From positions 1-64,000 of the forward strand of contig NZ_VZOT01000010.1 of assembly GCF_008801935.1 (NCBI RefSeq): DNA of 64,000 bases, written 5' to 3'. This DNA is from Comamonas kerstersii (GTDB lineage: Bacteria > Pseudomonadota > Gammaproteobacteria > Burkholderiales > Burkholderiaceae_C). Shown here piece by piece: positions 1 through 64,000 of the stretch. The notes under the pieces are model-generated. The model saw nothing but the letters and a program-made list of their open reading frames with translations, ran no database searches and was not told the origin of the DNA. A program made the position numbers and the translations under genes. The first letter of the stretch is position 1. Every line of letters begins with the position of its first letter.

Positions 1-135
1 CACGTCAAAGTTCGCTACCGAGGCTTGAGAAAGAACACGCAGCAATTGCATACCCTGTTTGCCTTGGCGAACTTGTGGATGGCCCGTGGCCGTTTGCTGA
101 AAAACAGCCAATCCAAGCCTGGTGTGGGTGCATAA
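1..135 (+). mobile_element. IS5-family transposase, C-terminal fragment (cut by window edge)
   Basis: Frame 1 is open from the first base to a TAA at 133-135 and reads as the extreme C-terminus of an IS5-type DDE transposase: a KVRYRGL stretch followed by LHTLFALANLWMAR, matching the conserved KARYKGL...LFTLANL tail of the IS5 subgroup. Only about 44 residues are visible, so the catalytic residues lie outside the window and intactness cannot be judged. The right end of the element must lie between the stop codon and the rci gene at 229; no terminal repeat can be assigned without the left end. Confidence 0.7.
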
Positions 136-139
136 AAAG

Positions 140-168
140 CAAGATGCCCGCGAAACGCGGGCATCTTG
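140..168 (-). terminator. Perfect 13-bp stem hairpin, terminator-like on the minus strand
   Basis: CAAGATGCCCGCG (140-152), an AAA loop, then its exact complement (156-168). On the minus strand the stem is followed by GCTTTTTA, giving a rho-independent form; on the plus strand there is no T-run. It lies between the IS5 transposase stop and rci, so it may belong to the insertion sequence and would block antisense transcripts entering it. Confidence 0.6.
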
Positions 169-228
169 AGTGCCAGGGGCAATGGAACATCACACTCGTT
201 CAAGCACTATCACGCTTGAAATCGAGTT

Positions 229-1391
229 ATGCAGAGGTTCCTTAAAGCTATGACGAAGATAAAGCTAAAAGACGCATTAAAAATTTACCGTGAAAAAGTT
301 TCAATTCTAAAGAAGGGCTATGCTCAAGAGCGCTTCCGGTTGCATTATTTAATAAGCACTTTTCTAGGTGATTTATTCGTTGATGAAATAACAAGTGTAG
401 ATATTGCAACATATCGAGATCAAAGACTTGAAAGTACAAATATAAAAACCAATAAAAAATTTCTGCAGCCACAGTCAGACTGGAACTGAGTCTTTTGTCA
501 AACTTCTTTGATGTCGCAAGAATTGAATGGGGTTATTGCGAAGGCAATCCAGTTAAAAATGTTAGAAAACCTAAAGCTGCACCAGGTCGAGATAGAAGGC
601 TTACTTCAAGAGAACTAAAGCTGATCCTTAGATATTGCCACAACCACAGAAATTCAGAGTTGCAAAGCATTATTGTGTTTGCACTTGAGACAGCCATGAG
701 ACAAGGGGAAATTCTGAGTCTGAAGTGGGAAAATATCAATTTGAATCAACGGGTTGCGTGCTTGCCAGACACAAAGAATGGTACTAGGCGGGATGTTCCA
801 CTTTCGCTTAGAGCAAGAGACATGCTGCTACGGCTTGGACAAAAACAAACAGGAAAGGTGTTCACGTATACAAGTAGCGGCATAAAAAGCACATGGAGAC
901 TTATGCTGGAGCGTCTAGAAATTGAAGATTTGCACTTTCACGATTTACGGCATGAAGCCATATCGCTACTTTTCGAAAAAGGCACATTAGACATGATGGA
1001 GATAGCTGCTATTAGCGGACATAAATCACTATCAATGCTAAAGCGCTACACGCATTTACGAGCTCAGAAATTAGTTAGAAAGCTTGAAGCACCCAAGCAG
1101 AAGGGGCGTGCAGCAATACTCAACAACTTGGTTCCATACCCTGCTGAGATTTTCGTTAGGAATGGAAAATTCGTAATACGAATTTTAGATTTCGAGCAAT
1201 TTGAGATTGAATGTGATAACTATGAAAAAGCAGTTGAATATGCGCAAGATAAATTATTGCGGAAAATTATCCTTGAGATGAAATACGAGAAAAGCGTGAC
1301 AGCGCCAGATCAGTACCTGGAGCCTGTACCGCAAGATAGAATAACGATGATTGATCCTCTGGCAGAAACCCACTTTGAGACTTTATTTTGA
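229..1391 (+). pseudogene. rci: Shufflon recombinase Rci, disrupted by a -1 frameshift
   Basis: Tyrosine recombinase of the Rci type, which inverts shufflon segments between sfx sites to switch the C-terminus of PilV. The first part (229-489) is the SAM-like core-binding domain. The second (from about 459 to 1391) holds the catalytic domain with FALETAMRQGEI (Arg I), FHDLRHEAIS (HxxR) and ISGHKSLSMLKRYTH (His and the Tyr nucleophile), plus the C-terminal tail typical of R64 Rci. Frame changes in the A-run at 454-459: adding one A gives NKKISAATVRLELSLLSNFF, as in R64 Rci, and a product of about 387 residues. As written the gene stops at 489. Start 229 or 250. It sits next to the shufflon, as in R64 and SPI-7. 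It could be a true pseudogene, a homopolymer sequencing error, or (less likely) recoding. Confidence 0.85.
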
Positions 1392-1433
1392 GTAAAGTAT
1401 CAACGACGCTTGGAAAACAATCATTTAAATCAA

Positions 1434-1442
1434 CAATTTAGG
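1434..1442. repeat. Left target-site duplication of the IS903-group element
   Basis: CAATTTAGG directly before the left inverted repeat, repeated exactly at 2470-2478 after the right one. Nine base pairs is the duplication length known for the IS903 group. Confidence 0.9.
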
Positions 1443-2469
1443 GGCGTTGTTGCATAAATCGCTGTGCTGCAGGCCGTAGGCTTGCGACATGAGCTCCCCC
1501 AATAAACCTCGCTACCGCACCACCAACTGGAAACAGTACAACGCTGCCCTCAAGGCTCGAGGCTCTTTGTCAATTTGGCTGGATAAGCGCATGACATGGT
1601 TTGCCGCTGGAAGCGGCAAACGCGGGCGCAGCCCGAAGTTCTCGGATGCGGCGATTCAATTTTGTTTGACGCTCAAGAACCTGTTTGGCTTGGCGCTGAG
1701 ACAAACTACAGGCTTGGTGGAGTCTGTGCTGCAACTGTGTGGCCTTGCCTGGCCGGCTCCAGACTTCAGCACCCTGTGCAGGCGGCAGCGAGGTTTGAAT
1801 GTCCAAATTCCGTACACCCGCAGTCAAGCAGGCTTGCACTTTCTGGTTGATTCGACAGGCATCAAGTTCCTGGGTGAAGGCGAGTGGAAATGCAAAAAGC
1901 ACGGCGCTGAATACCGCCGTCAATGGCGCAAGCTGCACATTGGTATCGATGCGGATACCTTGCAGATTCGGGCCATTTGTGTGACGAGTAATAACGTCAG
2001 TGATGCCTCGGTGCTACCAGACTTGCTGGAGCAACTACCGCCCGATGAAACGCTTCAAAGTCTTATCGGTGATGGTGCCTACGATACACAGCCCGCCTAC
2101 GAAGCAGTCATCAAGCACGGTGCAATCCCTATCATTCCTCCCCGTAAAAATGCACGAGTGCGCAGAGGTACTGTGTTCGAGCACCGCAACGCAGCGCTTG
2201 CTGCGTGTAGGCGTTTGGGCCGCAGTATCTGGAAACGCTGGATTGGCTACCACCGCCGAAGCTTGGTGGAAACCAAGATGAACTGCATCAAACGTCTGGG
2301 CGAGCGGGTGATGTCCCGTACCTTTGAGCGCCAAGTTAACGAGCTGCATATCCGAGCGGCCATATTGAATCGATTTACTGAACTGGGCCGTCCTCAGACG
2401 GCAGCCGTGGCATAGCCACGGCCGGGGTTGGGGGTAACTCGCCTCAAACTGGATTTATGCAACAACGCC
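1443..2469 (+). mobile_element. Complete IS903-group (IS5 family) insertion sequence
   Basis: A 1027-bp element with perfect 18-bp terminal inverted repeats (GGCGTTGTTGCATAAATC at 1443-1460 and its complement at 2452-2469), one transposase gene, and a perfect 9-bp target duplication. Removing the element and one duplication joins the rci downstream region directly to the first sfx site at 2486, so the insertion fell in the short spacer between rci and the shufflon and broke no gene. The perfect duplication suggests a recent simple insertion. Confidence 0.95.
1489..2415 (+). CDS. IS903-group transposase
   Basis: A 308-residue DDE transposase, full length for the IS903 group. The catalytic triad is visible as D121 (in LVDSTGIKFLGEGEWK), D195 (in IGDGAYDT) and E261 in the family signature GYHRRSLVETKM (Y-R-E-K). 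The N-terminal NKPRYRTTNWKQYNAAL and the RQTTGLVESVLQL segment are characteristic. It starts at ATG 1489 and ends at TAG 2413-2415, and is the only gene of the element. The element appears able to transpose. Confidence 0.95.
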   Translation: MSSPNKPRYRTTNWKQYNAALKARGSLSIWLDKRMTWFAAGSGKRGRSPKFSDAAIQFCLTLKNLFGLALRQTTGLVESVLQLCGLAWPAPDFSTLCRRQRGLNVQIPYTRSQAGLHFLVDSTGIKFLGEGEWKCKKHGAEYRRQWRKLHIGIDADTLQIRAICVTSNNVSDASVLPDLLEQLPPDETLQSLIGDGAYDTQPAYEAVIKHGAIPIIPPRKNARVRRGTVFEHRNAALAACRRLGRSIWKRWIGYHRRSLVETKMNCIKRLGERVMSRTFERQVNELHIRAAILNRFTELGRPQTAAVA

Positions 2470-2483
2470 CAATTTAGGCAGTA

Positions 2484-2816
2484 AATTGTCAATCCGGTAG
2501 CTGGAAAAATGCTCAAGGTTCAGGCGGTACAGGCTTACGTGGTTTTCTTACCCCGTTTAAAGGCAAGGCCACATCTTGCAGCGCGTATGCCGGACATGGC
2601 AATGGCACCAACACATACTCAGCCCGTGTCGATTTGAATGGCGATTTGTATTTGACACGTACATATTGGGGGACAAGTTATACTTGCAAAAATACATATC
2701 AATGCGGTGAAATTTCATTTTTAGGCTATGGGATAAGCGTTGAATTCGGCGTTGATAATGGTGGCGAAGGTGCTGGAGGCGTTTCTCGATGTACAGCAAT
2801 ATTCCCGCTCATCTAA
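2484..2816 (+). CDS. Silent PilV C-terminal cassette 1 (shufflon segment)
   Basis: Promoterless open frame beginning within the sfx site (N-C-Q-S-G-S-W) and ending at TAA 2814-2816, immediately before the next sfx. It encodes about 110 residues with GTGLRGFLTPFKG, a central Cys-containing part and an ending SRCTAIFPLI. The currently expressed cassette at 3443-3776 has GTGIQGFLAPYKG and CSALFPNI at matching places, so the two are homologous. It has no start codon of its own; it is expressed only when inversion between this sfx and the opposing one at 3756 fuses it to the constant region of pilV. Confidence 0.85.
   Translation, partial: NCQSGSWKNAQGSGGTGLRGFLTPFKGKATSCSAYAGHGNGTNTYSARVDLNGDLYLTRTYWGTSYTCKNTYQCGEISFLGYGISVEFGVDNGGEGAGGVSRCTAIFPLI
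2486..2506 (+). repeat. sfx recombination site 1
   Basis: Contains TCAATCCGGTAGCTGG, which matches the sfx consensus of R64 (GTGCCAATCCGGT...TGG). The same 21 bp recur at 2817 and 3047 in direct orientation and at 3756 inverted. Bases diverge right after the site (AAAAAT here, AAGAA elsewhere). Confidence 0.9.
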
Positions 2817-3042
2817 TTGTCAATCCGGTAGCTGGAAGAAGAACTCAAACACAGGATTTGGTGGAATATATACGCGCTATGAAGGGTCGTCAGCTGGGTG
2901 CGCAGGGCCTAACCCGTTAACCAATAGTTGCTCATGCCCAAATGGGTTTACTGAACACGCTACTTTGAGTGGGCTTTGGTGGAATAGAAATCCTGGTGAT
3001 ACAAATATTTATTTGTACCAGTGCCTGCCAGAAAATATGTAG
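2815..3042 (+). CDS. Silent PilV C-terminal cassette 2 (shufflon segment)
   Basis: Open frame from the sfx site at 2817 (NCQSGSWKK) to TAG 3040-3042, about 75 residues. It is shorter than the others and not obviously homologous after the sfx-encoded residues. It is Cys-rich (Cys in SSAGCAG, NSCSCPNG and LYQC), suggesting a disulfide-stabilised binding tip. It is in frame with the pilV constant region if the sfx sites at 2817 and 3756 recombine. No promoter or start codon of its own is visible. Confidence 0.8.
   Translation, partial: NCQSGSWKKNSNTGFGGIYTRYEGSSAGCAGPNPLTNSCSCPNGFTEHATLSGLWWNRNPGDTNIYLYQCLPENM
2817..2837 (+). repeat. sfx recombination site 2
   Basis: Identical 21-bp copy of the shufflon site, directly after the TAA of cassette 1. 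Direct orientation relative to sites 1 and 3, inverted relative to site 4. Confidence 0.9.
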
Positions 3043-3044
3043 CT

Positions 3045-3347
3045 TCTTGTCAATCCGGTAGCTGGAAGAAGGCACAAGGTAGCTCTGGCGGCATAGGTCA
3101 GTACTACTTGAAAATCAACGGCTACTCATCCACTTACTTCGGTTATGGCAAGCTTGATGGAGACAAGTTCTCCGGCAACATCCAGTGCACGACAAACTCA
3201 AAATGTGGAGCTGGTGGTTTTTACTGGTGCGGCACGAACACCTCGTGTGCGGCAAACTATGTTTTTGACAATGCATATGGCTACTACGGTGGCGCAGTAG
3301 CTGGCGTGCTTGAAATTCCTGTCAACTCCGTAACAAAGTTGTGGTGA
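3045..3347 (+). CDS. Silent PilV C-terminal cassette 3 (shufflon segment)
   Basis: Open frame from the sfx site at 3047 (SCQSGSWKKAQGSSGGIG) to TGA 3345-3347, about 100 residues ending VNSVTKLW. It is rich in Gly and Tyr (YGYYGGAV, YFGYGKLDG) with several Cys. It lies opposite the active cassette on the same invertible segment, so a single inversion between sfx 3 (3047) and sfx 4 (3756) would exchange the two. Its first ten post-sfx residues match the active cassette (KKAQGSSGG), showing that identity extends beyond the 21-bp core at these two sites. Confidence 0.85.
   Translation, partial: SCQSGSWKKAQGSSGGIGQYYLKINGYSSTYFGYGKLDGDKFSGNIQCTTNSKCGAGGFYWCGTNTSCAANYVFDNAYGYYGGAVAGVLEIPVNSVTKLW
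3047..3067 (+). repeat. sfx recombination site 3
   Basis: 21-bp shufflon site, same orientation as sites 1 and 2. Together with the inverted site at 3756-3776 it bounds the innermost, two-ORF invertible segment. Confidence 0.9.
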
Positions 3348-3405
3348 TTGCCTATCAGACACTTGCTCGCAGAATTTCCCTGCGACTTGAAGCTGAAGCA
3401 TAAAA

Positions 3406-3426
3406 AAAGCGACAAACTGTCGCTTT
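3406..3426. terminator. Bidirectional intrinsic terminator inside the invertible segment
   Basis: AAAGCGACA (3406-3414), loop AAC, TGTCGCTTT (3418-3426), flanked by an A-run on the left and T-rich sequence on the right, so it forms a terminator in both directions. It lies between the converging stops of cassette 3 (3347) and active pilV (3443). Because it inverts with the segment, it would end the pilV transcript in either orientation. Confidence 0.8.
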
Positions 3427-3442
3427 ATTTTGCTTGTAAAGA

Positions 3443-4693
3443 TCAGATGTTCGGAAACAGTGCGCTGCATGTGTACTCAGTGGTTCCGCCCCCATCATCG
3501 CTGGTGCTACTGGCGTAATAGAAGACTCCTAGGCCAGTAAAAGTTGCATTCCCACAAACGTGGGTATTGACGCATGTACCTACAACCGAGCCTGATCGAT
3601 TAAGAAGGTTGATGACAAGTCCGCTGTCATTTACGGTTGCACTGACACCTCTTCTTGTGATGGCTGTGCCTCTTGTCATGCAGCTGATAGACATGCCTTT
3701 GTAAGGCGCGAGAAACCCTTGAATTCCGGTGCCGCCAGAGCTACCTTGTGCCTTCTTCCAGCTACCGGATTGACAAGAGAGTATCAAGCCACCAGCACCG
3801 GATGCCACCAGGCCGTCCTTGAGGCATGCAGCCCCTTCTACGACATTCGGGCCATCGAACTCCAAAAACTCTCCAGTCTTGAGGCGTCCTGACGCTGATA
3901 CGGTCTGTGTGGCTACGTCGTCAGCATTTCGGATGCTGTGACGCACGCCAGAGTCGTCTTGCATGTTGATGCTGCCTGTTCTGGGCAAGCTGCCGTCGCG
4001 GCGGTCAAATTCCAGGAAGCCGCGGCTGTCGTAGCCGTTGGTGATGGCAATCAGGCCGGCTGAGGAGGAGGGGTTGGGTGCGACCTGCACGCCATCCTTG
4101 GATACGAACACGCCAGGCGCTTCAGGAAGTGCGACGCCGGCACGGCCGCTGCTCGCAACGGCGGCAGCGATCGATGCTCGGCGCACATCCACCAAGCTTT
4201 GGTCGTGCAACTCGACCATGGGTTGCGTAGACGAAACCAGTGAGGTGACATTGCAGTTGGGGATGAAGCAGCCACTGGTGGGCACGTTCAACTGAATGCT
4301 GAAGTCGATGCTCAGGCCGTTGTAGACCAGTGGACTGGCCAGATCCTCGCGCAACAGATCCATGCGGTAAAGATCGTCGGGGGTTGGAGCACGTACACGC
4401 GAAGAGGGGACGGTATGCCCATTTCGCTGGACCTGCTGGTGTCTTTGGATCTGCGTGAAGAACGTGGTTGCATACGTCTTGACGGCGTCATCAAGCGCTG
4501 AGAGCCTGGCACCCACCATCTCTGCCCGTTTGTCAGCCATGGAGCTGGCCTGGCGCTCAGCGTACAGCGACAAAAAGCCGCCCAAGATGAGCATGGCCAA
4601 CATGACCGCAACGGCAAGAGAAGGCAAGAACATGCCGCGCTGTGCTTGCTTGCATGGTGAAAGCGGGAAGAGTGTGGTGTGTGCCATGGACAT
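3443..4693 (-). CDS. pilV: PilV, shufflon-variable type IVb pilus tip adhesin (current variant)
   Basis: A 416-residue minor pilin/adhesin. In R64-type thin pili, PilV sits at the tip and its variable C-terminus decides which recipient surface is bound in liquid mating. The N-terminus KQAQRG-MFLPSLAVAVMLAMLI has a prepilin-like Gly before a hydrophobic helix, although position +5 is Ser rather than the usual Glu. The constant region covers residues 1 to about 305. The sfx site encodes SCQSGSWKK near residue 307, and the remaining 100 or so residues are the exchangeable cassette ending CSALFPNI. Last gene of the pil operon, 5 bp after the PilT-like ATPase. The three silent cassettes lie downstream. 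Confidence 0.9.
   Translation of the reverse strand: MSMAHTTLFPLSPCKQAQRGMFLPSLAVAVMLAMLILGGFLSLYAERQASSMADKRAEMVGARLSALDDAVKTYATTFFTQIQRHQQVQRNGHTVPSSRVRAPTPDDLYRMDLLREDLASPLVYNGLSIDFSIQLNVPTSGCFIPNCNVTSLVSSTQPMVELHDQSLVDVRRASIAAAVASSGRAGVALPEAPGVFVSKDGVQVAPNPSSSAGLIAITNGYDSRGFLEFDRRDGSLPRTGSINMQDDSGVRHSIRNADDVATQTVSASGRLKTGEFLEFDGPNVVEGAACLKDGLVASGAGGLILSCQSGSWKKAQGSSGGTGIQGFLAPYKGMSISCMTRGTAITRRGVSATVNDSGLVINLLNRSGSVVGTCVNTHVCGNATFTGLGVFYYASSTSDDGGGTTEYTCSALFPNI
3756..3776 (-). repeat. sfx recombination site 4 (inverted, within pilV)
   Basis: Reverse complement of the 21-bp sfx site, in frame inside pilV. It marks the border between constant and variable regions and is the only site inverted relative to the other three, so every productive inversion must use it. 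Confidence 0.92.
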
Positions 4694-4698
4694 TTCAA

Positions 4699-5592
4699 TC
4701 AGGACATGTTTTTGAGGAGCTGCCTTTGCACCTCTTCACTGAGTGCCGCGAATTCGCCAGCCTTGATGTGTGCTGTTGCCTTGTTATCGCGTGGAAGTGC
4801 GTTGACCTCCAGGCGTCCACCAGGATCAAACTTCTGGTGGACGGCCAGCTGGATGGCCGTAGCCAGTAACGCGTTGGCGTTCTCTTCACCAGCTGCCTTG
4901 GCCATGGCTGCCAATCGCTGCAAGCCTTCAGGAATGCTTTTGGCGTGCATGGTGGCCAGCACCAGGTGGCCATCGACGGCCACGCGCACAAGCTCTGCGG
5001 CCGTGAGGTTCTCACGCACCTCGCCGTAGCCCAGCATGCTGGAATCCTTGGCTGGAAAACACCGCAGTGCTGTGTGAATGGCTTTCTCGTAGCCACCCAG
5101 CTCATCGACATCGAGCTGCTCGCAGTAACCAGACTTGCCATGCCGGCCCTCCAATGGATGCTCGGGAGGATCTTCCAGGGTCAAGCAGTAACCACCGTGC
5201 AACGCCAAGCGCCCAGCAATCGTGGCTGACAAGGTGGTGGTTTTGCCAGCGCCTGTTTGGCCAAAGATCACGACCAGGCCCCCGTGGGTCTTGAGCTTGC
5301 TGCTGAGCAGCAATTGCTTGATCCAGCTGGGCAGCATCAGCTCATCAAGGTTGGGGCACGCAACGGGCATTCGGCGCAATGCATAGCGATCCTCGCGCAT
5401 GCGTTGATTGCGCCAACGGCTGCCATCAGGCAGCTGCAGCATCTTCTTGTCCGGGTGCTCTTTGACAGCAGCTCGAACAGGGCCCACGGTGCTTTCATGA
5501 ACCGCTTCAGCCACTGTCTGTCCGGGAAAAACAATCGTGGGTGCGTCAGCAGCCACAGAAATGTGGAGATCAGTGATTTCTGGCACAGACAT
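4699..5592 (-). CDS. pilT: PilT-like ATPase of the conjugative pilus
   Basis: A 297-residue secretion-type ATPase. Walker A is GQTGAGKTTT near residue 110. Next come an Asp box region (TLEDPPEH), a degenerate Walker B around LGYGEVREN, and the His box ATMHAKS, an arrangement like PilT retraction ATPases. It is shorter than canonical PilT (about 345 residues). PAPI-1-like elements encode an equivalent PilT2 beside PilS2 and PilV2. It may power retraction of the mating pilus; that role is inferred. It lies between pilS (3 bp upstream) and pilV (5 bp downstream). Note that gene symbol pilT in R64 denotes a lytic transglycosylase instead. Confidence 0.8.
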   Translation of the reverse strand: MSVPEITDLHISVAADAPTIVFPGQTVAEAVHESTVGPVRAAVKEHPDKKMLQLPDGSRWRNQRMREDRYALRRMPVACPNLDELMLPSWIKQLLLSSKLKTHGGLVVIFGQTGAGKTTTLSATIAGRLALHGGYCLTLEDPPEHPLEGRHGKSGYCEQLDVDELGGYEKAIHTALRCFPAKDSSMLGYGEVRENLTAAELVRVAVDGHLVLATMHAKSIPEGLQRLAAMAKAAGEENANALLATAIQLAVHQKFDPGGRLEVNALPRDNKATAHIKAGEFAALSEEVQRQLLKNMS

Positions 5593-5595
5593 GAA

Positions 5596-6159
5596 TTAAC
5601 GGCGGAAGTTGAAAGTGATCGTGTTTGCTTCAGACGAATTGCATTGGTCTGCAGCCGTCTCCGAAGCCAGAGCGGTTGTGGCCGTCTTGATCGACGTGGA
5701 GTTCACTGTGGCGCTGACATAGAGGTTGCTGCTGAGGGCGTCCGTGATGTTGTTGCACTCACGCGATGGCACGTTGTTGATGGTTCCCACGGCCAGGTTG
5801 TTGCCAGAGGCAGGGCCAAATGTGATTTCTCCCCATTTGGTGAGAATCTTGCCGGTAGGCACATTGCCAGTCATTTCGGTCATGCCATCCGAAAACCAAC
5901 GGCGCTTGGCCACTTCAGCCGTAGTCAAACCGGCATAGGAAGTCCGGTTGTTGTAACTGGCTTGAATTTTCGGGATGGCCGATTGCAATTCGTTGGTGAC
6001 CTTGGAAGCGTTGTAGCTTGCCAAAATACCTGGCACGTAAGCCCAAGCCAGCAGCACAACAATCGCCGCCAAGCCGGCAGCAATCGACAATTCAATGAGG
6101 CCGTAGCCACGTTGCTTTTTGATTTTGGAGAGGCTTTTTTTGTGAGATTCACGGGACAT
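5596..6159 (-). CDS. pilS: PilS, major type IVb prepilin
   Basis: A 187-residue prepilin, the structural subunit of the mating pilus. A basic leader of about 18 residues ends KKQRG, followed by YGLIELSIAAGLAAIVVLLAWAY: cleavage after Gly, Glu at +5 and a hydrophobic helix, as in type IVb pilins, with a longer leader than type IVa. The C-terminal half carries a Cys pair (about residues 136 and 172) fitting the pilin disulfide loop. No prepilin peptidase gene (PilU) is present in the cluster, so the host PilD presumably processes it, as known for PAPI-1. There is a 60-bp gap to pilR upstream, the largest in the operon. Confidence 0.92.
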   Translation of the reverse strand: MSRESHKKSLSKIKKQRGYGLIELSIAAGLAAIVVLLAWAYVPGILASYNASKVTNELQSAIPKIQASYNNRTSYAGLTTAEVAKRRWFSDGMTEMTGNVPTGKILTKWGEITFGPASGNNLAVGTINNVPSRECNNITDALSSNLYVSATVNSTSIKTATTALASETAADQCNSSEANTITFNFRR

Positions 6160-6219
6160 TTAGTTATCCATTCTAGAAAATGAGAGATTATTGAAACTAG
6201 TGGTGAGTGTTTGAAGCAG

Positions 6220-7281
6220 TTACAAGGATTTCATGGAGGCCTCCGTAACTTGGGCGAATTGCATATTGCTCATGGTGATGAGAAGAATTGCCGCCGCTAC
6301 TAGCAGCATTGCGAGCAGGCTGACGATGATTGCCTTTCTTTGTGCCTCCTTAATGAATCGCTCACCACTATCAAATGCCAACTTATAGATTGCCTGGTTG
6401 AATTCGGTTCTGTCTGCATAATCTTCAATGCGATCCATGGTCGCTTGATTGAACAGGCCAGTGTCCAGCGCAAGGGCGGGGCGGTCAGGTGTTAATTTCA
6501 AGCGATGCAGCATGACGGTGATGTGCCATGCCAGCCAGGGAGATGCAAAACGCCGCATCATCTCCAGCGCTTCTTTGATACCGTGGTTGTTCGATTGCAG
6601 AAGAATCGACAAGGCAATCAAAAAATTATTGCTTTCGTTATCTCTATATGACGACCACGGATTGAAAGGCAAACGCTCAATACGTTTTCTTATGCGGCCA
6701 TACCAATTCGGACGGCTCCACATGACGGCTGCAAATGATGCGGCACACAGAGCCATGAAAAACACTCCGTTATTCACCAAGACGCTAGACAGGAAGTAAA
6801 TGCTTTTGGTGAGGGCAGGCCATTTTTCAAGCGGCAGGATTTGCAAGTATTCCGGCGCGATCACCAGTGCATAGGAGATCAGAAAACCTAGTAGCACCAC
6901 AGCGGAAATGATTGGGGATGCTAAAGACACAAAGTAAATGCTCTGTGTTTTTCCTTTGATTTCAATGCTGCGGCCTAGGTAGTCCATGGCTTCGTCAATA
7001 CGGCCATCCTCTTCAGCTGCTGTAAGCACCATGGTCTCAAACGCCGGCACCGTGTGCTGCAAGGCATATCCGAAGGACATGCGTCGCATCTTATGAAGCC
7101 AATGCTCATAAAGAGGTGCTAAACCAGTACGGCGGCGTCTTGCGCGCTGTGCTCTGGTTTTCAAAAGGTCAATCGTTGCAGCACCATCGCGCAGAGCCAT
7201 CGCAAAATCTTCGTAGAAGTCTTTGCGATTAGCAGCGAAGGCCTTGAATCTGAACTTTGCGAACTTCAGGCCCCAAGTCAT
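6220..7281 (-). CDS. pilR: PilR, inner-membrane platform protein (GspF/PilC family)
   Basis: A 353-residue polytopic protein of the T2SS F/PilC family, the inner-membrane platform on which PilQ acts. Two cytoplasmic GspF repeats are separated by membrane segments (hydrophobic stretches near residues 110-135 and 155-180, and a third near 325-350). It overlaps pilQ by 4 bp (ATGA), indicating translational coupling. The FETMVLTAAEEDGRIDEAM segment is the typical GspF motif. Length matches R64 PilR. Confidence 0.9.
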   Translation of the reverse strand: MTWGLKFAKFRFKAFAANRKDFYEDFAMALRDGAATIDLLKTRAQRARRRRTGLAPLYEHWLHKMRRMSFGYALQHTVPAFETMVLTAAEEDGRIDEAMDYLGRSIEIKGKTQSIYFVSLASPIISAVVLLGFLISYALVIAPEYLQILPLEKWPALTKSIYFLSSVLVNNGVFFMALCAASFAAVMWSRPNWYGRIRKRIERLPFNPWSSYRDNESNNFLIALSILLQSNNHGIKEALEMMRRFASPWLAWHITVMLHRLKLTPDRPALALDTGLFNQATMDRIEDYADRTEFNQAIYKLAFDSGERFIKEAQRKAIIVSLLAMLLVAAAILLITMSNMQFAQVTEASMKSL

Positions 7282-8924
7282 TCTTGTGGCTCCGCGTTGA
7301 CAACTTCGTAGGTCTCAAGTTGCTCAAATTCCAGCTCTAAATCTCTAGGGTCAATCAGCCCTTGAGAGACTTTGTATAAGCCATGCTCAAATGCTGTTTT
7401 CCCTTGCATATCAGGCTCATCAAATGCTGCTTTACGGCTTTGACGCCAGTAAAGCTCAGCTTTGTCGTCATGCCCATCTGCAATATGCTGGCGAATGACA
7501 CGGTCAGGGACCACAATTTCTGCAACAATCGTCGACTTAATAATCCCAAGGTTGTGGCAATGATCACATCCATCTTCATTGCTGCAACAAATGTGATCAA
7601 TATTCAAGCCAAACTTGGCTTTCAGCAGGTTCTGCTTCTTTTGTGGCAAAACATTGGCAGCCGGCAATTTGCATTTATCGCAAAGCACGGGTAGCAAGCG
7701 CTGAAACATCAAGACAGAAAAGAACTGTCGGTCGCCCAGGATGGATCGGTCAATCCCAAGGCGAAAGAGTCGCATGGGCGTAGTCATGGCCGAAGCTGTG
7801 TGTGATGTGGTGTACATCTTGTGCCCTGTCAGCACAAAGTCGGCCACCATCTTGGCTACCACTGGATCACGCGTTTCACCGACCATGATGTCGTCGGGAT
7901 CACCACGCAATATGTCGCGCAAGATTCCTTGGAATTCTTTGTTCTCGTCATCGCCTTCGTGATCGCTGCGCTGCACCGAGATTTGAGAAACCCCAAAAAT
8001 CTTGTACTCAACCGGGTCTTCAACAGAGTAGCGTTTCTTAAATTTACGCTTGGGATCAAACTCCATCATCGTTTTGAGGGTAGTGGATTTACCCGAGCCT
8101 GTTGGCCCTGTAATAATCACCAAGCCAATCGAACGACTTACGGCTAATTCAAGCGAATCGACTTGTGATTGCTCATACCCCAAGTCAGTAAATGTTTTAG
8201 TGTCTGTTCCAACTTCCATAGGAAGAATCCGAACAATCACATCCCAACCATCAGCCACACGAATAAATTTATAGCGCAGCTTGAATTGCCTTCCATGCGC
8301 ACTGTGCCGAATCGTGCAACTCATGGACTTTTGTTCCAGAGAAAACGTGCCAATGCTTCGTGTACGAGCTTCCGCCATATGGGTGAACATATACGAAGCG
8401 ATTTGCTTGCAAGTTTCAACGTCAAAATTGCGGTGTCGATAAAGACGACTATGCACGCGGAAAAGCGTCATGCCGGAGTTTTCACGGCAGCATATATGCA
8501 AGTCTGTGGTGTCTTTCTTGATGGCGATACTGAGCAATTCTTCAACGATGGGTTTCACATCGCTGGAATCCGCAGTTACTTGCGCGCCTGCTGAAATGGC
8601 TGAATTGATTTCAGCAATCAAAGCTGTATCTGCTAGTCGATCCTCAACTACCTTGAAGCCGTATTGCGTAGCTTTATCTCGCAAAGTCAAATGCGACGGT
8701 TTGACAGCAAAACTGTCACTAACCAGGATAACAATTTCACGGTTTCCAAGGTCGAGCACTGCAACAGCAGACAAATCATTCCCTAGAACGCCCAATGTCT
8801 TTGTGATTACCGAGCGGTGCGTGGGTAATTCGATACGTTTTTGAATTCGACCAAAACGCCGCATTCTTCCCAACAGTGCAGCTGGCGAGTTCTGTGCATC
8901 GAGGTCTTTGGTAGCACTATGCAT
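7278..8924 (-). CDS. pilQ: PilQ, pilus assembly ATPase (GspE/PilB family)
   Basis: A 548-residue hexameric assembly ATPase that drives pilin polymerisation. Walker A is GPTGSGKSTTLK near residue 273. The Asp box YSVEDPVEYK, Walker B DDIMVGETRDP and His box YTTSHTASA follow in the usual order. A zinc-binding tetracysteine module (CDKCK ... CDHC) lies near residues 407-460, as in assembly rather than retraction ATPases. Only 10 bp separate it from pilP; it overlaps pilR by 4 bp. Base composition from here through pilR is visibly more AT-rich than in pilN/pilO upstream. Confidence 0.93.
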   Translation of the reverse strand: MHSATKDLDAQNSPAALLGRMRRFGRIQKRIELPTHRSVITKTLGVLGNDLSAVAVLDLGNREIVILVSDSFAVKPSHLTLRDKATQYGFKVVEDRLADTALIAEINSAISAGAQVTADSSDVKPIVEELLSIAIKKDTTDLHICCRENSGMTLFRVHSRLYRHRNFDVETCKQIASYMFTHMAEARTRSIGTFSLEQKSMSCTIRHSAHGRQFKLRYKFIRVADGWDVIVRILPMEVGTDTKTFTDLGYEQSQVDSLELAVSRSIGLVIITGPTGSGKSTTLKTMMEFDPKRKFKKRYSVEDPVEYKIFGVSQISVQRSDHEGDDENKEFQGILRDILRGDPDDIMVGETRDPVVAKMVADFVLTGHKMYTTSHTASAMTTPMRLFRLGIDRSILGDRQFFSVLMFQRLLPVLCDKCKLPAANVLPQKKQNLLKAKFGLNIDHICCSNEDGCDHCHNLGIIKSTIVAEIVVPDRVIRQHIADGHDDKAELYWRQSRKAAFDEPDMQGKTAFEHGLYKVSQGLIDPRDLELEFEQLETYEVVNAEPQE

Positions 8925-8934
8925 TTCAAGCCTC

Positions 8935-9465
8935 TTATTGATTTTCGATGGTGTGAGCTACAGGTCGAACTGCTGCATCAACCGATTGGTTACGCCAATC
9001 CAAGGTAATTGACTTGCGTTGCTGGATACGCTTTCCATCCATTTTCAGCAAGGTAATGCTGTATGGAGTGATGCTTTCTAGCTTCCACCCGTCGATCTTT
9101 GAGATATACGGCTCTTGCATGGAAACTGGAATATGCCGGCCTTGGTAATTGAGTTCTGCGACTTCTTCGCCAACGACGCCCCAAATAGCTTCTAACACTG
9201 GCTCCTGGTCCGAAAAATCTTGCTTGGCTTCCAAGAGTGGAGTGGCATTCGGCGGCATGCTTCCAAGCGCACTATTAGGCAAACGACCTTGATTGTTGTT
9301 GGCACGAATCTTTGCATCGAGTTCAGAGTCGATGAGTTGAACTTGCTTTTCCAAAAGCAAGCCAAAGGTATCGCTGCTAGAGGAAGGATTCACTTGGATT
9401 GCATCGGCTGAATATGCACTTCCAGGAAGTGCAAGCAGAATAAAAACAAGATTAAGGACGCGCAT
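8935..9465 (-). CDS. pilP: PilP, periplasmic pilus assembly protein
   Basis: A 176-residue secreted protein with a signal peptide (MRVLNLVFILLALPGSAYSA), a short helical part, and a C-terminal beta-rich domain (YISKIDGWKLESITPYSITL) of the PilP type that links inner-membrane PilO to the secretin. Start ATG 9465 is preferred over the GTG at 9474 because AGGTG lies six bases upstream of it. It overlaps the end of pilO by 14 bp. Assigned mainly from operon position and domain pattern. Confidence 0.8.
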   Translation of the reverse strand: MRVLNLVFILLALPGSAYSADAIQVNPSSSSDTFGLLLEKQVQLIDSELDAKIRANNNQGRLPNSALGSMPPNATPLLEAKQDFSDQEPVLEAIWGVVGEEVAELNYQGRHIPVSMQEPYISKIDGWKLESITPYSITLLKMDGKRIQQRKSITLDWRNQSVDAAVRPVAHTIENQ

Positions 9466-10747
9466 ATGCCTCACCTTTCAGTGCGAAAGTGGTTGTGTCT
9501 TTGAGGAAAAAACTAACTTCTGTAATTCCGATGGTCGGCGGAAGACGCCGAGCGAAATCCCGAAGTAAATAAGCTGGACCAGTTGCTGTGAAACTGGCGC
9601 GCACAGGCACTTGGACTGTTTCTGCGCCTGGTCCAGTTGCGGGAGTGACGTTCTCCCATGTGCTTGGGGTTTCAAGACTGACCCCCACCAGTCGCGCCAC
9701 CTGGGCCAGGTTGCCGATTTCAAAGTTCAGGCGACTGCGCAGCTGCAACTGCTCCAGCTTTCGTGGAGTGGTGTGGGCGAGAGCAACAGGAATTGGCTGC
9801 TCAATCTGGTCAATATCACTGCCGAGTTCAGGTTCAGGCCATTGCGCGGGCTTGAGCTGGGAATATGAAAGCCATGTCGCAAGTGGCTGGGCGCTGTACC
9901 GTGCCATGCACTGGGATGCTTGGCAGACAACGCCTGCGAGCCTCCAACCACCGATGGCCACTGGCAGCTTGTACAGCGAGTCGGTGTACTCCTTGAGCAC
10001 ATCGATGGGCATGGCCAGGTTGATGCCGGCATCAATCGCTTGCTGCAATCTGACCAGGTTTTGCGCTTGTTCCTGGGCCCTGGCTTGTGCTGCATCGCGC
10101 TTTCGCTGCACTTGCACATGGGCGTCATTGACGAGATAGCCAACGACAGCGGCCGCCAGCAAGCTGAGTGTGGCCACCAACGGCAATGAAACAGGCGAAT
10201 AGCGTTTGAAAGCTGCCTTAACGTAGTCCTGGCTCTCGATGGAGTGACTCAGTATCTCCACTGACATGGAGCGCAAGTCCATGCGGTTGGGCAGCTCCAG
10301 AAAGAGTTCTGGTTGGTCCGTGTAGACCGGCAGATCCTGGGAGGACGGTTGGGAGGTCAGAAAGTCGCGCACCAGGTTCATGGCGTCGTGGACAGTGCCC
10401 ACGAAATCCATGCGTTTGGCAGGCATGCCCTTGGCCAAGGCGAAGACCCAGAATGAATCTGGATCGTCCAGCGTGATCAGCGACAAAAAAGTGCTGTCGG
10501 GGATGGCAGCAGTGAGTAAAACAGCTGCAGAGCGTGGCTTTGCCTTGCTCTCAGCCTTGGTCACGAAGGCGATGCGCTTCTCGTGCTCATCGACCGGGGC
10601 TGGCCACAGGATCTGCCAGGCAGCGTTGGAGCTGCGGGCAAGCTGACGAATCTCCGTGCCCTGGCTTTCCAGGCCGTCAAGGGTCAGCCAGTCCAGCCCT
10701 GCAATAGCCTGGCCATAGCCAGGCACGTCCAGGTGCTTGAGCATCAA
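9452..10747 (-). CDS. pilO: PilO, inner-membrane pilus assembly protein
   Basis: A 431-residue bitopic protein. The N-terminal cytoplasmic half (about 1-180) is actin/PilM-like in size. One membrane helix follows (SLPLVATLSLLAAAVVGYLV near residue 190), then a coiled-coil start (RKRDAAQARAQEQAQNLVRLQQ) and a periplasmic C-terminal domain. This is the R64/TcpD-type fused PilM-N-O arrangement of type IVb systems. The first ATG overlaps the end of pilN by 4 bp. Confidence 0.85.
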   Translation of the reverse strand: MMLKHLDVPGYGQAIAGLDWLTLDGLESQGTEIRQLARSSNAAWQILWPAPVDEHEKRIAFVTKAESKAKPRSAAVLLTAAIPDSTFLSLITLDDPDSFWVFALAKGMPAKRMDFVGTVHDAMNLVRDFLTSQPSSQDLPVYTDQPELFLELPNRMDLRSMSVEILSHSIESQDYVKAAFKRYSPVSLPLVATLSLLAAAVVGYLVNDAHVQVQRKRDAAQARAQEQAQNLVRLQQAIDAGINLAMPIDVLKEYTDSLYKLPVAIGGWRLAGVVCQASQCMARYSAQPLATWLSYSQLKPAQWPEPELGSDIDQIEQPIPVALAHTTPRKLEQLQLRSRLNFEIGNLAQVARLVGVSLETPSTWENVTPATGPGAETVQVPVRASFTATGPAYLLRDFARRLPPTIGITEVSFFLKDTTTFALKGEAYARP

Positions 10748-12474
10748 AGCACTCCCTCAATGATCTGAGGCGTCAGCAACACCAGCACGGCCCGGCGCGA
10801 GGTGTTGTTGCTGATGCTGCCGCCCAGCAGCGGTGACAGAGCGCCATCCAAGGATCTGTCGGAGGAAGTACGCTGCGAGCTGTCAATTCCTGCCAGCAAG
10901 GCGGTCTGGCCACTGGGGGCGCTGCCGTAGAGCTTGTATTGATTGGCCGAAGATGGTGGGTACTCCAGCGTGACGCCGTTGGAGACGAAAGTCTTGGATT
11001 CACCCCGTGTCGATGCATCCAGGGAGAAATCCATCACCACGCTTCCGTTGGGCTGAACGGAGGCGAGCATGGTCAGGAACGTGCCTGTGGTCAGCTGGCC
11101 AGGCTCCACGCTGGGCACCACGGTCGACGGGTTGTTCGTCGTGCTGCTGGCCGCGCCAGAACGCGCTGGATACACGTAGGATTCTGTGGACGTGATGCTG
11201 GAGGGGCGGTTGTTCAGCAAGGAGTAGGTTTCGTCCTTGCGAATGATGACCTTGCCAACTGTGGCCAAGGCCTGGATGAAGCTGCGCGTCGTCGTTTGGT
11301 CGCCCGTGCGGATGACCCCCAACTGCCCCATGCCTGTGGCCGTGGTTTGTCCCGACGGCGAAAACGCGCCGCCACCCCATTTGGCAGCAGCATTCGTGAT
11401 GGCCCAGCTCCAGTCCACGCCCAGGTTGTTCGTGTCGTTGACTGTGATCTCCACTACCTGCATGCGCACTCGGATCTGCCGACCCAGGGCCTTGTTCTCG
11501 GCATCGATGAGCGCCCGAACCTGGTCTTGAACTTCACGCGTGTCGGTGACGGTGACGATGCCGGAGGTGGACACGGCGTACTTGCCCACACCTTTCGTCA
11601 AGGTGCTTTCCAGCGCATCCTTGATGCTCTTGATGACATCGATCGTCGCCTCAGACTTGGCCGTCACGTCAGACGATGAAGTCCCATTGCCAGCCTGCGT
11701 GTTGGTCCCGCTGGTCGAGGAAGTGGCACCTTCACCAGAACTTGCACGCTTGGTGATCGTGTTGCTGATGGTCTGTGTGTTGAGGACCGTGGCCACGTTG
11801 TACGAGCGCGTGACCAGTCGAGAGATGGTGACGGTGTTGTCCCGGTGGTTATAGTCCCAGCCCACGCCAAACGCAGCAGAGATCCTGTCCAGTAACTCAA
11901 CAGGTTCATAGGTGCCGCCGACCATGCTCATGTGGTCGATGATGAATCCACGTTGGCGGCCGCCACTCGACGCTGCAAGTGGTGCCAAGGGGGCCGGCAT
12001 TGGCCCCGACATATTCACTGGGCGGGGCGCTGCAGGTGCGTTTGGCGTGGTGGACACCTCACCAGTACCGATCAGTGCGCTCAATGGGACCAGGGCGTCT
12101 GCAGTGACGCGCACTGGAATTCCGACGATCTTGCTGATTCGGTCTGCATGCACTTGCAATGAAGGGCTGTCAGGAAACGAGTACCGGATCTGCTTGCGCA
12201 ACACCGCCGGTAGTTGGGACTTGCGAGCGACCTTGACGGTCTGGCCACCGAGCCAGGCTGCATCAATTTCGCGTCCAATCTCGGCATTGCGAATGTCATT
12301 GGCACGCACTTCGTCCAGCTTGCCGCGTACCGTGGCCACGTCAGTTTGTGCCTCCGTGGATATGGCTTGCTGCTCCATGATGGTGTTGCAGCCCAGCAGG
12401 CCAGATGCAGCCAGGCAGGCCAGGATGGTTTTACGCAAGGGAATCGTCGACTTCATGCTGGTGATGCCTTTCAT
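10744..12474 (-). CDS. pilN: PilN, outer-membrane secretin lipoprotein
   Basis: A 576-residue secretin forming the outer-membrane channel for the pilus. Lipobox LLGC (Cys29) after a hydrophobic signal indicates a lipoprotein, as in R64 PilN, BfpB and TcpC. An N-domain (FGVGWDYNHRDNTVTISRLVTRSYNV) precedes the C-terminal secretin domain (QIRVRMQVVEITVNDTNNLGVDWSW ... VLLTPQII). A Ser/Thr/Gly-rich insert near residues 235-260 separates them. The start at 12474 overlaps the upstream stop (ATGA); 12456 is an alternative. The best-conserved marker of the operon. Confidence 0.93.
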   Translation of the reverse strand: MKGITSMKSTIPLRKTILACLAASGLLGCNTIMEQQAISTEAQTDVATVRGKLDEVRANDIRNAEIGREIDAAWLGGQTVKVARKSQLPAVLRKQIRYSFPDSPSLQVHADRISKIVGIPVRVTADALVPLSALIGTGEVSTTPNAPAAPRPVNMSGPMPAPLAPLAASSGGRQRGFIIDHMSMVGGTYEPVELLDRISAAFGVGWDYNHRDNTVTISRLVTRSYNVATVLNTQTISNTITKRASSGEGATSSTSGTNTQAGNGTSSSDVTAKSEATIDVIKSIKDALESTLTKGVGKYAVSTSGIVTVTDTREVQDQVRALIDAENKALGRQIRVRMQVVEITVNDTNNLGVDWSWAITNAAAKWGGGAFSPSGQTTATGMGQLGVIRTGDQTTTRSFIQALATVGKVIIRKDETYSLLNNRPSSITSTESYVYPARSGAASSTTNNPSTVVPSVEPGQLTTGTFLTMLASVQPNGSVVMDFSLDASTRGESKTFVSNGVTLEYPPSSANQYKLYGSAPSGQTALLAGIDSSQRTSSDRSLDGALSPLLGGSISNNTSRRAVLVLLTPQIIEGVL

Positions 12475-13304
12475 TGCTGCGCGCCGCCTGTGCGGCTACC
12501 AACATCCGTGACGCGAACCACGTTGTTGCGGGTGTAGAAGGTGGGGTTCAGTGAGGTGGCGAAGGAGCGGAAGAGGCCGCGCACCGCGTCACGAAAATCC
12601 CCTTGGTAGCTCGCCTGTGCAGGGATCAGCAGGTCGTCCGCCGCCTCCCACACCACTTGCCAGCCAGCCTGGTCGGCCCAGCGAGTCAAGGCGTCCAGCA
12701 AAGTCCCATCAGCCGGTGACACTGTCCAGGCCTGCTTAGGAGGCTCAGCAGTTGGCTCCACCGCTGCGGCCGTGGGCACCTGGGTACCAGCTTGCAGACC
12801 TTCAGCGACCGGGTAGGTTTGCGCCGGCACAGGAGCAGCCAGAGCTTGGGATTGCTCCTGGTACTCCAGCTGGATGCCCGAATTGAGCTGCACCAGGTTC
12901 AGCTGTCCGTGCTGCTGCAGCTGGCCATTGACGCTGGCCAGGGCATCAGCCACCGTGTGGCTGGAGGGTTGCTGAACATGCACCTGCTGTGCGGCCGCAC
13001 CTGGTGCTGGTGCGTAGGGGACTTCCAGGCGTGCTGCAAGCAGCTTGGCCAGGCCATCAACGCTGCCAGTCCATGTCACCGCGATCCGTGCATCGAGCAG
13101 CGTGCGCAGCCCCGTTCCAGGCGTTGCATCTGGTGCGACTGGTGGCATGGCCACAAGTTTGGTGATGGCTGCACCCACGGTAGGTTCTGCTGCGACCCCG
13201 GGCGTTGTCGTGGAGGCTCGCTCTAGCGGCACAGATGCCGAGCAACCAGCAATCAAAGCAATGAGGGGCAGGGCACAGGTCAATCGTTTGGGTTGGAGTG
13301 TCAT
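12471..13304 (-). CDS. TcpQ/PilL-C-like lipoprotein
   Basis: A 277-residue putative lipoprotein (lipobox LIAGC, Cys21) whose last 100 residues, from WTVSPADGTLLDALTRWADQ to YTRNNVVRVTD, match the TcpQ/PilL C-terminal domain, a secretin partner. In R64 this domain is the end of PilL; here the PilL N-terminal domain is a separate gene at 42465-42932, so the protein is split. The start at 13304 was chosen for the signal peptide; the open frame extends further upstream without homology. It overlaps pilN by 4 bp. Confidence 0.75.
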   Translation of the reverse strand: MTLQPKRLTCALPLIALIAGCSASVPLERASTTTPGVAAEPTVGAAITKLVAMPPVAPDATPGTGLRTLLDARIAVTWTGSVDGLAKLLAARLEVPYAPAPGAAAQQVHVQQPSSHTVADALASVNGQLQQHGQLNLVQLNSGIQLEYQEQSQALAAPVPAQTYPVAEGLQAGTQVPTAAAVEPTAEPPKQAWTVSPADGTLLDALTRWADQAGWQVVWEAADDLLIPAQASYQGDFRDAVRGLFRSFATSLNPTFYTRNNVVRVTDVGSRTGGAQQ

Positions 13305-13315
13305 GGGGTTCCTAG

Positions 13316-13849
13316 TCAGCGCGCCACCGCATCGGCGATGGCAAATTCCTGGTAGAGCGCAAGCACCTTGGGCACATAGGCCTGTGTCTCGCGGTAGGGC
13401 GGAATGCCCTTGTGTTTGCGTACAGCCCCTGGGCCGGCGTTGTAGGCAGCCAATGCAAGCCGCCAATCACGAAACTCAAACCACATCTGGCGCAGGTATG
13501 CCGCGCCAGTGGCCAGGGCCAGTTCAGCGCGCAGCAGGTTGGTTTCGGGGTCGTGCAAGCCCACGTCACGGGCGGTCGATGGCAGCACCTGGGTCAGGCC
13601 CAGTGCATTGGCGGGTGAGCGTGCTTTGGGATTGAAGCCACTTTCCACTGCGACCAGCGCCTTCAGCAGTGCAGGCTCCAGGCCGTAGTGGTGCGCCACG
13701 GCCGTGATGGCTGCCTCGTGCTCCCAGTAGTTGCGCAGGATCTGCGCACATCCACGCGAGGCGCTGTGCCCGCGCAAGCACTGCTCTGGCCCAGCCACGG
13801 CAAACGCCGGCGTCAGAACCAGGCTGGCAGCGAGGAGGAATGCGCGCAT
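13316..13849 (-). CDS. Lytic transglycosylase (SLT family), conjugation-associated
   Basis: A 177-residue secreted murein hydrolase that opens the peptidoglycan for the pilus or mating pore. Signal peptide [20 protein letters not shown]; catalytic Glu69 in [13 protein letters not shown], followed by [13 protein letters not shown] and [13 protein letters not shown], the conserved SLT motifs. It is functionally equivalent to R64 PilT or VirB1. The start at 13849 gives a proper signal peptide; the open frame reaches 14134 but there overlaps the upstream gene. It lies 8 bp after that gene's stop. Confidence 0.9.
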
Positions 13850-13857
13850 GCGTACTG

Positions 13858-14760
13858 TCACAGCATCCGCATCACGCCCAGCACGATGCTGAGCGTGATG
13901 CCCCCGTGGATCACGTACTTCTTGAGCTGAGCCGTGGTTATGCGACCATCTGAGTAGCTCGACCAGATGGCGGCAAAGCTTGCAGCCATGATCAAGAACA
14001 CGGCAGCAGCACCCAGGCGGTTGGATTGGTCCTTGAGGGCGGACATTTCCACACCAGAGCCTTGCGCGAAGGTTTGCCTCATTGACGACGAGGTGGGTAA
14101 GCAGCCTCCTGGGCAACTCTCCGATGGCTGCCAACCAGAGCCAGGCGTGCTACCTCCAGGCGAAGCACCAGCCTGGCCGTTGCCACCCGTACCAGTCCCT
14201 CCTGTGCCAACACCAGAGCCGCCTGCAGGCACTCCAGCCATCTTGTCGGCCATGGAGCAGATGGTTGTGCCGTTGCGGTCAGCAAAACCAGTGCAGCTGC
14301 CTGAATTGAGCATCTTCTGGCAGTTGCCGATACCCAGCTGCACGCAGGCGAGCACCATGTTGCCGTCGACCGTGCGCCCGTCGAACGTGCCCATGTCGAT
14401 CAGCTGTCGCACCGAACCAGCTTTGAGCGCATCGACAGTCAGCTGGGACCAAGCATCGATCTGCTGCTGCAAGGACCACTGCTGGTATTGGCTAGGCGTG
14501 ACACCGGCGTACTTGTCGATGTTCGCCCGGTTCATCTGCAGCACCCCATAGCAGCATGAGCCGTTGTAGGCGGTGGTGTTACCCCCACTCTCGACACGAA
14601 TTGCCAGGTTGGCCACAGCCTGAGCATTGGCCTTGAGCCAAGCGCTGGCATACGGCGAGTTCTGGATGGCCTGCTGTATTTGAGCCGAAGTCACAACAGC
14701 AGCCATCACAAGTACAGGAATGAGCCAGAGCAGGGCGATCAGACGCTTGGACTTGGTCAT
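13858..14760 (-). CDS. Secreted lysozyme-like protein with C-terminal membrane segments
   Basis: A 300-residue protein. An N-terminal signal/anchor ([18 protein letters not shown]) is followed by a lysozyme-like part with [26 protein letters not shown] and NIDKYAG, which resembles the Glu-containing entry of goose-type/SLT enzymes. A Gly/Thr/Ser-rich, Cys-containing linker (about 185-225) leads to two hydrophobic helices at the C-terminus ([30 protein letters not shown]). Two murein-hydrolase-like genes in tandem suggest division of labour between pilus and pore. Enzymatic activity is inferred. It overlaps both neighbours' ends by a few bases or lies beside them. Confidence 0.55.
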
Positions 14761-15296
14761 TGCAGCCTCAGCGTCTTGTTGCAGGCCTCTACGATCTGGC
14801 CGTACTGGATGGCGCGAAAGTGGATTTGCGTGCCCAACAGCTGGTATTCGATACGGTTGCGACCATCGTCGGCCGCGCTACCAAAGAACATGCAGTAGCC
14901 TGGCAGCTCTGCTGGGCGCGCAGCTGACACAGGCCAGGCTGTCACACGCATCTGGCAGACAGTGAACACGTCGCTTTCGTTGGCACCGTTGGGCGCATCC
15001 TCGCAGCGTGGGCTGCTGGAGGCGTTGAACATGCTGAAGACCAGCTGGCGACCTGCAACCTTTACCTCACCCACCAGCGTGAAAGCGGGCAGGGGTTTGC
15101 CTTGGGTCGCACTGCGTTGCTGTGCAAGCTCTTTAGCCCACAGCTGCTCCATGAGCTTGCGGTCTGAAGCGTTGCCCCTGGTGCCGTAGGCGGCGCTGTC
15201 AAACACCACTTCGCGCATCGGTTTCCACTGAGCCAATGCAGCACTGCACAAAGTTGATGCAAGAGCAGCAACGATGAAATGGTGGGCGCGCTTCAT
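14757..15296 (-). CDS. Secreted protein of unknown function in the pil operon
   Basis: A 179-residue protein with a signal peptide (AALASTLCSAALAQ) and five further Cys, suggesting an exported, disulfide-bonded fold. It directly follows a DsbC-like gene (4-bp overlap), a plausible helper for its folding. I recognise no family. Its position at the head of the pilus operon suggests a periplasmic assembly factor, but this is only context. Confidence 0.6.
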   Translation of the reverse strand: MKRAHHFIVAALASTLCSAALAQWKPMREVVFDSAAYGTRGNASDRKLMEQLWAKELAQQRSATQGKPLPAFTLVGEVKVAGRQLVFSMFNASSSPRCEDAPNGANESDVFTVCQMRVTAWPVSAARPAELPGYCMFFGSAADDGRNRIEYQLLGTQIHFRAIQYGQIVEACNKTLRLQ

Positions 15297-16048
15297 CGTT
15301 GCTGCCCCCGTGCAACGAGATGCCGCGCTGCCTCCAGCTCCTGCAAAAACTGCTCTGGCGGTGTTGCACCTACCAGGCGTTTGCCTGTGGACAGAACCAC
15401 GGTGGGGGTGTTGTTGATCTGAAAGCGCTCACCAAGGGCCAGGATCTCGACCAGGCCGTCCAGGTCGCAACGCTGGTTCAACTGCGGCCGCGCACCGGCC
15501 ATCATGGCTTTCCAGACGCCGGCGCGGTCGGGCGAGCACCATGCTCCGCGGGCCAGTCCCTGGCTCTCTGGACTGATCACCGGGAACATGAACCGATAAA
15601 TGGTCACGTCATCGAGCTGGTCCAGGAACTTGGTGAAGGAGCGGCAGATAGGGCAGTTTGGGTCTTCAAATACCGCGAACACCTTGCTGCCATCTCCGTG
15701 CACTTCCTTGATCGCATGCTGCAGTGGCAAGCGATCAAATGGGATGGCCATGGCCGTGTCCAGTTTCTTTGCAGTCAGATCCTGGCGCGCCTTCAGGTCC
15801 ATCAGTGACCCACCCACAAATCCAAAGCGCCCAGTCGCATCGACATAGAACACTTCGCCATCGGCCATCGCCTCGTAGACACCAGGCCAAGGGGTCGTGG
15901 ACACCTGCTTGACTTGAACCTGGCCACCAGTGTTCGTGGCTACAGCGGACTTGAGCAGGGCGGCCAGCTTGGCAGGCACATCGTCAGCATGGCTTGAGAT
16001 GGGGGCCGCAGCTGCAAGCAGCAGGCAAAGGAGTGGTTTCTTGAGCAT
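15293..16048 (-). CDS. DsbC-like thiol:disulfide isomerase, first gene of the pil operon
   Basis: A 251-residue periplasmic protein. The signal peptide ends near ISSHA; an N-terminal dimerisation domain of DsbC type (VYEAMADGEVFYVDATGRFGF) precedes a thioredoxin fold with the active site FEDPNCPICRSF (Cys132-Pro-Ile-Cys135) and the cis-Pro region NNTPTVVLSTG. Elements with Cys-rich pilus and mating-pore proteins often carry their own isomerase. It starts 35 bp from the dyad operator at 16083-16120, so it is the first gene of the pilus transcription unit. Confidence 0.88.
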   Translation of the reverse strand: MLKKPLLCLLLAAAAPISSHADDVPAKLAALLKSAVATNTGGQVQVKQVSTTPWPGVYEAMADGEVFYVDATGRFGFVGGSLMDLKARQDLTAKKLDTAMAIPFDRLPLQHAIKEVHGDGSKVFAVFEDPNCPICRSFTKFLDQLDDVTIYRFMFPVISPESQGLARGAWCSPDRAGVWKAMMAGARPQLNQRCDLDGLVEILALGERFQINNTPTVVLSTGKRLVGATPPEQFLQELEAARHLVARGQQR

Positions 16049-16082
16049 GCGCGCACTCTAGAAAACGCAACTCCGCGCCGCC

Positions 16083-16120
16083 AGCGGAAATCGTTCGTTA
16101 CATACCTAACGATTTCCGCT
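16083..16120. promoter_or_regulatory. Dyad operator, copy A (recombinase | pilus operon)
   Basis: Perfect 13-bp inverted repeat, AGCGGAAATCGTT (16083-16095) and AACGATTTCCGCT (16108-16120), around a 12-bp centre containing CATACCT. Related dyads lie at 43062-43097 and 45703-45737. The right arm merges into a TTGACA (16120-16125) facing the recombinase. Towards the pil operon, a TAGAGT -10-like box lies at about the right distance but with a poor -35, suggesting activator dependence. Confidence 0.75.
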
Positions 16121-16148
16121 TGACAAATGGTTTTTTATAAGGTGTTAC
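16120..16148 (+). promoter_or_regulatory. Predicted promoter of the XerD-like recombinase gene
   Basis: A consensus -35 TTGACA (16120-16125), a 17-bp spacer and a weak -10 TGTTAC (16143-16148). The -35 overlaps the last base of the dyad operator, so a bound regulator would touch RNA polymerase. Leader of about 70 nt to ATG 16227. Confidence 0.5.
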
Positions 16149-16226
16149 ATTGCCGCCGTTTTGGGGTGTGCATCAGCCCGGCAGACGCTCATTGGCATCC
16201 GCCGGTTTGACTGCGCCGAGGTATGG

Positions 16227-17228
16227 ATGCACAGTGGGTTTGAAGATAAAAGTAGAGAGCAGGATCGAGGGTGGGATGACAGGTTTGGTGATTTCCTCAC
16301 CAACTTATTTTTTGAAGAAGGTTTGGCAGATTCAACGCTGCTTGTCTTGAAAAACCACCTGATCGCATTCAACCGGTGGCTTCAGGACACACACGACAGA
16401 CCCTGGGACCGCGCTCAGCCACAAGATTTACGCGAGTACCTGTATGCGACAGGTTTAAATCTGGTCAGCTCCACCTTGCAAGCTAGACGCTGGAGTCTTA
16501 AACGCTTGTACCGATGGGCACTTGAAGAATCAATAGTTTCCATACATCCAAACACCTTTGTCTTACCAATCAAAGACAATAAGGTAAAAAAACAAACTAA
16601 ACCACCAACTCAAAGGCAAATTGAATTACTGCTAAACATGCCGGATCTGAGTTGTGCAGAGGGTATTAGAGATCGCGCTGTGCTAGAACTTATATATGCC
16701 ACAGGCATGCGGGCATCTGAAATTTTGTCGATAAAAATACATGAGATCACTAAAGAAAAGTGTTTAAGGGTTTGGGGGAAGTGCAGAAAAGAGCGATTGG
16801 TTGTCTACGGGGAGCATGCACAGTATTGGATTGCACAATACATTGCAGTCAGGAAAACAATACTCTTAGATGGAGGGCACCATGTATTTGCAACAGATAA
16901 GTTGTTCGTGAGTTCAGGTGTCCACGCGGATTACAGGTACTACCAACTTCGAAGGATGATCCAGCGTTACAGCCGGCGCTGTGGCTTGAACCTGACACCA
17001 CACACTATCAGGCATGCATTTGCAACCCACATGTATGAGGCAGGTGCATCTCTGCAATTCATTCAAAAATTGCTTGGCCACAGCCACCTTCAAACATCAA
17101 CAATCTATATTTCAAACAATACTAAAAATCTTAATAATATATTAGTCAATCACCACCCAAGAGGGAAAAGCTATAAAAGCATAGCTAGATTCAAACAGGT
17201 GAGTATTAGCAACAAATCCGCAACCTAA
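16227..17228 (+). CDS. XerC/XerD-like tyrosine recombinase
   Basis: A 333-residue tyrosine recombinase. The N-terminal core-binding domain covers about residues 20-115. The catalytic set is complete: Arg162 (YATGMRASEI), a Lys in the VWGKCRKERL hairpin, His259-xx-Arg262 (TPHTIRHAFATHM), His285 and nucleophile Tyr294 (LLGHSHLQTSTIYIS). Start 16227 is chosen because GAGG lies five bases upstream; the frame is open from a TTG at 16161. It could resolve element multimers, act on the neighbouring cargo or help excision; the sequence does not decide. It does not resemble the long P4/clc-type ICE integrases. Transcribed from the operator-A promoter, divergent from the pilus operon. Confidence 0.85.
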   Translation: MHSGFEDKSREQDRGWDDRFGDFLTNLFFEEGLADSTLLVLKNHLIAFNRWLQDTHDRPWDRAQPQDLREYLYATGLNLVSSTLQARRWSLKRLYRWALEESIVSIHPNTFVLPIKDNKVKKQTKPPTQRQIELLLNMPDLSCAEGIRDRAVLELIYATGMRASEILSIKIHEITKEKCLRVWGKCRKERLVVYGEHAQYWIAQYIAVRKTILLDGGHHVFATDKLFVSSGVHADYRYYQLRRMIQRYSRRCGLNLTPHTIRHAFATHMYEAGASLQFIQKLLGHSHLQTSTIYISNNTKNLNNILVNHHPRGKSYKSIARFKQVSISNKSAT

Positions 17229-17325
17229 TCGCGCAGTACCACGACCGATTAGCGTTGACGCAGCCAATAGCTAGTTGCGGTGCAATTGAGCTACTGCACT
17301 GGTGCCCCAAAGATGGCTACTATCG

Positions 17326-17379
17326 GCAATCAGCGATTGTCCTGCCCAAGGAAACGAAGGGCAGGTCTAGGCTGATTGC
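17326..17379. repeat. Nested inverted repeat (possible structured RNA or recombination site)
   Basis: Outer arms GCAATCAGC (17326-17334) and GCTGATTGC (17371-17379) enclose inner arms CCTGCCC (17341-17347) and GGGCAGG (17359-17365). It forms a 54-base two-stage hairpin between the recombinase stop and the next gene. No T-run follows, so it is not a simple terminator. Confidence 0.6.
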
Positions 17380-17487
17380 TGTCGTTCAACTGTGGCTGCT
17401 TTGCGGTCCCTCGGCCTTAGACGTCGAATCCTGTGTTTGCCTCTAGACTCTGAATACATGAAGAAGAAAAGGCAAGAGGAAAATTGG

Positions 17488-18888
17488 ATGTCAAAGACAG
17501 AGAATCAGGCCAAGGACTACGTGAAGGAGGGGGTGTGGATTTCTCCCGACATCTTCGAAGCCGACCTGAAGCCCAAGGGTTGGAAGGACGATCCCGAGCT
17601 CCGGGCAGGGGTTGATTGGCTGCTGTCGTTCGTGCCGGCAGATGAGTGGAAGCGAAGACGGTTTGCCGCATTGCGCTATTTCGTGGACGCAGTCTCAGGT
17701 GACTCCGCCGATCCCACAGGCAAGGGCCGGTTCTTCAATGATCGCGACCGCTTTGCTTGGTATCTCTTCCTCGGCCAGGCGGTCCTCGACCACCCGATTA
17801 TTTACGACTACATGTACGGGAGCCGGGTTGTTCCGGTCCTTACTGCAATCGGGCGCAACCTTGAACTGCTCAAAGGCGTGAGGGGGATCGAAGCTCGCGT
17901 GCGTCGGATGGTTGGCCCGGAGAAGGGCCAGCCCAACGCATGCCTGTTCGAGTTGCTGGTTGCCGCGGCTTATTGTCGCGAGGGCGCTCAGGTCACATTT
18001 CTCGAAGAACGGCCCGGGGTGGCCAAGACCCACGACATGGATGTGGCATTGAGCGGAACCAATTGGGCTGTGGAATGCAAGCGATTGGAAGGAGGAGAAT
18101 ACGCAGAATCTGAGCGGGCGCGAGCGCGGGATCTTTGGCTTCCGGTTGCCCATGAACTCCACGAACGGGGGCTGAGCGTACTGTTCACCATCGAGTTCTC
18201 GGTGGAACTAAGCGCGGTTCCGCAGGCGTACGTGGCTCAGAAGGCAGTTGAATGGATGCGTAACGGGGGGCTATTTGCCCATTCTTGGAGCGACTCCATC
18301 TCCGTTGGTCGAGTCGAGCGCCTCAACTTGAAGCCTCTGCAAAAGGTGCTCCAGACCGATGATGTCGCTATGAACAGCTCCCGTATGCACGAGCTACTCA
18401 CCGGTCGCTACAAGCGCAATGCTCACATTATCACCACCTTGCATGTCCGGCATGCCGACAACCCCATATATGTCAAAGAGTGTAATGCCGGATGCGTCTT
18501 TGATTGGAACAGCAAGAGTGAAGCCGCCATAGATAAGCGCGCACGGGATGTGTTCAAGCGCGTCGCAGAAGGATGCCGACAGCTCCCTGACGGGCGACCC
18601 GCAATCGTCCACATCGGCTTCGAGGCTATTGATGGCGACGACGTTGAGCGAAGGCGATATGCCAAGGTTCTGCAATCCCTGAAGGACTTTGACCCTGAGG
18701 GGAAGTTACTGGAGTATGTTTACGTAACGTGGCTTGCACCCGAGAGTCCGCCGGACACGCTTCTGGCCTTCGACGAGACTTGTCACCACCAAGCCATACG
18801 ACCAAAGCGGTTTCGACCGCTGCAGAACGGGTTCTTGGTGTTGCCATCTGACCTATCCACCCGTCAAGGCGTACATTGGAAATCGTGA
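17488..18888 (+). CDS. Unrecognised protein with a PD-(D/E)XK nuclease-like motif
   Basis: A 466-residue soluble protein that I do not recognise as a named family. The central part has THDMDVALSGTNWAVECKRL: Asp183/Asp185, a short strand, then Glu196-Cys-Lys198, which fits the D...ExK core of the PD-(D/E)XK fold. A helix with LFELLVAAAYCREGAQVTFLE precedes it, as in many such nucleases. The C-terminal 200 residues show no motif I know. Start 17488 has AGAGGA upstream; 17458 is possible. It lies between a tyrosine recombinase and the SPARSA-type pair, all on the plus strand, so a defence role is likely by context but unproven. A McrC/Mrr-like restriction enzyme or nuclease toxin are alternatives. 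Confidence 0.6.
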   Translation: MSKTENQAKDYVKEGVWISPDIFEADLKPKGWKDDPELRAGVDWLLSFVPADEWKRRRFAALRYFVDAVSGDSADPTGKGRFFNDRDRFAWYLFLGQAVLDHPIIYDYMYGSRVVPVLTAIGRNLELLKGVRGIEARVRRMVGPEKGQPNACLFELLVAAAYCREGAQVTFLEERPGVAKTHDMDVALSGTNWAVECKRLEGGEYAESERARARDLWLPVAHELHERGLSVLFTIEFSVELSAVPQAYVAQKAVEWMRNGGLFAHSWSDSISVGRVERLNLKPLQKVLQTDDVAMNSSRMHELLTGRYKRNAHIITTLHVRHADNPIYVKECNAGCVFDWNSKSEAAIDKRARDVFKRVAEGCRQLPDGRPAIVHIGFEAIDGDDVERRRYAKVLQSLKDFDPEGKLLEYVYVTWLAPESPPDTLLAFDETCHHQAIRPKRFRPLQNGFLVLPSDLSTRQGVHWKS

Positions 18889-19360
18889 TGGAAATCGAAA
18901 GTCTCTTCATGAGATGAGCACTACGCAAAAAATACAGTGAGCGCCTGATTTCTAGTAAAGAGATTGACGTGATGATCGATCGCACCTGCTGCGTTGTAGG
19001 CTGACAGTCGCGGTTCATCAGGCGACTGCTTTGCAAGCAGTAGGAGCAGCTAAGCGAAATTGCGCATGAGATTTTCCATATCCATCGACTCATCGGATAG
19101 CAAGCAGTTTCACATCGCGGATTCAGGCGATCACTCGCTACAAAGCGATATGAAGCGTTCTTGGAACCTTAATTAAGAGCTGCGGGTGGATCGCTTCTTT
19201 TGGTTACACTGACCTCGTCATGACGAACTCGTTTAGGGTCAGATGACCAAGCGAATCGTGAAGACGATAGAAGAGGCTGTATCTACCCAATATTGAAAGT
19301 TCATCAAATCGGCAAACCGTATTGCGGAAGGTGCGGTTTCATTCCAGAAGAAGGGGTGTT
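18889..19360. other. Non-coding gap upstream of the SIR2-APAZ gene, with strong dyads
   Basis: No convincing gene. It contains a nested hairpin region at 18988-19050 (CAGTCG 19005-19010 with CGACTG 19023-19028; CTGCTT-TGC-AAGCAG at 19026-19040; GCTGC 18988-18992 with GCAGC 19046-19050). A perfect 10-bp palindrome CGTCATGACG lies at 19216-19225. A weak promoter for the downstream pair could be TTGAAA at 19293, but no good -10 is visible. Confidence 0.45.
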
Positions 19361-21247
19361 GTGACGCAGTCGTTCTCGTGCATTTCAGCCGCGCAGTTCT
19401 CCACTGCTCTCGCTTTGCGGCCCAATCTCGTAGCTTGGTTCCTCGGTGCAGGAGCCTCAGCAGCTTCAGGAATCCCCACCGGCTATGACATGATCCGGTA
19501 CTTCAAAGCAGAAATTTTCTGCCGTGAGAACAGTCTTTCTCCTAGAGAAATTGACACGGGCGACCAAGTCTGGCTCGACCGAATTGACCGATACTTTCGC
19601 CAGACCTCCCTCCTTCCGCCTGATGGTGATCCCAATGAGTATGCTGCGGCGTTCGAGGCGGTGTACCCCCAGGCTAGACACCGGCGCCAGTACATTTACG
19701 ACGCCATCTCAAAGGGCACACCATGCTTTGGACATCGTGTTCTTGGAAGCCTGATAGCAGCCCGGAAGCTCGACTGCGTGTTCACCACCAATTTCGACCC
19801 ATTGGTTGAGGATGCCGCGGGGACTGCGAATTCCCTTTTGCCTGTCGAGGAACGAGCGCGGCCGACCGTCGCTGGCATTGACTCTGGAGAGCGAGCATCA
19901 CGATGCTTGAGGGAGTCAGACTGGCCTCTTGTCGCCAAATTGCACGGTGACTATCAGTCCATCGCCATCAAGAACACAGGGTTGGAGCTTGAACAGCAAG
20001 ATGACCGAATGAGACATGTCTTGGTGGAAGCTAGTCAACGCTTCGGCATGGTATTCGTTGGATACAGTGGCCGAGATGCTTCAGTGATGGAGGCCCTGAC
20101 GTCTGTACTTAGGGCGCCCGATGCTTTCCCCAACGGCTTGTATTGGGTTACGTCTTCTGTTTCAAAGCTACTACCTGCAGTCACTCAGTTTTTAGAGGCT
20201 GCGCACATTGCAGGCGTGGACGTCGCCGTCGTCGAATGCAAGACATTCGACGAACTTGCTGCCGATGTCATCAAGCGGATCGACCTGCCAAAGGTCCTTA
20301 TGGATCACGTGATGCAGGCTCATCCGGCCCCTCGATTGTTGCCTGTCACGTTGCAGACGAAAGAAGTGCGTCGTTTTCCCGTGCTGCGGTTGTCGGCCCT
20401 ATTGATCGACAGCCTTCCTCGGGTGGCTCGTAAGGTCACTCTTTCTCAGCCCACGACGACTCCAGTGGTTAGGGCGTTGCTGAGGTCAGAGGGTTGCAAG
20501 GCAATCGTGGCCGCGAACGGCCATGAGTTGGCTGTCTTTGGTCGGGATGAAGAGGTACTTAGGATTCTGGCTCCATTGGGGGCCCAGTTGGCTGGCACGG
20601 TAGACATAGATGCAACCAGGGATAGCTGGGCACTTGGCCTTCTCTATGAGGCGTTGACAAAGGCCTTGGCACGGTATCGGCCTCTGATTCCGCGGTTCAA
20701 GCGAGCAGGTCACTCGTTAGTTGTAGCCCCTCCTCGTGAGGATGACGACGAAGAGCGCGTTAAGGCGCGAGAGCAGGACCTTTCGCGAATGCGGGAGGCC
20801 TATGAGGCGCCACTGACGGGCATTGTTCAAGGGATGGAGTTCCCATTTCAAGAGGGTGTTTTCCTGAAGCTCGAATTCATTGAGCAGCGTTGGTGGTGCG
20901 GTTTTGAGCCATATACCTTTGTGGACGTCCCGAGGCAAACAGAGGATGTGCACTCCTCTAGCCCACAACTCGACACTGAGCGGGATGTGCTGGGGCGCGC
21001 CTTTGAGCGTCGAGGTGGCGACCCAGCAGGCGACTGGCGTCGCGAACGTTGGGCAACAAAGTACAACCGGAACTGGGCTCGGATCCTTGATGCTTGGACA
21101 AAGCTGCTTACCCAATCCAGAGATGGCTCCGTGCGGGCGTTCGCACTCAGGCCAGAGGATGGCGTAGACGCAGTCTTCGTTCTCTCCGAGTTCACTGCCT
21201 GGAGTCGACCAGGTCACCACCATGCTTACTTCGATAGGAACAAGTAA
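19361..21247 (+). CDS. SIR2-APAZ protein (SPARSA-type NADase partner of short Argonaute)
   Basis: A 628-residue protein. The N-terminal SIR2-type NAD-binding domain shows WFLGAGASAASGIPTGYDM (29-44), FTTNFDPLVED (141-151), VAKLHGDYQS (191-200) and VFVGYSGRDASVME (231-244), the order found in SIR2 NADases. The C-terminal half, from about residue 330, is the expected place of the APAZ domain that binds a short pAgo; I infer it from context more than from motif. In SPARSA systems guide-directed recognition of invader nucleic acid activates NAD+ depletion and kills or arrests the cell. Start GTG 19361 has AAGGGG upstream; a TTG at 19322 is possible. The stop overlaps the next ATG (TAATG), so the two are translationally coupled. 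Confidence 0.85.
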   Translation: MTQSFSCISAAQFSTALALRPNLVAWFLGAGASAASGIPTGYDMIRYFKAEIFCRENSLSPREIDTGDQVWLDRIDRYFRQTSLLPPDGDPNEYAAAFEAVYPQARHRRQYIYDAISKGTPCFGHRVLGSLIAARKLDCVFTTNFDPLVEDAAGTANSLLPVEERARPTVAGIDSGERASRCLRESDWPLVAKLHGDYQSIAIKNTGLELEQQDDRMRHVLVEASQRFGMVFVGYSGRDASVMEALTSVLRAPDAFPNGLYWVTSSVSKLLPAVTQFLEAAHIAGVDVAVVECKTFDELAADVIKRIDLPKVLMDHVMQAHPAPRLLPVTLQTKEVRRFPVLRLSALLIDSLPRVARKVTLSQPTTTPVVRALLRSEGCKAIVAANGHELAVFGRDEEVLRILAPLGAQLAGTVDIDATRDSWALGLLYEALTKALARYRPLIPRFKRAGHSLVVAPPREDDDEERVKAREQDLSRMREAYEAPLTGIVQGMEFPFQEGVFLKLEFIEQRWWCGFEPYTFVDVPRQTEDVHSSSPQLDTERDVLGRAFERRGGDPAGDWRRERWATKYNRNWARILDAWTKLLTQSRDGSVRAFALRPEDGVDAVFVLSEFTAWSRPGHHHAYFDRNK

Positions 21248-22710
21248 TGGCGATTCGCCCTCAAGCATCTCAGTTGGCGTCGCTTACTCTGCTGGAAGAG
21301 CCGCTGCTTTCCTTTCACCCGTCTGATCGTCAACAGGTCGACATTCATCCTCTGCGGGGATTGGCAAAGTTCGGGCCATACTCTCTGGATTCCTTCAGTG
21401 GCTACGCAACGGAGATTCGCATCGCGACAGTAGGCCCAGAGAGCGCATTCAAACGTAGGGGAGAGCTTATGGCGTCTCTGCGTCAGAGCTACCAATCACA
21501 AGACAAGGCTGAATACGTACCTCCGTATCCGGGCTTTGAAGCGCTGTTCGGTGTAAGGCTTGAGTCCGCACGTGGCGCGCACGTCAAATGGCCAGACTCG
21601 ATCAGTCAGTTCCCAGGCAATGGCAGCCTGCAAGAGAGGCTCTATCAAGCGATGGAGTCAGCTCTGCGACGACTAGACGCAGTCCGACATGAGTTCGACG
21701 TTGTTCTGATTCACTTCCCTGAGTCTTGGGCTCAAGCCACGCGTACCAAGGACTTTGATGCTCACGATGTACTGAAGGCGCTTGGGGCGAAGTACAACAT
21801 ACCGACGCAAGTGCTGAATGACCGAGCCTTTACGTTCAGCTTGAAGGCGCAACTGGCCTGGCGTCTCGCAATTGCGTTGTACGTTAAGGCTGCGGGCACC
21901 CCGTGGAAGCTGGTGCCATTGAAAGGAGTTCCCCAAGACACGGCCTACATTGGTCTTGCTTATGCACTTCGGGGTGACCAACGTGATGCTCACTATGTGA
22001 CCTGTTGCTCCCAGGTTTTCGACATGGACGGCGGAGGAATGCAGTTCGTCGCATTCGAGGCGCGCGACCCTGTTGTTGATGTTGCCGAAGCGCGCAGGAA
22101 CCCGTTTCTGAGCCGTGACGATATGCGTGCCGTCATCGCACGCAGTCTGGGGCTCTACCAAGCCCGCAACGGCGGCAATCTGCCTAAGAGATTGGTCATT
22201 CACAAAACCACGGCGTTTAAGCAACAGGAAGTTGAAGGTGCATTTGATGCGCTTTCGGGAGTGCCTGAAATTGAGTGTATCGAGGTGGGTGCTGCCTCCT
22301 GTTGCAGAGGGGTTTGGCTTATTGAGAACAACCGGCGCCGCTATGGAACGAACGATTCGTTGAGCGTGCCCTCTGGCTATCCGGTCCCTCGTGGAACCGT
22401 TGTTGTCCGCTCATCAAATTCAGCGCTTGTCTGGGTGGCAGGCAACGCTCCAGAAGCTTCTCCGAAAGGGAACTACTTTCAGGGAAGCAAGAGTATTCCC
22501 AAGCCACTTCAACTGATTCGGCATGCCGGAAGTGGGCCACTGGAACTCATTGCCCACGAAGCGCTGGCCATGACAAAGATGGACTGGAACAACGATGCTT
22601 TATATGACCCCGTGCCAGTGAGCATTCGATACTCCCAACGTTTGGCGCGGACTATTGCCAACGTGCCGGAACTACCTGGTAGCGTCTATCCCTATCGATT
22701 GTTCATGTAG
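21247..22710 (+). CDS. Short prokaryotic Argonaute (MID-PIWI), SPARSA type
   Basis: A 487-residue short pAgo with only MID and PIWI domains, the sensor of the SIR2-APAZ/pAgo system. A MID-like region covers roughly 150-225. PIWI signatures follow: DTAYIGLAYALRG (231-243), RLVIHKTTAFKQQEVEGAF (315-333) and the C-terminal KMDWNNDALYDPVPVSIRYS (444-463). Ala or Tyr stands where active Argonautes have the first catalytic Asp (YIGLAY), and Lys-Thr replaces the Arg-Asp of the third motif (IHKTT). It is therefore predicted to bind but not slice, as known for short pAgos. It overlaps the SIR2-APAZ gene by one base. Confidence 0.88.
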   Translation: MAIRPQASQLASLTLLEEPLLSFHPSDRQQVDIHPLRGLAKFGPYSLDSFSGYATEIRIATVGPESAFKRRGELMASLRQSYQSQDKAEYVPPYPGFEALFGVRLESARGAHVKWPDSISQFPGNGSLQERLYQAMESALRRLDAVRHEFDVVLIHFPESWAQATRTKDFDAHDVLKALGAKYNIPTQVLNDRAFTFSLKAQLAWRLAIALYVKAAGTPWKLVPLKGVPQDTAYIGLAYALRGDQRDAHYVTCCSQVFDMDGGGMQFVAFEARDPVVDVAEARRNPFLSRDDMRAVIARSLGLYQARNGGNLPKRLVIHKTTAFKQQEVEGAFDALSGVPEIECIEVGAASCCRGVWLIENNRRRYGTNDSLSVPSGYPVPRGTVVVRSSNSALVWVAGNAPEASPKGNYFQGSKSIPKPLQLIRHAGSGPLELIAHEALAMTKMDWNNDALYDPVPVSIRYSQRLARTIANVPELPGSVYPYRLFM

Positions 22711-22976
22711 GTTTAGCGGTTGGGCTTGAACGACTACTTCGGGGCACTGAGTTCAGCAATTTGAAGGACAGCAACCGCTGCACAGCAGACATCGGCCGAG
22801 CAGGTTCGGGCGACAGCAATTGTTCGATTCACGACTGCCTTTGATTTGCCAGACAAGGTCTGCGAGGCTTCTACACGCTAGATGTGGTGGTATTTGATAC
22901 GAATTGCTGAAGACTATGGCATGTGACGCAGCAGAGGTTTTGTTTGGCGCACGCCTAGTGGATTTGCTTCGAATAC

Positions 22977-23792
22977 TCAAACTGGAATAAAGTTAGCTTT
23001 ACAATTTCCACAGATCAATTCAATCTCAGGTTTTCCCCAAGCACTGAATTTGGCACATCCGCTACATGTGTATTTGACGCGATTGGATTTATTAACTGGC
23101 GTAGGCACGTCGCCATTCGCGGTTGCCTGTGAAGCAGTTCGAACACCTCCACCTGGACGAACAGCATTCGCCAGCGCCTCATTGGTAGCGATTGGAGCCG
23201 TGGTGCCATGCCTTGCGTCAATCTGCGTGGCCATGCTTTGTGCGCCGAGTCGCACATGCTCCTCAGACGGGAAGCGGTCATACCAGCTCAACTGAAAGTG
23301 CTGAGTCAACAGCGCATCGCAGGCTTGAAGAAAGCGACCGTTTTCGATGGCGTAGTCGGCCATCCTATCGCCCGTCCGCATTCCACCTGGCTGGCCAGTG
23401 GAGGAGGGCATCAGTCCGATGCTCTCCATCTTGGAAGCCCACTCTTCATTGTGGTACCGGCCACGACCAGGCTTGCCGAAATGCTCCTGCCACAGGTGTG
23501 CCATCTCATGAACCAAGGTCTGCAGGGTCTCGATGATCGGCACCACGGCGAAATACGAGGGATTGAGCGCGATCTCATCCGTGGTACGGCCATCTAGGGT
23601 GGCAAAGCGCGCTGCTGAGAAGTAGCCCACCGTCCGTTTCTCACGTTGCAGGGTGATGAGACAGTGGGGTAGCTTTCCATCAAACAAGTGATCGTTGAAG
23701 TGGGCGTAGGCAAGCTGCAACTCCGCGTAAGTCTCTTTCGTCGGGGTACTTGCTAGAGTTGACGTACCGATTGCAGGTGGATGTTCGATCAT
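22977..23792 (-). CDS. SprT-like zinc metalloprotein with C-terminal zinc ribbon
   Basis: A 271-residue SprT-family protein. The helical start TYAELQLAYAHFNDHLFDGKLP is typical, and the metallopeptidase motif LVHEMAHLWQEHFG gives His95-Glu-x-x-His99 with a third ligand downstream (GRYHNEEWASKM). A Cys4 zinc ribbon (CSGCAKF ... LICGNCKANF) ends the protein, as in Spartan/SprT relatives. In this type of mobile element SprT-like genes are recurrent accessory genes; the target is unknown (DNA-protein crosslinks or host proteins are possibilities). Start 23792 gives ATG; the frame extends to a TTG at 23813 that lies inside a palindrome. Confidence 0.82.
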   Translation of the reverse strand: MIEHPPAIGTSTLASTPTKETYAELQLAYAHFNDHLFDGKLPHCLITLQREKRTVGYFSAARFATLDGRTTDEIALNPSYFAVVPIIETLQTLVHEMAHLWQEHFGKPGRGRYHNEEWASKMESIGLMPSSTGQPGGMRTGDRMADYAIENGRFLQACDALLTQHFQLSWYDRFPSEEHVRLGAQSMATQIDARHGTTAPIATNEALANAVRPGGGVRTASQATANGDVPTPVNKSNRVKYTCSGCAKFSAWGKPEIELICGNCKANFIPV

Positions 23793-23795
23793 GCT

Positions 23796-23813
23796 TTGTA
23801 TTGTGCAATACAA
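23796..23813. promoter_or_regulatory. 18-bp palindrome at the start of the SprT-like gene
   Basis: TTGTATTG (23796-23803), two bases, CAATACAA (23806-23813): perfect 8-bp arms directly upstream of ATG 23792. It resembles an operator of a HTH repressor. Binding there would block translation initiation sequences or the promoter. Confidence 0.55.
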
Positions 23814-24042
23814 ACAACAAGAGCACCAAAATTGGACATAGCTCTTGAAAATTTGTAGCTTTGCGTTACGATGAAATCATGAGTAGCCAACAACGGCACT
23901 TTTTGGATGGTCAGGCTCGTAGATCAGCCTGACGCGCAGAACACAGCTGTCTGCGTAGCAATTCGGTTTGGGTCTTCACGACCGCCCAGTGTTGCTGAGA
24001 TCAAGGTAATCCTCCAGAAACAAGCCTCATCTTGGTGGGAAA

Positions 24043-24255
24043 ATGGAAACCATATTCAGTCTTCTTTGGTCTCTTGTTGTTGTAACTTTCAAGTTCGGTG
24101 TTAATGCATTTTTCTTCTTCATTCGCTTAGCTAGTGATGCTTCAGAAGAAGTACAGAATGCTAATGATGACTCCTACATGGACCCATGGAACGCTTACTC
24201 CAACGGTCATATCTCTTATGCAGAGTATGTAGAAAAAACCCGAATTAATAAGTAA
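24043..24255 (+). CDS. Small membrane protein of unknown function
   Basis: A 70-residue protein with one strong hydrophobic segment (LLWSLVVVTFKFGVNAFFFFIRLA, residues 6-29) and an acidic, Tyr-containing tail. ATG 24043 is preceded by GGTGGG at good distance, supporting translation. It lies alone on the plus strand between the SprT-like gene and traG, converging on traG (6 bp between stops). Size and position would suit an entry-exclusion or accessory membrane protein, but nothing in the sequence proves it. Confidence 0.45.
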   Translation: METIFSLLWSLVVVTFKFGVNAFFFFIRLASDASEEVQNANDDSYMDPWNAYSNGHISYAEYVEKTRINK

Positions 24256-24261
24256 TTATCG

Positions 24262-25890
24262 CTATTTTAGAGGCACAAATTTTTTGGCAGCACTAAGGCT
24301 TGTTTTGCCTGCGTTTTGCGCTTGATGCGATGATTGATCCATCATTCCATTTAGATTAACTATGTTGAAGCCAATCCAGCCAACTAGCGTAGTCCAAATA
24401 AGTGGAAAGCCAACAAACATCATCATCAGCAGCCCTTCCAATATCATTCGCTTGTATAGCTGAGACTCGCCCTCTGTAGCCACCTGTGCAAGCTCTTGAA
24501 AAATCATGTTATTTCCAGCACCGGGGTACATAGATTTCACAAGGTTTGAATCGATCCAGCGTGCAACAAACCAAAGCACAGTCCAGAATTTGATGGTAAA
24601 AATCGCTATAGCGCCATGCCACATGACGCTTAAGCTGTAGCCACTCATAAATGTGATTAGCGGCAATAGCATATAGAGCGCCATCAAAATAAGCGCTTGT
24701 GCCATAGGTAGTGCATTAAGCAAAGCAGTTAGGCTCAGCGATGCTTGCAAGGTTTGCACACCAACGCCAATAGAACTAACAAAACCTGTGGTTGCTTGAT
24801 ATATCTTGGTGCTTGTCGCACGGTCGTTGCCCAGCATCGTGTCAGGACTAATAAAAGTTGGATTCGCTTTTTGGAATGCCAGCTTGGCCACTGAATCTTT
24901 GCCCTGATCTTCGGTGGTGCCAGAAGATGCAAAATTCGTCATCCTTTGCCACATGCTGGTGTGGTTTACCATTCGGTCGCGCAGGCCCGTGGTGCCTGTC
25001 TCCCACCATTGCTTGCAGGTCGGGCGGCCCCAATCAGGATTCACGTAGCCAGCTTCTGGGCCTTCTGTTGCTGGCGTTTGGATGTAATCTGTGTCCCGGC
25101 TGAAGTCGATGGCCCAACCAGGCACAGGGTTGTAAGAGCGCATCATTGTGTAGAAACCTGGCTCTGTTCTAAAGAGCTGGCTACCAATCCAATCTACATC
25201 ACCTGGGCCATAAGGCTTATTATTGCGATCCAGAATTTGCAGAGCGTTTGCAGATAATTCGTTTCGTGGGGTTCTGAAGTATTTACTGCGAGCAGGTACA
25301 AAGCATTCGCTGTAAAACCTTTGAATATCATGCAGAAGTTGAGAATCCTCGATAGTGGCCATACGAGCCATATCTTGAATCATTCTTAGGTCTTCTCCTG
25401 AGCTATTGAAACCAGCCTTGAACGAGCTGTTCACACCAGAAGAGATTGTCATGATGGAGTACCACCATATTGGGACAAATGTCAAATTTCCTTCTGAGCT
25501 GAATGCGGCATTTTTAGCATTCGCCATCGCGGCATCGTAGCCAGAGCCAGTGCCACCATTCAGGGATGCTTCTTTGGGTGGTTCACCGTCATAAGAGCGT
25601 GTTGGAACGTAGCTCAAACGAATGTTGCTCAGCGATGTCCATGGGGAGCTCATAAAGCAGAGCATCATGACCATCACAGCTGTGATGAGTTTGGTTTGCA
25701 CGGACTCCAGTAGGCCGGTGACACCATCAAATCCCATACCGCGTTCTTTGGCTTCACGCCAGGCGTTGAACACAATCAACGCGAAGGGTAGTGCGGCCAA
25801 GCCCGTTCCAGTAATAATCTCACCAAGCAAATTGGCGAATGCCCAACCGTATAGGGTGGTAAAGATTTCAAGATAGCTATCTAATTTCAT
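24262..25890 (-). CDS. traG: TraG-like mating-pair stabilisation membrane protein
   Basis: A 542-residue polytopic protein matching the TraG N-terminal region. Membrane helices lie near 30-45 and 75-95, and a cluster in 380-520 (AQALILMALYMLLPLITFMSGY, AIFTIKFWTVLWFVARW, LLMMMFVGFPLIWTTLVGWIGF). The periplasmic part contains Cys residues and a Trp-rich segment. In F-like and genomic-island systems TraG stabilises mating pairs and may touch the recipient. It is the last gene of the mating-pore operon, 1 bp after its neighbour. AT-richer than the central tra genes. Confidence 0.85.
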   Translation of the reverse strand: MKLDSYLEIFTTLYGWAFANLLGEIITGTGLAALPFALIVFNAWREAKERGMGFDGVTGLLESVQTKLITAVMVMMLCFMSSPWTSLSNIRLSYVPTRSYDGEPPKEASLNGGTGSGYDAAMANAKNAAFSSEGNLTFVPIWWYSIMTISSGVNSSFKAGFNSSGEDLRMIQDMARMATIEDSQLLHDIQRFYSECFVPARSKYFRTPRNELSANALQILDRNNKPYGPGDVDWIGSQLFRTEPGFYTMMRSYNPVPGWAIDFSRDTDYIQTPATEGPEAGYVNPDWGRPTCKQWWETGTTGLRDRMVNHTSMWQRMTNFASSGTTEDQGKDSVAKLAFQKANPTFISPDTMLGNDRATSTKIYQATTGFVSSIGVGVQTLQASLSLTALLNALPMAQALILMALYMLLPLITFMSGYSLSVMWHGAIAIFTIKFWTVLWFVARWIDSNLVKSMYPGAGNNMIFQELAQVATEGESQLYKRMILEGLLMMMFVGFPLIWTTLVGWIGFNIVNLNGMMDQSSHQAQNAGKTSLSAAKKFVPLK

Positions 25891-25891
25891 T

Positions 25892-26257
25892 TTAGTAGAG
25901 GCTTGAAATGAAATTCAAAGTTCGAACTGGACCAATCGGGAAAACAATTAAATATGCTGCCAATATCATTGACACCTTTTTCCTTGCTGCAATCAATCTG
26001 CGATGTTCATGCTTTCTAACGATTGATTTGACGCGGCCGTAATTCAAAATAGTTCGCCAATAAATCACGATCACTAGGGCGAGGATTGATTGAATCCATG
26101 CTCCCACTGATAAGGTGGCACTCATTTGCCTATAAGCTTGCGGCAAGCGTTCGGCTGGTACTTGCAAGAGCCAGTTCATCAGCAGAACGCTGATCAGGAA
26201 AAGGACGATCCCCAGTCCAATCCATCCACTCCAGCGAATCAGGACCTTGATATTCAT
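25892..26257 (-). CDS. Small conjugation-operon membrane protein
   Basis: A 121-residue protein with three hydrophobic stretches (LGIVLFLISVLLMNWLL, SILALVIVIYW, ILAAYLIVFPIGPV) and basic loops. It overlaps the upstream gene by 4 bp (ATGA) and is 1 bp from traG, so it is part of the pore operon. A gene of this size at this position is usual in PFL_47xx-type clusters, but I cannot assign a function. Confidence 0.65.
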   Translation of the reverse strand: MNIKVLIRWSGWIGLGIVLFLISVLLMNWLLQVPAERLPQAYRQMSATLSVGAWIQSILALVIVIYWRTILNYGRVKSIVRKHEHRRLIAARKKVSMILAAYLIVFPIGPVRTLNFISSLY

Positions 26258-27621
26258 GGTGTGGCACGTCCATCGAACAGTGGTGCATGGTCAACGCGAG
26301 GGCTGCCAGTAGTGCCCATGGAGCCGCTGTTAGCCCCCAGCGCGCCGTTCATGATGGCCAGGGCCGTATCCCCGGTCATTTCCTTGCGGATGCGGAACTC
26401 AAACATCAAATCGTTGATGTACTGGGTGAGCCGGTCCACCTTCTCCTGGGCTTGCCGGTTGACTTCGGTCGAGGCTGTTGCCTGGGGCAAGCTCATGCCC
26501 GAAATCAGCGTGTTGCGCGCAATCAGGGCCTTGTCGATGACCTTGTGCATGGCCAGCTCCTGGGACAAGCGATTGACTGCGACGGCGCGCACATCTGTGG
26601 GTAGTTGACGCACCGCATCCATCAGCTGAGGGCTCACGGCCATGCCTGGTGCACTGATCTTGGCCAAGTCGGCGTGGTTGCTCGATGAGGCTTCGGCCAT
26701 GCGGCGCATAGAGGGCAGCACGCCTTCGAGCTCCTGCTCAAACTTTGGCGCCAAGCCTGTGGCAGTAACCGTGGATGTGGGGTTGGGGCAGCTAGCGTCT
26801 TGCGTGCAAAGGTAGATCTTCTGATCGCCCACCACCTCGGTGGTCCACTTGGCCAAGGTCTCAGGGGTTTGGAAGGCTTGCACCAGGCGAGTCGAAGCCA
26901 ACGATGAGCTGCCATAGTTGGCGGTCGACAGCGTGCTGGCCGACTTGTTGAGTGTCACGTTGTAGCCGGCCACGGCCAGGTCGCGGATCGGCTGGATAGG
27001 GGCAGTGCCAGCACCGCCAGCTTTGGCACCGAAAACCCAGTCAACGCCGCGGCGCTGAGCTTCCTCGTTCTTGTTGATGTCGTACTTGGCCTGGACCACG
27101 TCGCCATTCGTCGAGGCCTTGACCTTCCACATTTCACCCTTGGCCATGGCAACGTACTCCTCGTAAGGGTCCTTGCCGGTCTTGATCATGGCCTCCATGT
27201 CTTCGCAGCTTTTGAGAGATGCGGAGACCAGCACATCGGCCTTTTGGCTGAAGTTTTGGAACAGTTGGTACAGACCAGGTTGGGCGCGCTGCAGCGCATA
27301 CAGCGGCAGAGCAGCTATGCCTGCCTGTACGGCGCCTGTCACCGTCGCACCCAGGTTTTTGATGCCGTTCATCAAGGTGGACCAGGACGCGCCCACATCG
27401 AACTTGCCGCAGGAATAGTTGGTGCGAATTCCAGCGCTCAGCTGTGTGGCCAGGGCATTTTTGTGAGGGGCACCGCCTGTGGGAGCCCCGCCACCCATGC
27501 GGTAGTAGAGACCGGATGAGGTCACAGCCTGAGCGTGGGCAGAAGACGCTGCGCTCAGCTGCATGAGCAGCAGCGCGGCCAGGGCAGCAGCAGGCAGCAA
27601 GCGAGTTGTGGGTGCTTTCAT
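26254..27621 (-). CDS. ICE mating-pore protein, PFL_4711 family (TraH-like)
   Basis: A 455-residue exported protein of the integrating-conjugative-element family known as TIGR03755. Signal peptide LAALLLMQLSAASSAHAQ; then LYYRMGGGAP, a GIRTNYSCGKFDVGASWSTL block and GAVQAGIAALPLYALQRAQP, the family's landmarks. The middle and end are helical with Gln-rich heptads. It plays the TraH part in pilus/pore assembly with the TraU- and TraW/TrbC-like partners upstream. Start 27621 chosen for the signal peptide; the frame is open to 27816. It precedes the small membrane protein with ATGA overlap. Confidence 0.85.
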   Translation of the reverse strand: MKAPTTRLLPAAALAALLLMQLSAASSAHAQAVTSSGLYYRMGGGAPTGGAPHKNALATQLSAGIRTNYSCGKFDVGASWSTLMNGIKNLGATVTGAVQAGIAALPLYALQRAQPGLYQLFQNFSQKADVLVSASLKSCEDMEAMIKTGKDPYEEYVAMAKGEMWKVKASTNGDVVQAKYDINKNEEAQRRGVDWVFGAKAGGAGTAPIQPIRDLAVAGYNVTLNKSASTLSTANYGSSSLASTRLVQAFQTPETLAKWTTEVVGDQKIYLCTQDASCPNPTSTVTATGLAPKFEQELEGVLPSMRRMAEASSSNHADLAKISAPGMAVSPQLMDAVRQLPTDVRAVAVNRLSQELAMHKVIDKALIARNTLISGMSLPQATASTEVNRQAQEKVDRLTQYINDLMFEFRIRKEMTGDTALAIMNGALGANSGSMGTTGSPRVDHAPLFDGRATP

Positions 27622-27635
27622 GGTTTGCCTTTGAA

Positions 27636-28910
27636 TCAGGGGATCGAGTAGAGGTAAGCGCCACGCCGGCGGCAGCACGTGTACTGCTGCCAGAGGTTCC
27701 AGGCGTAGCCGTCTGCGCTGTCGGTCTGGCCATCGCCCCAGGAGGTCAGAGCCAGTGAATCGTTGGTACCGAAATTCACGCATTTGGTGGCCGCGATGGG
27801 GGACAACATCTGCCACTTGCGTTTTTCACCAGCGTTGAAATAGCGATAGCCGCTGCTGGTGGGCGTGACTTTCGTGTAGATGTGGGGCTGTGCTGACTTG
27901 TAGATGATCGATGCGACACGTTCGGCCAGCACAGCCGAAGCTTTGACCGGATGGGGCTGGTACAGCTCGCCTGTGCGTGGATAGACATTGCCCCAAGTCT
28001 GTGTGTAGCCATTGCCGACCTCGCCCAGGCCTGGCACCCAGGATTGGGCGTAGAGCATTTCCACAGGCAAAATGCCTCGCCAAAACGGAGCGTCCAGCTC
28101 CGACTGAAAGTGCAGCCCGAAATTTGTGGCTCCACCAGGGCAAAACAGGCTGCCACTCCCAGAGATGCTGGAAGCAATGCCGGAGATCTGTTGAACGCTA
28201 TCGATGGCACCTTGGACCTGCTGGACGCTGTCCACGATGTCCAAGGCCTGCCGCACGCCCTCGACAGACTTCATGACGGAGGACACGCTGTTCATCAGCG
28301 CCTGTGGCGCATTCACCATCGCCTTGGCGTCCTTGCCCACAGTGTCTGCGACACTGCTGGGCACATTTGCCCAGCTACGAGCGATAGCAGGTAGACCCTG
28401 GCTGGCAAACTTGGACAGCTCCGACACCGAAGGCACAGCAATGGTGGTGGGCAGCGTCATCGACCCGCCACTGGCCAGCAAGGCAGCGAACTGACCGGCT
28501 GGATTGCCAATCGCGTCGGCACTCTTGAACGTCGCCAGGCCACTGCCGGCGTCCAAGCTTCCAGCAGATGAATCCAGCAGCCGGCCGGTAATGGTAGATC
28601 CTGCTCCGGTCAAGGCGGAAGCGACAGGCGCGCCCACATCCTTCCAGGGATGCTGTGTTGGCGCGTTGAAGGTGCTGACCACCACATCAGGCACGTAGTG
28701 GCTGATCTTGATGGATGTACGGATGCGACAGCCAAAGCTGCAGTACAAGAAGAAGCACACGCCTTCAACCCTGTAGCTCAAGCAAGAGGGCGCAGCAGCC
28801 ACGGTCTTGCTGATCACCCCTGGGGTCGTGATGCTGGCTGCGGCCGGAGCGCACAGTAGGGCAGCTGCGGCCGCAGTGACGAAGCAATGGCTGAGCCAAC
28901 GGATGATCAT
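27636..28910 (-). CDS. ICE mating-pore protein, PFL_4710 family (TraU-like)
   Basis: A 424-residue exported TraU-like protein (family TIGR03756). Signal peptide ends near APAAAS; VEGVCFFLYCSFGCRIRTSIKISHYVPDVVVS is the typical Cys-containing TraU core, and GNGYTQTWGNVYPRTGEL plus a C-terminal Trp/Cys region complete it. It is longer than many relatives because of an Ala/Ser-rich middle with valine-serine repeats (about 150-250). It follows the PFL_4709 gene with a 4-bp overlap. Disulfides are expected, fitting the DsbC-like gene in the element. Confidence 0.85.
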   Translation of the reverse strand: MIIRWLSHCFVTAAAAALLCAPAAASITTPGVISKTVAAAPSCLSYRVEGVCFFLYCSFGCRIRTSIKISHYVPDVVVSTFNAPTQHPWKDVGAPVASALTGAGSTITGRLLDSSAGSLDAGSGLATFKSADAIGNPAGQFAALLASGGSMTLPTTIAVPSVSELSKFASQGLPAIARSWANVPSSVADTVGKDAKAMVNAPQALMNSVSSVMKSVEGVRQALDIVDSVQQVQGAIDSVQQISGIASSISGSGSLFCPGGATNFGLHFQSELDAPFWRGILPVEMLYAQSWVPGLGEVGNGYTQTWGNVYPRTGELYQPHPVKASAVLAERVASIIYKSAQPHIYTKVTPTSSGYRYFNAGEKRKWQMLSPIAATKCVNFGTNDSLALTSWGDGQTDSADGYAWNLWQQYTCCRRRGAYLYSIP

Positions 28911-29326
28911 GGGCGGCCTCCTGCAGACTGCTGATAAATTGCCAAGGCACGCTCCACATCGGGCACGCCGTAGATCACGGCCTTGCGGTCAATCACTACG
29001 GCAGGCAGCCGGTCCAACCGGTAATGGATGGCCAAGGTCATGCCGTTGGAGGCATTGATGATCTGCGCCTGGTACTTGCGGCGGATCTCGCCTTCCATGC
29101 GCTGCAGCACGGCCAAGGCCTCAGCCTCGACCGCTGGTAGGCCCTGGCTGAGCTGCTCCTCGATGAGCGTCATGGCATCCAGCCGATACACCCGCAGCTG
29201 GTAGGCAGGAGCGCTGGGCACCGGAACCATGGTGGCCATGTTGGCAAAGACCTCCACGGTCATGGGCTGGGCCGCCTGGACAACGCCGGCGGCCAGGACT
29301 GCGCAGATCGCGGTGATTGCCCTCAT
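28907..29326 (-). CDS. ICE protein, PFL_4709 family (TrbC/TraF-like thioredoxin fold)
   Basis: A 139-residue periplasmic protein (family TIGR03757). A signal peptide (ITAICAVLAAGVVQA) is followed by VEVFANMATMVP, LRVYRLDAMTLIEEQLSQGLP and LPAVVIDRKAVIYGVPDVERAL. The YRLD and LPAVVID...YG segments give a thioredoxin-like outline without an active-site Cys pair, comparable to TrbC/TraW C-terminal domains. Overlaps both neighbours by 4 bp. Confidence 0.85.
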   Translation of the reverse strand: MRAITAICAVLAAGVVQAAQPMTVEVFANMATMVPVPSAPAYQLRVYRLDAMTLIEEQLSQGLPAVEAEALAVLQRMEGEIRRKYQAQIINASNGMTLAIHYRLDRLPAVVIDRKAVIYGVPDVERALAIYQQSAGGRP

Positions 29327-32181
29327 GCCCGAGCCTTTGCCAACTCTGCGGCCACCATGTAGGCCGCTTCAACCTCGGAGCAACTGTGTTGCTCCATAAG
29401 GCGACGACGCTGCGCTTTCTCATGGCCTTCTGTCATGGCCAGCGCAATCGGCAAAGGAGGGGGCACGTTGCGAAACAGCCATTGGCCTGTTGCACTGATG
29501 AGCACGCCCTCGGTGTACTTGGGAGGCTCTTTGACCGCGGACTCCATCATTGCGCGCTGCTCCGGCGTCAAAGATCGGAAGCGTTCGACCTCAGCTATCT
29601 CCGACTTGTCCATGGTCAGCAGCATCCAGAACTCGCACATGGACAGCACGCGGTCCATGCTGCCAGGCAAGTCCTTCATGTTTTGCGTGGCCAGCCAGAA
29701 CCAGAGGTTGAGCTTTCGCCACATCTTGGTGCCTTTGGCAATCTTGGGCCCCAGCAGCTCGTTGGTCGTGACCAAGTGACCTTCGTCGGTCAGCATGATC
29801 AAAGGCCGATCCTGGGCCTGGAATGCCTCGCCACGGGACTGCACCGAGTCAATCAGGCTGGTGTAGGCCACGGCCATCGCATCGCCATACCCATCGTTGA
29901 CCAGCGTGCCCATTTCGACCAAGGTCACATCTGTATCTGGCCAATCGTTGCCGTAACGGTTGAACAGCCGCCCGCGCAGGCCTTGGGTGAACAGCATCAT
30001 GGACTGCCCCATCTCCTCGGCCCGCGCCGCACGGTGTGGGGAGAGGGTGCGGTCTTCGTGCATGGCCATCAGCTCCAAGGCCACATCTTGGGTCAGCGGG
30101 TGCAACGCCTGGCGCTCGGCAGACTTGATGGTGGCGCGGATGATCGCTCGGCTGATGAGGTAGCGGTCAGCACGGCGCAGCTGCTCAGTCTCAGACTTCT
30201 CGCCGCCGGTGATCATCATGATGGCCGCGATCAGCATCTCACCCAGCAGGTCGCGCTTTTCTGTGGTCTCGTCGTCTTCCTCTTCCTCGCCAGCATCCTG
30301 CGACTTGTCCGTGACCTGGTCCACGACCTCCATCAGCTTGCTGCCTTCGGCTGCTTCTTCTGGAGCCATCCCAGCATTGACCTTGGCCTGGTGTTCTGCC
30401 GCATGGAATGACTCCATGATCTCCTTGTCCTGCAGCAGCTTGTGTGCATGCACAAAGGGAGGCAATGACTCTTCGCACTCCATGCTGAGAATGACCCGAT
30501 GCACCGACAAGCCCTTGGCTGCCATGTCCTTGACCAGCAGGTCGAACGATTTGCCCGCGTCCACAATCACCAGTCGGGGACGGTGGATGGCCATGGTCAA
30601 CATAGCCTGGTAGTTCAGCGTGGCCGACTTACCTGCGCCCGTCGGGCCCATGATGATCATGTGCGCGTTCTTCTTGCGGTCACGCTTGTTCAGCGGATCG
30701 ATGAGCAAAGGCTCTCCGCCACGGTTCCAGAAGAACATGCCAGGATGTGGCGTTCCTCGGGCGCGCCCATAGACTGGCATGATCGCCGCCGCCTGTGACG
30801 CGAAGGTCAAACGCTGGCGGCGCATGTGCTTGGTGTCAAACGCTGGATCGAAGGCAAAGGGCAACCCGCGCACAAAGGCATCCAGTGGGACCAGGTCATG
30901 CTTGGGATCGATGAAGCGCATGCCCGTGTTTGTCAGCAGCGCATTCATTTTGGTGATGGCACTTTCCAGCTCGGTCTCATCCTTGCCAGTCAGATAGATC
31001 CCCATGAACATCGGGAACAGCTTGTCTCCTGAGACCATGTGCCTGAGCACCTGCTCACATTCGTGGTGGGTTTCCATGGCCACCGCTGTTTGCGCACGCG
31101 AAGCGTCGCGTATGCGCTGGATGTGGCGCTCCACTGTGTGCTGTGCCTCGATCACAATCGTCATGGACAGCATGGAGCCTGGCGGCATGCGATCGAACCG
31201 CGCAAACGCTTCATCGCCAGACTTCAACTCAGCACTGAAGTGACCAATCGAGGGATTCAAGCGCAGAGACTGGAGCGTCATGAAGCGCACAGGCACCCCA
31301 TCGAACTCCCAGTAGCCGCCTTTCTTGTCGCTGCGCGGCTGTGACAAGGTCAACGAGGTGGCCAAGTCCCAGTCACACATGCCTGCCGGCATGGTGTCAC
31401 CAGGGTAGGGCGCTGTTTTGAGCAACTCTGCGGTGCTTGGTGCCCATGGCACGTTCCTGTTGAAGAACGGCAGCATCCAGTCGTAGAAGTCCTTGCCATT
31501 GCAGCGGCGAACCCCAACACCGGATTCCGTCAATGTCGCCATCAGCGTGTTCGCCACCGACTCAATTTGCTGCGCCGCAGGGGCATCGCCTGTCTTGAAA
31601 TCGGTGAAGCTGCGGTAAATGCAGCAGTACACACGCCGATGCTGACCACGCCACACCTGGCCGGTGACCAATTCGTCAGTAAACAGGCCCTCGGGACGTG
31701 AGACCTGCTCAAAGTGGGCTTCAAACTCTTTGAGTACCGACTGGGTGAATTCCGACTGCAAGACTGCCTGGCCACGTCCAGGGTTTTGCTTGTGCTGATC
31801 CAGCACGTAGTCGGCCAGCATCTTGTTGAGACCGCTGATGTTGCGGTCGTCATGCAAGAAACACTGCACGATCCAGGGCGCACCTTCGATTTCAGGCAAG
31901 GCCTGCAGGGCCTCCTGCACTTTGGAGCAGCGCTCAGCCAGGTAGCTCATCGGCTGGGCCTCGGTGGCTACGGCCGCCAGCTCAAACAGAGCCCCAAAAG
32001 TCACCCCGTCCTCCATCACGAACACTTGCTCGTCAGGCGCGTAGCTGGCGTAAGGCAGCAAGGCCGTAAAAGAAGGCGGACGCCATGCCATGCGCCGGCG
32101 ATCTGCCACGGTCAGCAGATGCTCCTTGGGCACAGGGTCTTGCAGGCCCAGCATGGCCATGAACTTGTCCATCATGCTCAT
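29323..32181 (-). CDS. traC: VirB4/TraC-like conjugative transfer ATPase, PFL_4706 family
   Basis: A 952-residue cytoplasmic ATPase of the mating pore. An N-terminal domain (about 1-450) is followed by Walker A GPTGAGKSATLNYQ near residue 512, Walker B around LIMLTDEGHLV near 790, and LWFWLATQNMKDLPGSM, the motif typical of VirB4-type proteins. A Glu-rich insert (EEEEDDETTEKRD) lies near residue 630. It energises pore and pilus assembly. Large in comparison with VirB4 (about 790) but normal for the PFL_4706 family. Lies between the lipoprotein gene and PFL_4709 with 4-bp overlaps. Confidence 0.93.
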   Translation of the reverse strand: MSMMDKFMAMLGLQDPVPKEHLLTVADRRRMAWRPPSFTALLPYASYAPDEQVFVMEDGVTFGALFELAAVATEAQPMSYLAERCSKVQEALQALPEIEGAPWIVQCFLHDDRNISGLNKMLADYVLDQHKQNPGRGQAVLQSEFTQSVLKEFEAHFEQVSRPEGLFTDELVTGQVWRGQHRRVYCCIYRSFTDFKTGDAPAAQQIESVANTLMATLTESGVGVRRCNGKDFYDWMLPFFNRNVPWAPSTAELLKTAPYPGDTMPAGMCDWDLATSLTLSQPRSDKKGGYWEFDGVPVRFMTLQSLRLNPSIGHFSAELKSGDEAFARFDRMPPGSMLSMTIVIEAQHTVERHIQRIRDASRAQTAVAMETHHECEQVLRHMVSGDKLFPMFMGIYLTGKDETELESAITKMNALLTNTGMRFIDPKHDLVPLDAFVRGLPFAFDPAFDTKHMRRQRLTFASQAAAIMPVYGRARGTPHPGMFFWNRGGEPLLIDPLNKRDRKKNAHMIIMGPTGAGKSATLNYQAMLTMAIHRPRLVIVDAGKSFDLLVKDMAAKGLSVHRVILSMECEESLPPFVHAHKLLQDKEIMESFHAAEHQAKVNAGMAPEEAAEGSKLMEVVDQVTDKSQDAGEEEEDDETTEKRDLLGEMLIAAIMMITGGEKSETEQLRRADRYLISRAIIRATIKSAERQALHPLTQDVALELMAMHEDRTLSPHRAARAEEMGQSMMLFTQGLRGRLFNRYGNDWPDTDVTLVEMGTLVNDGYGDAMAVAYTSLIDSVQSRGEAFQAQDRPLIMLTDEGHLVTTNELLGPKIAKGTKMWRKLNLWFWLATQNMKDLPGSMDRVLSMCEFWMLLTMDKSEIAEVERFRSLTPEQRAMMESAVKEPPKYTEGVLISATGQWLFRNVPPPLPIALAMTEGHEKAQRRRLMEQHSCSEVEAAYMVAAELAKARA

Positions 32182-32660
32182 TGGCGTGCCTCCCGGGCAA
32201 TACGGCTGCTGCGCAGATCCTCGGCCACCTCGCCAGGCATGGCGTACTCGGCTCGCTCATACATCGGGAAGACGGTCACATAGCCTGGCACGGGATACTT
32301 GCCCTTGGCCAGGTGCGGATAGACCACCATCACCAAGTCTGGATTGGGCACGCGGGCAAAGCGCTGCTGCAAAGGCTCCAGTGCAGACCAGTAGCGCTGA
32401 GTCAGCTCATCGCCCTGGCCCACGGGTCGAACCACGGCTTCGCGGGCCAAACGGTCACGGGCCGTTTCTTTGGCAGCGGGCTGAGATGCAGGGGCTTTGC
32501 CCCGGTACACGTCCAGCACGGTCGGGCTGCCGGCGGTCACCTCTTTGAGGGGCGACTCACGGGAGCCAACGACTGAACAGCCAGTCAAGGTCAGAGCCAC
32601 CAGGCAGGCAGAGAGCTTGGCAGGGAAGGATTGAATCAGTGGTCTGTTACTGCAGGCCAT
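32178..32660 (-). CDS. Conjugative transfer region lipoprotein (VirB7/TraV-like)
   Basis: A 160-residue lipoprotein of family TIGR03751. The signal sequence leads to a lipobox (LTLTGC) near residue 28. The mature part keeps QPAAKETARDRLAREAVVRPVG and a Pro/Tyr-rich end (YPHLAKGKYPVPGYVTVFPMY). It presumably anchors the VirB9/VirB10-like core in the outer membrane. Its ATG lies 14 bp inside the end of the VirB10-like gene. Confidence 0.85.
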   Translation of the reverse strand: MACSNRPLIQSFPAKLSACLVALTLTGCSVVGSRESPLKEVTAGSPTVLDVYRGKAPASQPAAKETARDRLAREAVVRPVGQGDELTQRYWSALEPLQQRFARVPNPDLVMVVYPHLAKGKYPVPGYVTVFPMYERAEYAMPGEVAEDLRSSRIAREARQ

Positions 32661-34032
32661 AACGTGCTCCAGACAGGACGTTGGGGGTTTGCGTGCGGTG
32701 CACCAGCTTGCGCGGCGAAGCTGGCTTGTCGATGTGGATCTCCTGATCCAGATGCACGACCACTTGTTGGCCGCTGGGGGTCACGACCGCGTCGAAGCTG
32801 CTTTTAAGGCGCTCGGTCAGCCATTTGGCCAACTCCTCGGTTGCGGCCGCGCCCATGCGACCCATAGCGTAATTGCCAGCATTGCCTGTAACCGTGGATT
32901 GGCTGTACTCGCCACTGCTGGTGACCGTGGTTTGTGCCTGGGCCAGAGCCTCGGCCGCGATGCCAAGCCCCTTGATGCCGACGATGTCCGCGAGGTAACG
33001 GGGCGCATTCGTCACGAAGGTGCCCTGGATACAGGGATTGCCGTGCAGATCCGAGATAAAGCCCAGGTCGCCACCAGCTGCGCCTGCGCTGCTGCTCGAT
33101 CCGCTGCGTCGGTTTGACACGGTCCGAATTGCGCCATCGTTGAAAACGAAAGTCATGCTGCGGACCTTGCCCTCGGTGCAGGACAGCGCCATGTCACCAA
33201 TCGCCACCCCCGTGACCACCATGCCGGCTAGGTCCTCGGGTAGCTCCCAGCCATTGGCAGCCAGGTTGTCACGCCCGATCAAGGCTTTGAACTGCATGGG
33301 GTCCGTGACACGGCCATTGACAGGCACGCGCCCAATCAGACTGGTCATGGTGGTCACACCAGCCAACGTCGCGTTCTCGGGCAGCGTGAAGTAGGCCTCG
33401 GCCGCTGGGGGTTGCGGCGCTTGAGCAGCTGCTGCCGCCGCCTGGGTCGCAGCGCCTCGACCCGTCCCTTCAGCAGGCGCTGCACCAGTGCGTCGCACGT
33501 ACTGGGTCACCTCCTGGTTGCCATTTCGCTCGGTGTGCTTCACATAGCCCATAGGGGGCAGCACCTTGTAGCCCACAACGCCAGAGGCCTGGGGCAACTG
33601 CTCATGGTGCTGAGCATCGGGGTTGTGCGTCCTGGATTGAGGGTTGAGGCTGGAAAAGGTACTGAACGCGCTGTTGAACACGTCCGTCAGCCCTGGCTGG
33701 TCAGCAGCTGGTGCTGCAGGCTGGTGGCCTCCCACATCCACCACGTCGACGTTGCTGCTGGCTTTGCCACCAGTGCCCAGCTTTTCGCGCAGCTCTTGGT
33801 TGATCCGCAAGACCTCCTGAACGTCCTGGCGCAACTCACGGTTGGTTTGCACCACGGTGGCCAAGGTCTCGTCGGGTGTGTCCTGGTCAGCCCCGACGGT
33901 GGTGGGCAAGGGCACTTGCTCCATCGGCGCAGCACCATCTTGCTTAGCGCCGCTTTGCATAAAAATGGCGACGATGAGCAGCACAACTGCGCCACCTGCC
34001 ACTGGCAAAAGCTTGTTGGATTTAACAGCCAT
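32647..34032 (-). CDS. traB: VirB10/TraB-like core channel protein, PFL_4705 family
   Basis: A 461-residue protein (family TIGR03752). Short cytoplasmic start, one membrane helix (LLPVAGGAVVLLIVAIFM, 8-25), a coiled coil (TNRELRQDVQEVLRINQELREKL, near 65-87), a Pro/Ala/Gln-rich linker, and a C-terminal channel domain from about residue 215 (TLAGVTTMTSLIGRVPVNG ... CIQGTF ... VHLDQEIHID). It spans the envelope like VirB10 and TraB. Located between VirB9-like and lipoprotein genes, the usual core-complex order. Confidence 0.9.
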   Translation of the reverse strand: MAVKSNKLLPVAGGAVVLLIVAIFMQSGAKQDGAAPMEQVPLPTTVGADQDTPDETLATVVQTNRELRQDVQEVLRINQELREKLGTGGKASSNVDVVDVGGHQPAAPAADQPGLTDVFNSAFSTFSSLNPQSRTHNPDAQHHEQLPQASGVVGYKVLPPMGYVKHTERNGNQEVTQYVRRTGAAPAEGTGRGAATQAAAAAAQAPQPPAAEAYFTLPENATLAGVTTMTSLIGRVPVNGRVTDPMQFKALIGRDNLAANGWELPEDLAGMVVTGVAIGDMALSCTEGKVRSMTFVFNDGAIRTVSNRRSGSSSSAGAAGGDLGFISDLHGNPCIQGTFVTNAPRYLADIVGIKGLGIAAEALAQAQTTVTSSGEYSQSTVTGNAGNYAMGRMGAAATEELAKWLTERLKSSFDAVVTPSGQQVVVHLDQEIHIDKPASPRKLVHRTQTPNVLSGARYGLQ

Positions 34033-34041
34033 CGGTCACTC

Positions 34042-35073
34042 CTACAAGCAAGACTCAAAAGAGCGCTCGCACACCAGGTAGATCGCCGTGGTGTCGGTAT
34101 CAGATCCTGCAGGCCCGATCCGGCCGTGCTGGGCAGTCGCTGCAATCCAGCGGCCGCGCACTTGCTCCAGGGGGATTTCCAGAGCGAAACGGGACAGGTT
34201 GGTGATGCGCACTGCTGTCACCGACAGGTTCGCGGAGCGCCATTGGCCCAGCGGGACCGCTTCAACGCTGGTGCCGCGCAGCAGGCCCGGGATGGGATTG
34301 GTTTGAACCGCAACCTGGGTCACGCCCGCAGTGGCCACAGCCAGACGGCGCGGCGCATAGAGCTGACGCGCTGCATGCCGGGTCAACTCCACCATGTCGA
34401 CGGGAGGTGGTTCAGTGGCGGGAGAGACCGTGGGGTTGGGCACGGATGCAGGCTCCATCACCGCAACCTGCAGCTCGCGAGCGCTGCTGCGCTTCGCACC
34501 TTTGGCTGGTGCTTGTGCCACCAGGTCAATCGGGATCTGCTGCCCACTGTCCACCAGCTCGGCAATGATGCGGATGGGTTCGAACGCGACCAGTGCTGTC
34601 ACATAGATGGTGCCGCCAATGGACTCAATCCGTGCCACGGCATCCATGTCGTTGGGAACATGGAGCAGTGCATCGGCGGGCAATGTGATCAGGCGCTCTT
34701 GATCGACCTCCAGGCTCACGCGCACGGGTTCACGTTCAAAAACAGCGCGCTCGATCGGACCGGATACCGGAGCTGCTGGAACAGGGCGCAGCTGGGCCCG
34801 TGCAGCTGCAGCGCGTGCTGTACCTGCGGTGGCCAAGGGCGCTGGCAGGCTCATGCCGGCCACGGTGGTGCCTGGGGCGCCAGTAGCTGCAGTGGAGCGG
34901 CGCACGGTCGAGTTTGTTTGTCCCAAGTCCACCGATGGGGATGCTTGTGGCTGGCCACCGATCAGCTCGGGAGCATCGTCTGTGGCCGCAAGAGGCTGGA
35001 CCTGTTGCGCCAGGCTGGCCTGGCTCATGCAAAAGCTTGCAGCAAGCAGCCAAATCAATCGTTGCGGGTGCAT
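34042..35073 (-). CDS. VirB9/TraK-like periplasmic core protein, TIGR03749 family
   Basis: A 343-residue exported protein. Signal peptide MHPQRLIWLLAASFCMSQASLAQ, an Ala/Thr-rich linker, then RVSLEVDQERLITLPADALLHVP and a beta-rich region (GTIYVTALVAFEPIRIIAEL). The C-terminal half (LYAPRRLAVATAGVTQVAVQ, NLSVTAVRITNLSRFALEI) fits the TraK/VirB9 type of outer-membrane-proximal core protein. One base after the VirB8-like gene. Confidence 0.85.
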   Translation of the reverse strand: MHPQRLIWLLAASFCMSQASLAQQVQPLAATDDAPELIGGQPQASPSVDLGQTNSTVRRSTAATGAPGTTVAGMSLPAPLATAGTARAAAARAQLRPVPAAPVSGPIERAVFEREPVRVSLEVDQERLITLPADALLHVPNDMDAVARIESIGGTIYVTALVAFEPIRIIAELVDSGQQIPIDLVAQAPAKGAKRSSARELQVAVMEPASVPNPTVSPATEPPPVDMVELTRHAARQLYAPRRLAVATAGVTQVAVQTNPIPGLLRGTSVEAVPLGQWRSANLSVTAVRITNLSRFALEIPLEQVRGRWIAATAQHGRIGPAGSDTDTTAIYLVCERSFESCL

Positions 35074-35074
35074 A

Positions 35075-35812
35075 TCAATCCACCGATGTGTCAGAAGGCA
35101 AGCTCGACGGAGCCACAGTGCCTGGCAGGCGCGGGGCCTTCAAGTTGGCGGCTGCAGCTGCTGGATTCAGGTCTGCAGGATTGAGGCGTGCAGGTGCATT
35201 GCTGCCAAAGCAGTCCAATGCCAGCAGCCAGGGGTTGCGCTCACGGTCCACGTCAAATCGCACAACCCGCAGTGGGTAGCGAATGAACACATCCTTGACG
35301 GCAGAGCCGCCGAAGGTTTCCATCACCTGCATATCCAGCAGCACTGTCCATGCATCACGGCCTTCGCTAACCACACGGTTTTCTGAATAGGGGAATCCGG
35401 GGATTTCAGTAATGTGCCGGGTACGCCTGCGCAATTCACCGCGCAGATGGCGTTTGCTCAAATCTGCCTTGAGCTGTGCCTGGCAGGAGGGTGTCAGGAA
35501 ATACTGCATGGCATAAATCTGTTGGCCGTAATCTTTTTCTCCATCAGCCTGCCAACGATTGATTTGCTGCCAGATGTAGTAACCAAAGCTGTAGACATTG
35601 GATTTATTGATTGGAGCAACACCATCAACAACACGGATCGTATCGCCAGAACGCAAATCTGTAGCAATATGGATATCAACTGCCTTAGGTTGGCACCAAG
35701 CAAAGTAAATGCCAAAACTGGCGAGAAACACAATTGCCAAAATCACAAGCAACAACTGTTTGTTGTGCGCATGACTGGATGCCAAAGCATTCGTAAATTT
35801 TTGACTGCTCAT
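35075..35812 (-). CDS. VirB8-like inner-membrane protein, TIGR03746 family
   Basis: A 245-residue bitopic protein. One membrane helix (LLLVILAIVFLASFGIYFAW, 19-38), then VDIHIATDLRSGDTIRVV, VYSFGYYIWQQINRWQADG-EKDY, CQAQLKADLSKRHLRGELRRRTR and VFIRYPLRVVRFDVDRERNPWLLALD, the landmarks of this family. Comparable to VirB8/TraE bridging core and inner-membrane complex. From here to 36864 the base composition is visibly more AT-rich than in flanking tra genes. Confidence 0.88.
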   Translation of the reverse strand: MSSQKFTNALASSHAHNKQLLLVILAIVFLASFGIYFAWCQPKAVDIHIATDLRSGDTIRVVDGVAPINKSNVYSFGYYIWQQINRWQADGEKDYGQQIYAMQYFLTPSCQAQLKADLSKRHLRGELRRRTRHITEIPGFPYSENRVVSEGRDAWTVLLDMQVMETFGGSAVKDVFIRYPLRVVRFDVDRERNPWLLALDCFGSNAPARLNPADLNPAAAAANLKAPRLPGTVAPSSLPSDTSVD

Positions 35813-35848
35813 TGGTTTTAAATCTCAGCGTAATCAAGCACAACCGTT

Positions 35849-36223
35849 TTAACGGCCCAAATCCCAAAAATCAAAATGATTGATGAATTTCGGTGCCATA
35901 AGATTTCTCTCTACAAGATAAAGATGGATGTTCTGGATGTAAAAGCCGTCAGGACGACCCCGCTTAATCTTCATCAGAAAGAGAGAGCTGAACCACAAAA
36001 CGACCAGCGGAATGACGACGACAACGATGAGCAGCAAGGTGCCCAGTCCTGTCATTACTTGGAGCAGCCCTGCGACCAGCAAGCCAAGGCAGCCAGCAGC
36101 AATTCCGATGTACTTGGCTTCGCTGGCAGCCATGCCGTGCAAGATGGGGGGCTCTACATTGACTCGGTCAGTCAATGGCGTGCGCACACCTTCTTGAATA
36201 GGGGGCGATTCGTTTTTCTTCAC
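35849..36223 (-). CDS. Conjugative pilus membrane protein, TIGR03750 family (VirB3/TraL-like)
   Basis: A 124-residue protein with two adjacent hydrophobic helices (GIAAGCLGLLVAGLLQVMTG; LLLIVVVVIPLVVLWFSSLFL) and the family's basic motif KIKRGRPDGFY before a conserved C-terminus. Size and topology match VirB3/TraL. It lies 5 bp after the VirB2-like gene, the usual order. Confidence 0.85.
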   Translation of the reverse strand: MKKNESPPIQEGVRTPLTDRVNVEPPILHGMAASEAKYIGIAAGCLGLLVAGLLQVMTGLGTLLLIVVVVIPLVVLWFSSLFLMKIKRGRPDGFYIQNIHLYLVERNLMAPKFINHFDFWDLGR

Positions 36224-36228
36224 AAGCT

Positions 36229-36612
36229 TTAGGCCATTGCATCAAGGCCCCATTTGGCCAACAGTGCGATAAAGATGACCAGAATCACACCACTGATCAA
36301 ATACTCTTTCACATCGCCCAGCTCCATTTGGCCTGCCGAATACTTTCTCCAGCGTACCATCGAGCCGATAATAACCACCAGGCCAGAGATAGCCACCAGG
36401 ATATAAGCAAAGATGGTTATCCCTTGCTTAAAATATGCACCAATAATGGCGAGAATATCGTTATTCGCAACTTGAGCACCACCGATGCCACCGCCAGAGG
36501 GCGGATTAATTACAGGCAAGGCTGCGAAAGCAGAAGACATAGTCATGTATGCCATGACACCCAAAATAATGATTTGCAAGCAGCGGGTGGTATTTTTTGG
36601 GGTAATAATCAT
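36229..36612 (-). CDS. Conjugative pilin-like membrane protein, TIGR03745 family
   Basis: A 127-residue protein: signal peptide ending SSAFA, a Gly-rich start to the mature protein (ALPVINPPSGGGIGG), and two membrane helices (GITIFAYILVAISGLVVIIGSM; YLISGVILVIFIALLAKW). This is the layout of VirB2/TraA-type pilins in genomic-island T4SS. It is the probable subunit of the T4SS pilus, distinct from the type IVb pilin PilS. Confidence 0.82.
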   Translation of the reverse strand: MIITPKNTTRCLQIIILGVMAYMTMSSAFAALPVINPPSGGGIGGAQVANNDILAIIGAYFKQGITIFAYILVAISGLVVIIGSMVRWRKYSAGQMELGDVKEYLISGVILVIFIALLAKWGLDAMA

Positions 36613-36627
36613 GTTTTGGCTCCAATA

Positions 36628-36864
36628 TCAATTCTTCAATAGAAGGTAGGTCAGAAAAGAAATAATGATTCCAAGAGAAATCGTTGAACGGAAAATCTTG
36701 GTGCTGTCTGTATGGTCGTCATTCAGTGCCTCAATCACTTTTGTCAAAACCCAGGCGCCGAATACAAAAACGAACCCCAGAGCAATCGAAAGCATCACGG
36801 TCCGAAGCTGGCTTGGTTCAATGCCTGAGCCACTGACAAAGCCAACGGCCATTGCGCCTTTCAT
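36628..36864 (-). CDS. Small conjugation membrane protein, PFL_4701 family
   Basis: A 78-residue protein with two helices (LRTVMLSIALGFVFVFGAWVL; STISLGIIISFLTYLLL) and FVSGSGIEPSQL at the start, matching family TIGR03758. Nine bp after the RAQPRD-family gene. Function unknown beyond membership in the pore operon. Confidence 0.82.
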   Translation of the reverse strand: MKGAMAVGFVSGSGIEPSQLRTVMLSIALGFVFVFGAWVLTKVIEALNDDHTDSTKIFRSTISLGIIISFLTYLLLKN

Positions 36865-36873
36865 CCGAGGCCT

Positions 36874-37200
36874 TTACTGGCGGTAGTCGCCGCGCAGTGG
36901 GGCAACAGGGCGCGGCTGGCGAGGAGCATCGGCATGCGAGACCACGCCTTGGCGCAGCAGCTCCAAGTCACGCAGCAGCCAGTCGTAGCGGAACTTCACG
37001 CGCTGGCCAGTGGGGGCCGTGCGTTCGGCATCGCTGACCAGCGCTTTGACGCTGTCCAGCTCATGGGCGATGCGGGCGAGCTTTTCGCGCTCCAGCTCGT
37101 CGTCGGTCACATCGGCCCAGGCCGAGGCGGTCGTGGCCAGGATCACGGCAGCCAGCAGGGCCACCCAGGGGCGGGAGAGGGGGGAAGGTTGTGTGCGCAT
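36874..37200 (-). CDS. ICE periplasmic protein, RAQPRD family
   Basis: A 108-residue exported protein: signal peptide ending TASAWA, a helical part (ELEREKLARIAHELDSVKALVSDAE) and the C-terminal signature, here APRQPRPVAPLRGDYRQ. The namesake RAQPRD is changed to RQPRP, but PLRGDYR is kept. A short, widely conserved accessory of this T4SS class. Placed 17 bp after the TIGR03747 gene. Confidence 0.85.
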   Translation of the reverse strand: MRTQPSPLSRPWVALLAAVILATTASAWADVTDDELEREKLARIAHELDSVKALVSDAERTAPTGQRVKFRYDWLLRDLELLRQGVVSHADAPRQPRPVAPLRGDYRQ

Positions 37201-37216
37201 ATCGTGCTTTCTTGAA

Positions 37217-37969
37217 TCAGGCGTATTTCTTGAAGCTGCCCACGGTGGTCGACAGTGCCGCAGCGACCAGGACAGTGAAGATCAGGACCATGTAGGCCGG
37301 GTTGAAGCCACCGAAGGGCCAGGCTAGGTAGATGCCAAACCCGCCTGTCAAAGCCCAGGAGGTGTAGCGTTTGGCGTGGTGGTAGACAAAGGAGGATTCG
37401 CGCCCGCCAGTCCAGCGGCGAATGTCTCTGCGCACCAGGCCATCGATCACTCCCAGCAGGCATGCCAGCGCGAAGGCGGGAACTGCAAAAGCGGCGATGC
37501 AAAGGCGCAGAACCACGTCCTGGGCCACAAACATGCTGATCACCAGCCATTCACTGACGATGAGCATCAGCCCCTTGCTGGAGTCCTTGACGCTCCTAAA
37601 AACTGGGTCAGCGGCCTGTGCTTGCGGCAAGCTTGTGTTGCTGCGCAGGTGCTGGTACCAACGCAGGATGCCCAGGCGCTCATAAGGCCAACGCACCCAG
37701 GTGGCCACCTCACGGGAGAACTTGACGGTGTCGCTGACCAGCAGGCTGCGCGGTGCGGCTGAGATGTACCCCAGGTCCTGTAGCACGATGCTTTGGGCAT
37801 GGTGAATGCCTTGCCCCTTCCAGAGCACATAGCCACCGCCGATCTCAATCAGACAGCCAATCACCCATGCACTGAGCGTTGCGCCGATGAGGCCAAAGAC
37901 TGCGCCAAACACCAGCTCCACCGGGCCGATGGTCCTGGCCTTGGCTGGAGCACTTTTCGCTGCGCTCAT
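37217..37969 (-). CDS. ICE membrane protein, TIGR03747 family
   Basis: A 250-residue inner-membrane protein with helices near 18-40 (LVFGAVFGLIGATLSAWVIGCLI), 142-180 (LMLIVSEWLVISMFVAQDVVLRLCIAAFAVPAFALACLL, here split in two) and 210-240. The central FSREVATWVRWPYERLGILRWYQ is characteristic. It overlaps traD by 4 bp, and this pairing with the coupling protein is constant in related elements. Confidence 0.82.
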   Translation of the reverse strand: MSAAKSAPAKARTIGPVELVFGAVFGLIGATLSAWVIGCLIEIGGGYVLWKGQGIHHAQSIVLQDLGYISAAPRSLLVSDTVKFSREVATWVRWPYERLGILRWYQHLRSNTSLPQAQAADPVFRSVKDSSKGLMLIVSEWLVISMFVAQDVVLRLCIAAFAVPAFALACLLGVIDGLVRRDIRRWTGGRESSFVYHHAKRYTSWALTGGFGIYLAWPFGGFNPAYMVLIFTVLVAAALSTTVGSFKKYA

Positions 37970-40203
37970 CCTCGGCCTCCCATCACACTTCCAATCACAG
38001 CGCCGTGGCCCAGAGGCGTCTGGCCAGCGCCTGCAAGCGTTGAAGCGCCGTCTTCCTCGTCGGCGGCCAGGGTGGTATCGATGAGGTCGCGGCCCAGGGG
38101 CTGGCTGCCCAGCCAGTCCGTTTCGGCGGCCCAGCGTTCGCTGGTTCGGTAGCGGCGCTTCATGTCCTCGGCCACAGCTTTGAGGGAGTGCGGCACGAAC
38201 GGATCGCCGGTGGTGTCGGCCAAAGGTATGCGGATCTTGTAGCGCCTGTTGCCCTCCAGCAGCGCAAACGCCTGCCCCTGGGGCAGCTCAAGAATGTCGG
38301 AGGCCTCAATCAGTGGCACCTTGATCTGCGTGGCGATGTCGTCATTGCGCGAGACGAAGTCCACACCGTTGCCCTGTGCGGCCGTGTCCGTGACCCCGGA
38401 CATGGGGGTCAGCTGCACCACGTTGACCTGGGGCACCTGCTCGGCCAGCAAGTTGGCTGTGGCCACGGACCGCACACGCAGCATGACCAGGTGGTTGAAG
38501 TTGTCCATGATCTGGCCGGCCTTGGCCTTGTCGCCCACCTTGGCCTCGATGTCGAACATCGACTGGGTATAGGCCGTGATCTTGAAACCCGAGCCACCCA
38601 GCTTGTTGACCATGGGCACGAACTCAGGGCCTGCGATCTCGTTGACCTCGTCAAAGTGGCAGCAGACGTTGGGCAGCTTGAGCTTTCCATCCTGGTTGTG
38701 CGGGTCCAGGCCTGTCTTGTAGAGCTTGCCGCCCACCGAGACCAGGTCGGCCAGCATCGAATTGCCGACTGCAGACGACACAACCGCGTCGGACAGTGCA
38801 TCAAGGCCTGCATACACAATGCCGCCCTGGCGGAACACCGTCATCCAGTCGAAGATCGGGCGGGTGTCTTCAGGGTCGAAGTAGTCCGGGCTGATGAGCT
38901 TGCCCACCGCGCCAGAGGTGAGCTTTTCTAAGAAGGGCCCCAAGCTGGCCACGATCTTTTCGTAGAAGGAGCGCTCGTAGCTGAACGCTGCCGCCAGGCC
39001 CAGCAGCACCTTGTCATCCAGGCGCGACTCCTTGATCCACAGGAACATGGCCACCAATTCAGGTGCACGGTCTGCCAAGCTGCGAGGAACGGGGGCTTTC
39101 TTGGCTGCGATCTGGCTGATGATGCGCTCGATGCGCGCTTCGTAATCCACGAACCGGCCTTCGGCCGCATGGCGGCGAAACACCATGTTGGCGTAGTCCA
39201 TGAACAGCGGATCGATGCCGGTCACGTCCTTGAGCAAGGTCTCGTAGGTTGGAATCCGCCCCAGGGCGACCTGGGCCTGGGCCACGATGTTCGTGAAACG
39301 CCAGGAGAATTCCTTGAAAGCAGCGCTGTTGCCAGAGGAGGGCAGTGCGTTCGTGGCACGTCCTGCAACCTCGGTGATCCGCGCAAAACTGCCGATGCCG
39401 TTGTACCGGGCAGAAATCTCGGGGTAACCCAGGTGGAACAGGTAAAAGCTGCTCTCACGGCCAGCGCGGCGCGCTTCAGCCTGCATGCGCAGCATCAGAT
39501 CGGCATCCCCCTTGGGGTCGATGACGATGGTCACGTGGCCGGCATGGATGTCCTGCGTACACAGCAGCTCCAGCAGCCGGGTCTTGCCCACTCGGGTGGT
39601 GCCCATCACCAGCATGTGGCCGGAGCGGGCGCTTTGGCGTAGCTTGACGGGCTTTTCTTCCAGTACCCCAACGCCGTGCAAGATGGGGGAGCCTCCCAAG
39701 TCCACGCCTGACGCAAATGGATTGGCAGGACCACCGGCATCAATGGCTGTGCGCACAAGGCGGCTGGTCAAATCGCTGCGCTCATCGGTCCAATTACGCA
39801 AGGATTCGCCAAGGCGGGCCAGGCGCAACTCCCGCAGTGAAGGGCGAACATATTCCTGTACCCGCTTATCTCGGGTATCCAGCTTGCGCTGGGTGTGCAC
39901 CTGGGTCCATTCAAAGCCTTCACCCAGGTACAGATGCTCCTTGGTCACGGGCAGACGGTGGGGCGGCACCCGGGTCATCTTGGTGAACTTCAGGCCACGT
40001 TGGTAGCGGTACACACCAAACGCCTGACCACAACGCTTGGCTCCGAAGCCGGCGGAAATCGCCGCGGCGACCAGGCCCAGCGAGTGCGGCATCATCAGCG
40101 CCCATGGAGCAGCTGCGGCCACGCCAGCAATACCGAAGGCTGTAGCAGCGCTGTATGCCTCCACAGGTGGGCGCAGCAGCCCTTCCATCACAGCATCGCT
40201 CAT
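37966..40203 (-). CDS. traD: TraD, type IV coupling protein (SXT/TOL subfamily)
   Basis: A 745-residue coupling ATPase that brings the relaxase-DNA complex to the pore. Two N-terminal membrane helices (about 15-55) are followed by the subfamily motif LYLGEGFEWTQVHTQR near residue 88, Walker A GTTRVGKTRLLELL near 203, Walker B-type VCCHFDEVNEIAG near 525 and TAYTQSMFDIEAK near 550. The start at 40203 has GGAG seven bases upstream; the frame is open to 40275 without homology. Gap of about 80 bp to the upstream gene, otherwise operonic. Confidence 0.93.
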   Translation of the reverse strand: MSDAVMEGLLRPPVEAYSAATAFGIAGVAAAAPWALMMPHSLGLVAAAISAGFGAKRCGQAFGVYRYQRGLKFTKMTRVPPHRLPVTKEHLYLGEGFEWTQVHTQRKLDTRDKRVQEYVRPSLRELRLARLGESLRNWTDERSDLTSRLVRTAIDAGGPANPFASGVDLGGSPILHGVGVLEEKPVKLRQSARSGHMLVMGTTRVGKTRLLELLCTQDIHAGHVTIVIDPKGDADLMLRMQAEARRAGRESSFYLFHLGYPEISARYNGIGSFARITEVAGRATNALPSSGNSAAFKEFSWRFTNIVAQAQVALGRIPTYETLLKDVTGIDPLFMDYANMVFRRHAAEGRFVDYEARIERIISQIAAKKAPVPRSLADRAPELVAMFLWIKESRLDDKVLLGLAAAFSYERSFYEKIVASLGPFLEKLTSGAVGKLISPDYFDPEDTRPIFDWMTVFRQGGIVYAGLDALSDAVVSSAVGNSMLADLVSVGGKLYKTGLDPHNQDGKLKLPNVCCHFDEVNEIAGPEFVPMVNKLGGSGFKITAYTQSMFDIEAKVGDKAKAGQIMDNFNHLVMLRVRSVATANLLAEQVPQVNVVQLTPMSGVTDTAAQGNGVDFVSRNDDIATQIKVPLIEASDILELPQGQAFALLEGNRRYKIRIPLADTTGDPFVPHSLKAVAEDMKRRYRTSERWAAETDWLGSQPLGRDLIDTTLAADEEDGASTLAGAGQTPLGHGAVIGSVMGGRG

Positions 40204-40285
40204 TGCAGCTCCGCTGGAACAGAAAGTGGACGAATCCTGTGCACAAATGTTCCAAGTCGTCCAATTGCATTGCAAGTGCTTGTCG

Positions 40286-40831
40286 TCATTGCACTTCTCC
40301 TGCAGAAATTTGGAACATCACCTGGTAGGCACGGCCATCGGTATGCACCAGCACCGGGTAGACACCTGCGCCTGCAGCGTGCAAGCGCTCAGCCAGCCAA
40401 GGGCTGACTTCGGGTGCAATCCCTATGGGCTGCACCAGCTCCTGCAGCTGCTTGAACCCCTGTGCGTGCTGTGCTTGCACCACCAACACCACAGCACCAA
40501 GCTGGAGAAGCGTGTTGCGGTTGAATTGCAGCCAGCGCATGGACAGATCCTCGGCGGCCACAATCGCCAGAGGTTGGGTCAGCCAGGTGGGGTCAAGGAC
40601 TTGCACACCATCGCGTGCAAGCACTTTGGGCTGCAGGCTGGTGCCAAAGGGAAAGGACAGACCCTGGAGCACCGATTCGGCCTCGTCTCCGGCCACCAGT
40701 AGGGCCACCAAAGGGGAAAACGGCACGCTGCGACCGCTGTCATGCAGCACTGTGGGCGCAGCACCCTGCGCCTGCACCTGATGCACCAGCAGCATGCTTG
40801 TCAGCAGCGCAGCGATCATCCGCACCATCAC
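40286..40831 (-). CDS. ICE protein, PFL_4695 family
   Basis: A 181-residue exported protein of family TIGR03765. Signal peptide ends VQAQG; TVLHDSGRSVPFSPLVALL, then LQPKVLARDGVQVLDPTWLTQPLAIVAAEDLS, and the end GVYPVLVHTDGR are typical. The fold of its C-terminal half suggests a thioredoxin-like or PilL-associated periplasmic role, but function is unknown. ATG overlaps the upstream stop by 4 bp. Confidence 0.82.
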   Translation of the reverse strand: MMVRMIAALLTSMLLVHQVQAQGAAPTVLHDSGRSVPFSPLVALLVAGDEAESVLQGLSFPFGTSLQPKVLARDGVQVLDPTWLTQPLAIVAAEDLSMRWLQFNRNTLLQLGAVVLVVQAQHAQGFKQLQELVQPIGIAPEVSPWLAERLHAAGAGVYPVLVHTDGRAYQVMFQISAGEVQ

Positions 40832-41358
40832 TTGCTCCTCCGGGCTGGGATTTGTGAGGAGGGGGCGGGCTTTTCCACGATCTGGGTGCGTGGCACGTTC
40901 AGCATGTCCGCAGCACCAACAGGCGACTGCACCTTGGGCATGCCTTCGTAGCTGATCATTGGGTCATTGGGGTAGAGCTTGGCCATGGCTTCCTGGTAGG
41001 CCCTGTCCCAGGCGATGGAGCGCTCCACATCGGCGCGGAAGATGCGTGCAAAGCGCTCTGCATACTGGCGGCGCTCTGCGTCGTTGCGGGCATGGATGCC
41101 CAAAATTTCCAGGGGTGAGAGGTTGGCCACCGAAAAGTTCTTGCGGGGGCCCTGCGCCAAGACCTTGGCGCGGCGCATTTCGTCGGCCGTCAGCCCCCAT
41201 ACTTCCTGGGCCACGCGATCAGCAGCGTCCAGCTCGGTCAGGCCTTTGCTGGAGGCTGCAGTCTGTGTGCTGGCCTCCGTCGTGCTGCCGGTACGAACTT
41301 GGGCATGTGCAGCAGAGGAGAGGAGCACGAATGCGGCGAGCTGGAGTGCAACACGCAT
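40828..41358 (-). CDS. ICE protein, PFL_4693 family
   Basis: A 176-residue exported protein of family TIGR03759. Signal peptide LAAFVLLSSAAHAQ; conserved segment VWGLTADEMRRAKVLAQGPRK-, NLSPLEILGIHARNDAERRQYAERFARI, and RAYQEAMAKLYPND. Function unknown; always found near pilL and traD in this element class. Two bp after its upstream neighbour. Confidence 0.85.
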   Translation of the reverse strand: MRVALQLAAFVLLSSAAHAQVRTGSTTEASTQTAASSKGLTELDAADRVAQEVWGLTADEMRRAKVLAQGPRKNFSVANLSPLEILGIHARNDAERRQYAERFARIFRADVERSIAWDRAYQEAMAKLYPNDPMISYEGMPKVQSPVGAADMLNVPRTQIVEKPAPSSQIPARRSK

Positions 41359-41360
41359 GC

Positions 41361-42461
41361 TCAGCCCCCTTGGCTCACGTAGAGAGTCAGCCCAGCGCTG
41401 CCAGGCACTGCAAAAGTGGCCGACTGCGTGACTGGATCTGCAGAGCGCAACGCCAACCCGTTGATCACATCACCAGGGCGCAACACACGCACCCGCCGGT
41501 CACCAGCGATTCCAGAGGCGACCACGACCGAAGGCTGGCCATTCCACATGTCCACAGAAACCAGCTGACCCGACAGTTTTTGTGCTGGAGCAGTTGGCTG
41601 CTTGGCAACCTGCACAGGAGCAGCTTTCACAGGCTGGGAAGCCTTGGACGCGGCTGGTGCCTTTGGCGTGGTGGCCTTGGCCACCTTTTGCACTGGCGCA
41701 GGTTTAGGGCGTGCCGCTGGCACTGGTCCAACGACGCCAGCCTCAGCAGGAGCCGACAATACAGTAGCCGCTGCTTGCTGTTCCAGCTGCTTTTGCAGTT
41801 GGGCGAGCAGCAGTTCCATGCGCTGCAGACGCTGCAGCAATTCCGTGTTGTCAGGGCCTGCAGGAGGGCGGTGCGCTTCAGCGGGAGGTGTGGATTCAGG
41901 TGCTGGTACTGCAGCAGCAACAGTCATTGCCGAAGCCGCGGGCTCCGCCCCAGCTGCCGGCGTATGCAGCACTGGCTGTCCATCCAGCGATGAAACCAAG
42001 TCAGTTCCAGCACTGGCGGGTTCAGGAGCTGGAACAAACCCAGAGAAGTCACCCAGCATGTCGGCTGATGCATCGGACAAACGCGGATCAACTGGCTCAA
42101 CCTTGGGCAGTGCTGACGCAATCACCTCAGCAGGCACACTGGGCAGGCTGGTGCCCAGCAGGTCAGGAACAGTCGTTTTGGGCCAAAAATTGAGGTATGC
42201 CAGCACACAAATGCCCAGGCTTGCTCCTCCCAGGACGCAGCGGCGAACAAGCCTGTTGCCCAGCTGCCGTTTGCGTTGGTCTTTCACCCGAGGAATGGGC
42301 TTCGCTGCTTGGCCAGCTGCTTGGCCTGCAGCTGCGGCATGAAGACCTGCAACATCCAAGTCTGGCTCCTGTGGCCAGGGGGGGGCGGGAGACAACAACC
42401 CAGCATCAGCGGGAGACTGCTCTGGTGTATGCGATGCGGTATCAGGAGCGACGGTGTTCAT
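41361..42461 (-). CDS. Bitopic conjugation protein with C-terminal beta domain (unassigned)
   Basis: A 366-residue protein: an 80-residue cytoplasmic start, one membrane helix (CVLGGASLGICVLAYLNF near 78-95), a long Ala/Pro-rich periplasmic linker with a short coiled coil (LLQRLQRMELLLAQLQKQLEQQ near 207-228), and a compact C-terminal domain (LVSVDMWNGQPSVVVASGIAGD ... RPGDVINGLALRSAD). That last domain has the look of a GspC/PilP-type homology region, which would link it to the pilus secretin. I could not name the family. Lies between PilL-N (3 bp) and PFL_4693 (2 bp). Confidence 0.6.
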   Translation of the reverse strand: MNTVAPDTASHTPEQSPADAGLLSPAPPWPQEPDLDVAGLHAAAAGQAAGQAAKPIPRVKDQRKRQLGNRLVRRCVLGGASLGICVLAYLNFWPKTTVPDLLGTSLPSVPAEVIASALPKVEPVDPRLSDASADMLGDFSGFVPAPEPASAGTDLVSSLDGQPVLHTPAAGAEPAASAMTVAAAVPAPESTPPAEAHRPPAGPDNTELLQRLQRMELLLAQLQKQLEQQAAATVLSAPAEAGVVGPVPAARPKPAPVQKVAKATTPKAPAASKASQPVKAAPVQVAKQPTAPAQKLSGQLVSVDMWNGQPSVVVASGIAGDRRVRVLRPGDVINGLALRSADPVTQSATFAVPGSAGLTLYVSQGG

Positions 42462-42464
42462 CGG

Positions 42465-42932
42465 TCACTCCTTGGTTGTCGACACAATGGGTGTCAAGGT
42501 GCGGGGGCCGTACTCCTTGGCCAGGGTGAACCAGACCTTGCGTCGCACGTTGTCCCGATGCCAGTTCCACGCGGGGCCCACCAGCACGTCAAGAATGCCT
42601 TGCACCGAGAAGGGGCCTAGTGATCTCTGCGCCTCCGGCAGGGGCAGTTGCAAGAAACGAGCTGCATCCGCGCTCAAGGCGCTGCGTTCGACCAGGACGT
42701 AGCCGGTACGCAGCAAGGTGTGCTCGATGGCATCACCCACGTTGACTACGTGCTCACGGGGAAACGTGATCTGTGCCACCAAATCGAGTGGCTCAAACAT
42801 GACTTTGGCGGGTTCTGCTTCTGCCGTGGTGTAGCGGCCCAGCATGACCCGTGTATTGCCGTCCACCAGCGTAGTGCCATGGGCTGTCGCTGCAACGGAT
42901 GCCAGACATAGGCAAGCAAAGGTGCGGTACAT
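42465..42932 (-). CDS. pilL: PilL N-terminal-domain protein, first gene of the mating-pore operon
   Basis: A 155-residue exported protein matching the PilL N-terminal family (TIGR03748). Signal peptide MYRTFACLCLASVAATAHG; then VMLGRYTTAEAEPAKVMFEPLDLVAQITFP, DAIEHTLLRTGYVLV, LPLPEAQRSLGPFSVQGILDVLVGPAW. Start 42932 has AGGA five bases upstream. In R64 this domain and the TcpQ-like domain form one PilL; here the second half is at 12471-13304. It follows dyad operator B and is presumably first in the transcript that runs to traG. Confidence 0.87.
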   Translation of the reverse strand: MYRTFACLCLASVAATAHGTTLVDGNTRVMLGRYTTAEAEPAKVMFEPLDLVAQITFPREHVVNVGDAIEHTLLRTGYVLVERSALSADAARFLQLPLPEAQRSLGPFSVQGILDVLVGPAWNWHRDNVRRKVWFTLAKEYGPRTLTPIVSTTKE

Positions 42933-43061
42933 GAATTTCCTGTTGGTCAAAAAGACCCGGGCCGCACCAAGGAGGAGAACGAAAACAAAACATGCGACCC
43001 GGGAAGTTGACGCAAAAGCGTCGCCGGGTCGCATGTTCGTTTTGTGGGCTTAAACCCTCAA

Positions 43062-43097
43062 CCGGAAATCGGTAGGTATGCACCGCACGGTTTCCGC
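43062..43097. promoter_or_regulatory. Dyad operator, copy B (mating-pore operon)
   Basis: CCGGAAATCGGT (43062-43073), centre AGGTATGCACC, then CACGGTTTCCGC to 43097. This is the same design as copies A and C. The right arm runs into TTGACA (43098-43103). On the minus strand a TTGAGG -35-like box and a weak GAACAT -10 at 17-bp spacing lie about 100 bp upstream of the pilL start. Confidence 0.75.
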
Positions 43098-43103
43098 TTG
43101 ACA

Positions 43104-43250
43104 AGCGTTGCGATATGTGTCTGTTGGTTAGCAGGTGTAAAAGGGAAGCAAGCCGGGGCGTCTTGCAACTGGAAAAGGGGGGCTTACCGGCTACAGGCCC
43201 AACCCAAAGGGCGCGCCTCCTCCTCAACATTCGTCGGAGGCGCAAAGGAT
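43104..43250. other. Non-coding remnant between operator B and ptuB
   Basis: GC-rich sequence without a credible gene, ending at the ptuB stop. The rightward TTGACA of operator B faces it but no coding region follows; composition changes abruptly to AT-rich at about 43270. Confidence 0.4.
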
Positions 43251-44141
43251 TTACGGGGACTGGGAAATGGCTTTTAAAAGGTTGCTGTCAAGCATATTCA
43301 TCAAAGCCAAACACATAACTCGTTCCCAATGATTCGGGAAAGGATTTTGCTTAATAACTGGCTCTAAAATTATCAATTTGGCTGTATTCAAATCAATACT
43401 TGACGATCTAATCAGATTCTTAATCTGACCAACATAAATATCAATTCTAACTGCTGCCTCTTTAGCATACCTAATTTTCAAATCGAAATCATCAAAATGC
43501 TTTTGAACGCGTTTCTTATTTACTAATGTCCAATTGCTTGGCTGTTGTACGAAATATTCAATCTCAAAACATTTTGTCGTATGAGAAAATAAGCAATTTG
43601 CATGTATCCATTGTTCTGAAAAAAATATGTCACTATCAAGATATGGATGAATAATTTGATCTTCTTCTTTAAGGCTTATTGAGTCACCTTTACCATCCAT
43701 ATTACAGTCTCTACATGCTGGGACTAAATTAAGAGGAAGAACTGATAAATAAGGATAGTGAGTTTTAGCTAAAAAATGGTCCAAGTTTCGTGGACGACCT
43801 ATACCACCACAATATGGACATTTTTCATTAGCTGCCGTGAGTAATGAATCATAAATGGCTCTAGCAGGCTTACCAGATTTTGCAAAATAATTAGTGTATA
43901 ACTTAATTAAATCATTAGCACCCAACTCAGCCAAATAACTAAAATTTAATGGAATCAAGTTTTGAGCAAGATTGTATAAGGACCCAGATTTACCAAGGTT
44001 TAAATATGCATTTTCATAGACTGGAATAGCCTGCTGAATTTTTAAAATTTTTTGTTTTAAACATTCATCTCCAGTTATCCCTACAACAGATTCGTTAAAT
44101 GAATACGAATAATTGTACTTAGGTATATCTAATCGAAGCAT
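43251..44141 (-). CDS. ptuB: HNH endonuclease, PtuB-like (Septu-type defence)
   Basis: A 296-residue protein with an HNH nuclease core: CPYCGG (Cys108, Cys111), LDHFLAKTHYPYLSV (Asp121-His122), LNLVPACRDCN (Asn138, Cys143, Cys146, Asn147). The spacing DHF-x-K-x-YP-LSV-NLVP-C-CN is typical of HNH proteins paired with ABC-type ATPases in Septu. It presumably cuts invader nucleic acid when activated by PtuA. Four bp after ptuA. Strongly AT-rich compared with all neighbours, so recently acquired. It could also be the effector pair of a retron, but no reverse transcriptase or ncRNA is adjacent. Confidence 0.75.
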   Translation of the reverse strand: MLRLDIPKYNYSYSFNESVVGITGDECLKQKILKIQQAIPVYENAYLNLGKSGSLYNLAQNLIPLNFSYLAELGANDLIKLYTNYFAKSGKPARAIYDSLLTAANEKCPYCGGIGRPRNLDHFLAKTHYPYLSVLPLNLVPACRDCNMDGKGDSISLKEEDQIIHPYLDSDIFFSEQWIHANCLFSHTTKCFEIEYFVQQPSNWTLVNKKRVQKHFDDFDLKIRYAKEAAVRIDIYVGQIKNLIRSSSIDLNTAKLIILEPVIKQNPFPNHWERVMCLALMNMLDSNLLKAISQSP

Positions 44142-44145
44142 TTAA

Positions 44146-45651
44146 TCACCTTTTGTTCGCCAAAAGGGTCGCAAGTAAAGATCTAGCCTCCAACCCAAGT
44201 TGATGGTTATATTTATTAACTATAGATTCATATGTCCCTCCAGCATCCACCTCTTTAACCAACAAGTCATGGAAGCCAGAATTTATTACTTCAAGACCAA
44301 AAACTTCTCTTGTCAAAATACCAACATTCTCACCAAATGTTTCTATTTCAGGTCTTGTTGCTCTTAGGGATAGCCCACTTCTAGATATTTTCCAGACACA
44401 GGATTTAGGTATTTCTTGGAGCACTACCGGAGAATGAGTTGCAATTATCGCTACAGCGTTGCGATCAAGCGTTAATTCTGACAAGGCTCTCAGAAAAGCA
44501 GATAGCAAAGGAGGATGCAAATGACCTTCTGGCTCATCAATAATGATCAATGTTTTTTCTTCTACTTTTTCAATCAATTTTGCTATAGTCAGAAATACGA
44601 CAGCATGACCAGAACTCATTTTCTCAACTTTATTTTCCAAATGCCTTAAAAAATCATTCTTATTATCGACTATTAGTTTATCAAAACCCATTTGCGCAAA
44701 ATTTACATCAGAACTTAAAGTTTTAATTGCATTGATAAGTCTTATTTTCTTAGTGTCTAAAGACAGGCACTCGTGAAAGGATTTAATTATTTCTGATCGA
44801 ATTGTTTTTATATCTTTACCTCTACCATCTAATTCTTTAAGTCCAACATAAAAATAGCATGGACCTTTAGCTGGATCAGGTTGATCAGCAGGAGGTACAA
44901 ATGGATCAAAGGCACTAAAAGAAACTGAGATCAAGCTACTAAAAAAATTAGAATCTATTTGAGAATAGGCACCTGGAAATAAAGCTGTTTCAAATCTACA
45001 TTGAGCGGAAGTAGAACTAATAATTTCAACCATTCCATTTAGTATCTTTGTTTTTCCAACACCATTTCTACCAATAATCGCATGAACATTAGTACTTGGA
45101 GTTGATCCAACAATCACATTAAAAACGATATCTACAGGGGATAGATTACCTCCCTCATCTCTAACAAATTTAAAATTATAGTTTGTAAGAACTGCCCTGC
45201 CATTTAATACATTACTGAACTGCCCATGGATAGTAGTTAGGCTAACATATCGAAGAAGCGATGTAGTAAAAAAATCCTCACTCTCAAATTCGACAATTCT
45301 GTTAATGTTATAAACGATATCATTTAAACCTATTAATAGTTGCTCTCTCAAATCTTGTGGAAGATCGTATATTTTTTTGTAATAATCGACATCTTGACCC
45401 AAAGAAACAAAATTTGAATCCAAATTACTAAAATGGTGAGTTAAATGAGTATGCGTTGGTACCGAAGTAGTTTGACCTTTAAAACCAATTTTTACTTGAC
45501 CTATAGAATGCTTCACTCCATGGTTATCAAAAACCTCAAGATAAAACTGTGTGACAAATGAATAATCGTTCCATCTATCTATAGTAAGAAACGCTGTATT
45601 CGTGTAAATTGACGGCGTTGATTGGTTATTTTGTAGGACGAAAAATTGCAT
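44146..45651 (-). CDS. ptuA: ABC/SMC-like ATPase, PtuA-like (Septu-type defence)
   Basis: A 501-residue AAA/ABC-type ATPase. Walker A IIGRNGVGKTK (Gly194-Thr201), a signature-like SSGHAVVFLTIAKLI (346-360), Walker B LIIIDEPEGHLHPP (368-381) and switch His in IATHSPVV (403-410). An N-terminal 190-residue beta-rich part precedes Walker A. Arrangement and size fit PtuA, the sensor of type I Septu. ATG 45651 is preceded by GGTGG. Promoter on the minus strand from TTGACA (45702-45697), with a perfect palindrome at 45671-45686 between it and the gene. Very AT-rich. Confidence 0.75.
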   Translation of the reverse strand: MQFFVLQNNQSTPSIYTNTAFLTIDRWNDYSFVTQFYLEVFDNHGVKHSIGQVKIGFKGQTTSVPTHTHLTHHFSNLDSNFVSLGQDVDYYKKIYDLPQDLREQLLIGLNDIVYNINRIVEFESEDFFTTSLLRYVSLTTIHGQFSNVLNGRAVLTNYNFKFVRDEGGNLSPVDIVFNVIVGSTPSTNVHAIIGRNGVGKTKILNGMVEIISSTSAQCRFETALFPGAYSQIDSNFFSSLISVSFSAFDPFVPPADQPDPAKGPCYFYVGLKELDGRGKDIKTIRSEIIKSFHECLSLDTKKIRLINAIKTLSSDVNFAQMGFDKLIVDNKNDFLRHLENKVEKMSSGHAVVFLTIAKLIEKVEEKTLIIIDEPEGHLHPPLLSAFLRALSELTLDRNAVAIIATHSPVVLQEIPKSCVWKISRSGLSLRATRPEIETFGENVGILTREVFGLEVINSGFHDLLVKEVDAGGTYESIVNKYNHQLGLEARSLLATLLANKR

Positions 45652-45670
45652 TGAAATTCCACCAACTTAG

Positions 45671-45686
45671 AATGAGTTAACTCATT
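45671..45686. promoter_or_regulatory. 16-bp perfect palindrome in the ptuA promoter
   Basis: AATGAGTTAACTCATT, fully self-complementary, 20 bp upstream of ptuA ATG and downstream of the minus-strand TTGACA. It covers the expected -10/start region, so a bound repressor would block ptuAB transcription. No second copy was seen in the window. Confidence 0.65.
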
Positions 45687-45702
45687 ATGTGTTTTTTGTC
45701 AA

Positions 45703-45737
45703 GCGGAAAACGGTTGGTATACACCAAACGTTTTTCC
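45703..45737. promoter_or_regulatory. Dyad operator, copy C (ptuA | traI operon)
   Basis: GCGGAAAACGGTTGG (45703-45717), centre TATA, CACCAAACGTTTTTCC to 45737. It aligns with copy B in the same orientation through GGAAA-CGGT-GGTAT-CACC. Leftward it abuts TTGACA (minus, 45702-45697) facing ptuA; rightward it abuts ATGACA (45739-45744) facing the traI operon. Confidence 0.75.
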
Positions 45738-45738
45738 A

Positions 45739-45767
45739 ATGACAGCCTGTTACAGCATACCTATGGT
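45739..45767 (+). promoter_or_regulatory. Predicted promoter of the traI operon
   Basis: ATGACA (45739-45744), 17-bp spacer, TATGGT (45762-45767). Transcription would start near 45774, only a base or two before the ATG at 45776, so the first gene may be read from a leaderless message. Confidence 0.5.
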
Positions 45768-45775
45768 GTGCTGCT

Positions 45776-46315
45776 ATGCAAAACGGCCCGTTTCCCCCTA
45801 TCAAGCAAAGCGCCCTCCAAGAGCATCGGGCACAGCAGCATTTCCCATACCTTGGCCGGGACACGCTGGATCGTCAGCGTGCGATCTTCACCATCACGGA
45901 CACACTCAATCAGCTGGGCCAGGCCTCGCGCACCAGCACATTGCTGCGGTGGCTGGGGCGTTTTGATGGCATGGAAGCGCACCTTGAAGAGGACCAAGAT
46001 CCTCTGCTGTGCGTGCGCGCATTACTGATGGCAGCTGTGGCAGCACGGGTCAGCAGATCCACGGCCAACGAGTCACCCGACGATGCATGGGAGCGCATGG
46101 TTTCGTCCATCATGCGGCTTGACTTCGTCCACACCCACAGCAGCTGGGGCATCCATACGAAGTCGCGCATCAAGTGGGACCCGATGGGCCAGACCTGGCT
46201 GGAGTTCCTGGAGGAGGGCATGCCTGGGGAAAGCCTGACCACCTGGCTGCCTGGCTCTGGCAACCCGGACCTGGCCAGGCGAAGTGCTGCAGCCTTGCTG
46301 ACGGGCTATTTCTGA
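45776..46315 (+). CDS. Unknown protein coupled to the relaxase gene
   Basis: A 179-residue, probably soluble helical protein without signal or membrane segments. I recognise no family. Its stop overlaps the traI start (TGATG), so it is translationally coupled to the relaxase and may be an accessory or DNA-processing factor; that is context only. The ATG has no clear ribosome-binding site and lies next to the predicted transcription start. Confidence 0.65.
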   Translation: MQNGPFPPIKQSALQEHRAQQHFPYLGRDTLDRQRAIFTITDTLNQLGQASRTSTLLRWLGRFDGMEAHLEEDQDPLLCVRALLMAAVAARVSRSTANESPDDAWERMVSSIMRLDFVHTHSSWGIHTKSRIKWDPMGQTWLEFLEEGMPGESLTTWLPGSGNPDLARRSAAALLTGYF

Positions 46316-48858
46316 TGCAACTCCTTGGTCGAATCAACAGCTTGCTGCAGCAGGTGCAAACGCGATGGCTGGGTAAGCGGCCGCCGCCGGCGGATGCTGC
46401 GCCGCAGACTGCTGCTGCAGAGCCCGTGGTCGTTGCAGGCACAGAGCCAGGTTGGCTGCGCGTGCTCACCGCCTCACAACTGCTGCAGTGCGTAAAGGCC
46501 GACAAAGCGCTCGCTGAAATCTGGCGTCAGTCCAGGCAATCTGAAGCCACCTGGCAGCGTGATCTGCTGCCGGCAATCCATCGGTACGCGGAGTTTGTGC
46601 AACTGATGCCGGCCTCTGAAGCCCACCACCACGCGCATGCTGGGGGATTGCTGTCCCACACCATCGAGATGCTGTTGGCGGCAATGACCTGGCGCAACGC
46701 GCATCTGCTGCCCGAAGGGTCTGCGATTGAGGTGATCGACAGCCAGCGCGACCAGTGGACCTATGTGGTGTTCTTTGCGGCCTTGCTGCACGACATCGCC
46801 AAGCCGATGACGGATCTACGGATTCAATGGCGCTGCGATGGCATGGCCGACTCGGTGCGCTGGATGCCCAGTGGCGGCAGCCTGCTGCAGATCATGGACC
46901 AGCGCAGGGCGGGGGAGTACCTGGTGGACTTTGCCCCCAAGAGCCAGCGCGATTACAGCGCGCACACCAGACTGGCGCAGACCTTGATCTCTCGCGTTGC
47001 ACCTGCTTCAGCTTTGTCGTTCCTGGCCAGAGAGCCGAAGGCCCTGGGAGTGCTGGAGGCATACCTGTGTGGCCAGGACAAAGACAGCCTGGTGGCCACC
47101 ATCGTCAAGAAGGCCGACCAGGCCTCGACCAAGCGAGCTTTGCAAATCGGCAGCAAAGCCAGGTTTGCCACAGCCAAGGCGGTTCCGCTGGTGGATCTGC
47201 TGATGCAGGCCATGACCAGCATGCTGCAAGCTGGAACGGTGTTGCCGCTCAATCGCAATGGTGCTGCAGGATGGGTGTTTGAAGGGTCAGTCTGGTTTGT
47301 TGCTAAGCGCTTGGCAGACAGCGTGCGCGAGTGGGTCAAGACCCATGAGCCGGAGGAGGCGATTCCTGGCCAGGCCAAGAACGACCGTTTGTTTGACACC
47401 TGGCAGGAATACGGCGTCATCGATCTCAATCCTGCGACAGGTCAGGCGATTTGGTACGTCGAGGTCCACGGCAATGAGGCAGAGCAGGGGGGCTACACGC
47501 ATGAGTTTGCGATGCTGCGCTTTCCGCTGTCCAAGCTGTATGCCCAAGAAGGCATGTACCCAGCCCCTATGCGCGGGCACCTGGTGATCAAGGACAAGCG
47601 CAAAGCTCGTGCCGATGACCAGCAGGACCTGGCGCCAGCACTGACGGTGCCAGATGAGCACCAAACTGCTGCAGCGGAGGGCAACAGTCATCAGGATGCT
47701 GCAACACAAAGCAATCTGCATGAGGTTGCGCCAGATTCCACCAACCCGCCAGAAGCTGCGCCAGTCAAGCAAGCCAACCGGCAAGAAGCTGCGACAGCGC
47801 AAGACAGGAAGCTTGCACTTGTCATGCGTGAGCCGGCCTTCAGCAAACCGCCTCAAGCTGCTGCAGCTGCGAAGTCCAACGGCAAATCACCTGAGCCAAA
47901 GCCTGAAGCCAAGCTAGAACCAAGGCCTGAAGCCAAGCAGCGGCCTGCTGCCGCTACAAGCACGTTGGCTGATTCAACTGAACGCAGCGGCTCTAATGCT
48001 GGGCCAGTTTCCACCAACAGCAATGCACATGAGGCAGGCGATGATGCGTATTTGCTGGACGACAACCTCTACCTGGACATGGCAGAAAGCGCGGCCGCGA
48101 ACAACCGGCCAGCAACGCGAGCTCCACAACGCCCAATCAAGAAGGCCGCAGGAGCTGCGGCGCCAACCGTGCAATCACACCAAACTGGCGCAAGCACTGT
48201 TCCGGCTTCGCCACGGCAGCAAACGCACCAGCAGCCTTCCATCCAATCACATCAAACTGCAGCAATTCAGAGCAAGCCCAAGCCGGTGGAACAGATTCCC
48301 ACACCCGTCAGGCGGGTGAGTCAAGAGTTCCGTGACCTCATGGAGCTGGACGACATCCCGGCGATTCTTCCGCGCACAGCGGTCAAGCCGGCGGCCGCCG
48401 CGCATCCCAATGAGCCCGTGCTGCTGGTGCAGCAGCTGCCGGATCTGCCTGGCCAAGAGGAAGCTGCAGCGGCGCAAGAACCCAGTGATCTGGTGGTGGA
48501 CTTTATGCAGTGGGTTCAGCAAGGCCTGGTCAGCCGTGAACTCAAATACAACGAAGCTGGAGCCGTGGTGCATTTTGTGCCGGAGGGTATGGCGCTGGTG
48601 TCGCCGAGGATCTTCAAGGACTACGCAGCTGCTGTCGATGGTGATGCGAACTTGACCGAGCTGGCCAGCAAGGCCCAGCGCGAGCTGATCAAGTGTGGCT
48701 GGCATTTGCCTGGGCCCAATCGGACCAACATCGTCAAGTACGCCATCCAGGGGCGCGGTGGAGATGTCGTGGGCAATTTGTCGTGCGTTGTCTTGCTTGA
48801 ACCGTTCCGCTGGGTCCAGCCGGTGCCTCCGAACAATCCAGCTCTGGCTAAGAGCTAG
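46315..48858 (+). CDS. traI: TraI, MobH-type relaxase
   Basis: An 847-residue relaxase of the MobH class (TraI_2; ICE TraI of Pseudomonas type). The N-terminal domain has HHHAHAGGLLSHTIEML (residues 104-120) and ALLHDIAKPM (His159-Asp160), the metal-binding HD-type core that nicks and joins oriT. About residues 440-720 are a low-complexity Ala/Gln/Pro/Lys linker with PEPKPEAKLEPRPEAK-type repeats. The C-terminal domain (VVDFMQWVQQGLVSRELKYNEAGAVVHFV) is the conserved TraI_2 C-terminus. The start at 46315 overlaps the upstream stop; the frame is open from 46174. Last transfer gene before the chromosome-like region. Confidence 0.92.
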   Translation: MQLLGRINSLLQQVQTRWLGKRPPPADAAPQTAAAEPVVVAGTEPGWLRVLTASQLLQCVKADKALAEIWRQSRQSEATWQRDLLPAIHRYAEFVQLMPASEAHHHAHAGGLLSHTIEMLLAAMTWRNAHLLPEGSAIEVIDSQRDQWTYVVFFAALLHDIAKPMTDLRIQWRCDGMADSVRWMPSGGSLLQIMDQRRAGEYLVDFAPKSQRDYSAHTRLAQTLISRVAPASALSFLAREPKALGVLEAYLCGQDKDSLVATIVKKADQASTKRALQIGSKARFATAKAVPLVDLLMQAMTSMLQAGTVLPLNRNGAAGWVFEGSVWFVAKRLADSVREWVKTHEPEEAIPGQAKNDRLFDTWQEYGVIDLNPATGQAIWYVEVHGNEAEQGGYTHEFAMLRFPLSKLYAQEGMYPAPMRGHLVIKDKRKARADDQQDLAPALTVPDEHQTAAAEGNSHQDAATQSNLHEVAPDSTNPPEAAPVKQANRQEAATAQDRKLALVMREPAFSKPPQAAAAAKSNGKSPEPKPEAKLEPRPEAKQRPAAATSTLADSTERSGSNAGPVSTNSNAHEAGDDAYLLDDNLYLDMAESAAANNRPATRAPQRPIKKAAGAAAPTVQSHQTGASTVPASPRQQTHQQPSIQSHQTAAIQSKPKPVEQIPTPVRRVSQEFRDLMELDDIPAILPRTAVKPAAAAHPNEPVLLVQQLPDLPGQEEAAAAQEPSDLVVDFMQWVQQGLVSRELKYNEAGAVVHFVPEGMALVSPRIFKDYAAAVDGDANLTELASKAQRELIKCGWHLPGPNRTNIVKYAIQGRGGDVVGNLSCVVLLEPFRWVQPVPPNNPALAKS

Positions 48859-49076
48859 GCTATGTTCGGGCATCGAGATTGTGGTTATGTTAACTTTTTC
48901 TCACCAAAACCTAACACTTGCCGGCCTAGATCTGCACGTAAAAGCTGATTCATTTCAATCATCTACGTGGATGCTGGTCAGATTGACAGTTGACAGTTGC
49001 AAGGGAACAACATACAGTTCGAACCGTGCATCAACGAGGTTTTGCGGCGTTGCTTTGACGAAGTTCTCTATAAATC

Positions 49077-49099
49077 AATAGCTTACGAGCTATTTTTTT
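49077..49099 (+). terminator. Intrinsic terminator downstream of traI
   Basis: AATAGCT, loop TACG, AGCTATT followed by a T-run to 49099. It lies about 220 bp after the traI stop. Confidence 0.65.
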
Positions 49100-49199
49100 G
49101 TAGAAGTCATAGATATACAATGTATATTATGTTAAATAACTAATGTATGAAGCTATCCAGTCATCGCAGCATAGCTTGGGTACTGCACTATTGAAAACA

Positions 49200-49282
49200 G
49201 AGCTGCTTGCGTTGAATTCATATGGTTTTTAATGGCATATGACTTTGAAAACAAGATTTTGCAAGCGCTAGCAGCTATTTTT
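49200..49282. repeat. Extragenic hairpin repeat, copy 1
   Basis: Starts GAGCTGCTTGCG and ends CGCTAGCAGCT before a T-run, with a central GACTTTGAAAACAAGA part. It shares outer (GAGCTGC...GCAGCTC) and inner (TTTCAAAG/CTTTGAAA-like) elements with the repeat at 61683-61760, and CGCTTG-type arms with 58570-58627. Confidence 0.55.
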
Positions 49283-49381
49283 TGTGAAGTGCTTGTGCGT
49301 TGGCGTGTGTGCCACATGCATGAAAAAGCCGTGCTGAGATTGCTCTCAGCACGGCTGGATGGTTCGAAGGTGCAAAGCGCG

Positions 49382-50683
49382 TCAGTCGTATGTCTTGGGG
49401 ATGAGCTTTTGCACCTGCTCTGCCGTCACGGGTTGCGCCTGAGCGCCCCATTGCGCACGCATCCAGGTGGCCAGTCCTGCAACGTCTTCTGCACTCATGC
49501 GGTCGGCAAAACCAGGCATGGCATACATGCGCTCGTTGCCAGCAAAGGTCTGCGTCTGTACGCCATGGAGGATGACTGTGACCAGATTGTTCGGGTCTTC
49601 CATCATGACGGCAGTATTGCCACGCATGGGCGGCGCGACATTGGGAATGCCCTCACCACTTACGCCGTGGCATGCCGCGCAGGCAGACATATAGCTCAGG
49701 CGGCCTGGCTGCAGCAGTGGATCAGAAGCTATCGGCAATGCTTCGGGAGCAGGTGCTGCAGTCAGCAGCTTGCCTTGCTTGTCGGTCATCAGATAGGTAG
49801 CAATCGCATCTACATCTTCGCGCTGCATGGCGCTGGTGGAGAAATGCGTCACTGTGTACATGCTGCCAAACGATGTGCCCTGCGCCGAAGTGCCTGTGCG
49901 CAGATACTGGCTCAGCGATGCCGCATCAAAGCCGCGCTGTGCCAGCGTTTCAGCCGTGATGTTGGGCACCGTCAAGCCGTCAATCGCATCACCGCCCTGC
50001 AAGGAGCGCGAGAACGACACCCCCATGGTGATATTGCGTGGCGTATGGCAGGCACCGCAGTGGCCCAGGCCTTCCACCAGATAGGCACCGCGCAGCCATT
50101 GCTCGGAAGCGCCCTGGCGTGTGGGTGGTTCACGGTCCGGGAAGTTGATCAGCGCCCAGAAGTTCATGAACGGACGCACGGGCAAGGTGAACACGCCGGT
50201 GTTGTTCACATTGGGCTGTGCAATGGGCGGCACGCTCATGATGTAGGCATACAGGGCGTCGATATCGTCAGGCCGCGTAATGTGCGTGAACACAAACGGC
50301 ATGCCGGGATACAGATTGCGATTGCCGGGTGCAATGCCATCACGCATCACGCGGTGAAAGTCTTCACGCGTGTACTTGCCAATACCGTAGGTGGGGTCTG
50401 GCGTGATGTTGGTGGAGTGCAACGTGCCAAAAGGTGTGTCAATGGGCACGCCCCCTGCTCCCATGGGACCCTGGGCCTGCGAGTGGCAGCCCATGCAGTT
50501 ACCTGCCAGCGCCAGTTCCCGGCCTGTGGGGATCAGGTCATGCATCTGGGCATCACTGAGCGGCTGTTTGGCCTGCGGGGCGACGCTGCTGCTACGAAAC
50601 ACGCCAACCAGCACGGCAATGGACAAGACGATCAGCAGAATCAGAATGCCCAGCAGGCTGTTGCGCAAGGTATGGCTTTTCAT
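49382..50683 (-). CDS. Triheme cytochrome c, electron acceptor of the Mo-hydroxylase
   Basis: A 433-residue membrane-anchored cytochrome c. An N-terminal helix (LLGILILLIVLSIAVLVGVF) is followed by three CxxCH haem sites: CMGCH, CGACH and CAACH. This is the adhB/gluconate-dehydrogenase cytochrome type, which passes electrons from a periplasmic dehydrogenase to the respiratory chain. Start 50683 has GGAG at ideal distance; the ATG at 50689 abuts the same GGAG directly. It is the third gene of the Mo-hydroxylase operon. Substrate of the enzyme cannot be read from sequence. Confidence 0.88.
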   Translation of the reverse strand: MKSHTLRNSLLGILILLIVLSIAVLVGVFRSSSVAPQAKQPLSDAQMHDLIPTGRELALAGNCMGCHSQAQGPMGAGGVPIDTPFGTLHSTNITPDPTYGIGKYTREDFHRVMRDGIAPGNRNLYPGMPFVFTHITRPDDIDALYAYIMSVPPIAQPNVNNTGVFTLPVRPFMNFWALINFPDREPPTRQGASEQWLRGAYLVEGLGHCGACHTPRNITMGVSFSRSLQGGDAIDGLTVPNITAETLAQRGFDAASLSQYLRTGTSAQGTSFGSMYTVTHFSTSAMQREDVDAIATYLMTDKQGKLLTAAPAPEALPIASDPLLQPGRLSYMSACAACHGVSGEGIPNVAPPMRGNTAVMMEDPNNLVTVILHGVQTQTFAGNERMYAMPGFADRMSAEDVAGLATWMRAQWGAQAQPVTAEQVQKLIPKTYD

Positions 50684-50694
50684 CGTCATCTCCT

Positions 50695-51240
50695 TCAGCC
50701 GATTACGCAGCCTGGTGTCTTCAGCGCCACTTCCTCTACCGCCTGGTAGTAACGGACATAGCCCGTGCAGCGGCAGATGTGGTCGTTCAACGATGCCTCA
50801 ATACGGCTGCGCAGCTCAGCGCGCGCTACCGGCTTTTGCTTGAGGGACTCAATGAAGACGGTGGCAGCCGTCACAAAGCCCGGTGTGCAGTAGCCGCACT
50901 GGAAGGAAAAGTGCTCGATAAAGGCTTGCTGCACGGGTGTGAGTTCCTGCACCTGCCCTTTTTCGTCACGCTTGGCCTGGCCTTCAATGGTGATGATCTT
51001 CTTGCCATTGAAGAAATGGGCATCAAACACGCAGGTACGCGTCTCTATGGGTGTATTGCCTTCGCGCAGCTCCATGACCGTGCAGGCATGGCATATGCCT
51101 TGGCCGCAGCCAAAACGTGTGCCTGTCAGGTTCAGATAGTCATGCAGAAAGTCGATCATGGGCATACCGACGGGTACGTCCACAGGGCCAATGCTTTGAC
51201 CATTGATCGTCAGTGCAAGGGGGCGTTTTTCCAGACTCAT
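50695..51240 (-). CDS. (2Fe-2S) subunit of a molybdenum hydroxylase (IorA-like)
   Basis: A 181-residue two-cluster iron-sulfur subunit. The plant-ferredoxin-type site is CGQGICHACTVM with further Cys in RTCVFD, and the C-terminal site is CGYCTPGF ... HICRCTGYVRYYQAV. It transfers electrons from the Mo centre to cytochrome c. No signal peptide, so it is presumably co-exported with the Tat-signal Mo subunit. ATGA overlap with the Mo-subunit gene. Confidence 0.92.
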   Translation of the reverse strand: MSLEKRPLALTINGQSIGPVDVPVGMPMIDFLHDYLNLTGTRFGCGQGICHACTVMELREGNTPIETRTCVFDAHFFNGKKIITIEGQAKRDEKGQVQELTPVQQAFIEHFSFQCGYCTPGFVTAATVFIESLKQKPVARAELRSRIEASLNDHICRCTGYVRYYQAVEEVALKTPGCVIG

Positions 51241-54170
51241 AGCATCAGCGCCTTTTTGATTTTGGTAGGGGTCACGGGCAGACGATAAAAACGTGTGCCG
51301 GTCGCGTGCGTCACCGCATTCACGGTTGCAGCGACGACGGGGATCATCACCACCTCAGCCATGCCTTTGGGTGGGGAGGTTTCGGTCAAGGGCTGCAGAT
51401 AGTCTGCAGTCTGGGTCCAGACCGCTACATCCCGTGCACGGGGCAAGGTGTAGCGGTTGAAATTCCAGGTGCCATTGCCGGGGCCATCGGCGTACAGCGG
51501 CAGTTCCTCCATCAGCGCGTGGCCAATGCCCATTGCCACCCCACCCTGCTGCTGGCCGGAGACCAGCGCGGGAACGATGACGCTGCCGGGGTCCAGCAGA
51601 CTGTGGTGGCTCATGATCTGCACTTCACCGGTAAAGGTGTTGACGTTCAGCTCCACCAGACAGGCAGCAGGCGTGTAGGTCGTCACACCTGCGTTGTTGC
51701 GCTGGGCAGAGGGGAAATGCACCTGACTGCGTGCAATAAAGTCATAGCCGCCAGTCGTCATGCGCGACTTGAGGGCTTGCGGTGCACCATCGCCGTAGCG
51801 CACGGCAAGCGCATCGACTGCCAGATGGCGCTTACCAACACCGGGGATGTCAAAGTCCGCCCTTGCCCATTCCCAGCGGCTGAAGCAGTGCACGGCCACA
51901 CCGGTGACCAGGCCCATCTCATGTGCCTTGCGGGCAATGTCCGCAAAAGCAATGGTGGCCATGCCGCCACCGCCAATGCCGCCGGGCACGGCACGCAAAT
52001 CCTGCAGGGTCACATTGCCACTGGCGATCTGCCCGCCTGCTGGGCCACTGCTCCAGATGGCCTTGGCGGCAGGCCAGATGGTGTTCTCCAGCAGAAACTG
52101 TGCAGCCTGACGTGTGCCAAAGCCCAGAAAGTAAGCGCTGTTGGAGGCACTCATGGCCGGCAGAATGCACGGTACCCAGTGCGGGTCGCGTGAGAGCTCG
52201 TCCTGCTGCTCCTGGGTAATGGTAAAAGGCTCGAAATTGCTCTTGAGCGGCAGCTGCGGGAAGTCGGTTTCGCCCCAGATCGTCACGTCTGGTGCTTTGC
52301 CCAGCATGCGCTGCACCATGACTTGCTGCGCTGTGGTGGCGCCTGTGCCAATTTCCTGCACGCAATGGCGCATGGTGATCTGGCCCTGGGCATCAAACTC
52401 CAGCACCAGTGCCGAGGTATCAGCGCCTGTGCCGTAGTCCTTCTGGACCTGGGCAAAGCCCACACCGTAGCGCTTGCCAGGGTGCTGTGCCTCGTAGGCT
52501 GCCTTGGCCTTGTCACGGTTGGTCCACAGCGGATGCTTGGCCGCGAGTTCCAGCATTTCCACATTGCGTGGATCACCCAGCTGCACTGCACCCTGGGTGT
52601 TGGCATCGCCTGCACGCAGTGCGTTGCGGCGGCGCAGTTCAATCGGGTCGATCTTCAGCTCGGCAGCCGCCTCATCGACCAGCAGCTCCGTCAGGGACAT
52701 GGCCTGAATCGTGCCGTAACCGCGCATGGAACCTGCTTCCACTGCTGCACTTGCAATAGCGGCGCTGGACATGTCGGACTTGGGGAAGTAATAAATAGAC
52801 TGCCCGGCAGTAGCCGCTACCTGTGCCACAGAGAAAGAGAAGTTGGCCCGCCCTCCTCCGTTGCAGTTGTAGAAAGCCTTGAGCAATTCAAACTTGCCGG
52901 TTGCACGATCTGCCACCAGTGTCAGGTCTGCCTCAATACTGTGGCGTTTCATGCCCATCTGGAACTGTTCATAGCGGTCATTGGCCAGCCGCACGGGCAA
53001 ACCATTGCCGTAGAAGCAGGCAGCAATCACGTAGAACGGAAAGATGGAGTGGTCCTTGGAGCCATAGCCCACCGTCGAGCCAGACAGCAGCACGATGTTC
53101 TCTACGGGGAAGCGCTTGTTGTCCTTCATCATGAAGGCTGCCACCCGCGCCACCTCGTAGGGCGACTGCGCTGCAATCATGATGTGCAGCGTTTTGCTGG
53201 CCGCGTCGTACCAGGCATTGCCGTTGTCCGGCTCCATGGCACTGGGGTCAATAGACTGCGAAAAACCCTGGCGCTGCAGCACCAGCTTGTTCGGGTTCTG
53301 GCGTGCTGCCTCGATTTCTGCTTCCAGGGCCTTGGCTGCTGCCATGCCCCGGCGCATGGGTTCATAGGTTTCGTGGGCCACCTGCTCTGGATCACGCACT
53401 GCCCCACCCCCGCGATGCCGCAGCATGACGGAGCGCGGCACCAGAAAGCCTTCTGCATCCGGGCTGGGCCACACGGGCGTGTCGCCGTCAAAATTGCCCC
53501 AGATCACTGCATCCTGCATGGGCGAAAAGGCGGGCGTTGCAGATGGCGTCTCACCGCCAATGCGCACATAGCGGGCTGCACCATAGTTGGGTGGTGGCTT
53601 GGGGCCTGTGTGCTTGCCATATTTGACAACGTTCTTGTCAAAGCGCAGCAGGCGTTTGGCTGCCTCAAAGCGATCAAAATCCTTGTAGACCAGCAAAGCC
53701 ACAGGATGGCCATACATGGGCGATGTTTCACCTTTGGGCAGCAGGAAGTTGTAGCCGTAAAAGCCAATGCCCAGATCCTGCAGTTCTGGCACGGCGATGC
53801 CGTCACGCGCCATGTCTTCGTGACGTACCAGCTGGTCTGGCTGCAGATCTTGCCCAAGTACGGAAAGATCAATGTCCTCAAAGCTGTGTTCGATATCAGT
53901 GGCTTTCAGGAAAAAGGCATGGGCCTGTTCCTGGGGCCAGCCCGCAAGATCCTTGGCGCGGAAGTCGCGTGCGAACACTTTCTCCCCCGTCACCTTGCGA
54001 ATGGCATCCCAGCGGTATTTGACATCCCCGTTGGGCGCCATCCACTCACTGGTCTGGGGACCAGAATGCACCTCCGTCGCCTGCGTCACGGGCAGGCGCC
54101 CCAGCATGACGGTGATGCTGCCAAATGTGCCTAACTTGATAAAGTCGCGGCGACTAAAACCTGCAGCCAT
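51237..54170 (-). CDS. Molybdopterin-binding subunit of a molybdenum hydroxylase (IorB-like, Tat-exported)
   Basis: A 977-residue xanthine-oxidase-family large subunit of the isoquinoline 1-oxidoreductase/aldehyde dehydrogenase type. It begins with a Tat signal (FSRRDFIKLGTFGSITVML), as in periplasmic members. Landmarks are GSMRGYGTIQAMSLTELLVDEAA and the C-terminal GGVAMGIGHALMEE with the catalytic Glu region following. Start 54170 is chosen so that the twin-Arg lies near the N-terminus, with AGGA upstream. First gene of a three-gene operon with 2Fe-2S and cytochrome c subunits. Confidence 0.9.
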   Translation of the reverse strand: MAAGFSRRDFIKLGTFGSITVMLGRLPVTQATEVHSGPQTSEWMAPNGDVKYRWDAIRKVTGEKVFARDFRAKDLAGWPQEQAHAFFLKATDIEHSFEDIDLSVLGQDLQPDQLVRHEDMARDGIAVPELQDLGIGFYGYNFLLPKGETSPMYGHPVALLVYKDFDRFEAAKRLLRFDKNVVKYGKHTGPKPPPNYGAARYVRIGGETPSATPAFSPMQDAVIWGNFDGDTPVWPSPDAEGFLVPRSVMLRHRGGGAVRDPEQVAHETYEPMRRGMAAAKALEAEIEAARQNPNKLVLQRQGFSQSIDPSAMEPDNGNAWYDAASKTLHIMIAAQSPYEVARVAAFMMKDNKRFPVENIVLLSGSTVGYGSKDHSIFPFYVIAACFYGNGLPVRLANDRYEQFQMGMKRHSIEADLTLVADRATGKFELLKAFYNCNGGGRANFSFSVAQVAATAGQSIYYFPKSDMSSAAIASAAVEAGSMRGYGTIQAMSLTELLVDEAAAELKIDPIELRRRNALRAGDANTQGAVQLGDPRNVEMLELAAKHPLWTNRDKAKAAYEAQHPGKRYGVGFAQVQKDYGTGADTSALVLEFDAQGQITMRHCVQEIGTGATTAQQVMVQRMLGKAPDVTIWGETDFPQLPLKSNFEPFTITQEQQDELSRDPHWVPCILPAMSASNSAYFLGFGTRQAAQFLLENTIWPAAKAIWSSGPAGGQIASGNVTLQDLRAVPGGIGGGGMATIAFADIARKAHEMGLVTGVAVHCFSRWEWARADFDIPGVGKRHLAVDALAVRYGDGAPQALKSRMTTGGYDFIARSQVHFPSAQRNNAGVTTYTPAACLVELNVNTFTGEVQIMSHHSLLDPGSVIVPALVSGQQQGGVAMGIGHALMEELPLYADGPGNGTWNFNRYTLPRARDVAVWTQTADYLQPLTETSPPKGMAEVVMIPVVAATVNAVTHATGTRFYRLPVTPTKIKKALML

Positions 54171-54549
54171 TATTTGTTTTTCCTGTCTGGACCTCACCGC
54201 AAGACATACTCAAGCACATGGGCTGATGTATTGGGTGATTCGTGGAGCATGAATATCTGTGTGCTGTGATGAGTGTGCCAAAGAAATGGCACTTTTCAAT
54301 TCAGCAAGTCTTGTCAGTGCTAGATGAATCAAACATTTTTCAAACAAAATAAACTCAATAAAAACAATGTCTTATTGTTTTTATTGATTGAAGTTGTGTC
54401 CTGAATTTCTTGAATTCCTACGTGCATGAAGGAAAATTCCTACGCCAATAGTCTTGGATTATTGAGGTGGGCGTAAAAAATCCAACACCTTGAGGTCGGC
54501 ATACCTGAATCTTGCCCTCAGGTTTGTGCTGCAGCGGTTTCTTTCGCTG
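54171..54549. promoter_or_regulatory. Intergenic region upstream of the Mo-hydroxylase operon
   Basis: A 379-bp AT-rich, non-coding gap. It has a perfect 13-bp inverted repeat (54356-54368 and 54374-54386, arms CAATAAAAACAAT) and two direct copies of AATTCCTACG (54413-54422 and 54435-54444) exactly 22 bp apart, two helical turns. These are candidate binding sites for the operon's regulator; no clear -10/-35 was identified. Confidence 0.5.
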
Positions 54550-55560
54550 TTAGGCATCGGCCCTGGCACGCAGTTCGTGCAGCGCTTTGCCAGCGCAGAC
54601 CTGCATTTCCGGCAGCAAGGGCACCCCGTTTTTCACGGCAATGATTTCGGCCATGATGCTCACCGCAATCTCTGCCGGGGTTTTGCTGTCAATAAAAAGA
54701 CCAATCGGGCCTCTGAGGCGCTGCATGACTGCAGGCGAGACATCGAAATGCTCCATCAGCCGGGCGCGTCGGGCCTCGTTATTGCGGCGGGAGCCAATGG
54801 CTCCGACATAAAAGGCCGGGCTGCCTAATGCTTCCAGAATAGCCAGGTCATCGAGCTTGGGGTCATGGCTCAGGGTGACGATGCAGCTGCTGTAATCAGG
54901 CTTGAAGGCCTGTACGGCGTCGTCTGGCATGCAGCGCATCAGCGGTGCCAGGCTTTCATCCCAGCTGAAGCTGTGCTCGGAGCGTGGGTCGCACACCGTC
55001 ACGGCAAAGCCTGTGCTGTGTGCAATGGTGGTCAGATACTGGGCCAGCACCCCTGCGCCAATGAGCAGCATGCGCCAGCGTGGGCCAATGCACAAGGACA
55101 TGGCCTGCTCCGTCAACTGCAAAGGCACATAGGCTTTCACAGGCTCCAGTTCAACACTGCCGGAAGCCCGGTCTACCCTGCGCTGCACCAGCAGCCCTGC
55201 ATCCAGCTGTGTCAGCAAGGCATCGATGGACTGCAGGCTGGGATTGCACTCCACCATCAGTTCAATCGTGCCACCGCATGGTAGGCCAAAGCGATGTGCT
55301 TCCTCGGCGCTTACGCCATAACGCAGCAATGTGGTGGCGGGCATGTCGCGTATATCGGCAAAACGCTGGAACACATCGTCTTCGATGCAGCCACCCGAGA
55401 CAGAGCCCACCATTTCCACTCCCACTCTGACCGCCAGCATGGCCCCAACAGGGCGCGGTGAGGAGCCCCAGGTTTTGACGACGGTGACAAGCAAGGCGTC
55501 TTCACCCGCTTCTCGCCAGGCCTTGAGTGCGCGCAATACGGTGATATCTACAGCGTCCAT
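54550..55560 (-). CDS. XdhC/CoxI-family molybdenum cofactor insertion factor
   Basis: A 336-residue XdhC-type protein that binds Mo cofactor and helps sulfurate and insert it into the hydroxylase. The N-terminal domain has LVTVVKTWGSSPRPVGAMLAV and SVSGGCIEDDVF; the C-terminal Rossmann part shows LLIGAGVLAQYL, VTLSHDPKLDDLAILEAL and FYVGAIGSRRNNEARR. It lies upstream of the Mo-hydroxylase operon, same strand, 12 bp after the MobA-like gene. Confidence 0.92.
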   Translation of the reverse strand: MDAVDITVLRALKAWREAGEDALLVTVVKTWGSSPRPVGAMLAVRVGVEMVGSVSGGCIEDDVFQRFADIRDMPATTLLRYGVSAEEAHRFGLPCGGTIELMVECNPSLQSIDALLTQLDAGLLVQRRVDRASGSVELEPVKAYVPLQLTEQAMSLCIGPRWRMLLIGAGVLAQYLTTIAHSTGFAVTVCDPRSEHSFSWDESLAPLMRCMPDDAVQAFKPDYSSCIVTLSHDPKLDDLAILEALGSPAFYVGAIGSRRNNEARRARLMEHFDVSPAVMQRLRGPIGLFIDSKTPAEIAVSIMAEIIAVKNGVPLLPEMQVCAGKALHELRARADA

Positions 55561-55572
55561 CGGGGAGTCTTT

Positions 55573-56193
55573 CTATGGGGTTGACAGCGGGCGCACCAAA
55601 GCACCTTGCTCCAGCACGGCTTGCGCGCGCTGCAAATCGTCCAGCGTGTCTATGTCTTGCAGGATGCCTGGGTCTTCGACGGGCAGTTGCACCACCCTGC
55701 CCTGGCAGCGCAGCTGTTGCAGTACCGAGCGCGCGCCCTGGTCGCCAGTGAGCTGCTGCAGCGCCGCAGCACATGGGGCGCTAAAACCTACGGGGTGGCC
55801 AGGCTGGCCATTGCAGACGGGCTGCACAGCGTCAAAGCGGTCAGTACTCAGAAGTTGCTGCGCAATGGTGCGCAGTGTGGCCGCGTGTACCAGAGGCATA
55901 TCGCCAGGCAGGATGAGCCAACCTGAGGCATCAGAGGTTGCGCGTACCCCGCTGGCAATCGAGTCACCCATGCCCGCGGTGGCTGCGCCGTCAGGGCGAA
56001 CCACAAAGGCCTGCAAGCCTGCATCGGCCACCGTATCCAGCACATGCTGCAGCACTGGTTTATCGAATAAAGAAGCTTGCAGCTTGTGCGTGCGCCCACC
56101 ACTGGCTGTAAAGCGCTGGCCCTGCCCGGCCGCAAGTACCAGAACTTTCAGTGATGACAGAGATGGATGGGGATGTGCTGCTGCAGCAGTCAT
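55573..56193 (-). CDS. MobA-like (MocA) nucleotidyltransferase
   Basis: A 206-residue NTP-transferase. The nucleotide-binding start VLVLAAGQGQRFTASGGRTHKLQ is the GxGxR-type P-loop of MobA/MocA, with LILPGDMPLV as metal site. It probably forms the cytosine-dinucleotide form of the Mo cofactor needed by xanthine-oxidase-family enzymes. Start ATG 56193 precedes the domain by 17 residues; the frame is open from a TTG at 56301. Confidence 0.87.
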   Translation of the reverse strand: MTAAAAHPHPSLSSLKVLVLAAGQGQRFTASGGRTHKLQASLFDKPVLQHVLDTVADAGLQAFVVRPDGAATAGMGDSIASGVRATSDASGWLILPGDMPLVHAATLRTIAQQLLSTDRFDAVQPVCNGQPGHPVGFSAPCAAALQQLTGDQGARSVLQQLRCQGRVVQLPVEDPGILQDIDTLDDLQRAQAVLEQGALVRPLSTP

Positions 56194-56343
56194 GGGGAAA
56201 GAGCGAATCCTTGCAGGTGAGGCCACGGTGCTCACCTTCAAAGAACTATTGTCCAGCAGTTGCGGCGCTGTGCAGGGCCTTGTTTGTAGGACAAAGCTCA
56301 AAAGTGGATGGCTGTGCCGCTGCAGCCACCCACGGTACGGCCA

Positions 56344-57339
56344 TCAGATGGATTTGCGCCCCAGTCGTAGCGAGCGCTGCGACAGTGCACGGCGCTGCAA
56401 CGAACGGCTATTGCGCTGCTTGTCGGCTGGTGCTTCGGCGGCTGCTGCGAACTCTGCAGGGGCAGCAGTACGAGCCTGCAGCAGCAGCTTGAGTTCAGCT
56501 ACGCGCTCATTGGCCATGTCCAGGGCCTGCTGCAGATTGATGTGAGCAGCACGGGTGGTCAGCAATTCTTCCTCGGTCTGCAGATGGCGGTTTTGCAGCT
56601 CTTCATAGCGTGCAGCGGCGGCGCGCTCTGCATCCTGTATTTGTTTCTTGAGCTTTTCCGCTTCCTGGCGGCTGCGATCCACGTCAGAGAGCATGCGGCG
56701 CTCATTGCCTGCGAACTGCTCGGCCAGGCGCTGGCGCTCTTGGGCGGCGGTTTCCAGCTCTTTGGAATGCTGCTCACGCAGATGCTCTTGCGCTGTGCGC
56801 AAAGCAGCTTGCTCCAAGCGCTGCTTTTCCAGCAACACATCACGCTCGTTCAGCTGCTGCTGCATTTCATTAAGGCGACGCGATAAATCCTCGCGCTGGT
56901 CTTGCGCCAACTTCAGCGCCGAATCCATGACCATTTTCTGTTGCTGCATGGCCTCTTCGCGCTGCTGCAGCTTGGCTTGCTGCGCTTCCAGCTGTTTTTG
57001 CGCGGCCTGCGCGGCCTCTTCGCGCAACTGCAATGCCTGCACCGCAATTTCTTGCGCTTGCTCCAGTGCACTGCTCCACAGGGTTTGTGCGGCTTCCAGC
57101 ACTTCGTTGGGCACGGAATTGCGCAGCTCCTGCGTCTGCTGATTCAGCCCCAGGCGTGCGCCCAGTGTGGCGAACCAGGCGTCCAGCATGGGGGCCACGG
57201 TATTGGGGGAGCCGCGCCCCATGCGCTGGCGGACTTTTTCAATCGTGGGTTTCTGGCCATCGGCCAGCAAGGCGTCTGCGGCAGCCCAGACGTCTGCCTC
57301 TTGAATGCCACGCGATGTTTTTGGTGCTACTGGTTGCAT
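56344..57339 (-). CDS. tnpT: TnpT-like DNA-binding protein (KfrA N-terminal domain, coiled coil)
   Basis: A 331-residue protein. The first 60 residues (GIQEADVWAAADALLADGQKPTIEKVRQRMGRGSPNTVAPML) are a KfrA-type winged-helix DNA-binding domain; residues 75-300 form a very long Gln/Glu/Ala-rich coiled coil. This architecture and the divergent tyrosine recombinase next to it match TnpT, the accessory factor of TnpS-mediated cointegrate resolution in Tn4651-type transposons. Plasmid KfrA proteins look similar, so the symbol rests on context. Starts ATG 57339. Confidence 0.75.
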   Translation of the reverse strand: MQPVAPKTSRGIQEADVWAAADALLADGQKPTIEKVRQRMGRGSPNTVAPMLDAWFATLGARLGLNQQTQELRNSVPNEVLEAAQTLWSSALEQAQEIAVQALQLREEAAQAAQKQLEAQQAKLQQREEAMQQQKMVMDSALKLAQDQREDLSRRLNEMQQQLNERDVLLEKQRLEQAALRTAQEHLREQHSKELETAAQERQRLAEQFAGNERRMLSDVDRSRQEAEKLKKQIQDAERAAAARYEELQNRHLQTEEELLTTRAAHINLQQALDMANERVAELKLLLQARTAAPAEFAAAAEAPADKQRNSRSLQRRALSQRSLRLGRKSI

Positions 57340-57452
57340 AGGAAGTAGATTACCATCGATAAGAGATTGTTATCGTGAGTTGTTAAATATTATTATATAA
57401 CAACATACATAACATGTAATATTTAATACGCAACATAGAAAAAATACAACAT
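57340..57452. other. Candidate recombination site (rst-like) between tnpT and tnpS
   Basis: A 113-bp AT-rich divergent intergenic region in GC-rich surroundings. It holds CGATAA (57357-57362)/TTATCG (57370-57375) and GTTGTTA (57379-57385)/TAACAAC (57398-57404) inverted repeats. The second pair, with a 12-bp centre, has the form of a tyrosine-recombinase core. In Tn4651 the resolution site lies in the same place. Confidence 0.55.
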
Positions 57453-58526
57453 ATGTCAGGTAAAAACCAACTGCTCGCCGGATCTGGGGCGCAAAGCCTC
57501 ACGCAGCTCAGCCAGAGCACGCTGAATGCCCTGCGTGAACTGCTCAGAGAAGGTGAAGCAGAAAACACAGTGCGCAGCTACCAGAGCGCCATGCGCTACT
57601 GGGCAGGCTGGCACCAGTTCCGCATGGGGCAAGCCATTGCCCTGCCTTTGCCCGTGGAAACTGTGCTGCTGTTTATTGCGGACCACGCCCTGCGCAGCAC
57701 GCCCTATGGCTTGCGTTGTGAGCTACCTGCATCGATTGACGCTGCGCTGGTGCAGTCCGGCTGCAAGGCCAGGCTAGGTCCGCCCTCACACAACACCCTG
57801 GTGCACCGTGTGGCTGTCATGTCCAAGGCGCACCAGAACCGCGGGCTGCCCAACCCCTGTCATGACGAGCGCGTGCGCGAACTGCTCTCACGCACGCGCA
57901 AGGCCTACGCCAAACGTGGCGAGCGTGCACAGAAAAAAGCGGCGATCACCAAAGATGTGCTGCAAAAGCTGCTGGCCACCTGTGACGACAGCCTGCGCGG
58001 CAAGCGCGATCGCGCCCTGCTCCTGTTTGCCTGGAGCAGCGGCGGCCGTCGCCGCTCTGAAGTCAGTGCAGCAGACATGCAGTACCTGCGGCAAATTGGC
58101 CCGGATCAATATCTGTATGAACTGGCTGTCTCCAAAACCAACCAGAGCGGTGCAGACCTGCCAGAGAACACCAAGCCGGTGCTGGGAGCGGCAGGCAAAG
58201 CGCTGAGTGACTGGCTGCAGGCCAGCGGGATCACGGAAGGCGCCATCTTTCGCCGTATCCGCAAAGGTGGCCATGTGGGCGAGCCCCTGCAGGCACCCGC
58301 AGTACGCGCTATCGTCAAGGAACGCTGCGCTCTGGCGGGAGTGGAAGGTGATTTTTCAGCGCACTCCCTGCGCTCGGGTTTTGTGACGGAAGCTGGCAAG
58401 CGCAATGTGCCGCTGGCGGAGACCATGGCACTGACGGGGCACCAGAGCGTGGCGACCGTGCTGGGCTACTTCCGCGCGGAATCCGTGATCCACAACCAGG
58501 CCGCGAATCTGATGGATGAGGAGTAG
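57453..58526 (+). CDS. tnpS: TnpS-like tyrosine recombinase
   Basis: A 357-residue tyrosine recombinase. The SAM-like domain (TVRSYQSAMRYWAGWHQF) lies near residues 40-115. The catalytic domain shows FAWSSGGRRRSEV (Arg), AVSKTNQSG (Lys region), SAHSLRSGFVTEAG (His-x-x-Arg), and ALTGHQSVATVLGYFR (His and Tyr). With the divergent KfrA-domain partner this resembles TnpS of Tn3-family elements such as Tn4651. No Tn3 transposase or 38-bp terminal repeats are visible in the window, so the module appears to stand alone. It may be domesticated. Confidence 0.8.
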   Translation: MSGKNQLLAGSGAQSLTQLSQSTLNALRELLREGEAENTVRSYQSAMRYWAGWHQFRMGQAIALPLPVETVLLFIADHALRSTPYGLRCELPASIDAALVQSGCKARLGPPSHNTLVHRVAVMSKAHQNRGLPNPCHDERVRELLSRTRKAYAKRGERAQKKAAITKDVLQKLLATCDDSLRGKRDRALLLFAWSSGGRRRSEVSAADMQYLRQIGPDQYLYELAVSKTNQSGADLPENTKPVLGAAGKALSDWLQASGITEGAIFRRIRKGGHVGEPLQAPAVRAIVKERCALAGVEGDFSAHSLRSGFVTEAGKRNVPLAETMALTGHQSVATVLGYFRAESVIHNQAANLMDEE

Positions 58527-58569
58527 CGCTGGCAGTGTTTGCGACTTCTATTAGAAAGAGAGCGGCCAG

Positions 58570-58627
58570 CGCTTGATTCATCTTGGTTTCAAGGTGAAGC
58601 ATCTTCGAAATCAAGATTCATCAAGCG
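58570..58627. repeat. Extragenic hairpin repeat, copy 2
   Basis: CGCTTGATTCATCTTGGTTTC opens the arm (58570-58590) and GAAATCAAGATTCATCAAGCG closes it (58607-58627), with a few mismatches. Related to the repeats at 49200 and 61683 (CGCTTG...GATTTC / GAAATCAAG...AAGCG). Confidence 0.6.
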
Positions 58628-59118
58628 GTGGAAGCTATGTTGCCAGTGCCGATGTGTTTGCACCTCGCGTTACGCTGTCGCAATTTGCAGCCATGATTAC
58701 CAGCGATGAGAACACTTATTTTCTGCGCTGCTTCGATGCGCTGGGTGTTCCCGCGTCAGAACGCCTGCAGCCTGCGCTGACGGCACCTACCCAGGCATTT
58801 CAGCAGCTCATGCATGAAGCGGCGCAAAGCCAGAAGTACGCCAACTGCATTGCGGTGCTGGCCGTGGCTGAAGGCCTGTACCTGGACTGGGCTGATCAGC
58901 CCGCCAAAAAGCATCTGCCCCTGCCTGCACGATTTGAGCATGCAGAATGGATCACGCTGCACGCGAATGACTTTTTCCGTGGCTTTGTCGGCTGGCTGCG
59001 CAGTGAGCTGGATCGCATTGCAACAGATCTGAGCGAGGCAGAGCGCACTGAAGCTGCCAGCTACTTTCAGCGTGCCGTACAACTGGAGCGACAGTTTTTT
59101 GACCATGTCTATGCCTGA
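58573..59118 (+). pseudogene. TenA/thiaminase II-like protein, 5'-truncated
   Basis: The frame from about 58640 to TGA 59116-59118 encodes the C-terminal two thirds of a TenA-type helical protein: TSDENTYFLRCFDALGVPASE, KYANCIAVLAVAEGLYLDWAD and WITLHANDFFRGFVGWLRSELDRI align in order with TenA. The first 80-90 residues of the family are missing; upstream lies the hairpin repeat and then tnpS. The frame continues back to a TTG at 58573 inside the repeat, and the first ATG is 58693. Probably a remnant whose start was lost when the tnpST module or the repeat arrived. A shortened functional protein cannot be excluded. Confidence 0.6.
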
Positions 59119-59458
59119 TGCGCAGGCTGTTGGCCTGCTTCATGCAAGCCTCTGATGCGTAAGCCAGCTTTTGTCAACTGCGGTTTCAGCTTTGCTGACC
59201 GCAGTTTTCTTTATCTTTTGGCCAAGTATTCGCACGAATGCAGGTGCGTAGATCAGCATCATTCACAAAATCAGTCGCCAAAGCGGTGATTCCAGAAGTT
59301 GTGATGTGCTGTCTTGAGAAGAAAAAATAAAACATTCAGCCAAGTAAATACTGTGCTTTAAGCACATTGCAGATCATTCATCGCGATATATTGCCCGGTT
59401 TAGATGCATTGCTGTGCTTTTGTGCAATAAAGCTTTGTTTATAACCACTAACTACACC
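59119..59458. other. Non-coding gap between the TenA remnant and the OB-domain gene
   Basis: Contains an intrinsic terminator at 59176-59214 (AACTGCGGT / ACCGCAGTT followed by T-rich sequence) serving the tenA remnant. The rest is AT-rich with no gene seen; it presumably carries the promoter of the following gene. Confidence 0.55.
59176..59214 (+). terminator. Intrinsic terminator after the TenA remnant
   Basis: Stem AACTGCGGT (59176-59184) with ACCGCAGTT (59198-59206), 13-base loop, followed by TTCTTTATCTTTT. Confidence 0.65.
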
Positions 59459-60064
59459 ATGCAAACAAACATGCACCAAGGCACTATCCTGCGCGACTGT
59501 CAGCACGGCACAGGCTTGATTAATTCCAATGGCAATAAATATGAGTTCAGGCTCGAAGATCACTGGTCGTCTGAGGAAGTGCCAGCTGCGGGCATGCGTG
59601 TGAGCTTTGAGCTCAATGGCGCGGGTCAATTGTTCCGGGTGTATTCCGGCGATCCAGACAGCGCCTTGACCGTAGGCACTGTGCTGCGTGATGCGCAGAA
59701 CGGTCCCGGGCTGGTGATCTGCGCAGGCAAAAAATACCTGTTCACGCTGGAAAAGGAATGGATGTCTGAAGTTCCTCCTGCAGCAGGCATGCGTGTCTAT
59801 GTGGCAACCACGGAAGGCGGTCAGCTGCAAGCGCTGAAGGCTGCGGTCAAGACAATCAACACAGCTAACCGTCAGCCCTATGCTGCTGCCACTGCGCCAG
59901 CACCTGTGCAAACCCCTGCCGCGCCGGTTCCTTCAGCGGCTCCAGCTGCGGCACCTGCCCCCGTGCCAACTCCTGCTGCACAGGCACCAGTACGCCCCCT
60001 GCGCCCGTGGCCCAGCCTGCAGCAGCTGCAACAATCAGCTGCCCTGCATGCCACCAGGTGGTAG
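59459..60064 (+). CDS. Tandem OB-like domain protein; C-terminal zinc ribbon lost by frameshift
   Basis: A 201-residue product as written. Two copies of one about 55-residue domain follow each other: GTILRDCQHGTGLINSNG-, EVPAAGMRVSFEL and GTVLRDAQNGPGLVICAG-, EVPPAAGMRVYVA, a cold-shock-like OB pattern. An Ala/Pro-rich linker follows. After about 59995 the frame becomes unnatural and stops at 60064, whereas the next frame reads PPAPVAQPAAAATISCPACH ... FYTSCGHKLR and stops at 60111, giving a zinc ribbon. One extra C in the five-C run near 59994-59999 would restore it. Start ATG 59459; a GTG at 59414 is possible. Ten bp before the next zinc-ribbon gene. Confidence 0.7.
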   Translation: MQTNMHQGTILRDCQHGTGLINSNGNKYEFRLEDHWSSEEVPAAGMRVSFELNGAGQLFRVYSGDPDSALTVGTVLRDAQNGPGLVICAGKKYLFTLEKEWMSEVPPAAGMRVYVATTEGGQLQALKAAVKTINTANRQPYAAATAPAPVQTPAAPVPSAAPAAAPAPVPTPAAQAPVRPLRPWPSLQQLQQSAALHATRW

Positions 60065-60120
60065 GCGCAGGCGATGCCTTCTACACTTCCTGCGGTCACA
60101 AACTTCGTTGAGCTTGAGCC

Positions 60121-61587
60121 ATGCATTGCCCACACTGTAATAAAGAACTACCGGACGGCGCGGCGTTCTGCTCCGGATGCGGACAGAAAACCACGCCTGC
60201 GCCCAGCGCAGCATCGACGGCACCCACCTGCTGGGAATGTCATAGCCCCCTCAGAGGCAATGCCAGCTTCTGCAGCCATTGCGGCAGCAAGCAGCCCCAG
60301 CCTGAGAGCGCACCTGCTACTGACCCCGTTGTGACGCCTGCCCCAGTCAACGCTGAGCCAGCAAAGCCGCTGGATGTGGATGAGCTGTTTGGCTCCGATA
60401 CACCCCCAGCAGAAGCAGACACAGCTTCCAAGACCGATGATGCGCTGGTCGCGGCGGCTGTTGTTACTGCCACAACCACTGCTGCAGTGGCAGCCGAAGC
60501 CGCTGTGACCCATGTGGATGAGCTGTTCGGCACGGATGCTGCAGGCTCTCAGCCTGAGGTGACACAGCCGGCAGCACCATCTGCAGCTTCTGCACCTGCT
60601 GCTGTCACACCAGCCCCTGCTGAAGTGGATGAGCTGTTTGGCACTGGCGAATCCACACCTGCTCCCGTGGTTGTGAATACTGGTGCGGCTGCCGCACAGC
60701 CCACAGCTGCGCAGGCAGCTACTGCTGAAAGCACCGCAAACACAAGCCAGCCTGCTGATGCAGCAGGTGTTGATGCTGACGATCTGTTCGGCACCGGCGC
60801 AGCAGTGACTGCCATTACTGCAGGTGCAGGCGCTGCAGCAGCGAGCCAGTCGCAGCCATCACCAGCAGGTGTGGGGCAGCCGCAAAGTGTCCCGCCCTTC
60901 ACGCCCCACTCAGCGCCTCTGGATACCAGCTTGAAGACCCAGCCCGCGACGGGTGGTGGCCAGTCTGGCACTACACCACCTCCGCCTCCTCCGGGCAAGA
61001 TGTGGCGCTACATCATTGCAGGCGTTCTGGTGCTGCTGCTGGCAGCTGGTGGTGCTGCGTATTACCTGATGGGTAGTGCTGATGGCAAGTCTGACAAGGC
61101 AGACAAGGCCACCTCCTCTACAGGTTCCGTTCCTCCGCAGTCTTTGCCAGCGCCTGCTCCTGCATCTGAGCCAGCACCCCAGCCTGACACAGCTGGACTT
61201 CCCCCAGCTGCAGGCGTCCCCAGCACATCGCCAGAGGATGAAGCCAAAGCCAAGGCAGAGGCGCAAGCCAAGGCCAAGCGCGATGCAGAGCTGCGCGCCA
61301 AGCGTGAGGCTGAAAAGGCCAAACGTGAAGCAGAAGCCAGAGAGCGCCGGGAACGTGAGGCGGCGCAACGCAGTAGCCCTCCTCCAGCTGCGCCAGCCCC
61401 TGCTCCACAGCCTGCCGTTCAGGTGCGCAGCTGCAGCGAGGCGCACTTCCTGTCGCGCCCGGTCTGCATGCTGGAAGGACCTGCCACCTTCTGGAAGTGC
61501 GCGCCGGATGGCTACAACTGGAACAACAATATTGCAGGCTGCATGCGCAGGCCGAGCAATAGTGATGCTTTCTCCAGCGGAAATTAA
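60121..61587 (+). CDS. Double zinc-ribbon membrane protein with four DELFG-type repeats
   Basis: A 488-residue protein not known to me as a family. Two zinc ribbons open it (CPHCNKELPDGAAFCSGCG, residues 3-21; CWECHSPL ... CSHCG, 37-55). A long Ala/Thr/Pro-rich part then carries four copies of a short acidic motif: DVDELFG (85-91), HVDELFG (131-137), EVDELFG (168-174), DADDLFG (218-224). One membrane helix (IIAGVLVLLLAAGGAAYYLM, 298-317), a charged coiled coil (about 365-418, AKAEAQAKAKRDAEL) and a C-terminal domain with four Cys (CSEAHF, CMLEG, KCAPDG, AGCMR) follow. Topology suggests ribbons and repeats in the cytoplasm. Follows the OB-domain gene, likely one operon. Confidence 0.75.
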   Translation: MHCPHCNKELPDGAAFCSGCGQKTTPAPSAASTAPTCWECHSPLRGNASFCSHCGSKQPQPESAPATDPVVTPAPVNAEPAKPLDVDELFGSDTPPAEADTASKTDDALVAAAVVTATTTAAVAAEAAVTHVDELFGTDAAGSQPEVTQPAAPSAASAPAAVTPAPAEVDELFGTGESTPAPVVVNTGAAAAQPTAAQAATAESTANTSQPADAAGVDADDLFGTGAAVTAITAGAGAAAASQSQPSPAGVGQPQSVPPFTPHSAPLDTSLKTQPATGGGQSGTTPPPPPPGKMWRYIIAGVLVLLLAAGGAAYYLMGSADGKSDKADKATSSTGSVPPQSLPAPAPASEPAPQPDTAGLPPAAGVPSTSPEDEAKAKAEAQAKAKRDAELRAKREAEKAKREAEARERREREAAQRSSPPPAAPAPAPQPAVQVRSCSEAHFLSRPVCMLEGPATFWKCAPDGYNWNNNIAGCMRRPSNSDAFSSGN

Positions 61588-61594
61588 TGGGCTG

Positions 61595-61629
61595 AAAGCA
61601 CAAAGCACAAAGCACAAAGCACAAAGCAC
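61595..61629 (+). repeat. Five tandem copies of a 7-bp repeat (AAAGCAC)
   Basis: Five perfect copies directly after the stop of the zinc-ribbon gene and just before its terminator. Copy number may vary between strains. Confidence 0.9.
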
Positions 61630-61631
61630 CT

Positions 61632-61661
61632 AAAAAATGCGCTGGAAACAGCGCATTTTTT
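61632..61661. terminator. Bidirectional intrinsic terminator
   Basis: AAAAAATGCGCTG, loop GAAA, CAGCGCATTTTTT: perfect stem with A-run and T-run, terminating the zinc-ribbon gene and also any transcript coming from the chemoreceptor side. Confidence 0.9.
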
Positions 61662-61682
61662 CTTCTGAAGCTACATAAAAAA

Positions 61683-61760
61683 GAGCTGCCTGCGCTTGTA
61701 TTTGCTGGATTTCAAAGCATTAAAACTTTGAAATCAAGAATACATAAGCGCAGGCAGCTC
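61683..61760. repeat. Extragenic hairpin repeat, copy 3
   Basis: Long inverted repeat: the left arm begins GAGCTGCCTGCGCTT and ends GATTTCAAAG; the right arm runs CTTTGAAATCAAG to AAGCGCAGGCAGCTC, with a short AT loop. Nearly perfect over 35 bp. Between converging genes (60121 gene and chemoreceptor). Confidence 0.75.
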
Positions 61761-61802
61761 TGCTTTTAGAAGCGCCGCGTATGCCGCAGCGCTATAGCCG
61801 TC

Positions 61803-63359
61803 TTACATCACGTTCTGGCGTGCTCCCAGGTTGAACTGTGCCACCTGCTCTGCCAAACGCTGCGTCTGCTCCTTCATGGCCAGTGCAGCAGCGCTGGACT
61901 CTTCCACCAAGGCCGCGTTTTGCTGCGTCATCTGGTCCAGATTGTTGACGGCCTGGTTCACCTGGCCAAAACCATCGCGCTGCTCGGTGGCGGCAGCAGC
62001 AATTTCGCTGATCAGATCGGTCACGCGGCGCACGCTGTCCACAATGTCCTGCATGCTCTTGCCGGCTTCGGCCACCTGCTGGGTACCCGTGTCTACATTG
62101 GCCACGCTGCTGGTGATCAGCTCCTTGATTTCCTTGGCAGCCTCGGCACTGCGCCCGGCCAGAGAGCGCACCTCTGCGGCCACCACGGCAAAGCCACGAC
62201 CCTGCTCGCCAGCGCGTGCGGCTTCCACCGCTGCATTGAGCGCCAGAATATTGGTCTGGAAGGCAATGCCGTCAATCACACCAATGATGTCGCTGATCTT
62301 GCGGCTGGAGGTATTGATCTGCTCCATGCTGTGCACCACCTGGCTGACCACGTCTCCGCCATGCTCGGCCGCCTTGGCGGCGGTAGCTGCCAGCTGGCTG
62401 GCCTGGCGTGCAGTGTCCGAAGCCTGTGACACATGCGCATTCAGCTCTTCCAGACTGGAAGCAGTTTCCTCCAGGTTGGCGGCGGTCTGCTCTGTGCGCA
62501 CCGACAAGTCCTGGTTGCCTTCCGCAATCTGTGCTGCTGCCGTCTGTACGGAGTCCACGCCATGGCGCACTTCACCCACCAGGGCACGCAGCTTTTGTGT
62601 CATGGTGTTCAGCGCACGCAGCAGCACGCCCAGTTCATCCTGGCGGCTGTCGTTCAGTTCATGGGTGAGATTGCCTTTGGCAATTTCCTGCGCCAGCACC
62701 ACGGCATGGCCTAAAGGCTCGGTCAGCTGACGCACCAGCCAGGAAGCGACCAGCAAGGACACAATGATGACCACGGCAAAGCACAGGCTGGCTACCAGCC
62801 ATGCGGTGCGGCGCTGCTCGTCTGCCTTGGCAAGATAGGCCTGCTTCATCTGGTTTTGCAGATCCACCATTTCGTCGAACTTGGCCGTGAACTCGTCAGT
62901 ACAGACCATGTTCACGCCACGCACGCGGTCGTCCACGTCCACACCACGCTTGCGCAGGTTGTCGGACTCATCAATCAAGGCGTCGCACTTCTTGAGCTGG
63001 GCCATCAGACTGCCCATCAGTGCTTCCGATTCAGGCGTAGTGGCCACTTTCAGAAACTCCTGCATCATGGACGCATTGCGCTGCTTGGTCCGCGCAAAGC
63101 GTGCGTCGAAAAAGTCCTGCGTGGCAAGGTCCTTGCCCAGGTTGGAGGCCGCATTTTCTGCACCGCCCAGATCCATACCTGTTCTCAGCTTGGAAGCCAG
63201 CAAGATGCGATGCTCCATCAGGCTGGTGTTTTCACGTACCTCCTGCTCCAGATTGCTGATGTGGCGGGCCAGCCCAAGGCTGGCTGCAACGAGTAACACC
63301 AGAATGGCGATGACCAATGCCCAAACTTTTTTGGCAACTGAAATATTTTGAAATTGCAT
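61803..63359 (-). CDS. Methyl-accepting chemotaxis protein
   Basis: A 518-residue transmembrane chemoreceptor. TM1 lies near residues 11-30 (VWALVIAILVLLVAASLGLA); a periplasmic helical sensor of four-helix type contains two Cys; TM2 near 190-210 (AWLVASLCFAVVIIVSLLVASWL); then HAMP (RQLTEPLGHAVVLAQEIAKGNLTHEL) and the signalling domain with the hairpin tip GVIDGIAFQTNILALNAAVEAARAGEQGRGFAVVA split over residues 365-400. Ends LGARQNVM without a CheR-docking pentapeptide. No clear ribosome-binding site; a terminator-like hairpin lies 11 bp upstream of the ATG. Confidence 0.93.
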   Translation of the reverse strand: MQFQNISVAKKVWALVIAILVLLVAASLGLARHISNLEQEVRENTSLMEHRILLASKLRTGMDLGGAENAASNLGKDLATQDFFDARFARTKQRNASMMQEFLKVATTPESEALMGSLMAQLKKCDALIDESDNLRKRGVDVDDRVRGVNMVCTDEFTAKFDEMVDLQNQMKQAYLAKADEQRRTAWLVASLCFAVVIIVSLLVASWLVRQLTEPLGHAVVLAQEIAKGNLTHELNDSRQDELGVLLRALNTMTQKLRALVGEVRHGVDSVQTAAAQIAEGNQDLSVRTEQTAANLEETASSLEELNAHVSQASDTARQASQLAATAAKAAEHGGDVVSQVVHSMEQINTSSRKISDIIGVIDGIAFQTNILALNAAVEAARAGEQGRGFAVVAAEVRSLAGRSAEAAKEIKELITSSVANVDTGTQQVAEAGKSMQDIVDSVRRVTDLISEIAAAATEQRDGFGQVNQAVNNLDQMTQQNAALVEESSAAALAMKEQTQRLAEQVAQFNLGARQNVM

Positions 63360-63369
63360 AAGGTCTAAT

Positions 63370-63401
63370 GAAAAAAAGCCACAGGCAATACGCCAGTGGC
63401 T
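63370..63401 (-). terminator. Terminator-like hairpin in the leader of the chemoreceptor gene
   Basis: On the minus strand AGCCAC-T-GGC, loop GTATT, GCC-T-GTGGCT, then seven T, ending 11 bases before the ATG at 63359. There is no room for a promoter between it and the gene. Confidence 0.75.
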
Positions 63402-63425
63402 TCGATAAAGATGCGCTCATTGTTA

Positions 63426-63467
63426 CACACTGTAAGCAGTGTGGTTTTTCCTGATGCAGCGCCACAC
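63426..63467 (-). promoter_or_regulatory. Alternative hairpins upstream of the chemoreceptor terminator
   Basis: CACACTG (63426-63432) pairs perfectly with CAGTGTG (63437-63443), but GTGTGG (63439-63444) can instead pair with CCACAC (63462-63467). The two are mutually exclusive. The arrangement just upstream of a terminator resembles an attenuator or riboswitch-like leader; no known riboswitch class was recognised. Confidence 0.45.
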
Positions 63468-63659
63468 TCACGAGAAAGCGTTGATGCTATATGGCTTTGA
63501 AGCTATCGAAATGCGAGTGAGTAGATGTTTACAAGTGAGTTTTCGCTGGCACTTTCGTGGCATGCGCACTCTGCTGGGTGCAAGCTCGGCATCCGCGAAA
63601 AGCGGGGAATCAAAAATATGGCAACAAGTGCTTGATGCACGAGCTGCAGTGCCGTGGTT

Positions 63660-64000
63660 TCATGGGTTGGCCGTGCTGCCTTTGTCCTGCGAGGCTATGC
63701 GCAATGCCTCCTCCAGCTCCTTGGCCATTTCCTGCAGGACATCCATTTCCCCTTCAGCCATTTGCCGAGGGGCTTCATCCATGATGCACAGCGTGCCCAG
63801 TACATGGCCCTGCCTGTTGCGCAGCGGTACACCGGCATAGAACTTGACCTCGGCCTCCTGCAGGGCCGGGTTATCGGCAAAGCGTGGATTGCGTGCCACG
63901 TCTTCCACAACCAGCGCTTCGCCATCGTGAACCACATAGGAACAAATGGATATATCGCGTGCCAGGCCGGGCAGTTCATCGGGCGCATGGTCATGCGCCA
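63660..64000 (-). CDS. GAF-domain protein, N-terminus beyond the window
   Basis: The frame is open from the right edge to the stop at 63660. Visible are about 113 residues of a GAF domain: LARDISICSYVVHDGEALVVEDVARN-PRFADNPAL, FYAGVPLRNRQGHVLGTLCIMDEAPRQM, then a C-terminal helix (MDVLQEMAKELEEALR). Such domains usually sense small ligands or redox state at the start of diguanylate cyclases or histidine kinases, but this one ends right after the GAF, so it is either a stand-alone GAF protein or the output lies upstream. Incomplete, so total length is unknown. Confidence 0.82.
   Translation of the reverse strand, partial: AHDHAPDELPGLARDISICSYVVHDGEALVVEDVARNPRFADNPALQEAEVKFYAGVPLRNRQGHVLGTLCIMDEAPRQMAEGEMDVLQEMAKELEEALRIASQDKGSTANP

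What the first reader, a model, noticed from the sequence alone, without database searches (positions are those of the whole stretch)
454..461. Single-base frameshift in rci at an A-run would lock the shufflon
Adding one A to the six-A run restores an uninterrupted Rci homologue. Otherwise the protein ends 10 residues later and the catalytic domain has no start. All catalytic residues downstream are intact, which suggests a recent event or a sequencing error. If real, PilV is fixed in the present variant unless another Rci acts in trans. A phase-variable homopolymer switch is also conceivable.
Basis: seen in the sequence. Interest (0 to 1): 0.6.

Follow-up and report, generated by a model that had tools for sequence, protein, structure and literature searches.

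The report
Broken shufflon recombinase, probably locked pilus
A gene that normally reshuffles the tip of a bacterial mating pilus looks broken in this mobile element, both by a reading-frame break and by a jumping gene inserted at its start, so the pilus tip is probably stuck in one form; losses of this kind are already known from related plasmids.

Summary
The frame break is in the assembly. The two halves of an Rci shufflon recombinase lie in different frames (250-489 and 456-1391, +), sharing only 456-486 next to the six-A run 454-459. Ten of ten intact relatives examined at this joint read it in one frame. Catalytic motifs remain.

A second IS (1442-2470) lies between rci and the first sfx site without cutting either. 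No second Rci was found in the 3.51-Mb assembly. Four sfx sites, four open PilV cassettes and the pil genes remain.

A phase-variable tract is not supported: an A6 run is expected by chance, although three of ten relatives also carry runs of five or six A in this linker. A sequencing error cannot be excluded, but would leave the IS lesion. A related Delftia element also has a broken rci beside open pil genes. Inactive shufflons through rci loss are in print for E. coli plasmids (PMC3377399). New member of a known kind; modest interest.

The parts
1..241 (+). Right end of a multi-copy insertion sequence, cut by the contig start
   Evidence: 1-228 recurs over its full length at eight other places in the genome, 99-100%; five of these copies diverge from the window after base 241
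242..245 (.). Presumed target TTAA of that insertion sequence
   Evidence: The five compared copies are followed by TTAG (four) or CTAA (one); the left end is not in the contig
250..489 (+). 5' half of rci, native start ATG 250, stop 487-489
   Evidence: aligns with relatives' N-terminal halves
454..459 (+). Six-A run at the frame break
456..1391 (+). 3' half of rci with catalytic domain, different frame, stop 1389-1391
   Evidence: Phage_integrase E 2.4e-27 for 495-1388; motifs
1435..1441 (.). Left copy of 7-bp direct repeat AATTTAG
1442..2470 (+). IS5-family element, transposase 1489-2415
   Evidence: 19-bp perfect inverted ends; DDE_Tnp_1_5 and DDE_Tnp_1; similar records annotated IS5 family; only exact copy in the genome
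2471..2477 (.). Right copy of 7-bp direct repeat AATTTAG
2490..2504 (+). sfx core 1
   Evidence: Exact pattern match
2487..2816 (+). Silent pilV cassette, 109 codons, open
2821..2835 (+). sfx core 2
2818..3042 (+). Silent pilV cassette, 74 codons, open
3051..3065 (+). sfx core 3
3048..3347 (+). Silent pilV cassette, 99 codons, open
3758..3772 (-). sfx core 4, facing the other three
3443..4693 (-). pilV with its present cassette (3443-3775, 110 codons)
   Evidence: Shufflon_N E 1.3e-7
4699..16048 (-). Rest of the type IVb pil locus (T2SSE ATPase, PilS, T2SSF/PilR-type, PilQ-type ATPase, PilO, PilN secretin, TcpQ, SLT, DsbC-like)
24262..40275 (-). Transfer genes of an integrating conjugative element (TraG_N, TraC, TraD, TIGR037xx)
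   Evidence: Six proteins above NCBIfam cut-offs, TraG_N; element borders and excision not tested

Best explanation
This is the shufflon of a type IVb pilus locus on an ICE-like element whose recombinase gene rci has been lost through two lesions: a reading-frame break in the linker between its DNA-binding and catalytic halves, and an insertion-sequence end 8 bases before the native start codon. Shown: the broken frame, the IS junction, four sfx sites, four open cassettes, open pil genes, no second Rci found in the assembly. Inferred: little or no working Rci is made, so pilV stays joined to the cassette at 3443-3775 and the other three cassettes are silent; since those are still open, the loss is probably recent.
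For: Two frames meeting at 453-462 against one-frame relatives. IS end at 241 shared by multi-copy repeats; in four of five plasmid relatives an HTH gene ends at or overlaps the rci start where the IS now lies. No other Rci: next best integrases 31% and 35% identical. Four exact sfx cores in 64 kb, in one 1.3-kb stretch, four open cassettes, one copy of the region in the genome. Deletion of rci fixes pilV in TP114 (PMC9045228, passages).
Against: No reads: the break could be a sequencing error. Rci activity was not tested. An in-frame ATG and an AGAGG stretch in the IS end could still allow some translation of the 5' half. The contig starts inside the IS, so an outward promoter in the IS cannot be judged. 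All cassettes are open, as expected of a working shufflon or of a recent loss. Facing sites share 49 identical bases, a sign of past activity only.
Confidence: 0.72

Rival explanations
1. The frame break is a sequencing or assembly error at the run; the real rci is one frame and only its 5' end is altered by the IS.
For: A homopolymer is a usual place for such errors; only one frame lesion in an otherwise open gene. In sampled stretch L064 two relative ORFs matched in several frames at about 45-900 and this stayed unresolved.
Against: Ten neighbouring proteins match family profiles nearly end to end; five pil ORF pairs are in one frame; in L067, 17,484 of 20,000 bases are covered by long one-frame matches, with two two-frame cases that I take for shadow ORFs. 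Contig starts inside IS copies (C10, C25, C15, C3, C21) suggest short reads, which seldom err at six bases (inference, recalled).
Confidence: 0.18
2. The A-run is a phase-variable or slippage-prone switch, or a programmed frameshift site, that turns Rci on in some cells.
For: Three of ten relatives also have runs of five or six A in this linker (L053, L054, L056).
Against: Those three genes are in one frame. A run of six is short for such tracts (recalled) and expected by chance. RNA after the run folds no better than shuffles, z +1.06.
Confidence: 0.05
3. The shufflon is still active because another recombinase acts in trans.
For: Rci in trans restores shuffling in TP114 (PMC9045228, passages); a XerC/D-type recombinase lies at 16161-17228.
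Against: No Rci relative above 35% identity elsewhere in the assembly; one arrangement only is assembled, though an assembler would hide a minority form.
Confidence: 0.05

Closest known systems
Shufflon and Rci of IncI-type plasmids (R64, TP114, pCT; annotated rci of pN567)
   Same: Rci-like recombinase beside pilV 3' cassettes bounded by sfx sites; 51% identity of the 3' half to the annotated rci of pN567
   Different: Here on an ICE-like element with PFL/TIGR037xx transfer genes; rci split in two frames and cut off by an IS
Naturally inactive shufflons of pO113, pO26_vir, pSERB1 (PMC3377399, passages)
   Same: Shufflon reported as apparently inactive through absence of, or insertion into, the recombinase gene
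   Different: Here a frame break plus an IS just upstream of the start codon; element not an IncI-complex plasmid
rci of Delftia sp. PS-11 (L008 = L011, G031:C7)
   Same: Same gene order rci - sfx cassettes - pilV - pil genes; rci broken, five pil ORFs and three cassettes open
   Different: Its lesions (one TAG, two frame changes) lie where the window's gene is open; the part matching the window's break is beyond its contig end
PFGI-1-type ICEs (PMC2647930, passages)
   Same: Pil cluster with pilV on an element of the same kind of transfer system
   Different: PFGI-1 is reported to have no shufflon; this element has one

Membership tests
Rci (shufflon-specific tyrosine recombinase) | Tyrosine-recombinase catalytic motifs | tested here: met
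   Arg, Lys, HxxR, His and Tyr motifs aligned with ten relatives; names of the residues recalled
Rci (shufflon-specific tyrosine recombinase) | Continuous reading frame of about 375-390 residues | tested here: not met
   Two frames of 79 residues (from ATG 250) and 311 residues; nine of ten relatives are 375-388 aa, L007 305 aa
Rci (shufflon-specific tyrosine recombinase) | Located next to sfx-bounded pilV cassettes | tested here: met
Rci (shufflon-specific tyrosine recombinase) | Inverts DNA between facing sfx sites | not testable with these tools
   Needs reads or bench work
Shufflon | Several cassettes encoding alternative PilV C-termini between facing recombination sites | tested here: met
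   Four sfx sites, three + and one -, four open cassettes
Phase-variable homopolymer switch | Tract longer than chance | tested here: not met
   A6 expected in 83% of simulated genes
Phase-variable homopolymer switch | Tract length varies between cells or isolates | not testable with these tools
   No reads or near-identical isolates were available
Programmed -1 frameshift site | Stimulatory structure downstream | tested here: not met
   z +1.06, 170 of 200 shuffles fold at least as well
Integrating conjugative element (PFL/TIGR037xx type) | TraD, TraC and TIGR037xx proteins above cut-off | tested here: met
   Six proteins
Integrating conjugative element (PFL/TIGR037xx type) | Attachment sites and excision | not tested
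   Borders not determined

The most novel reading that the evidence does not exclude
Shufflon-bearing ICEs of this bacterial group repeatedly lose rci while keeping the pilus, because a fixed adhesin is favoured once the element has settled in one host community; the window and the Delftia PS-11 element would be two separate cases.
Probability: 0.18. Interest if true: 0.45.

Novelty: new member of a known kind. Interest (0 to 1): 0.25.

Why it matters
If real, this is a natural locked shufflon with its silent cassettes still open, and a related element shows a more degraded rci beside open pil genes. Such pairs could show whether adhesin switching is kept or lost after a conjugative element enters a chromosome. 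It also shows that a call of a broken rci should look upstream of the start codon as well as in the frame.

Tried and rejected
Homopolymer switch and programmed frameshifting: tested, not supported. A second Rci in the genome: sought, none above 35% identity. The HTH gene that precedes rci in plasmid relatives: sought in the own genome, only 42% and 29% matches, neither shown to adjoin this IS, inconclusive. Viral contigs: two stretches matched a pattern, none was a relative. 399 family genomes with the pil ATPase: only this genome at E 1e-50; the draw is a sample and seems to have left out G031, which holds a 66% relative (inference). 369 class genomes with an intact Rci: this genome and four others at E 1e-60, the four not examined further. 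Left end and family of the upstream IS: not resolved. Cassettes were first read one base off and redone. Frameshift background: two of seven fetched own-genome stretches tested, one spot unresolved. Of 60 plasmid records shown out of 2271, three had partial matches: H148 is cut by the record start, H149 is a truncated, unannotated rci, H150 was not examined. Integrases below 50% identity (L010, L012-L052 and others) were not used at the joint. My note said that no relative has an A-run at the joint; at that time only four had been looked at in DNA, and one search shows it is wrong for L053, L054 and L056. It is mended here; odds of the switch reading were left at 0.05 because those genes are in frame.

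Full report
Observation. The window is the first 64 kb of contig C10 of a 3.51-Mb, 37-contig genome. At 454-459 there are six A. The ORF 229-489 is in frame 1; the frame-0 ORF is open from 456 to its stop at 1389-1391; they share only 456-486. The 3' half (495-1388) matches Phage_integrase at E 2.4e-27. From 456 on it is 65% identical to a Vogesella plasmid integrase and 51% to the annotated rci of pN567. Of five relatives aligned to the window by script, L006, L053 and L055 give two pieces in two frames that meet at 453-462, L007 two pieces that overlap at 459-516, and L008 lacks the 5' part. Ten of ten intact relatives examined at the joint (L005, L006, L007, L009, L053-L057, L090) are in one frame. 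L007 is shorter (305 aa) and has no sfx site on its locus. The catalytic motifs (names recalled) are present in the window's 3' half.

Is the run special? Not by length. 83% of 2000 first-order simulations of rci contain an A6, and the window has 41 homopolymers of six or more. The linker is lysine-rich, and three of ten relatives carry five (L053, L054) or six (L056) A there while staying in frame. This makes the linker a plausible place for slippage over evolutionary time, or for a sequencing error, but does not show a switch. RNA after the run folds no better than shuffles (z +1.06).

A second lesion. The search with bases 1-228 gave 26 rows: nine over the full length at 99-100% (the window and eight others), five more partial copies at 81-99%, one weak match, and eleven short matches of a hairpin to its own complement. 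Five other full copies were compared: they are nearly identical to the window up to base 241, diverge after it, and are followed by TTAG (four) or CTAA (one); the window has TTAA at 242-245. An IS therefore ends at 241 and the ATG at 229 lies inside it. By alignment with relatives the native start is ATG 250. In four of five plasmid relatives (L053, L054, L056, L057) an HTH regulator gene ends at or overlaps the rci start; L055 has none annotated (the collection's gene table is incomplete). Here the IS takes that place. An in-frame ATG and an AGAGG stretch in the IS end might still allow some translation. A sigma-70-type scan of 1-600 found one promoter-like site, at 495-523 inside rci, no more than shuffles give. 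The contig starts inside the IS, so the region further upstream is unknown.

A third insertion does no visible harm. The IS5-family element 1442-2470 has 19-bp perfect inverted ends, stands between 7-bp direct repeats, and lies between the rci stop and the first sfx site. It is the only exact copy in the genome; the next is 80%. A similar placement is in print: passages of PMC12868207 describe a resistance cassette inserted between the recombinase gene and the shufflon in IncI1 plasmids.

The shufflon. The sfx core (pattern recalled; it agrees with the 3-bp variable site described for TP114) occurs exactly four times in 64 kb: 2490, 2821 and 3051 on +, 3772 on -. The four cassettes are open for 109, 74, 99 and 110 codons; the last is joined to pilV. 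The facing stretches 3045-3093 and 3730-3778 share 49 identical bases. The region occurs once in the genome. The pil genes look intact: five ORFs (PilV constant part, T2SSE ATPase, PilS, PilR-type, PilQ-type) align in one frame between the window and the Delftia locus, besides antisense shadow matches. Between 24 and 40 kb lie transfer genes of an integrating conjugative element, six proteins above their NCBIfam cut-offs and a TraG_N protein.

No Rci in trans was found. The catalytic half finds itself and two integrases at 31% and 35% identity in the own genome.

Sequencing error? It cannot be excluded without reads. Against a generally error-prone assembly: TIGR03744, 03752, 03749, 03747 and 03754, TraG_N and four defence proteins, ten proteins in all, match nearly end to end; TIGR03756 matched in two stretches, the best covering 118-295 of 298. 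In stretch L067, 17,484 of 20,000 bases are covered by long one-frame matches to relatives; two relative ORFs match in two frames, which I take for shadow ORFs without proof. In L064, 9,682 of 20,000 bases are covered and two relative ORFs match in several frames at about 45-900, unresolved. The other five fetched stretches were not tested. Five contigs start inside copies of the upstream IS, which suggests a short-read assembly (inference).

A parallel case. The Delftia sp. PS-11 locus L008, which gives the same matches as L011 from G031:C7, has an rci with one TAG codon and two frame changes, beside five open pil ORFs and three open cassettes. The window's rci is open at those three places, so these lesions are separate. 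Whether Delftia shares the window's break cannot be seen, because its contig ends first. Two cases are too few to claim selection. For scale: of 60 plasmid records shown out of 2271 with a match, 57 have one piece covering at least 97% of the query; of the other three one is cut by the record start, one is a truncated rci and one was not examined. Intact copies are thus the rule in that list.

What is known. Passages of PMC9045228: deleting rci in TP114 leaves one pilV variant, and rci in trans restores shuffling. Passages of PMC4083329: inactivating rci in pCT lowers transfer to a Salmonella recipient and not to E. coli. [quoted passage not shown] Passages of PMC3032704: pRK1 has a pil cluster but no rci and no shufflon repeats, and also changes in pilS and pilU. 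Passages of PMC2647930: PFGI-1 has no shufflon. Eight library searches list no title that names this locus; I saw listings and passages, not whole papers, and the library lacks most subscription journals. The kind of event is known; this instance I did not find described.

Verdict. Interest is modest.

Noticed in passing
19322-22710 (+): A SIR2-type protein (641 aa, PADLOC Aga_SIR2 E 8.4e-217; Pfam SIR2_2) directly followed by a short prokaryotic Argonaute (487 aa, pAgo_I E 6.9e-205): a candidate short-Argonaute defence pair carried by the element.
   Followed up: partly
43251-45651 (-): A PtuA/PDC-M01A-like ATPase (E 6.9e-197) and a PDC-M01B-like partner (E 2.9e-93), a Septu-like candidate defence pair.
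   Followed up: partly
16161-17228 (+): XerC/D-type tyrosine recombinase (TIGR02225 E 2.8e-60, below its cut-off) at the far end of the pil locus.
   Followed up: no
L053:7495-8427: The Vogesella plasmid shufflon also holds an IS5-family transposase, here between two sfx sites at 7320 and 8649.
   Followed up: no
L091:2501-3001: A truncated, unannotated rci on Pseudomonas aeruginosa plasmid pPA942-IMP45, with an HTH gene before it.
   Followed up: no
42378-42385: Run of eight G, the longest homopolymer in the window, within ORF 41361-42461 (-) that had no family match.
   Followed up: no
3045-3093 and 3730-3778: The facing sfx stretches are identical over 49 bases, well beyond the core, as if homogenised by earlier recombination.
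   Followed up: no
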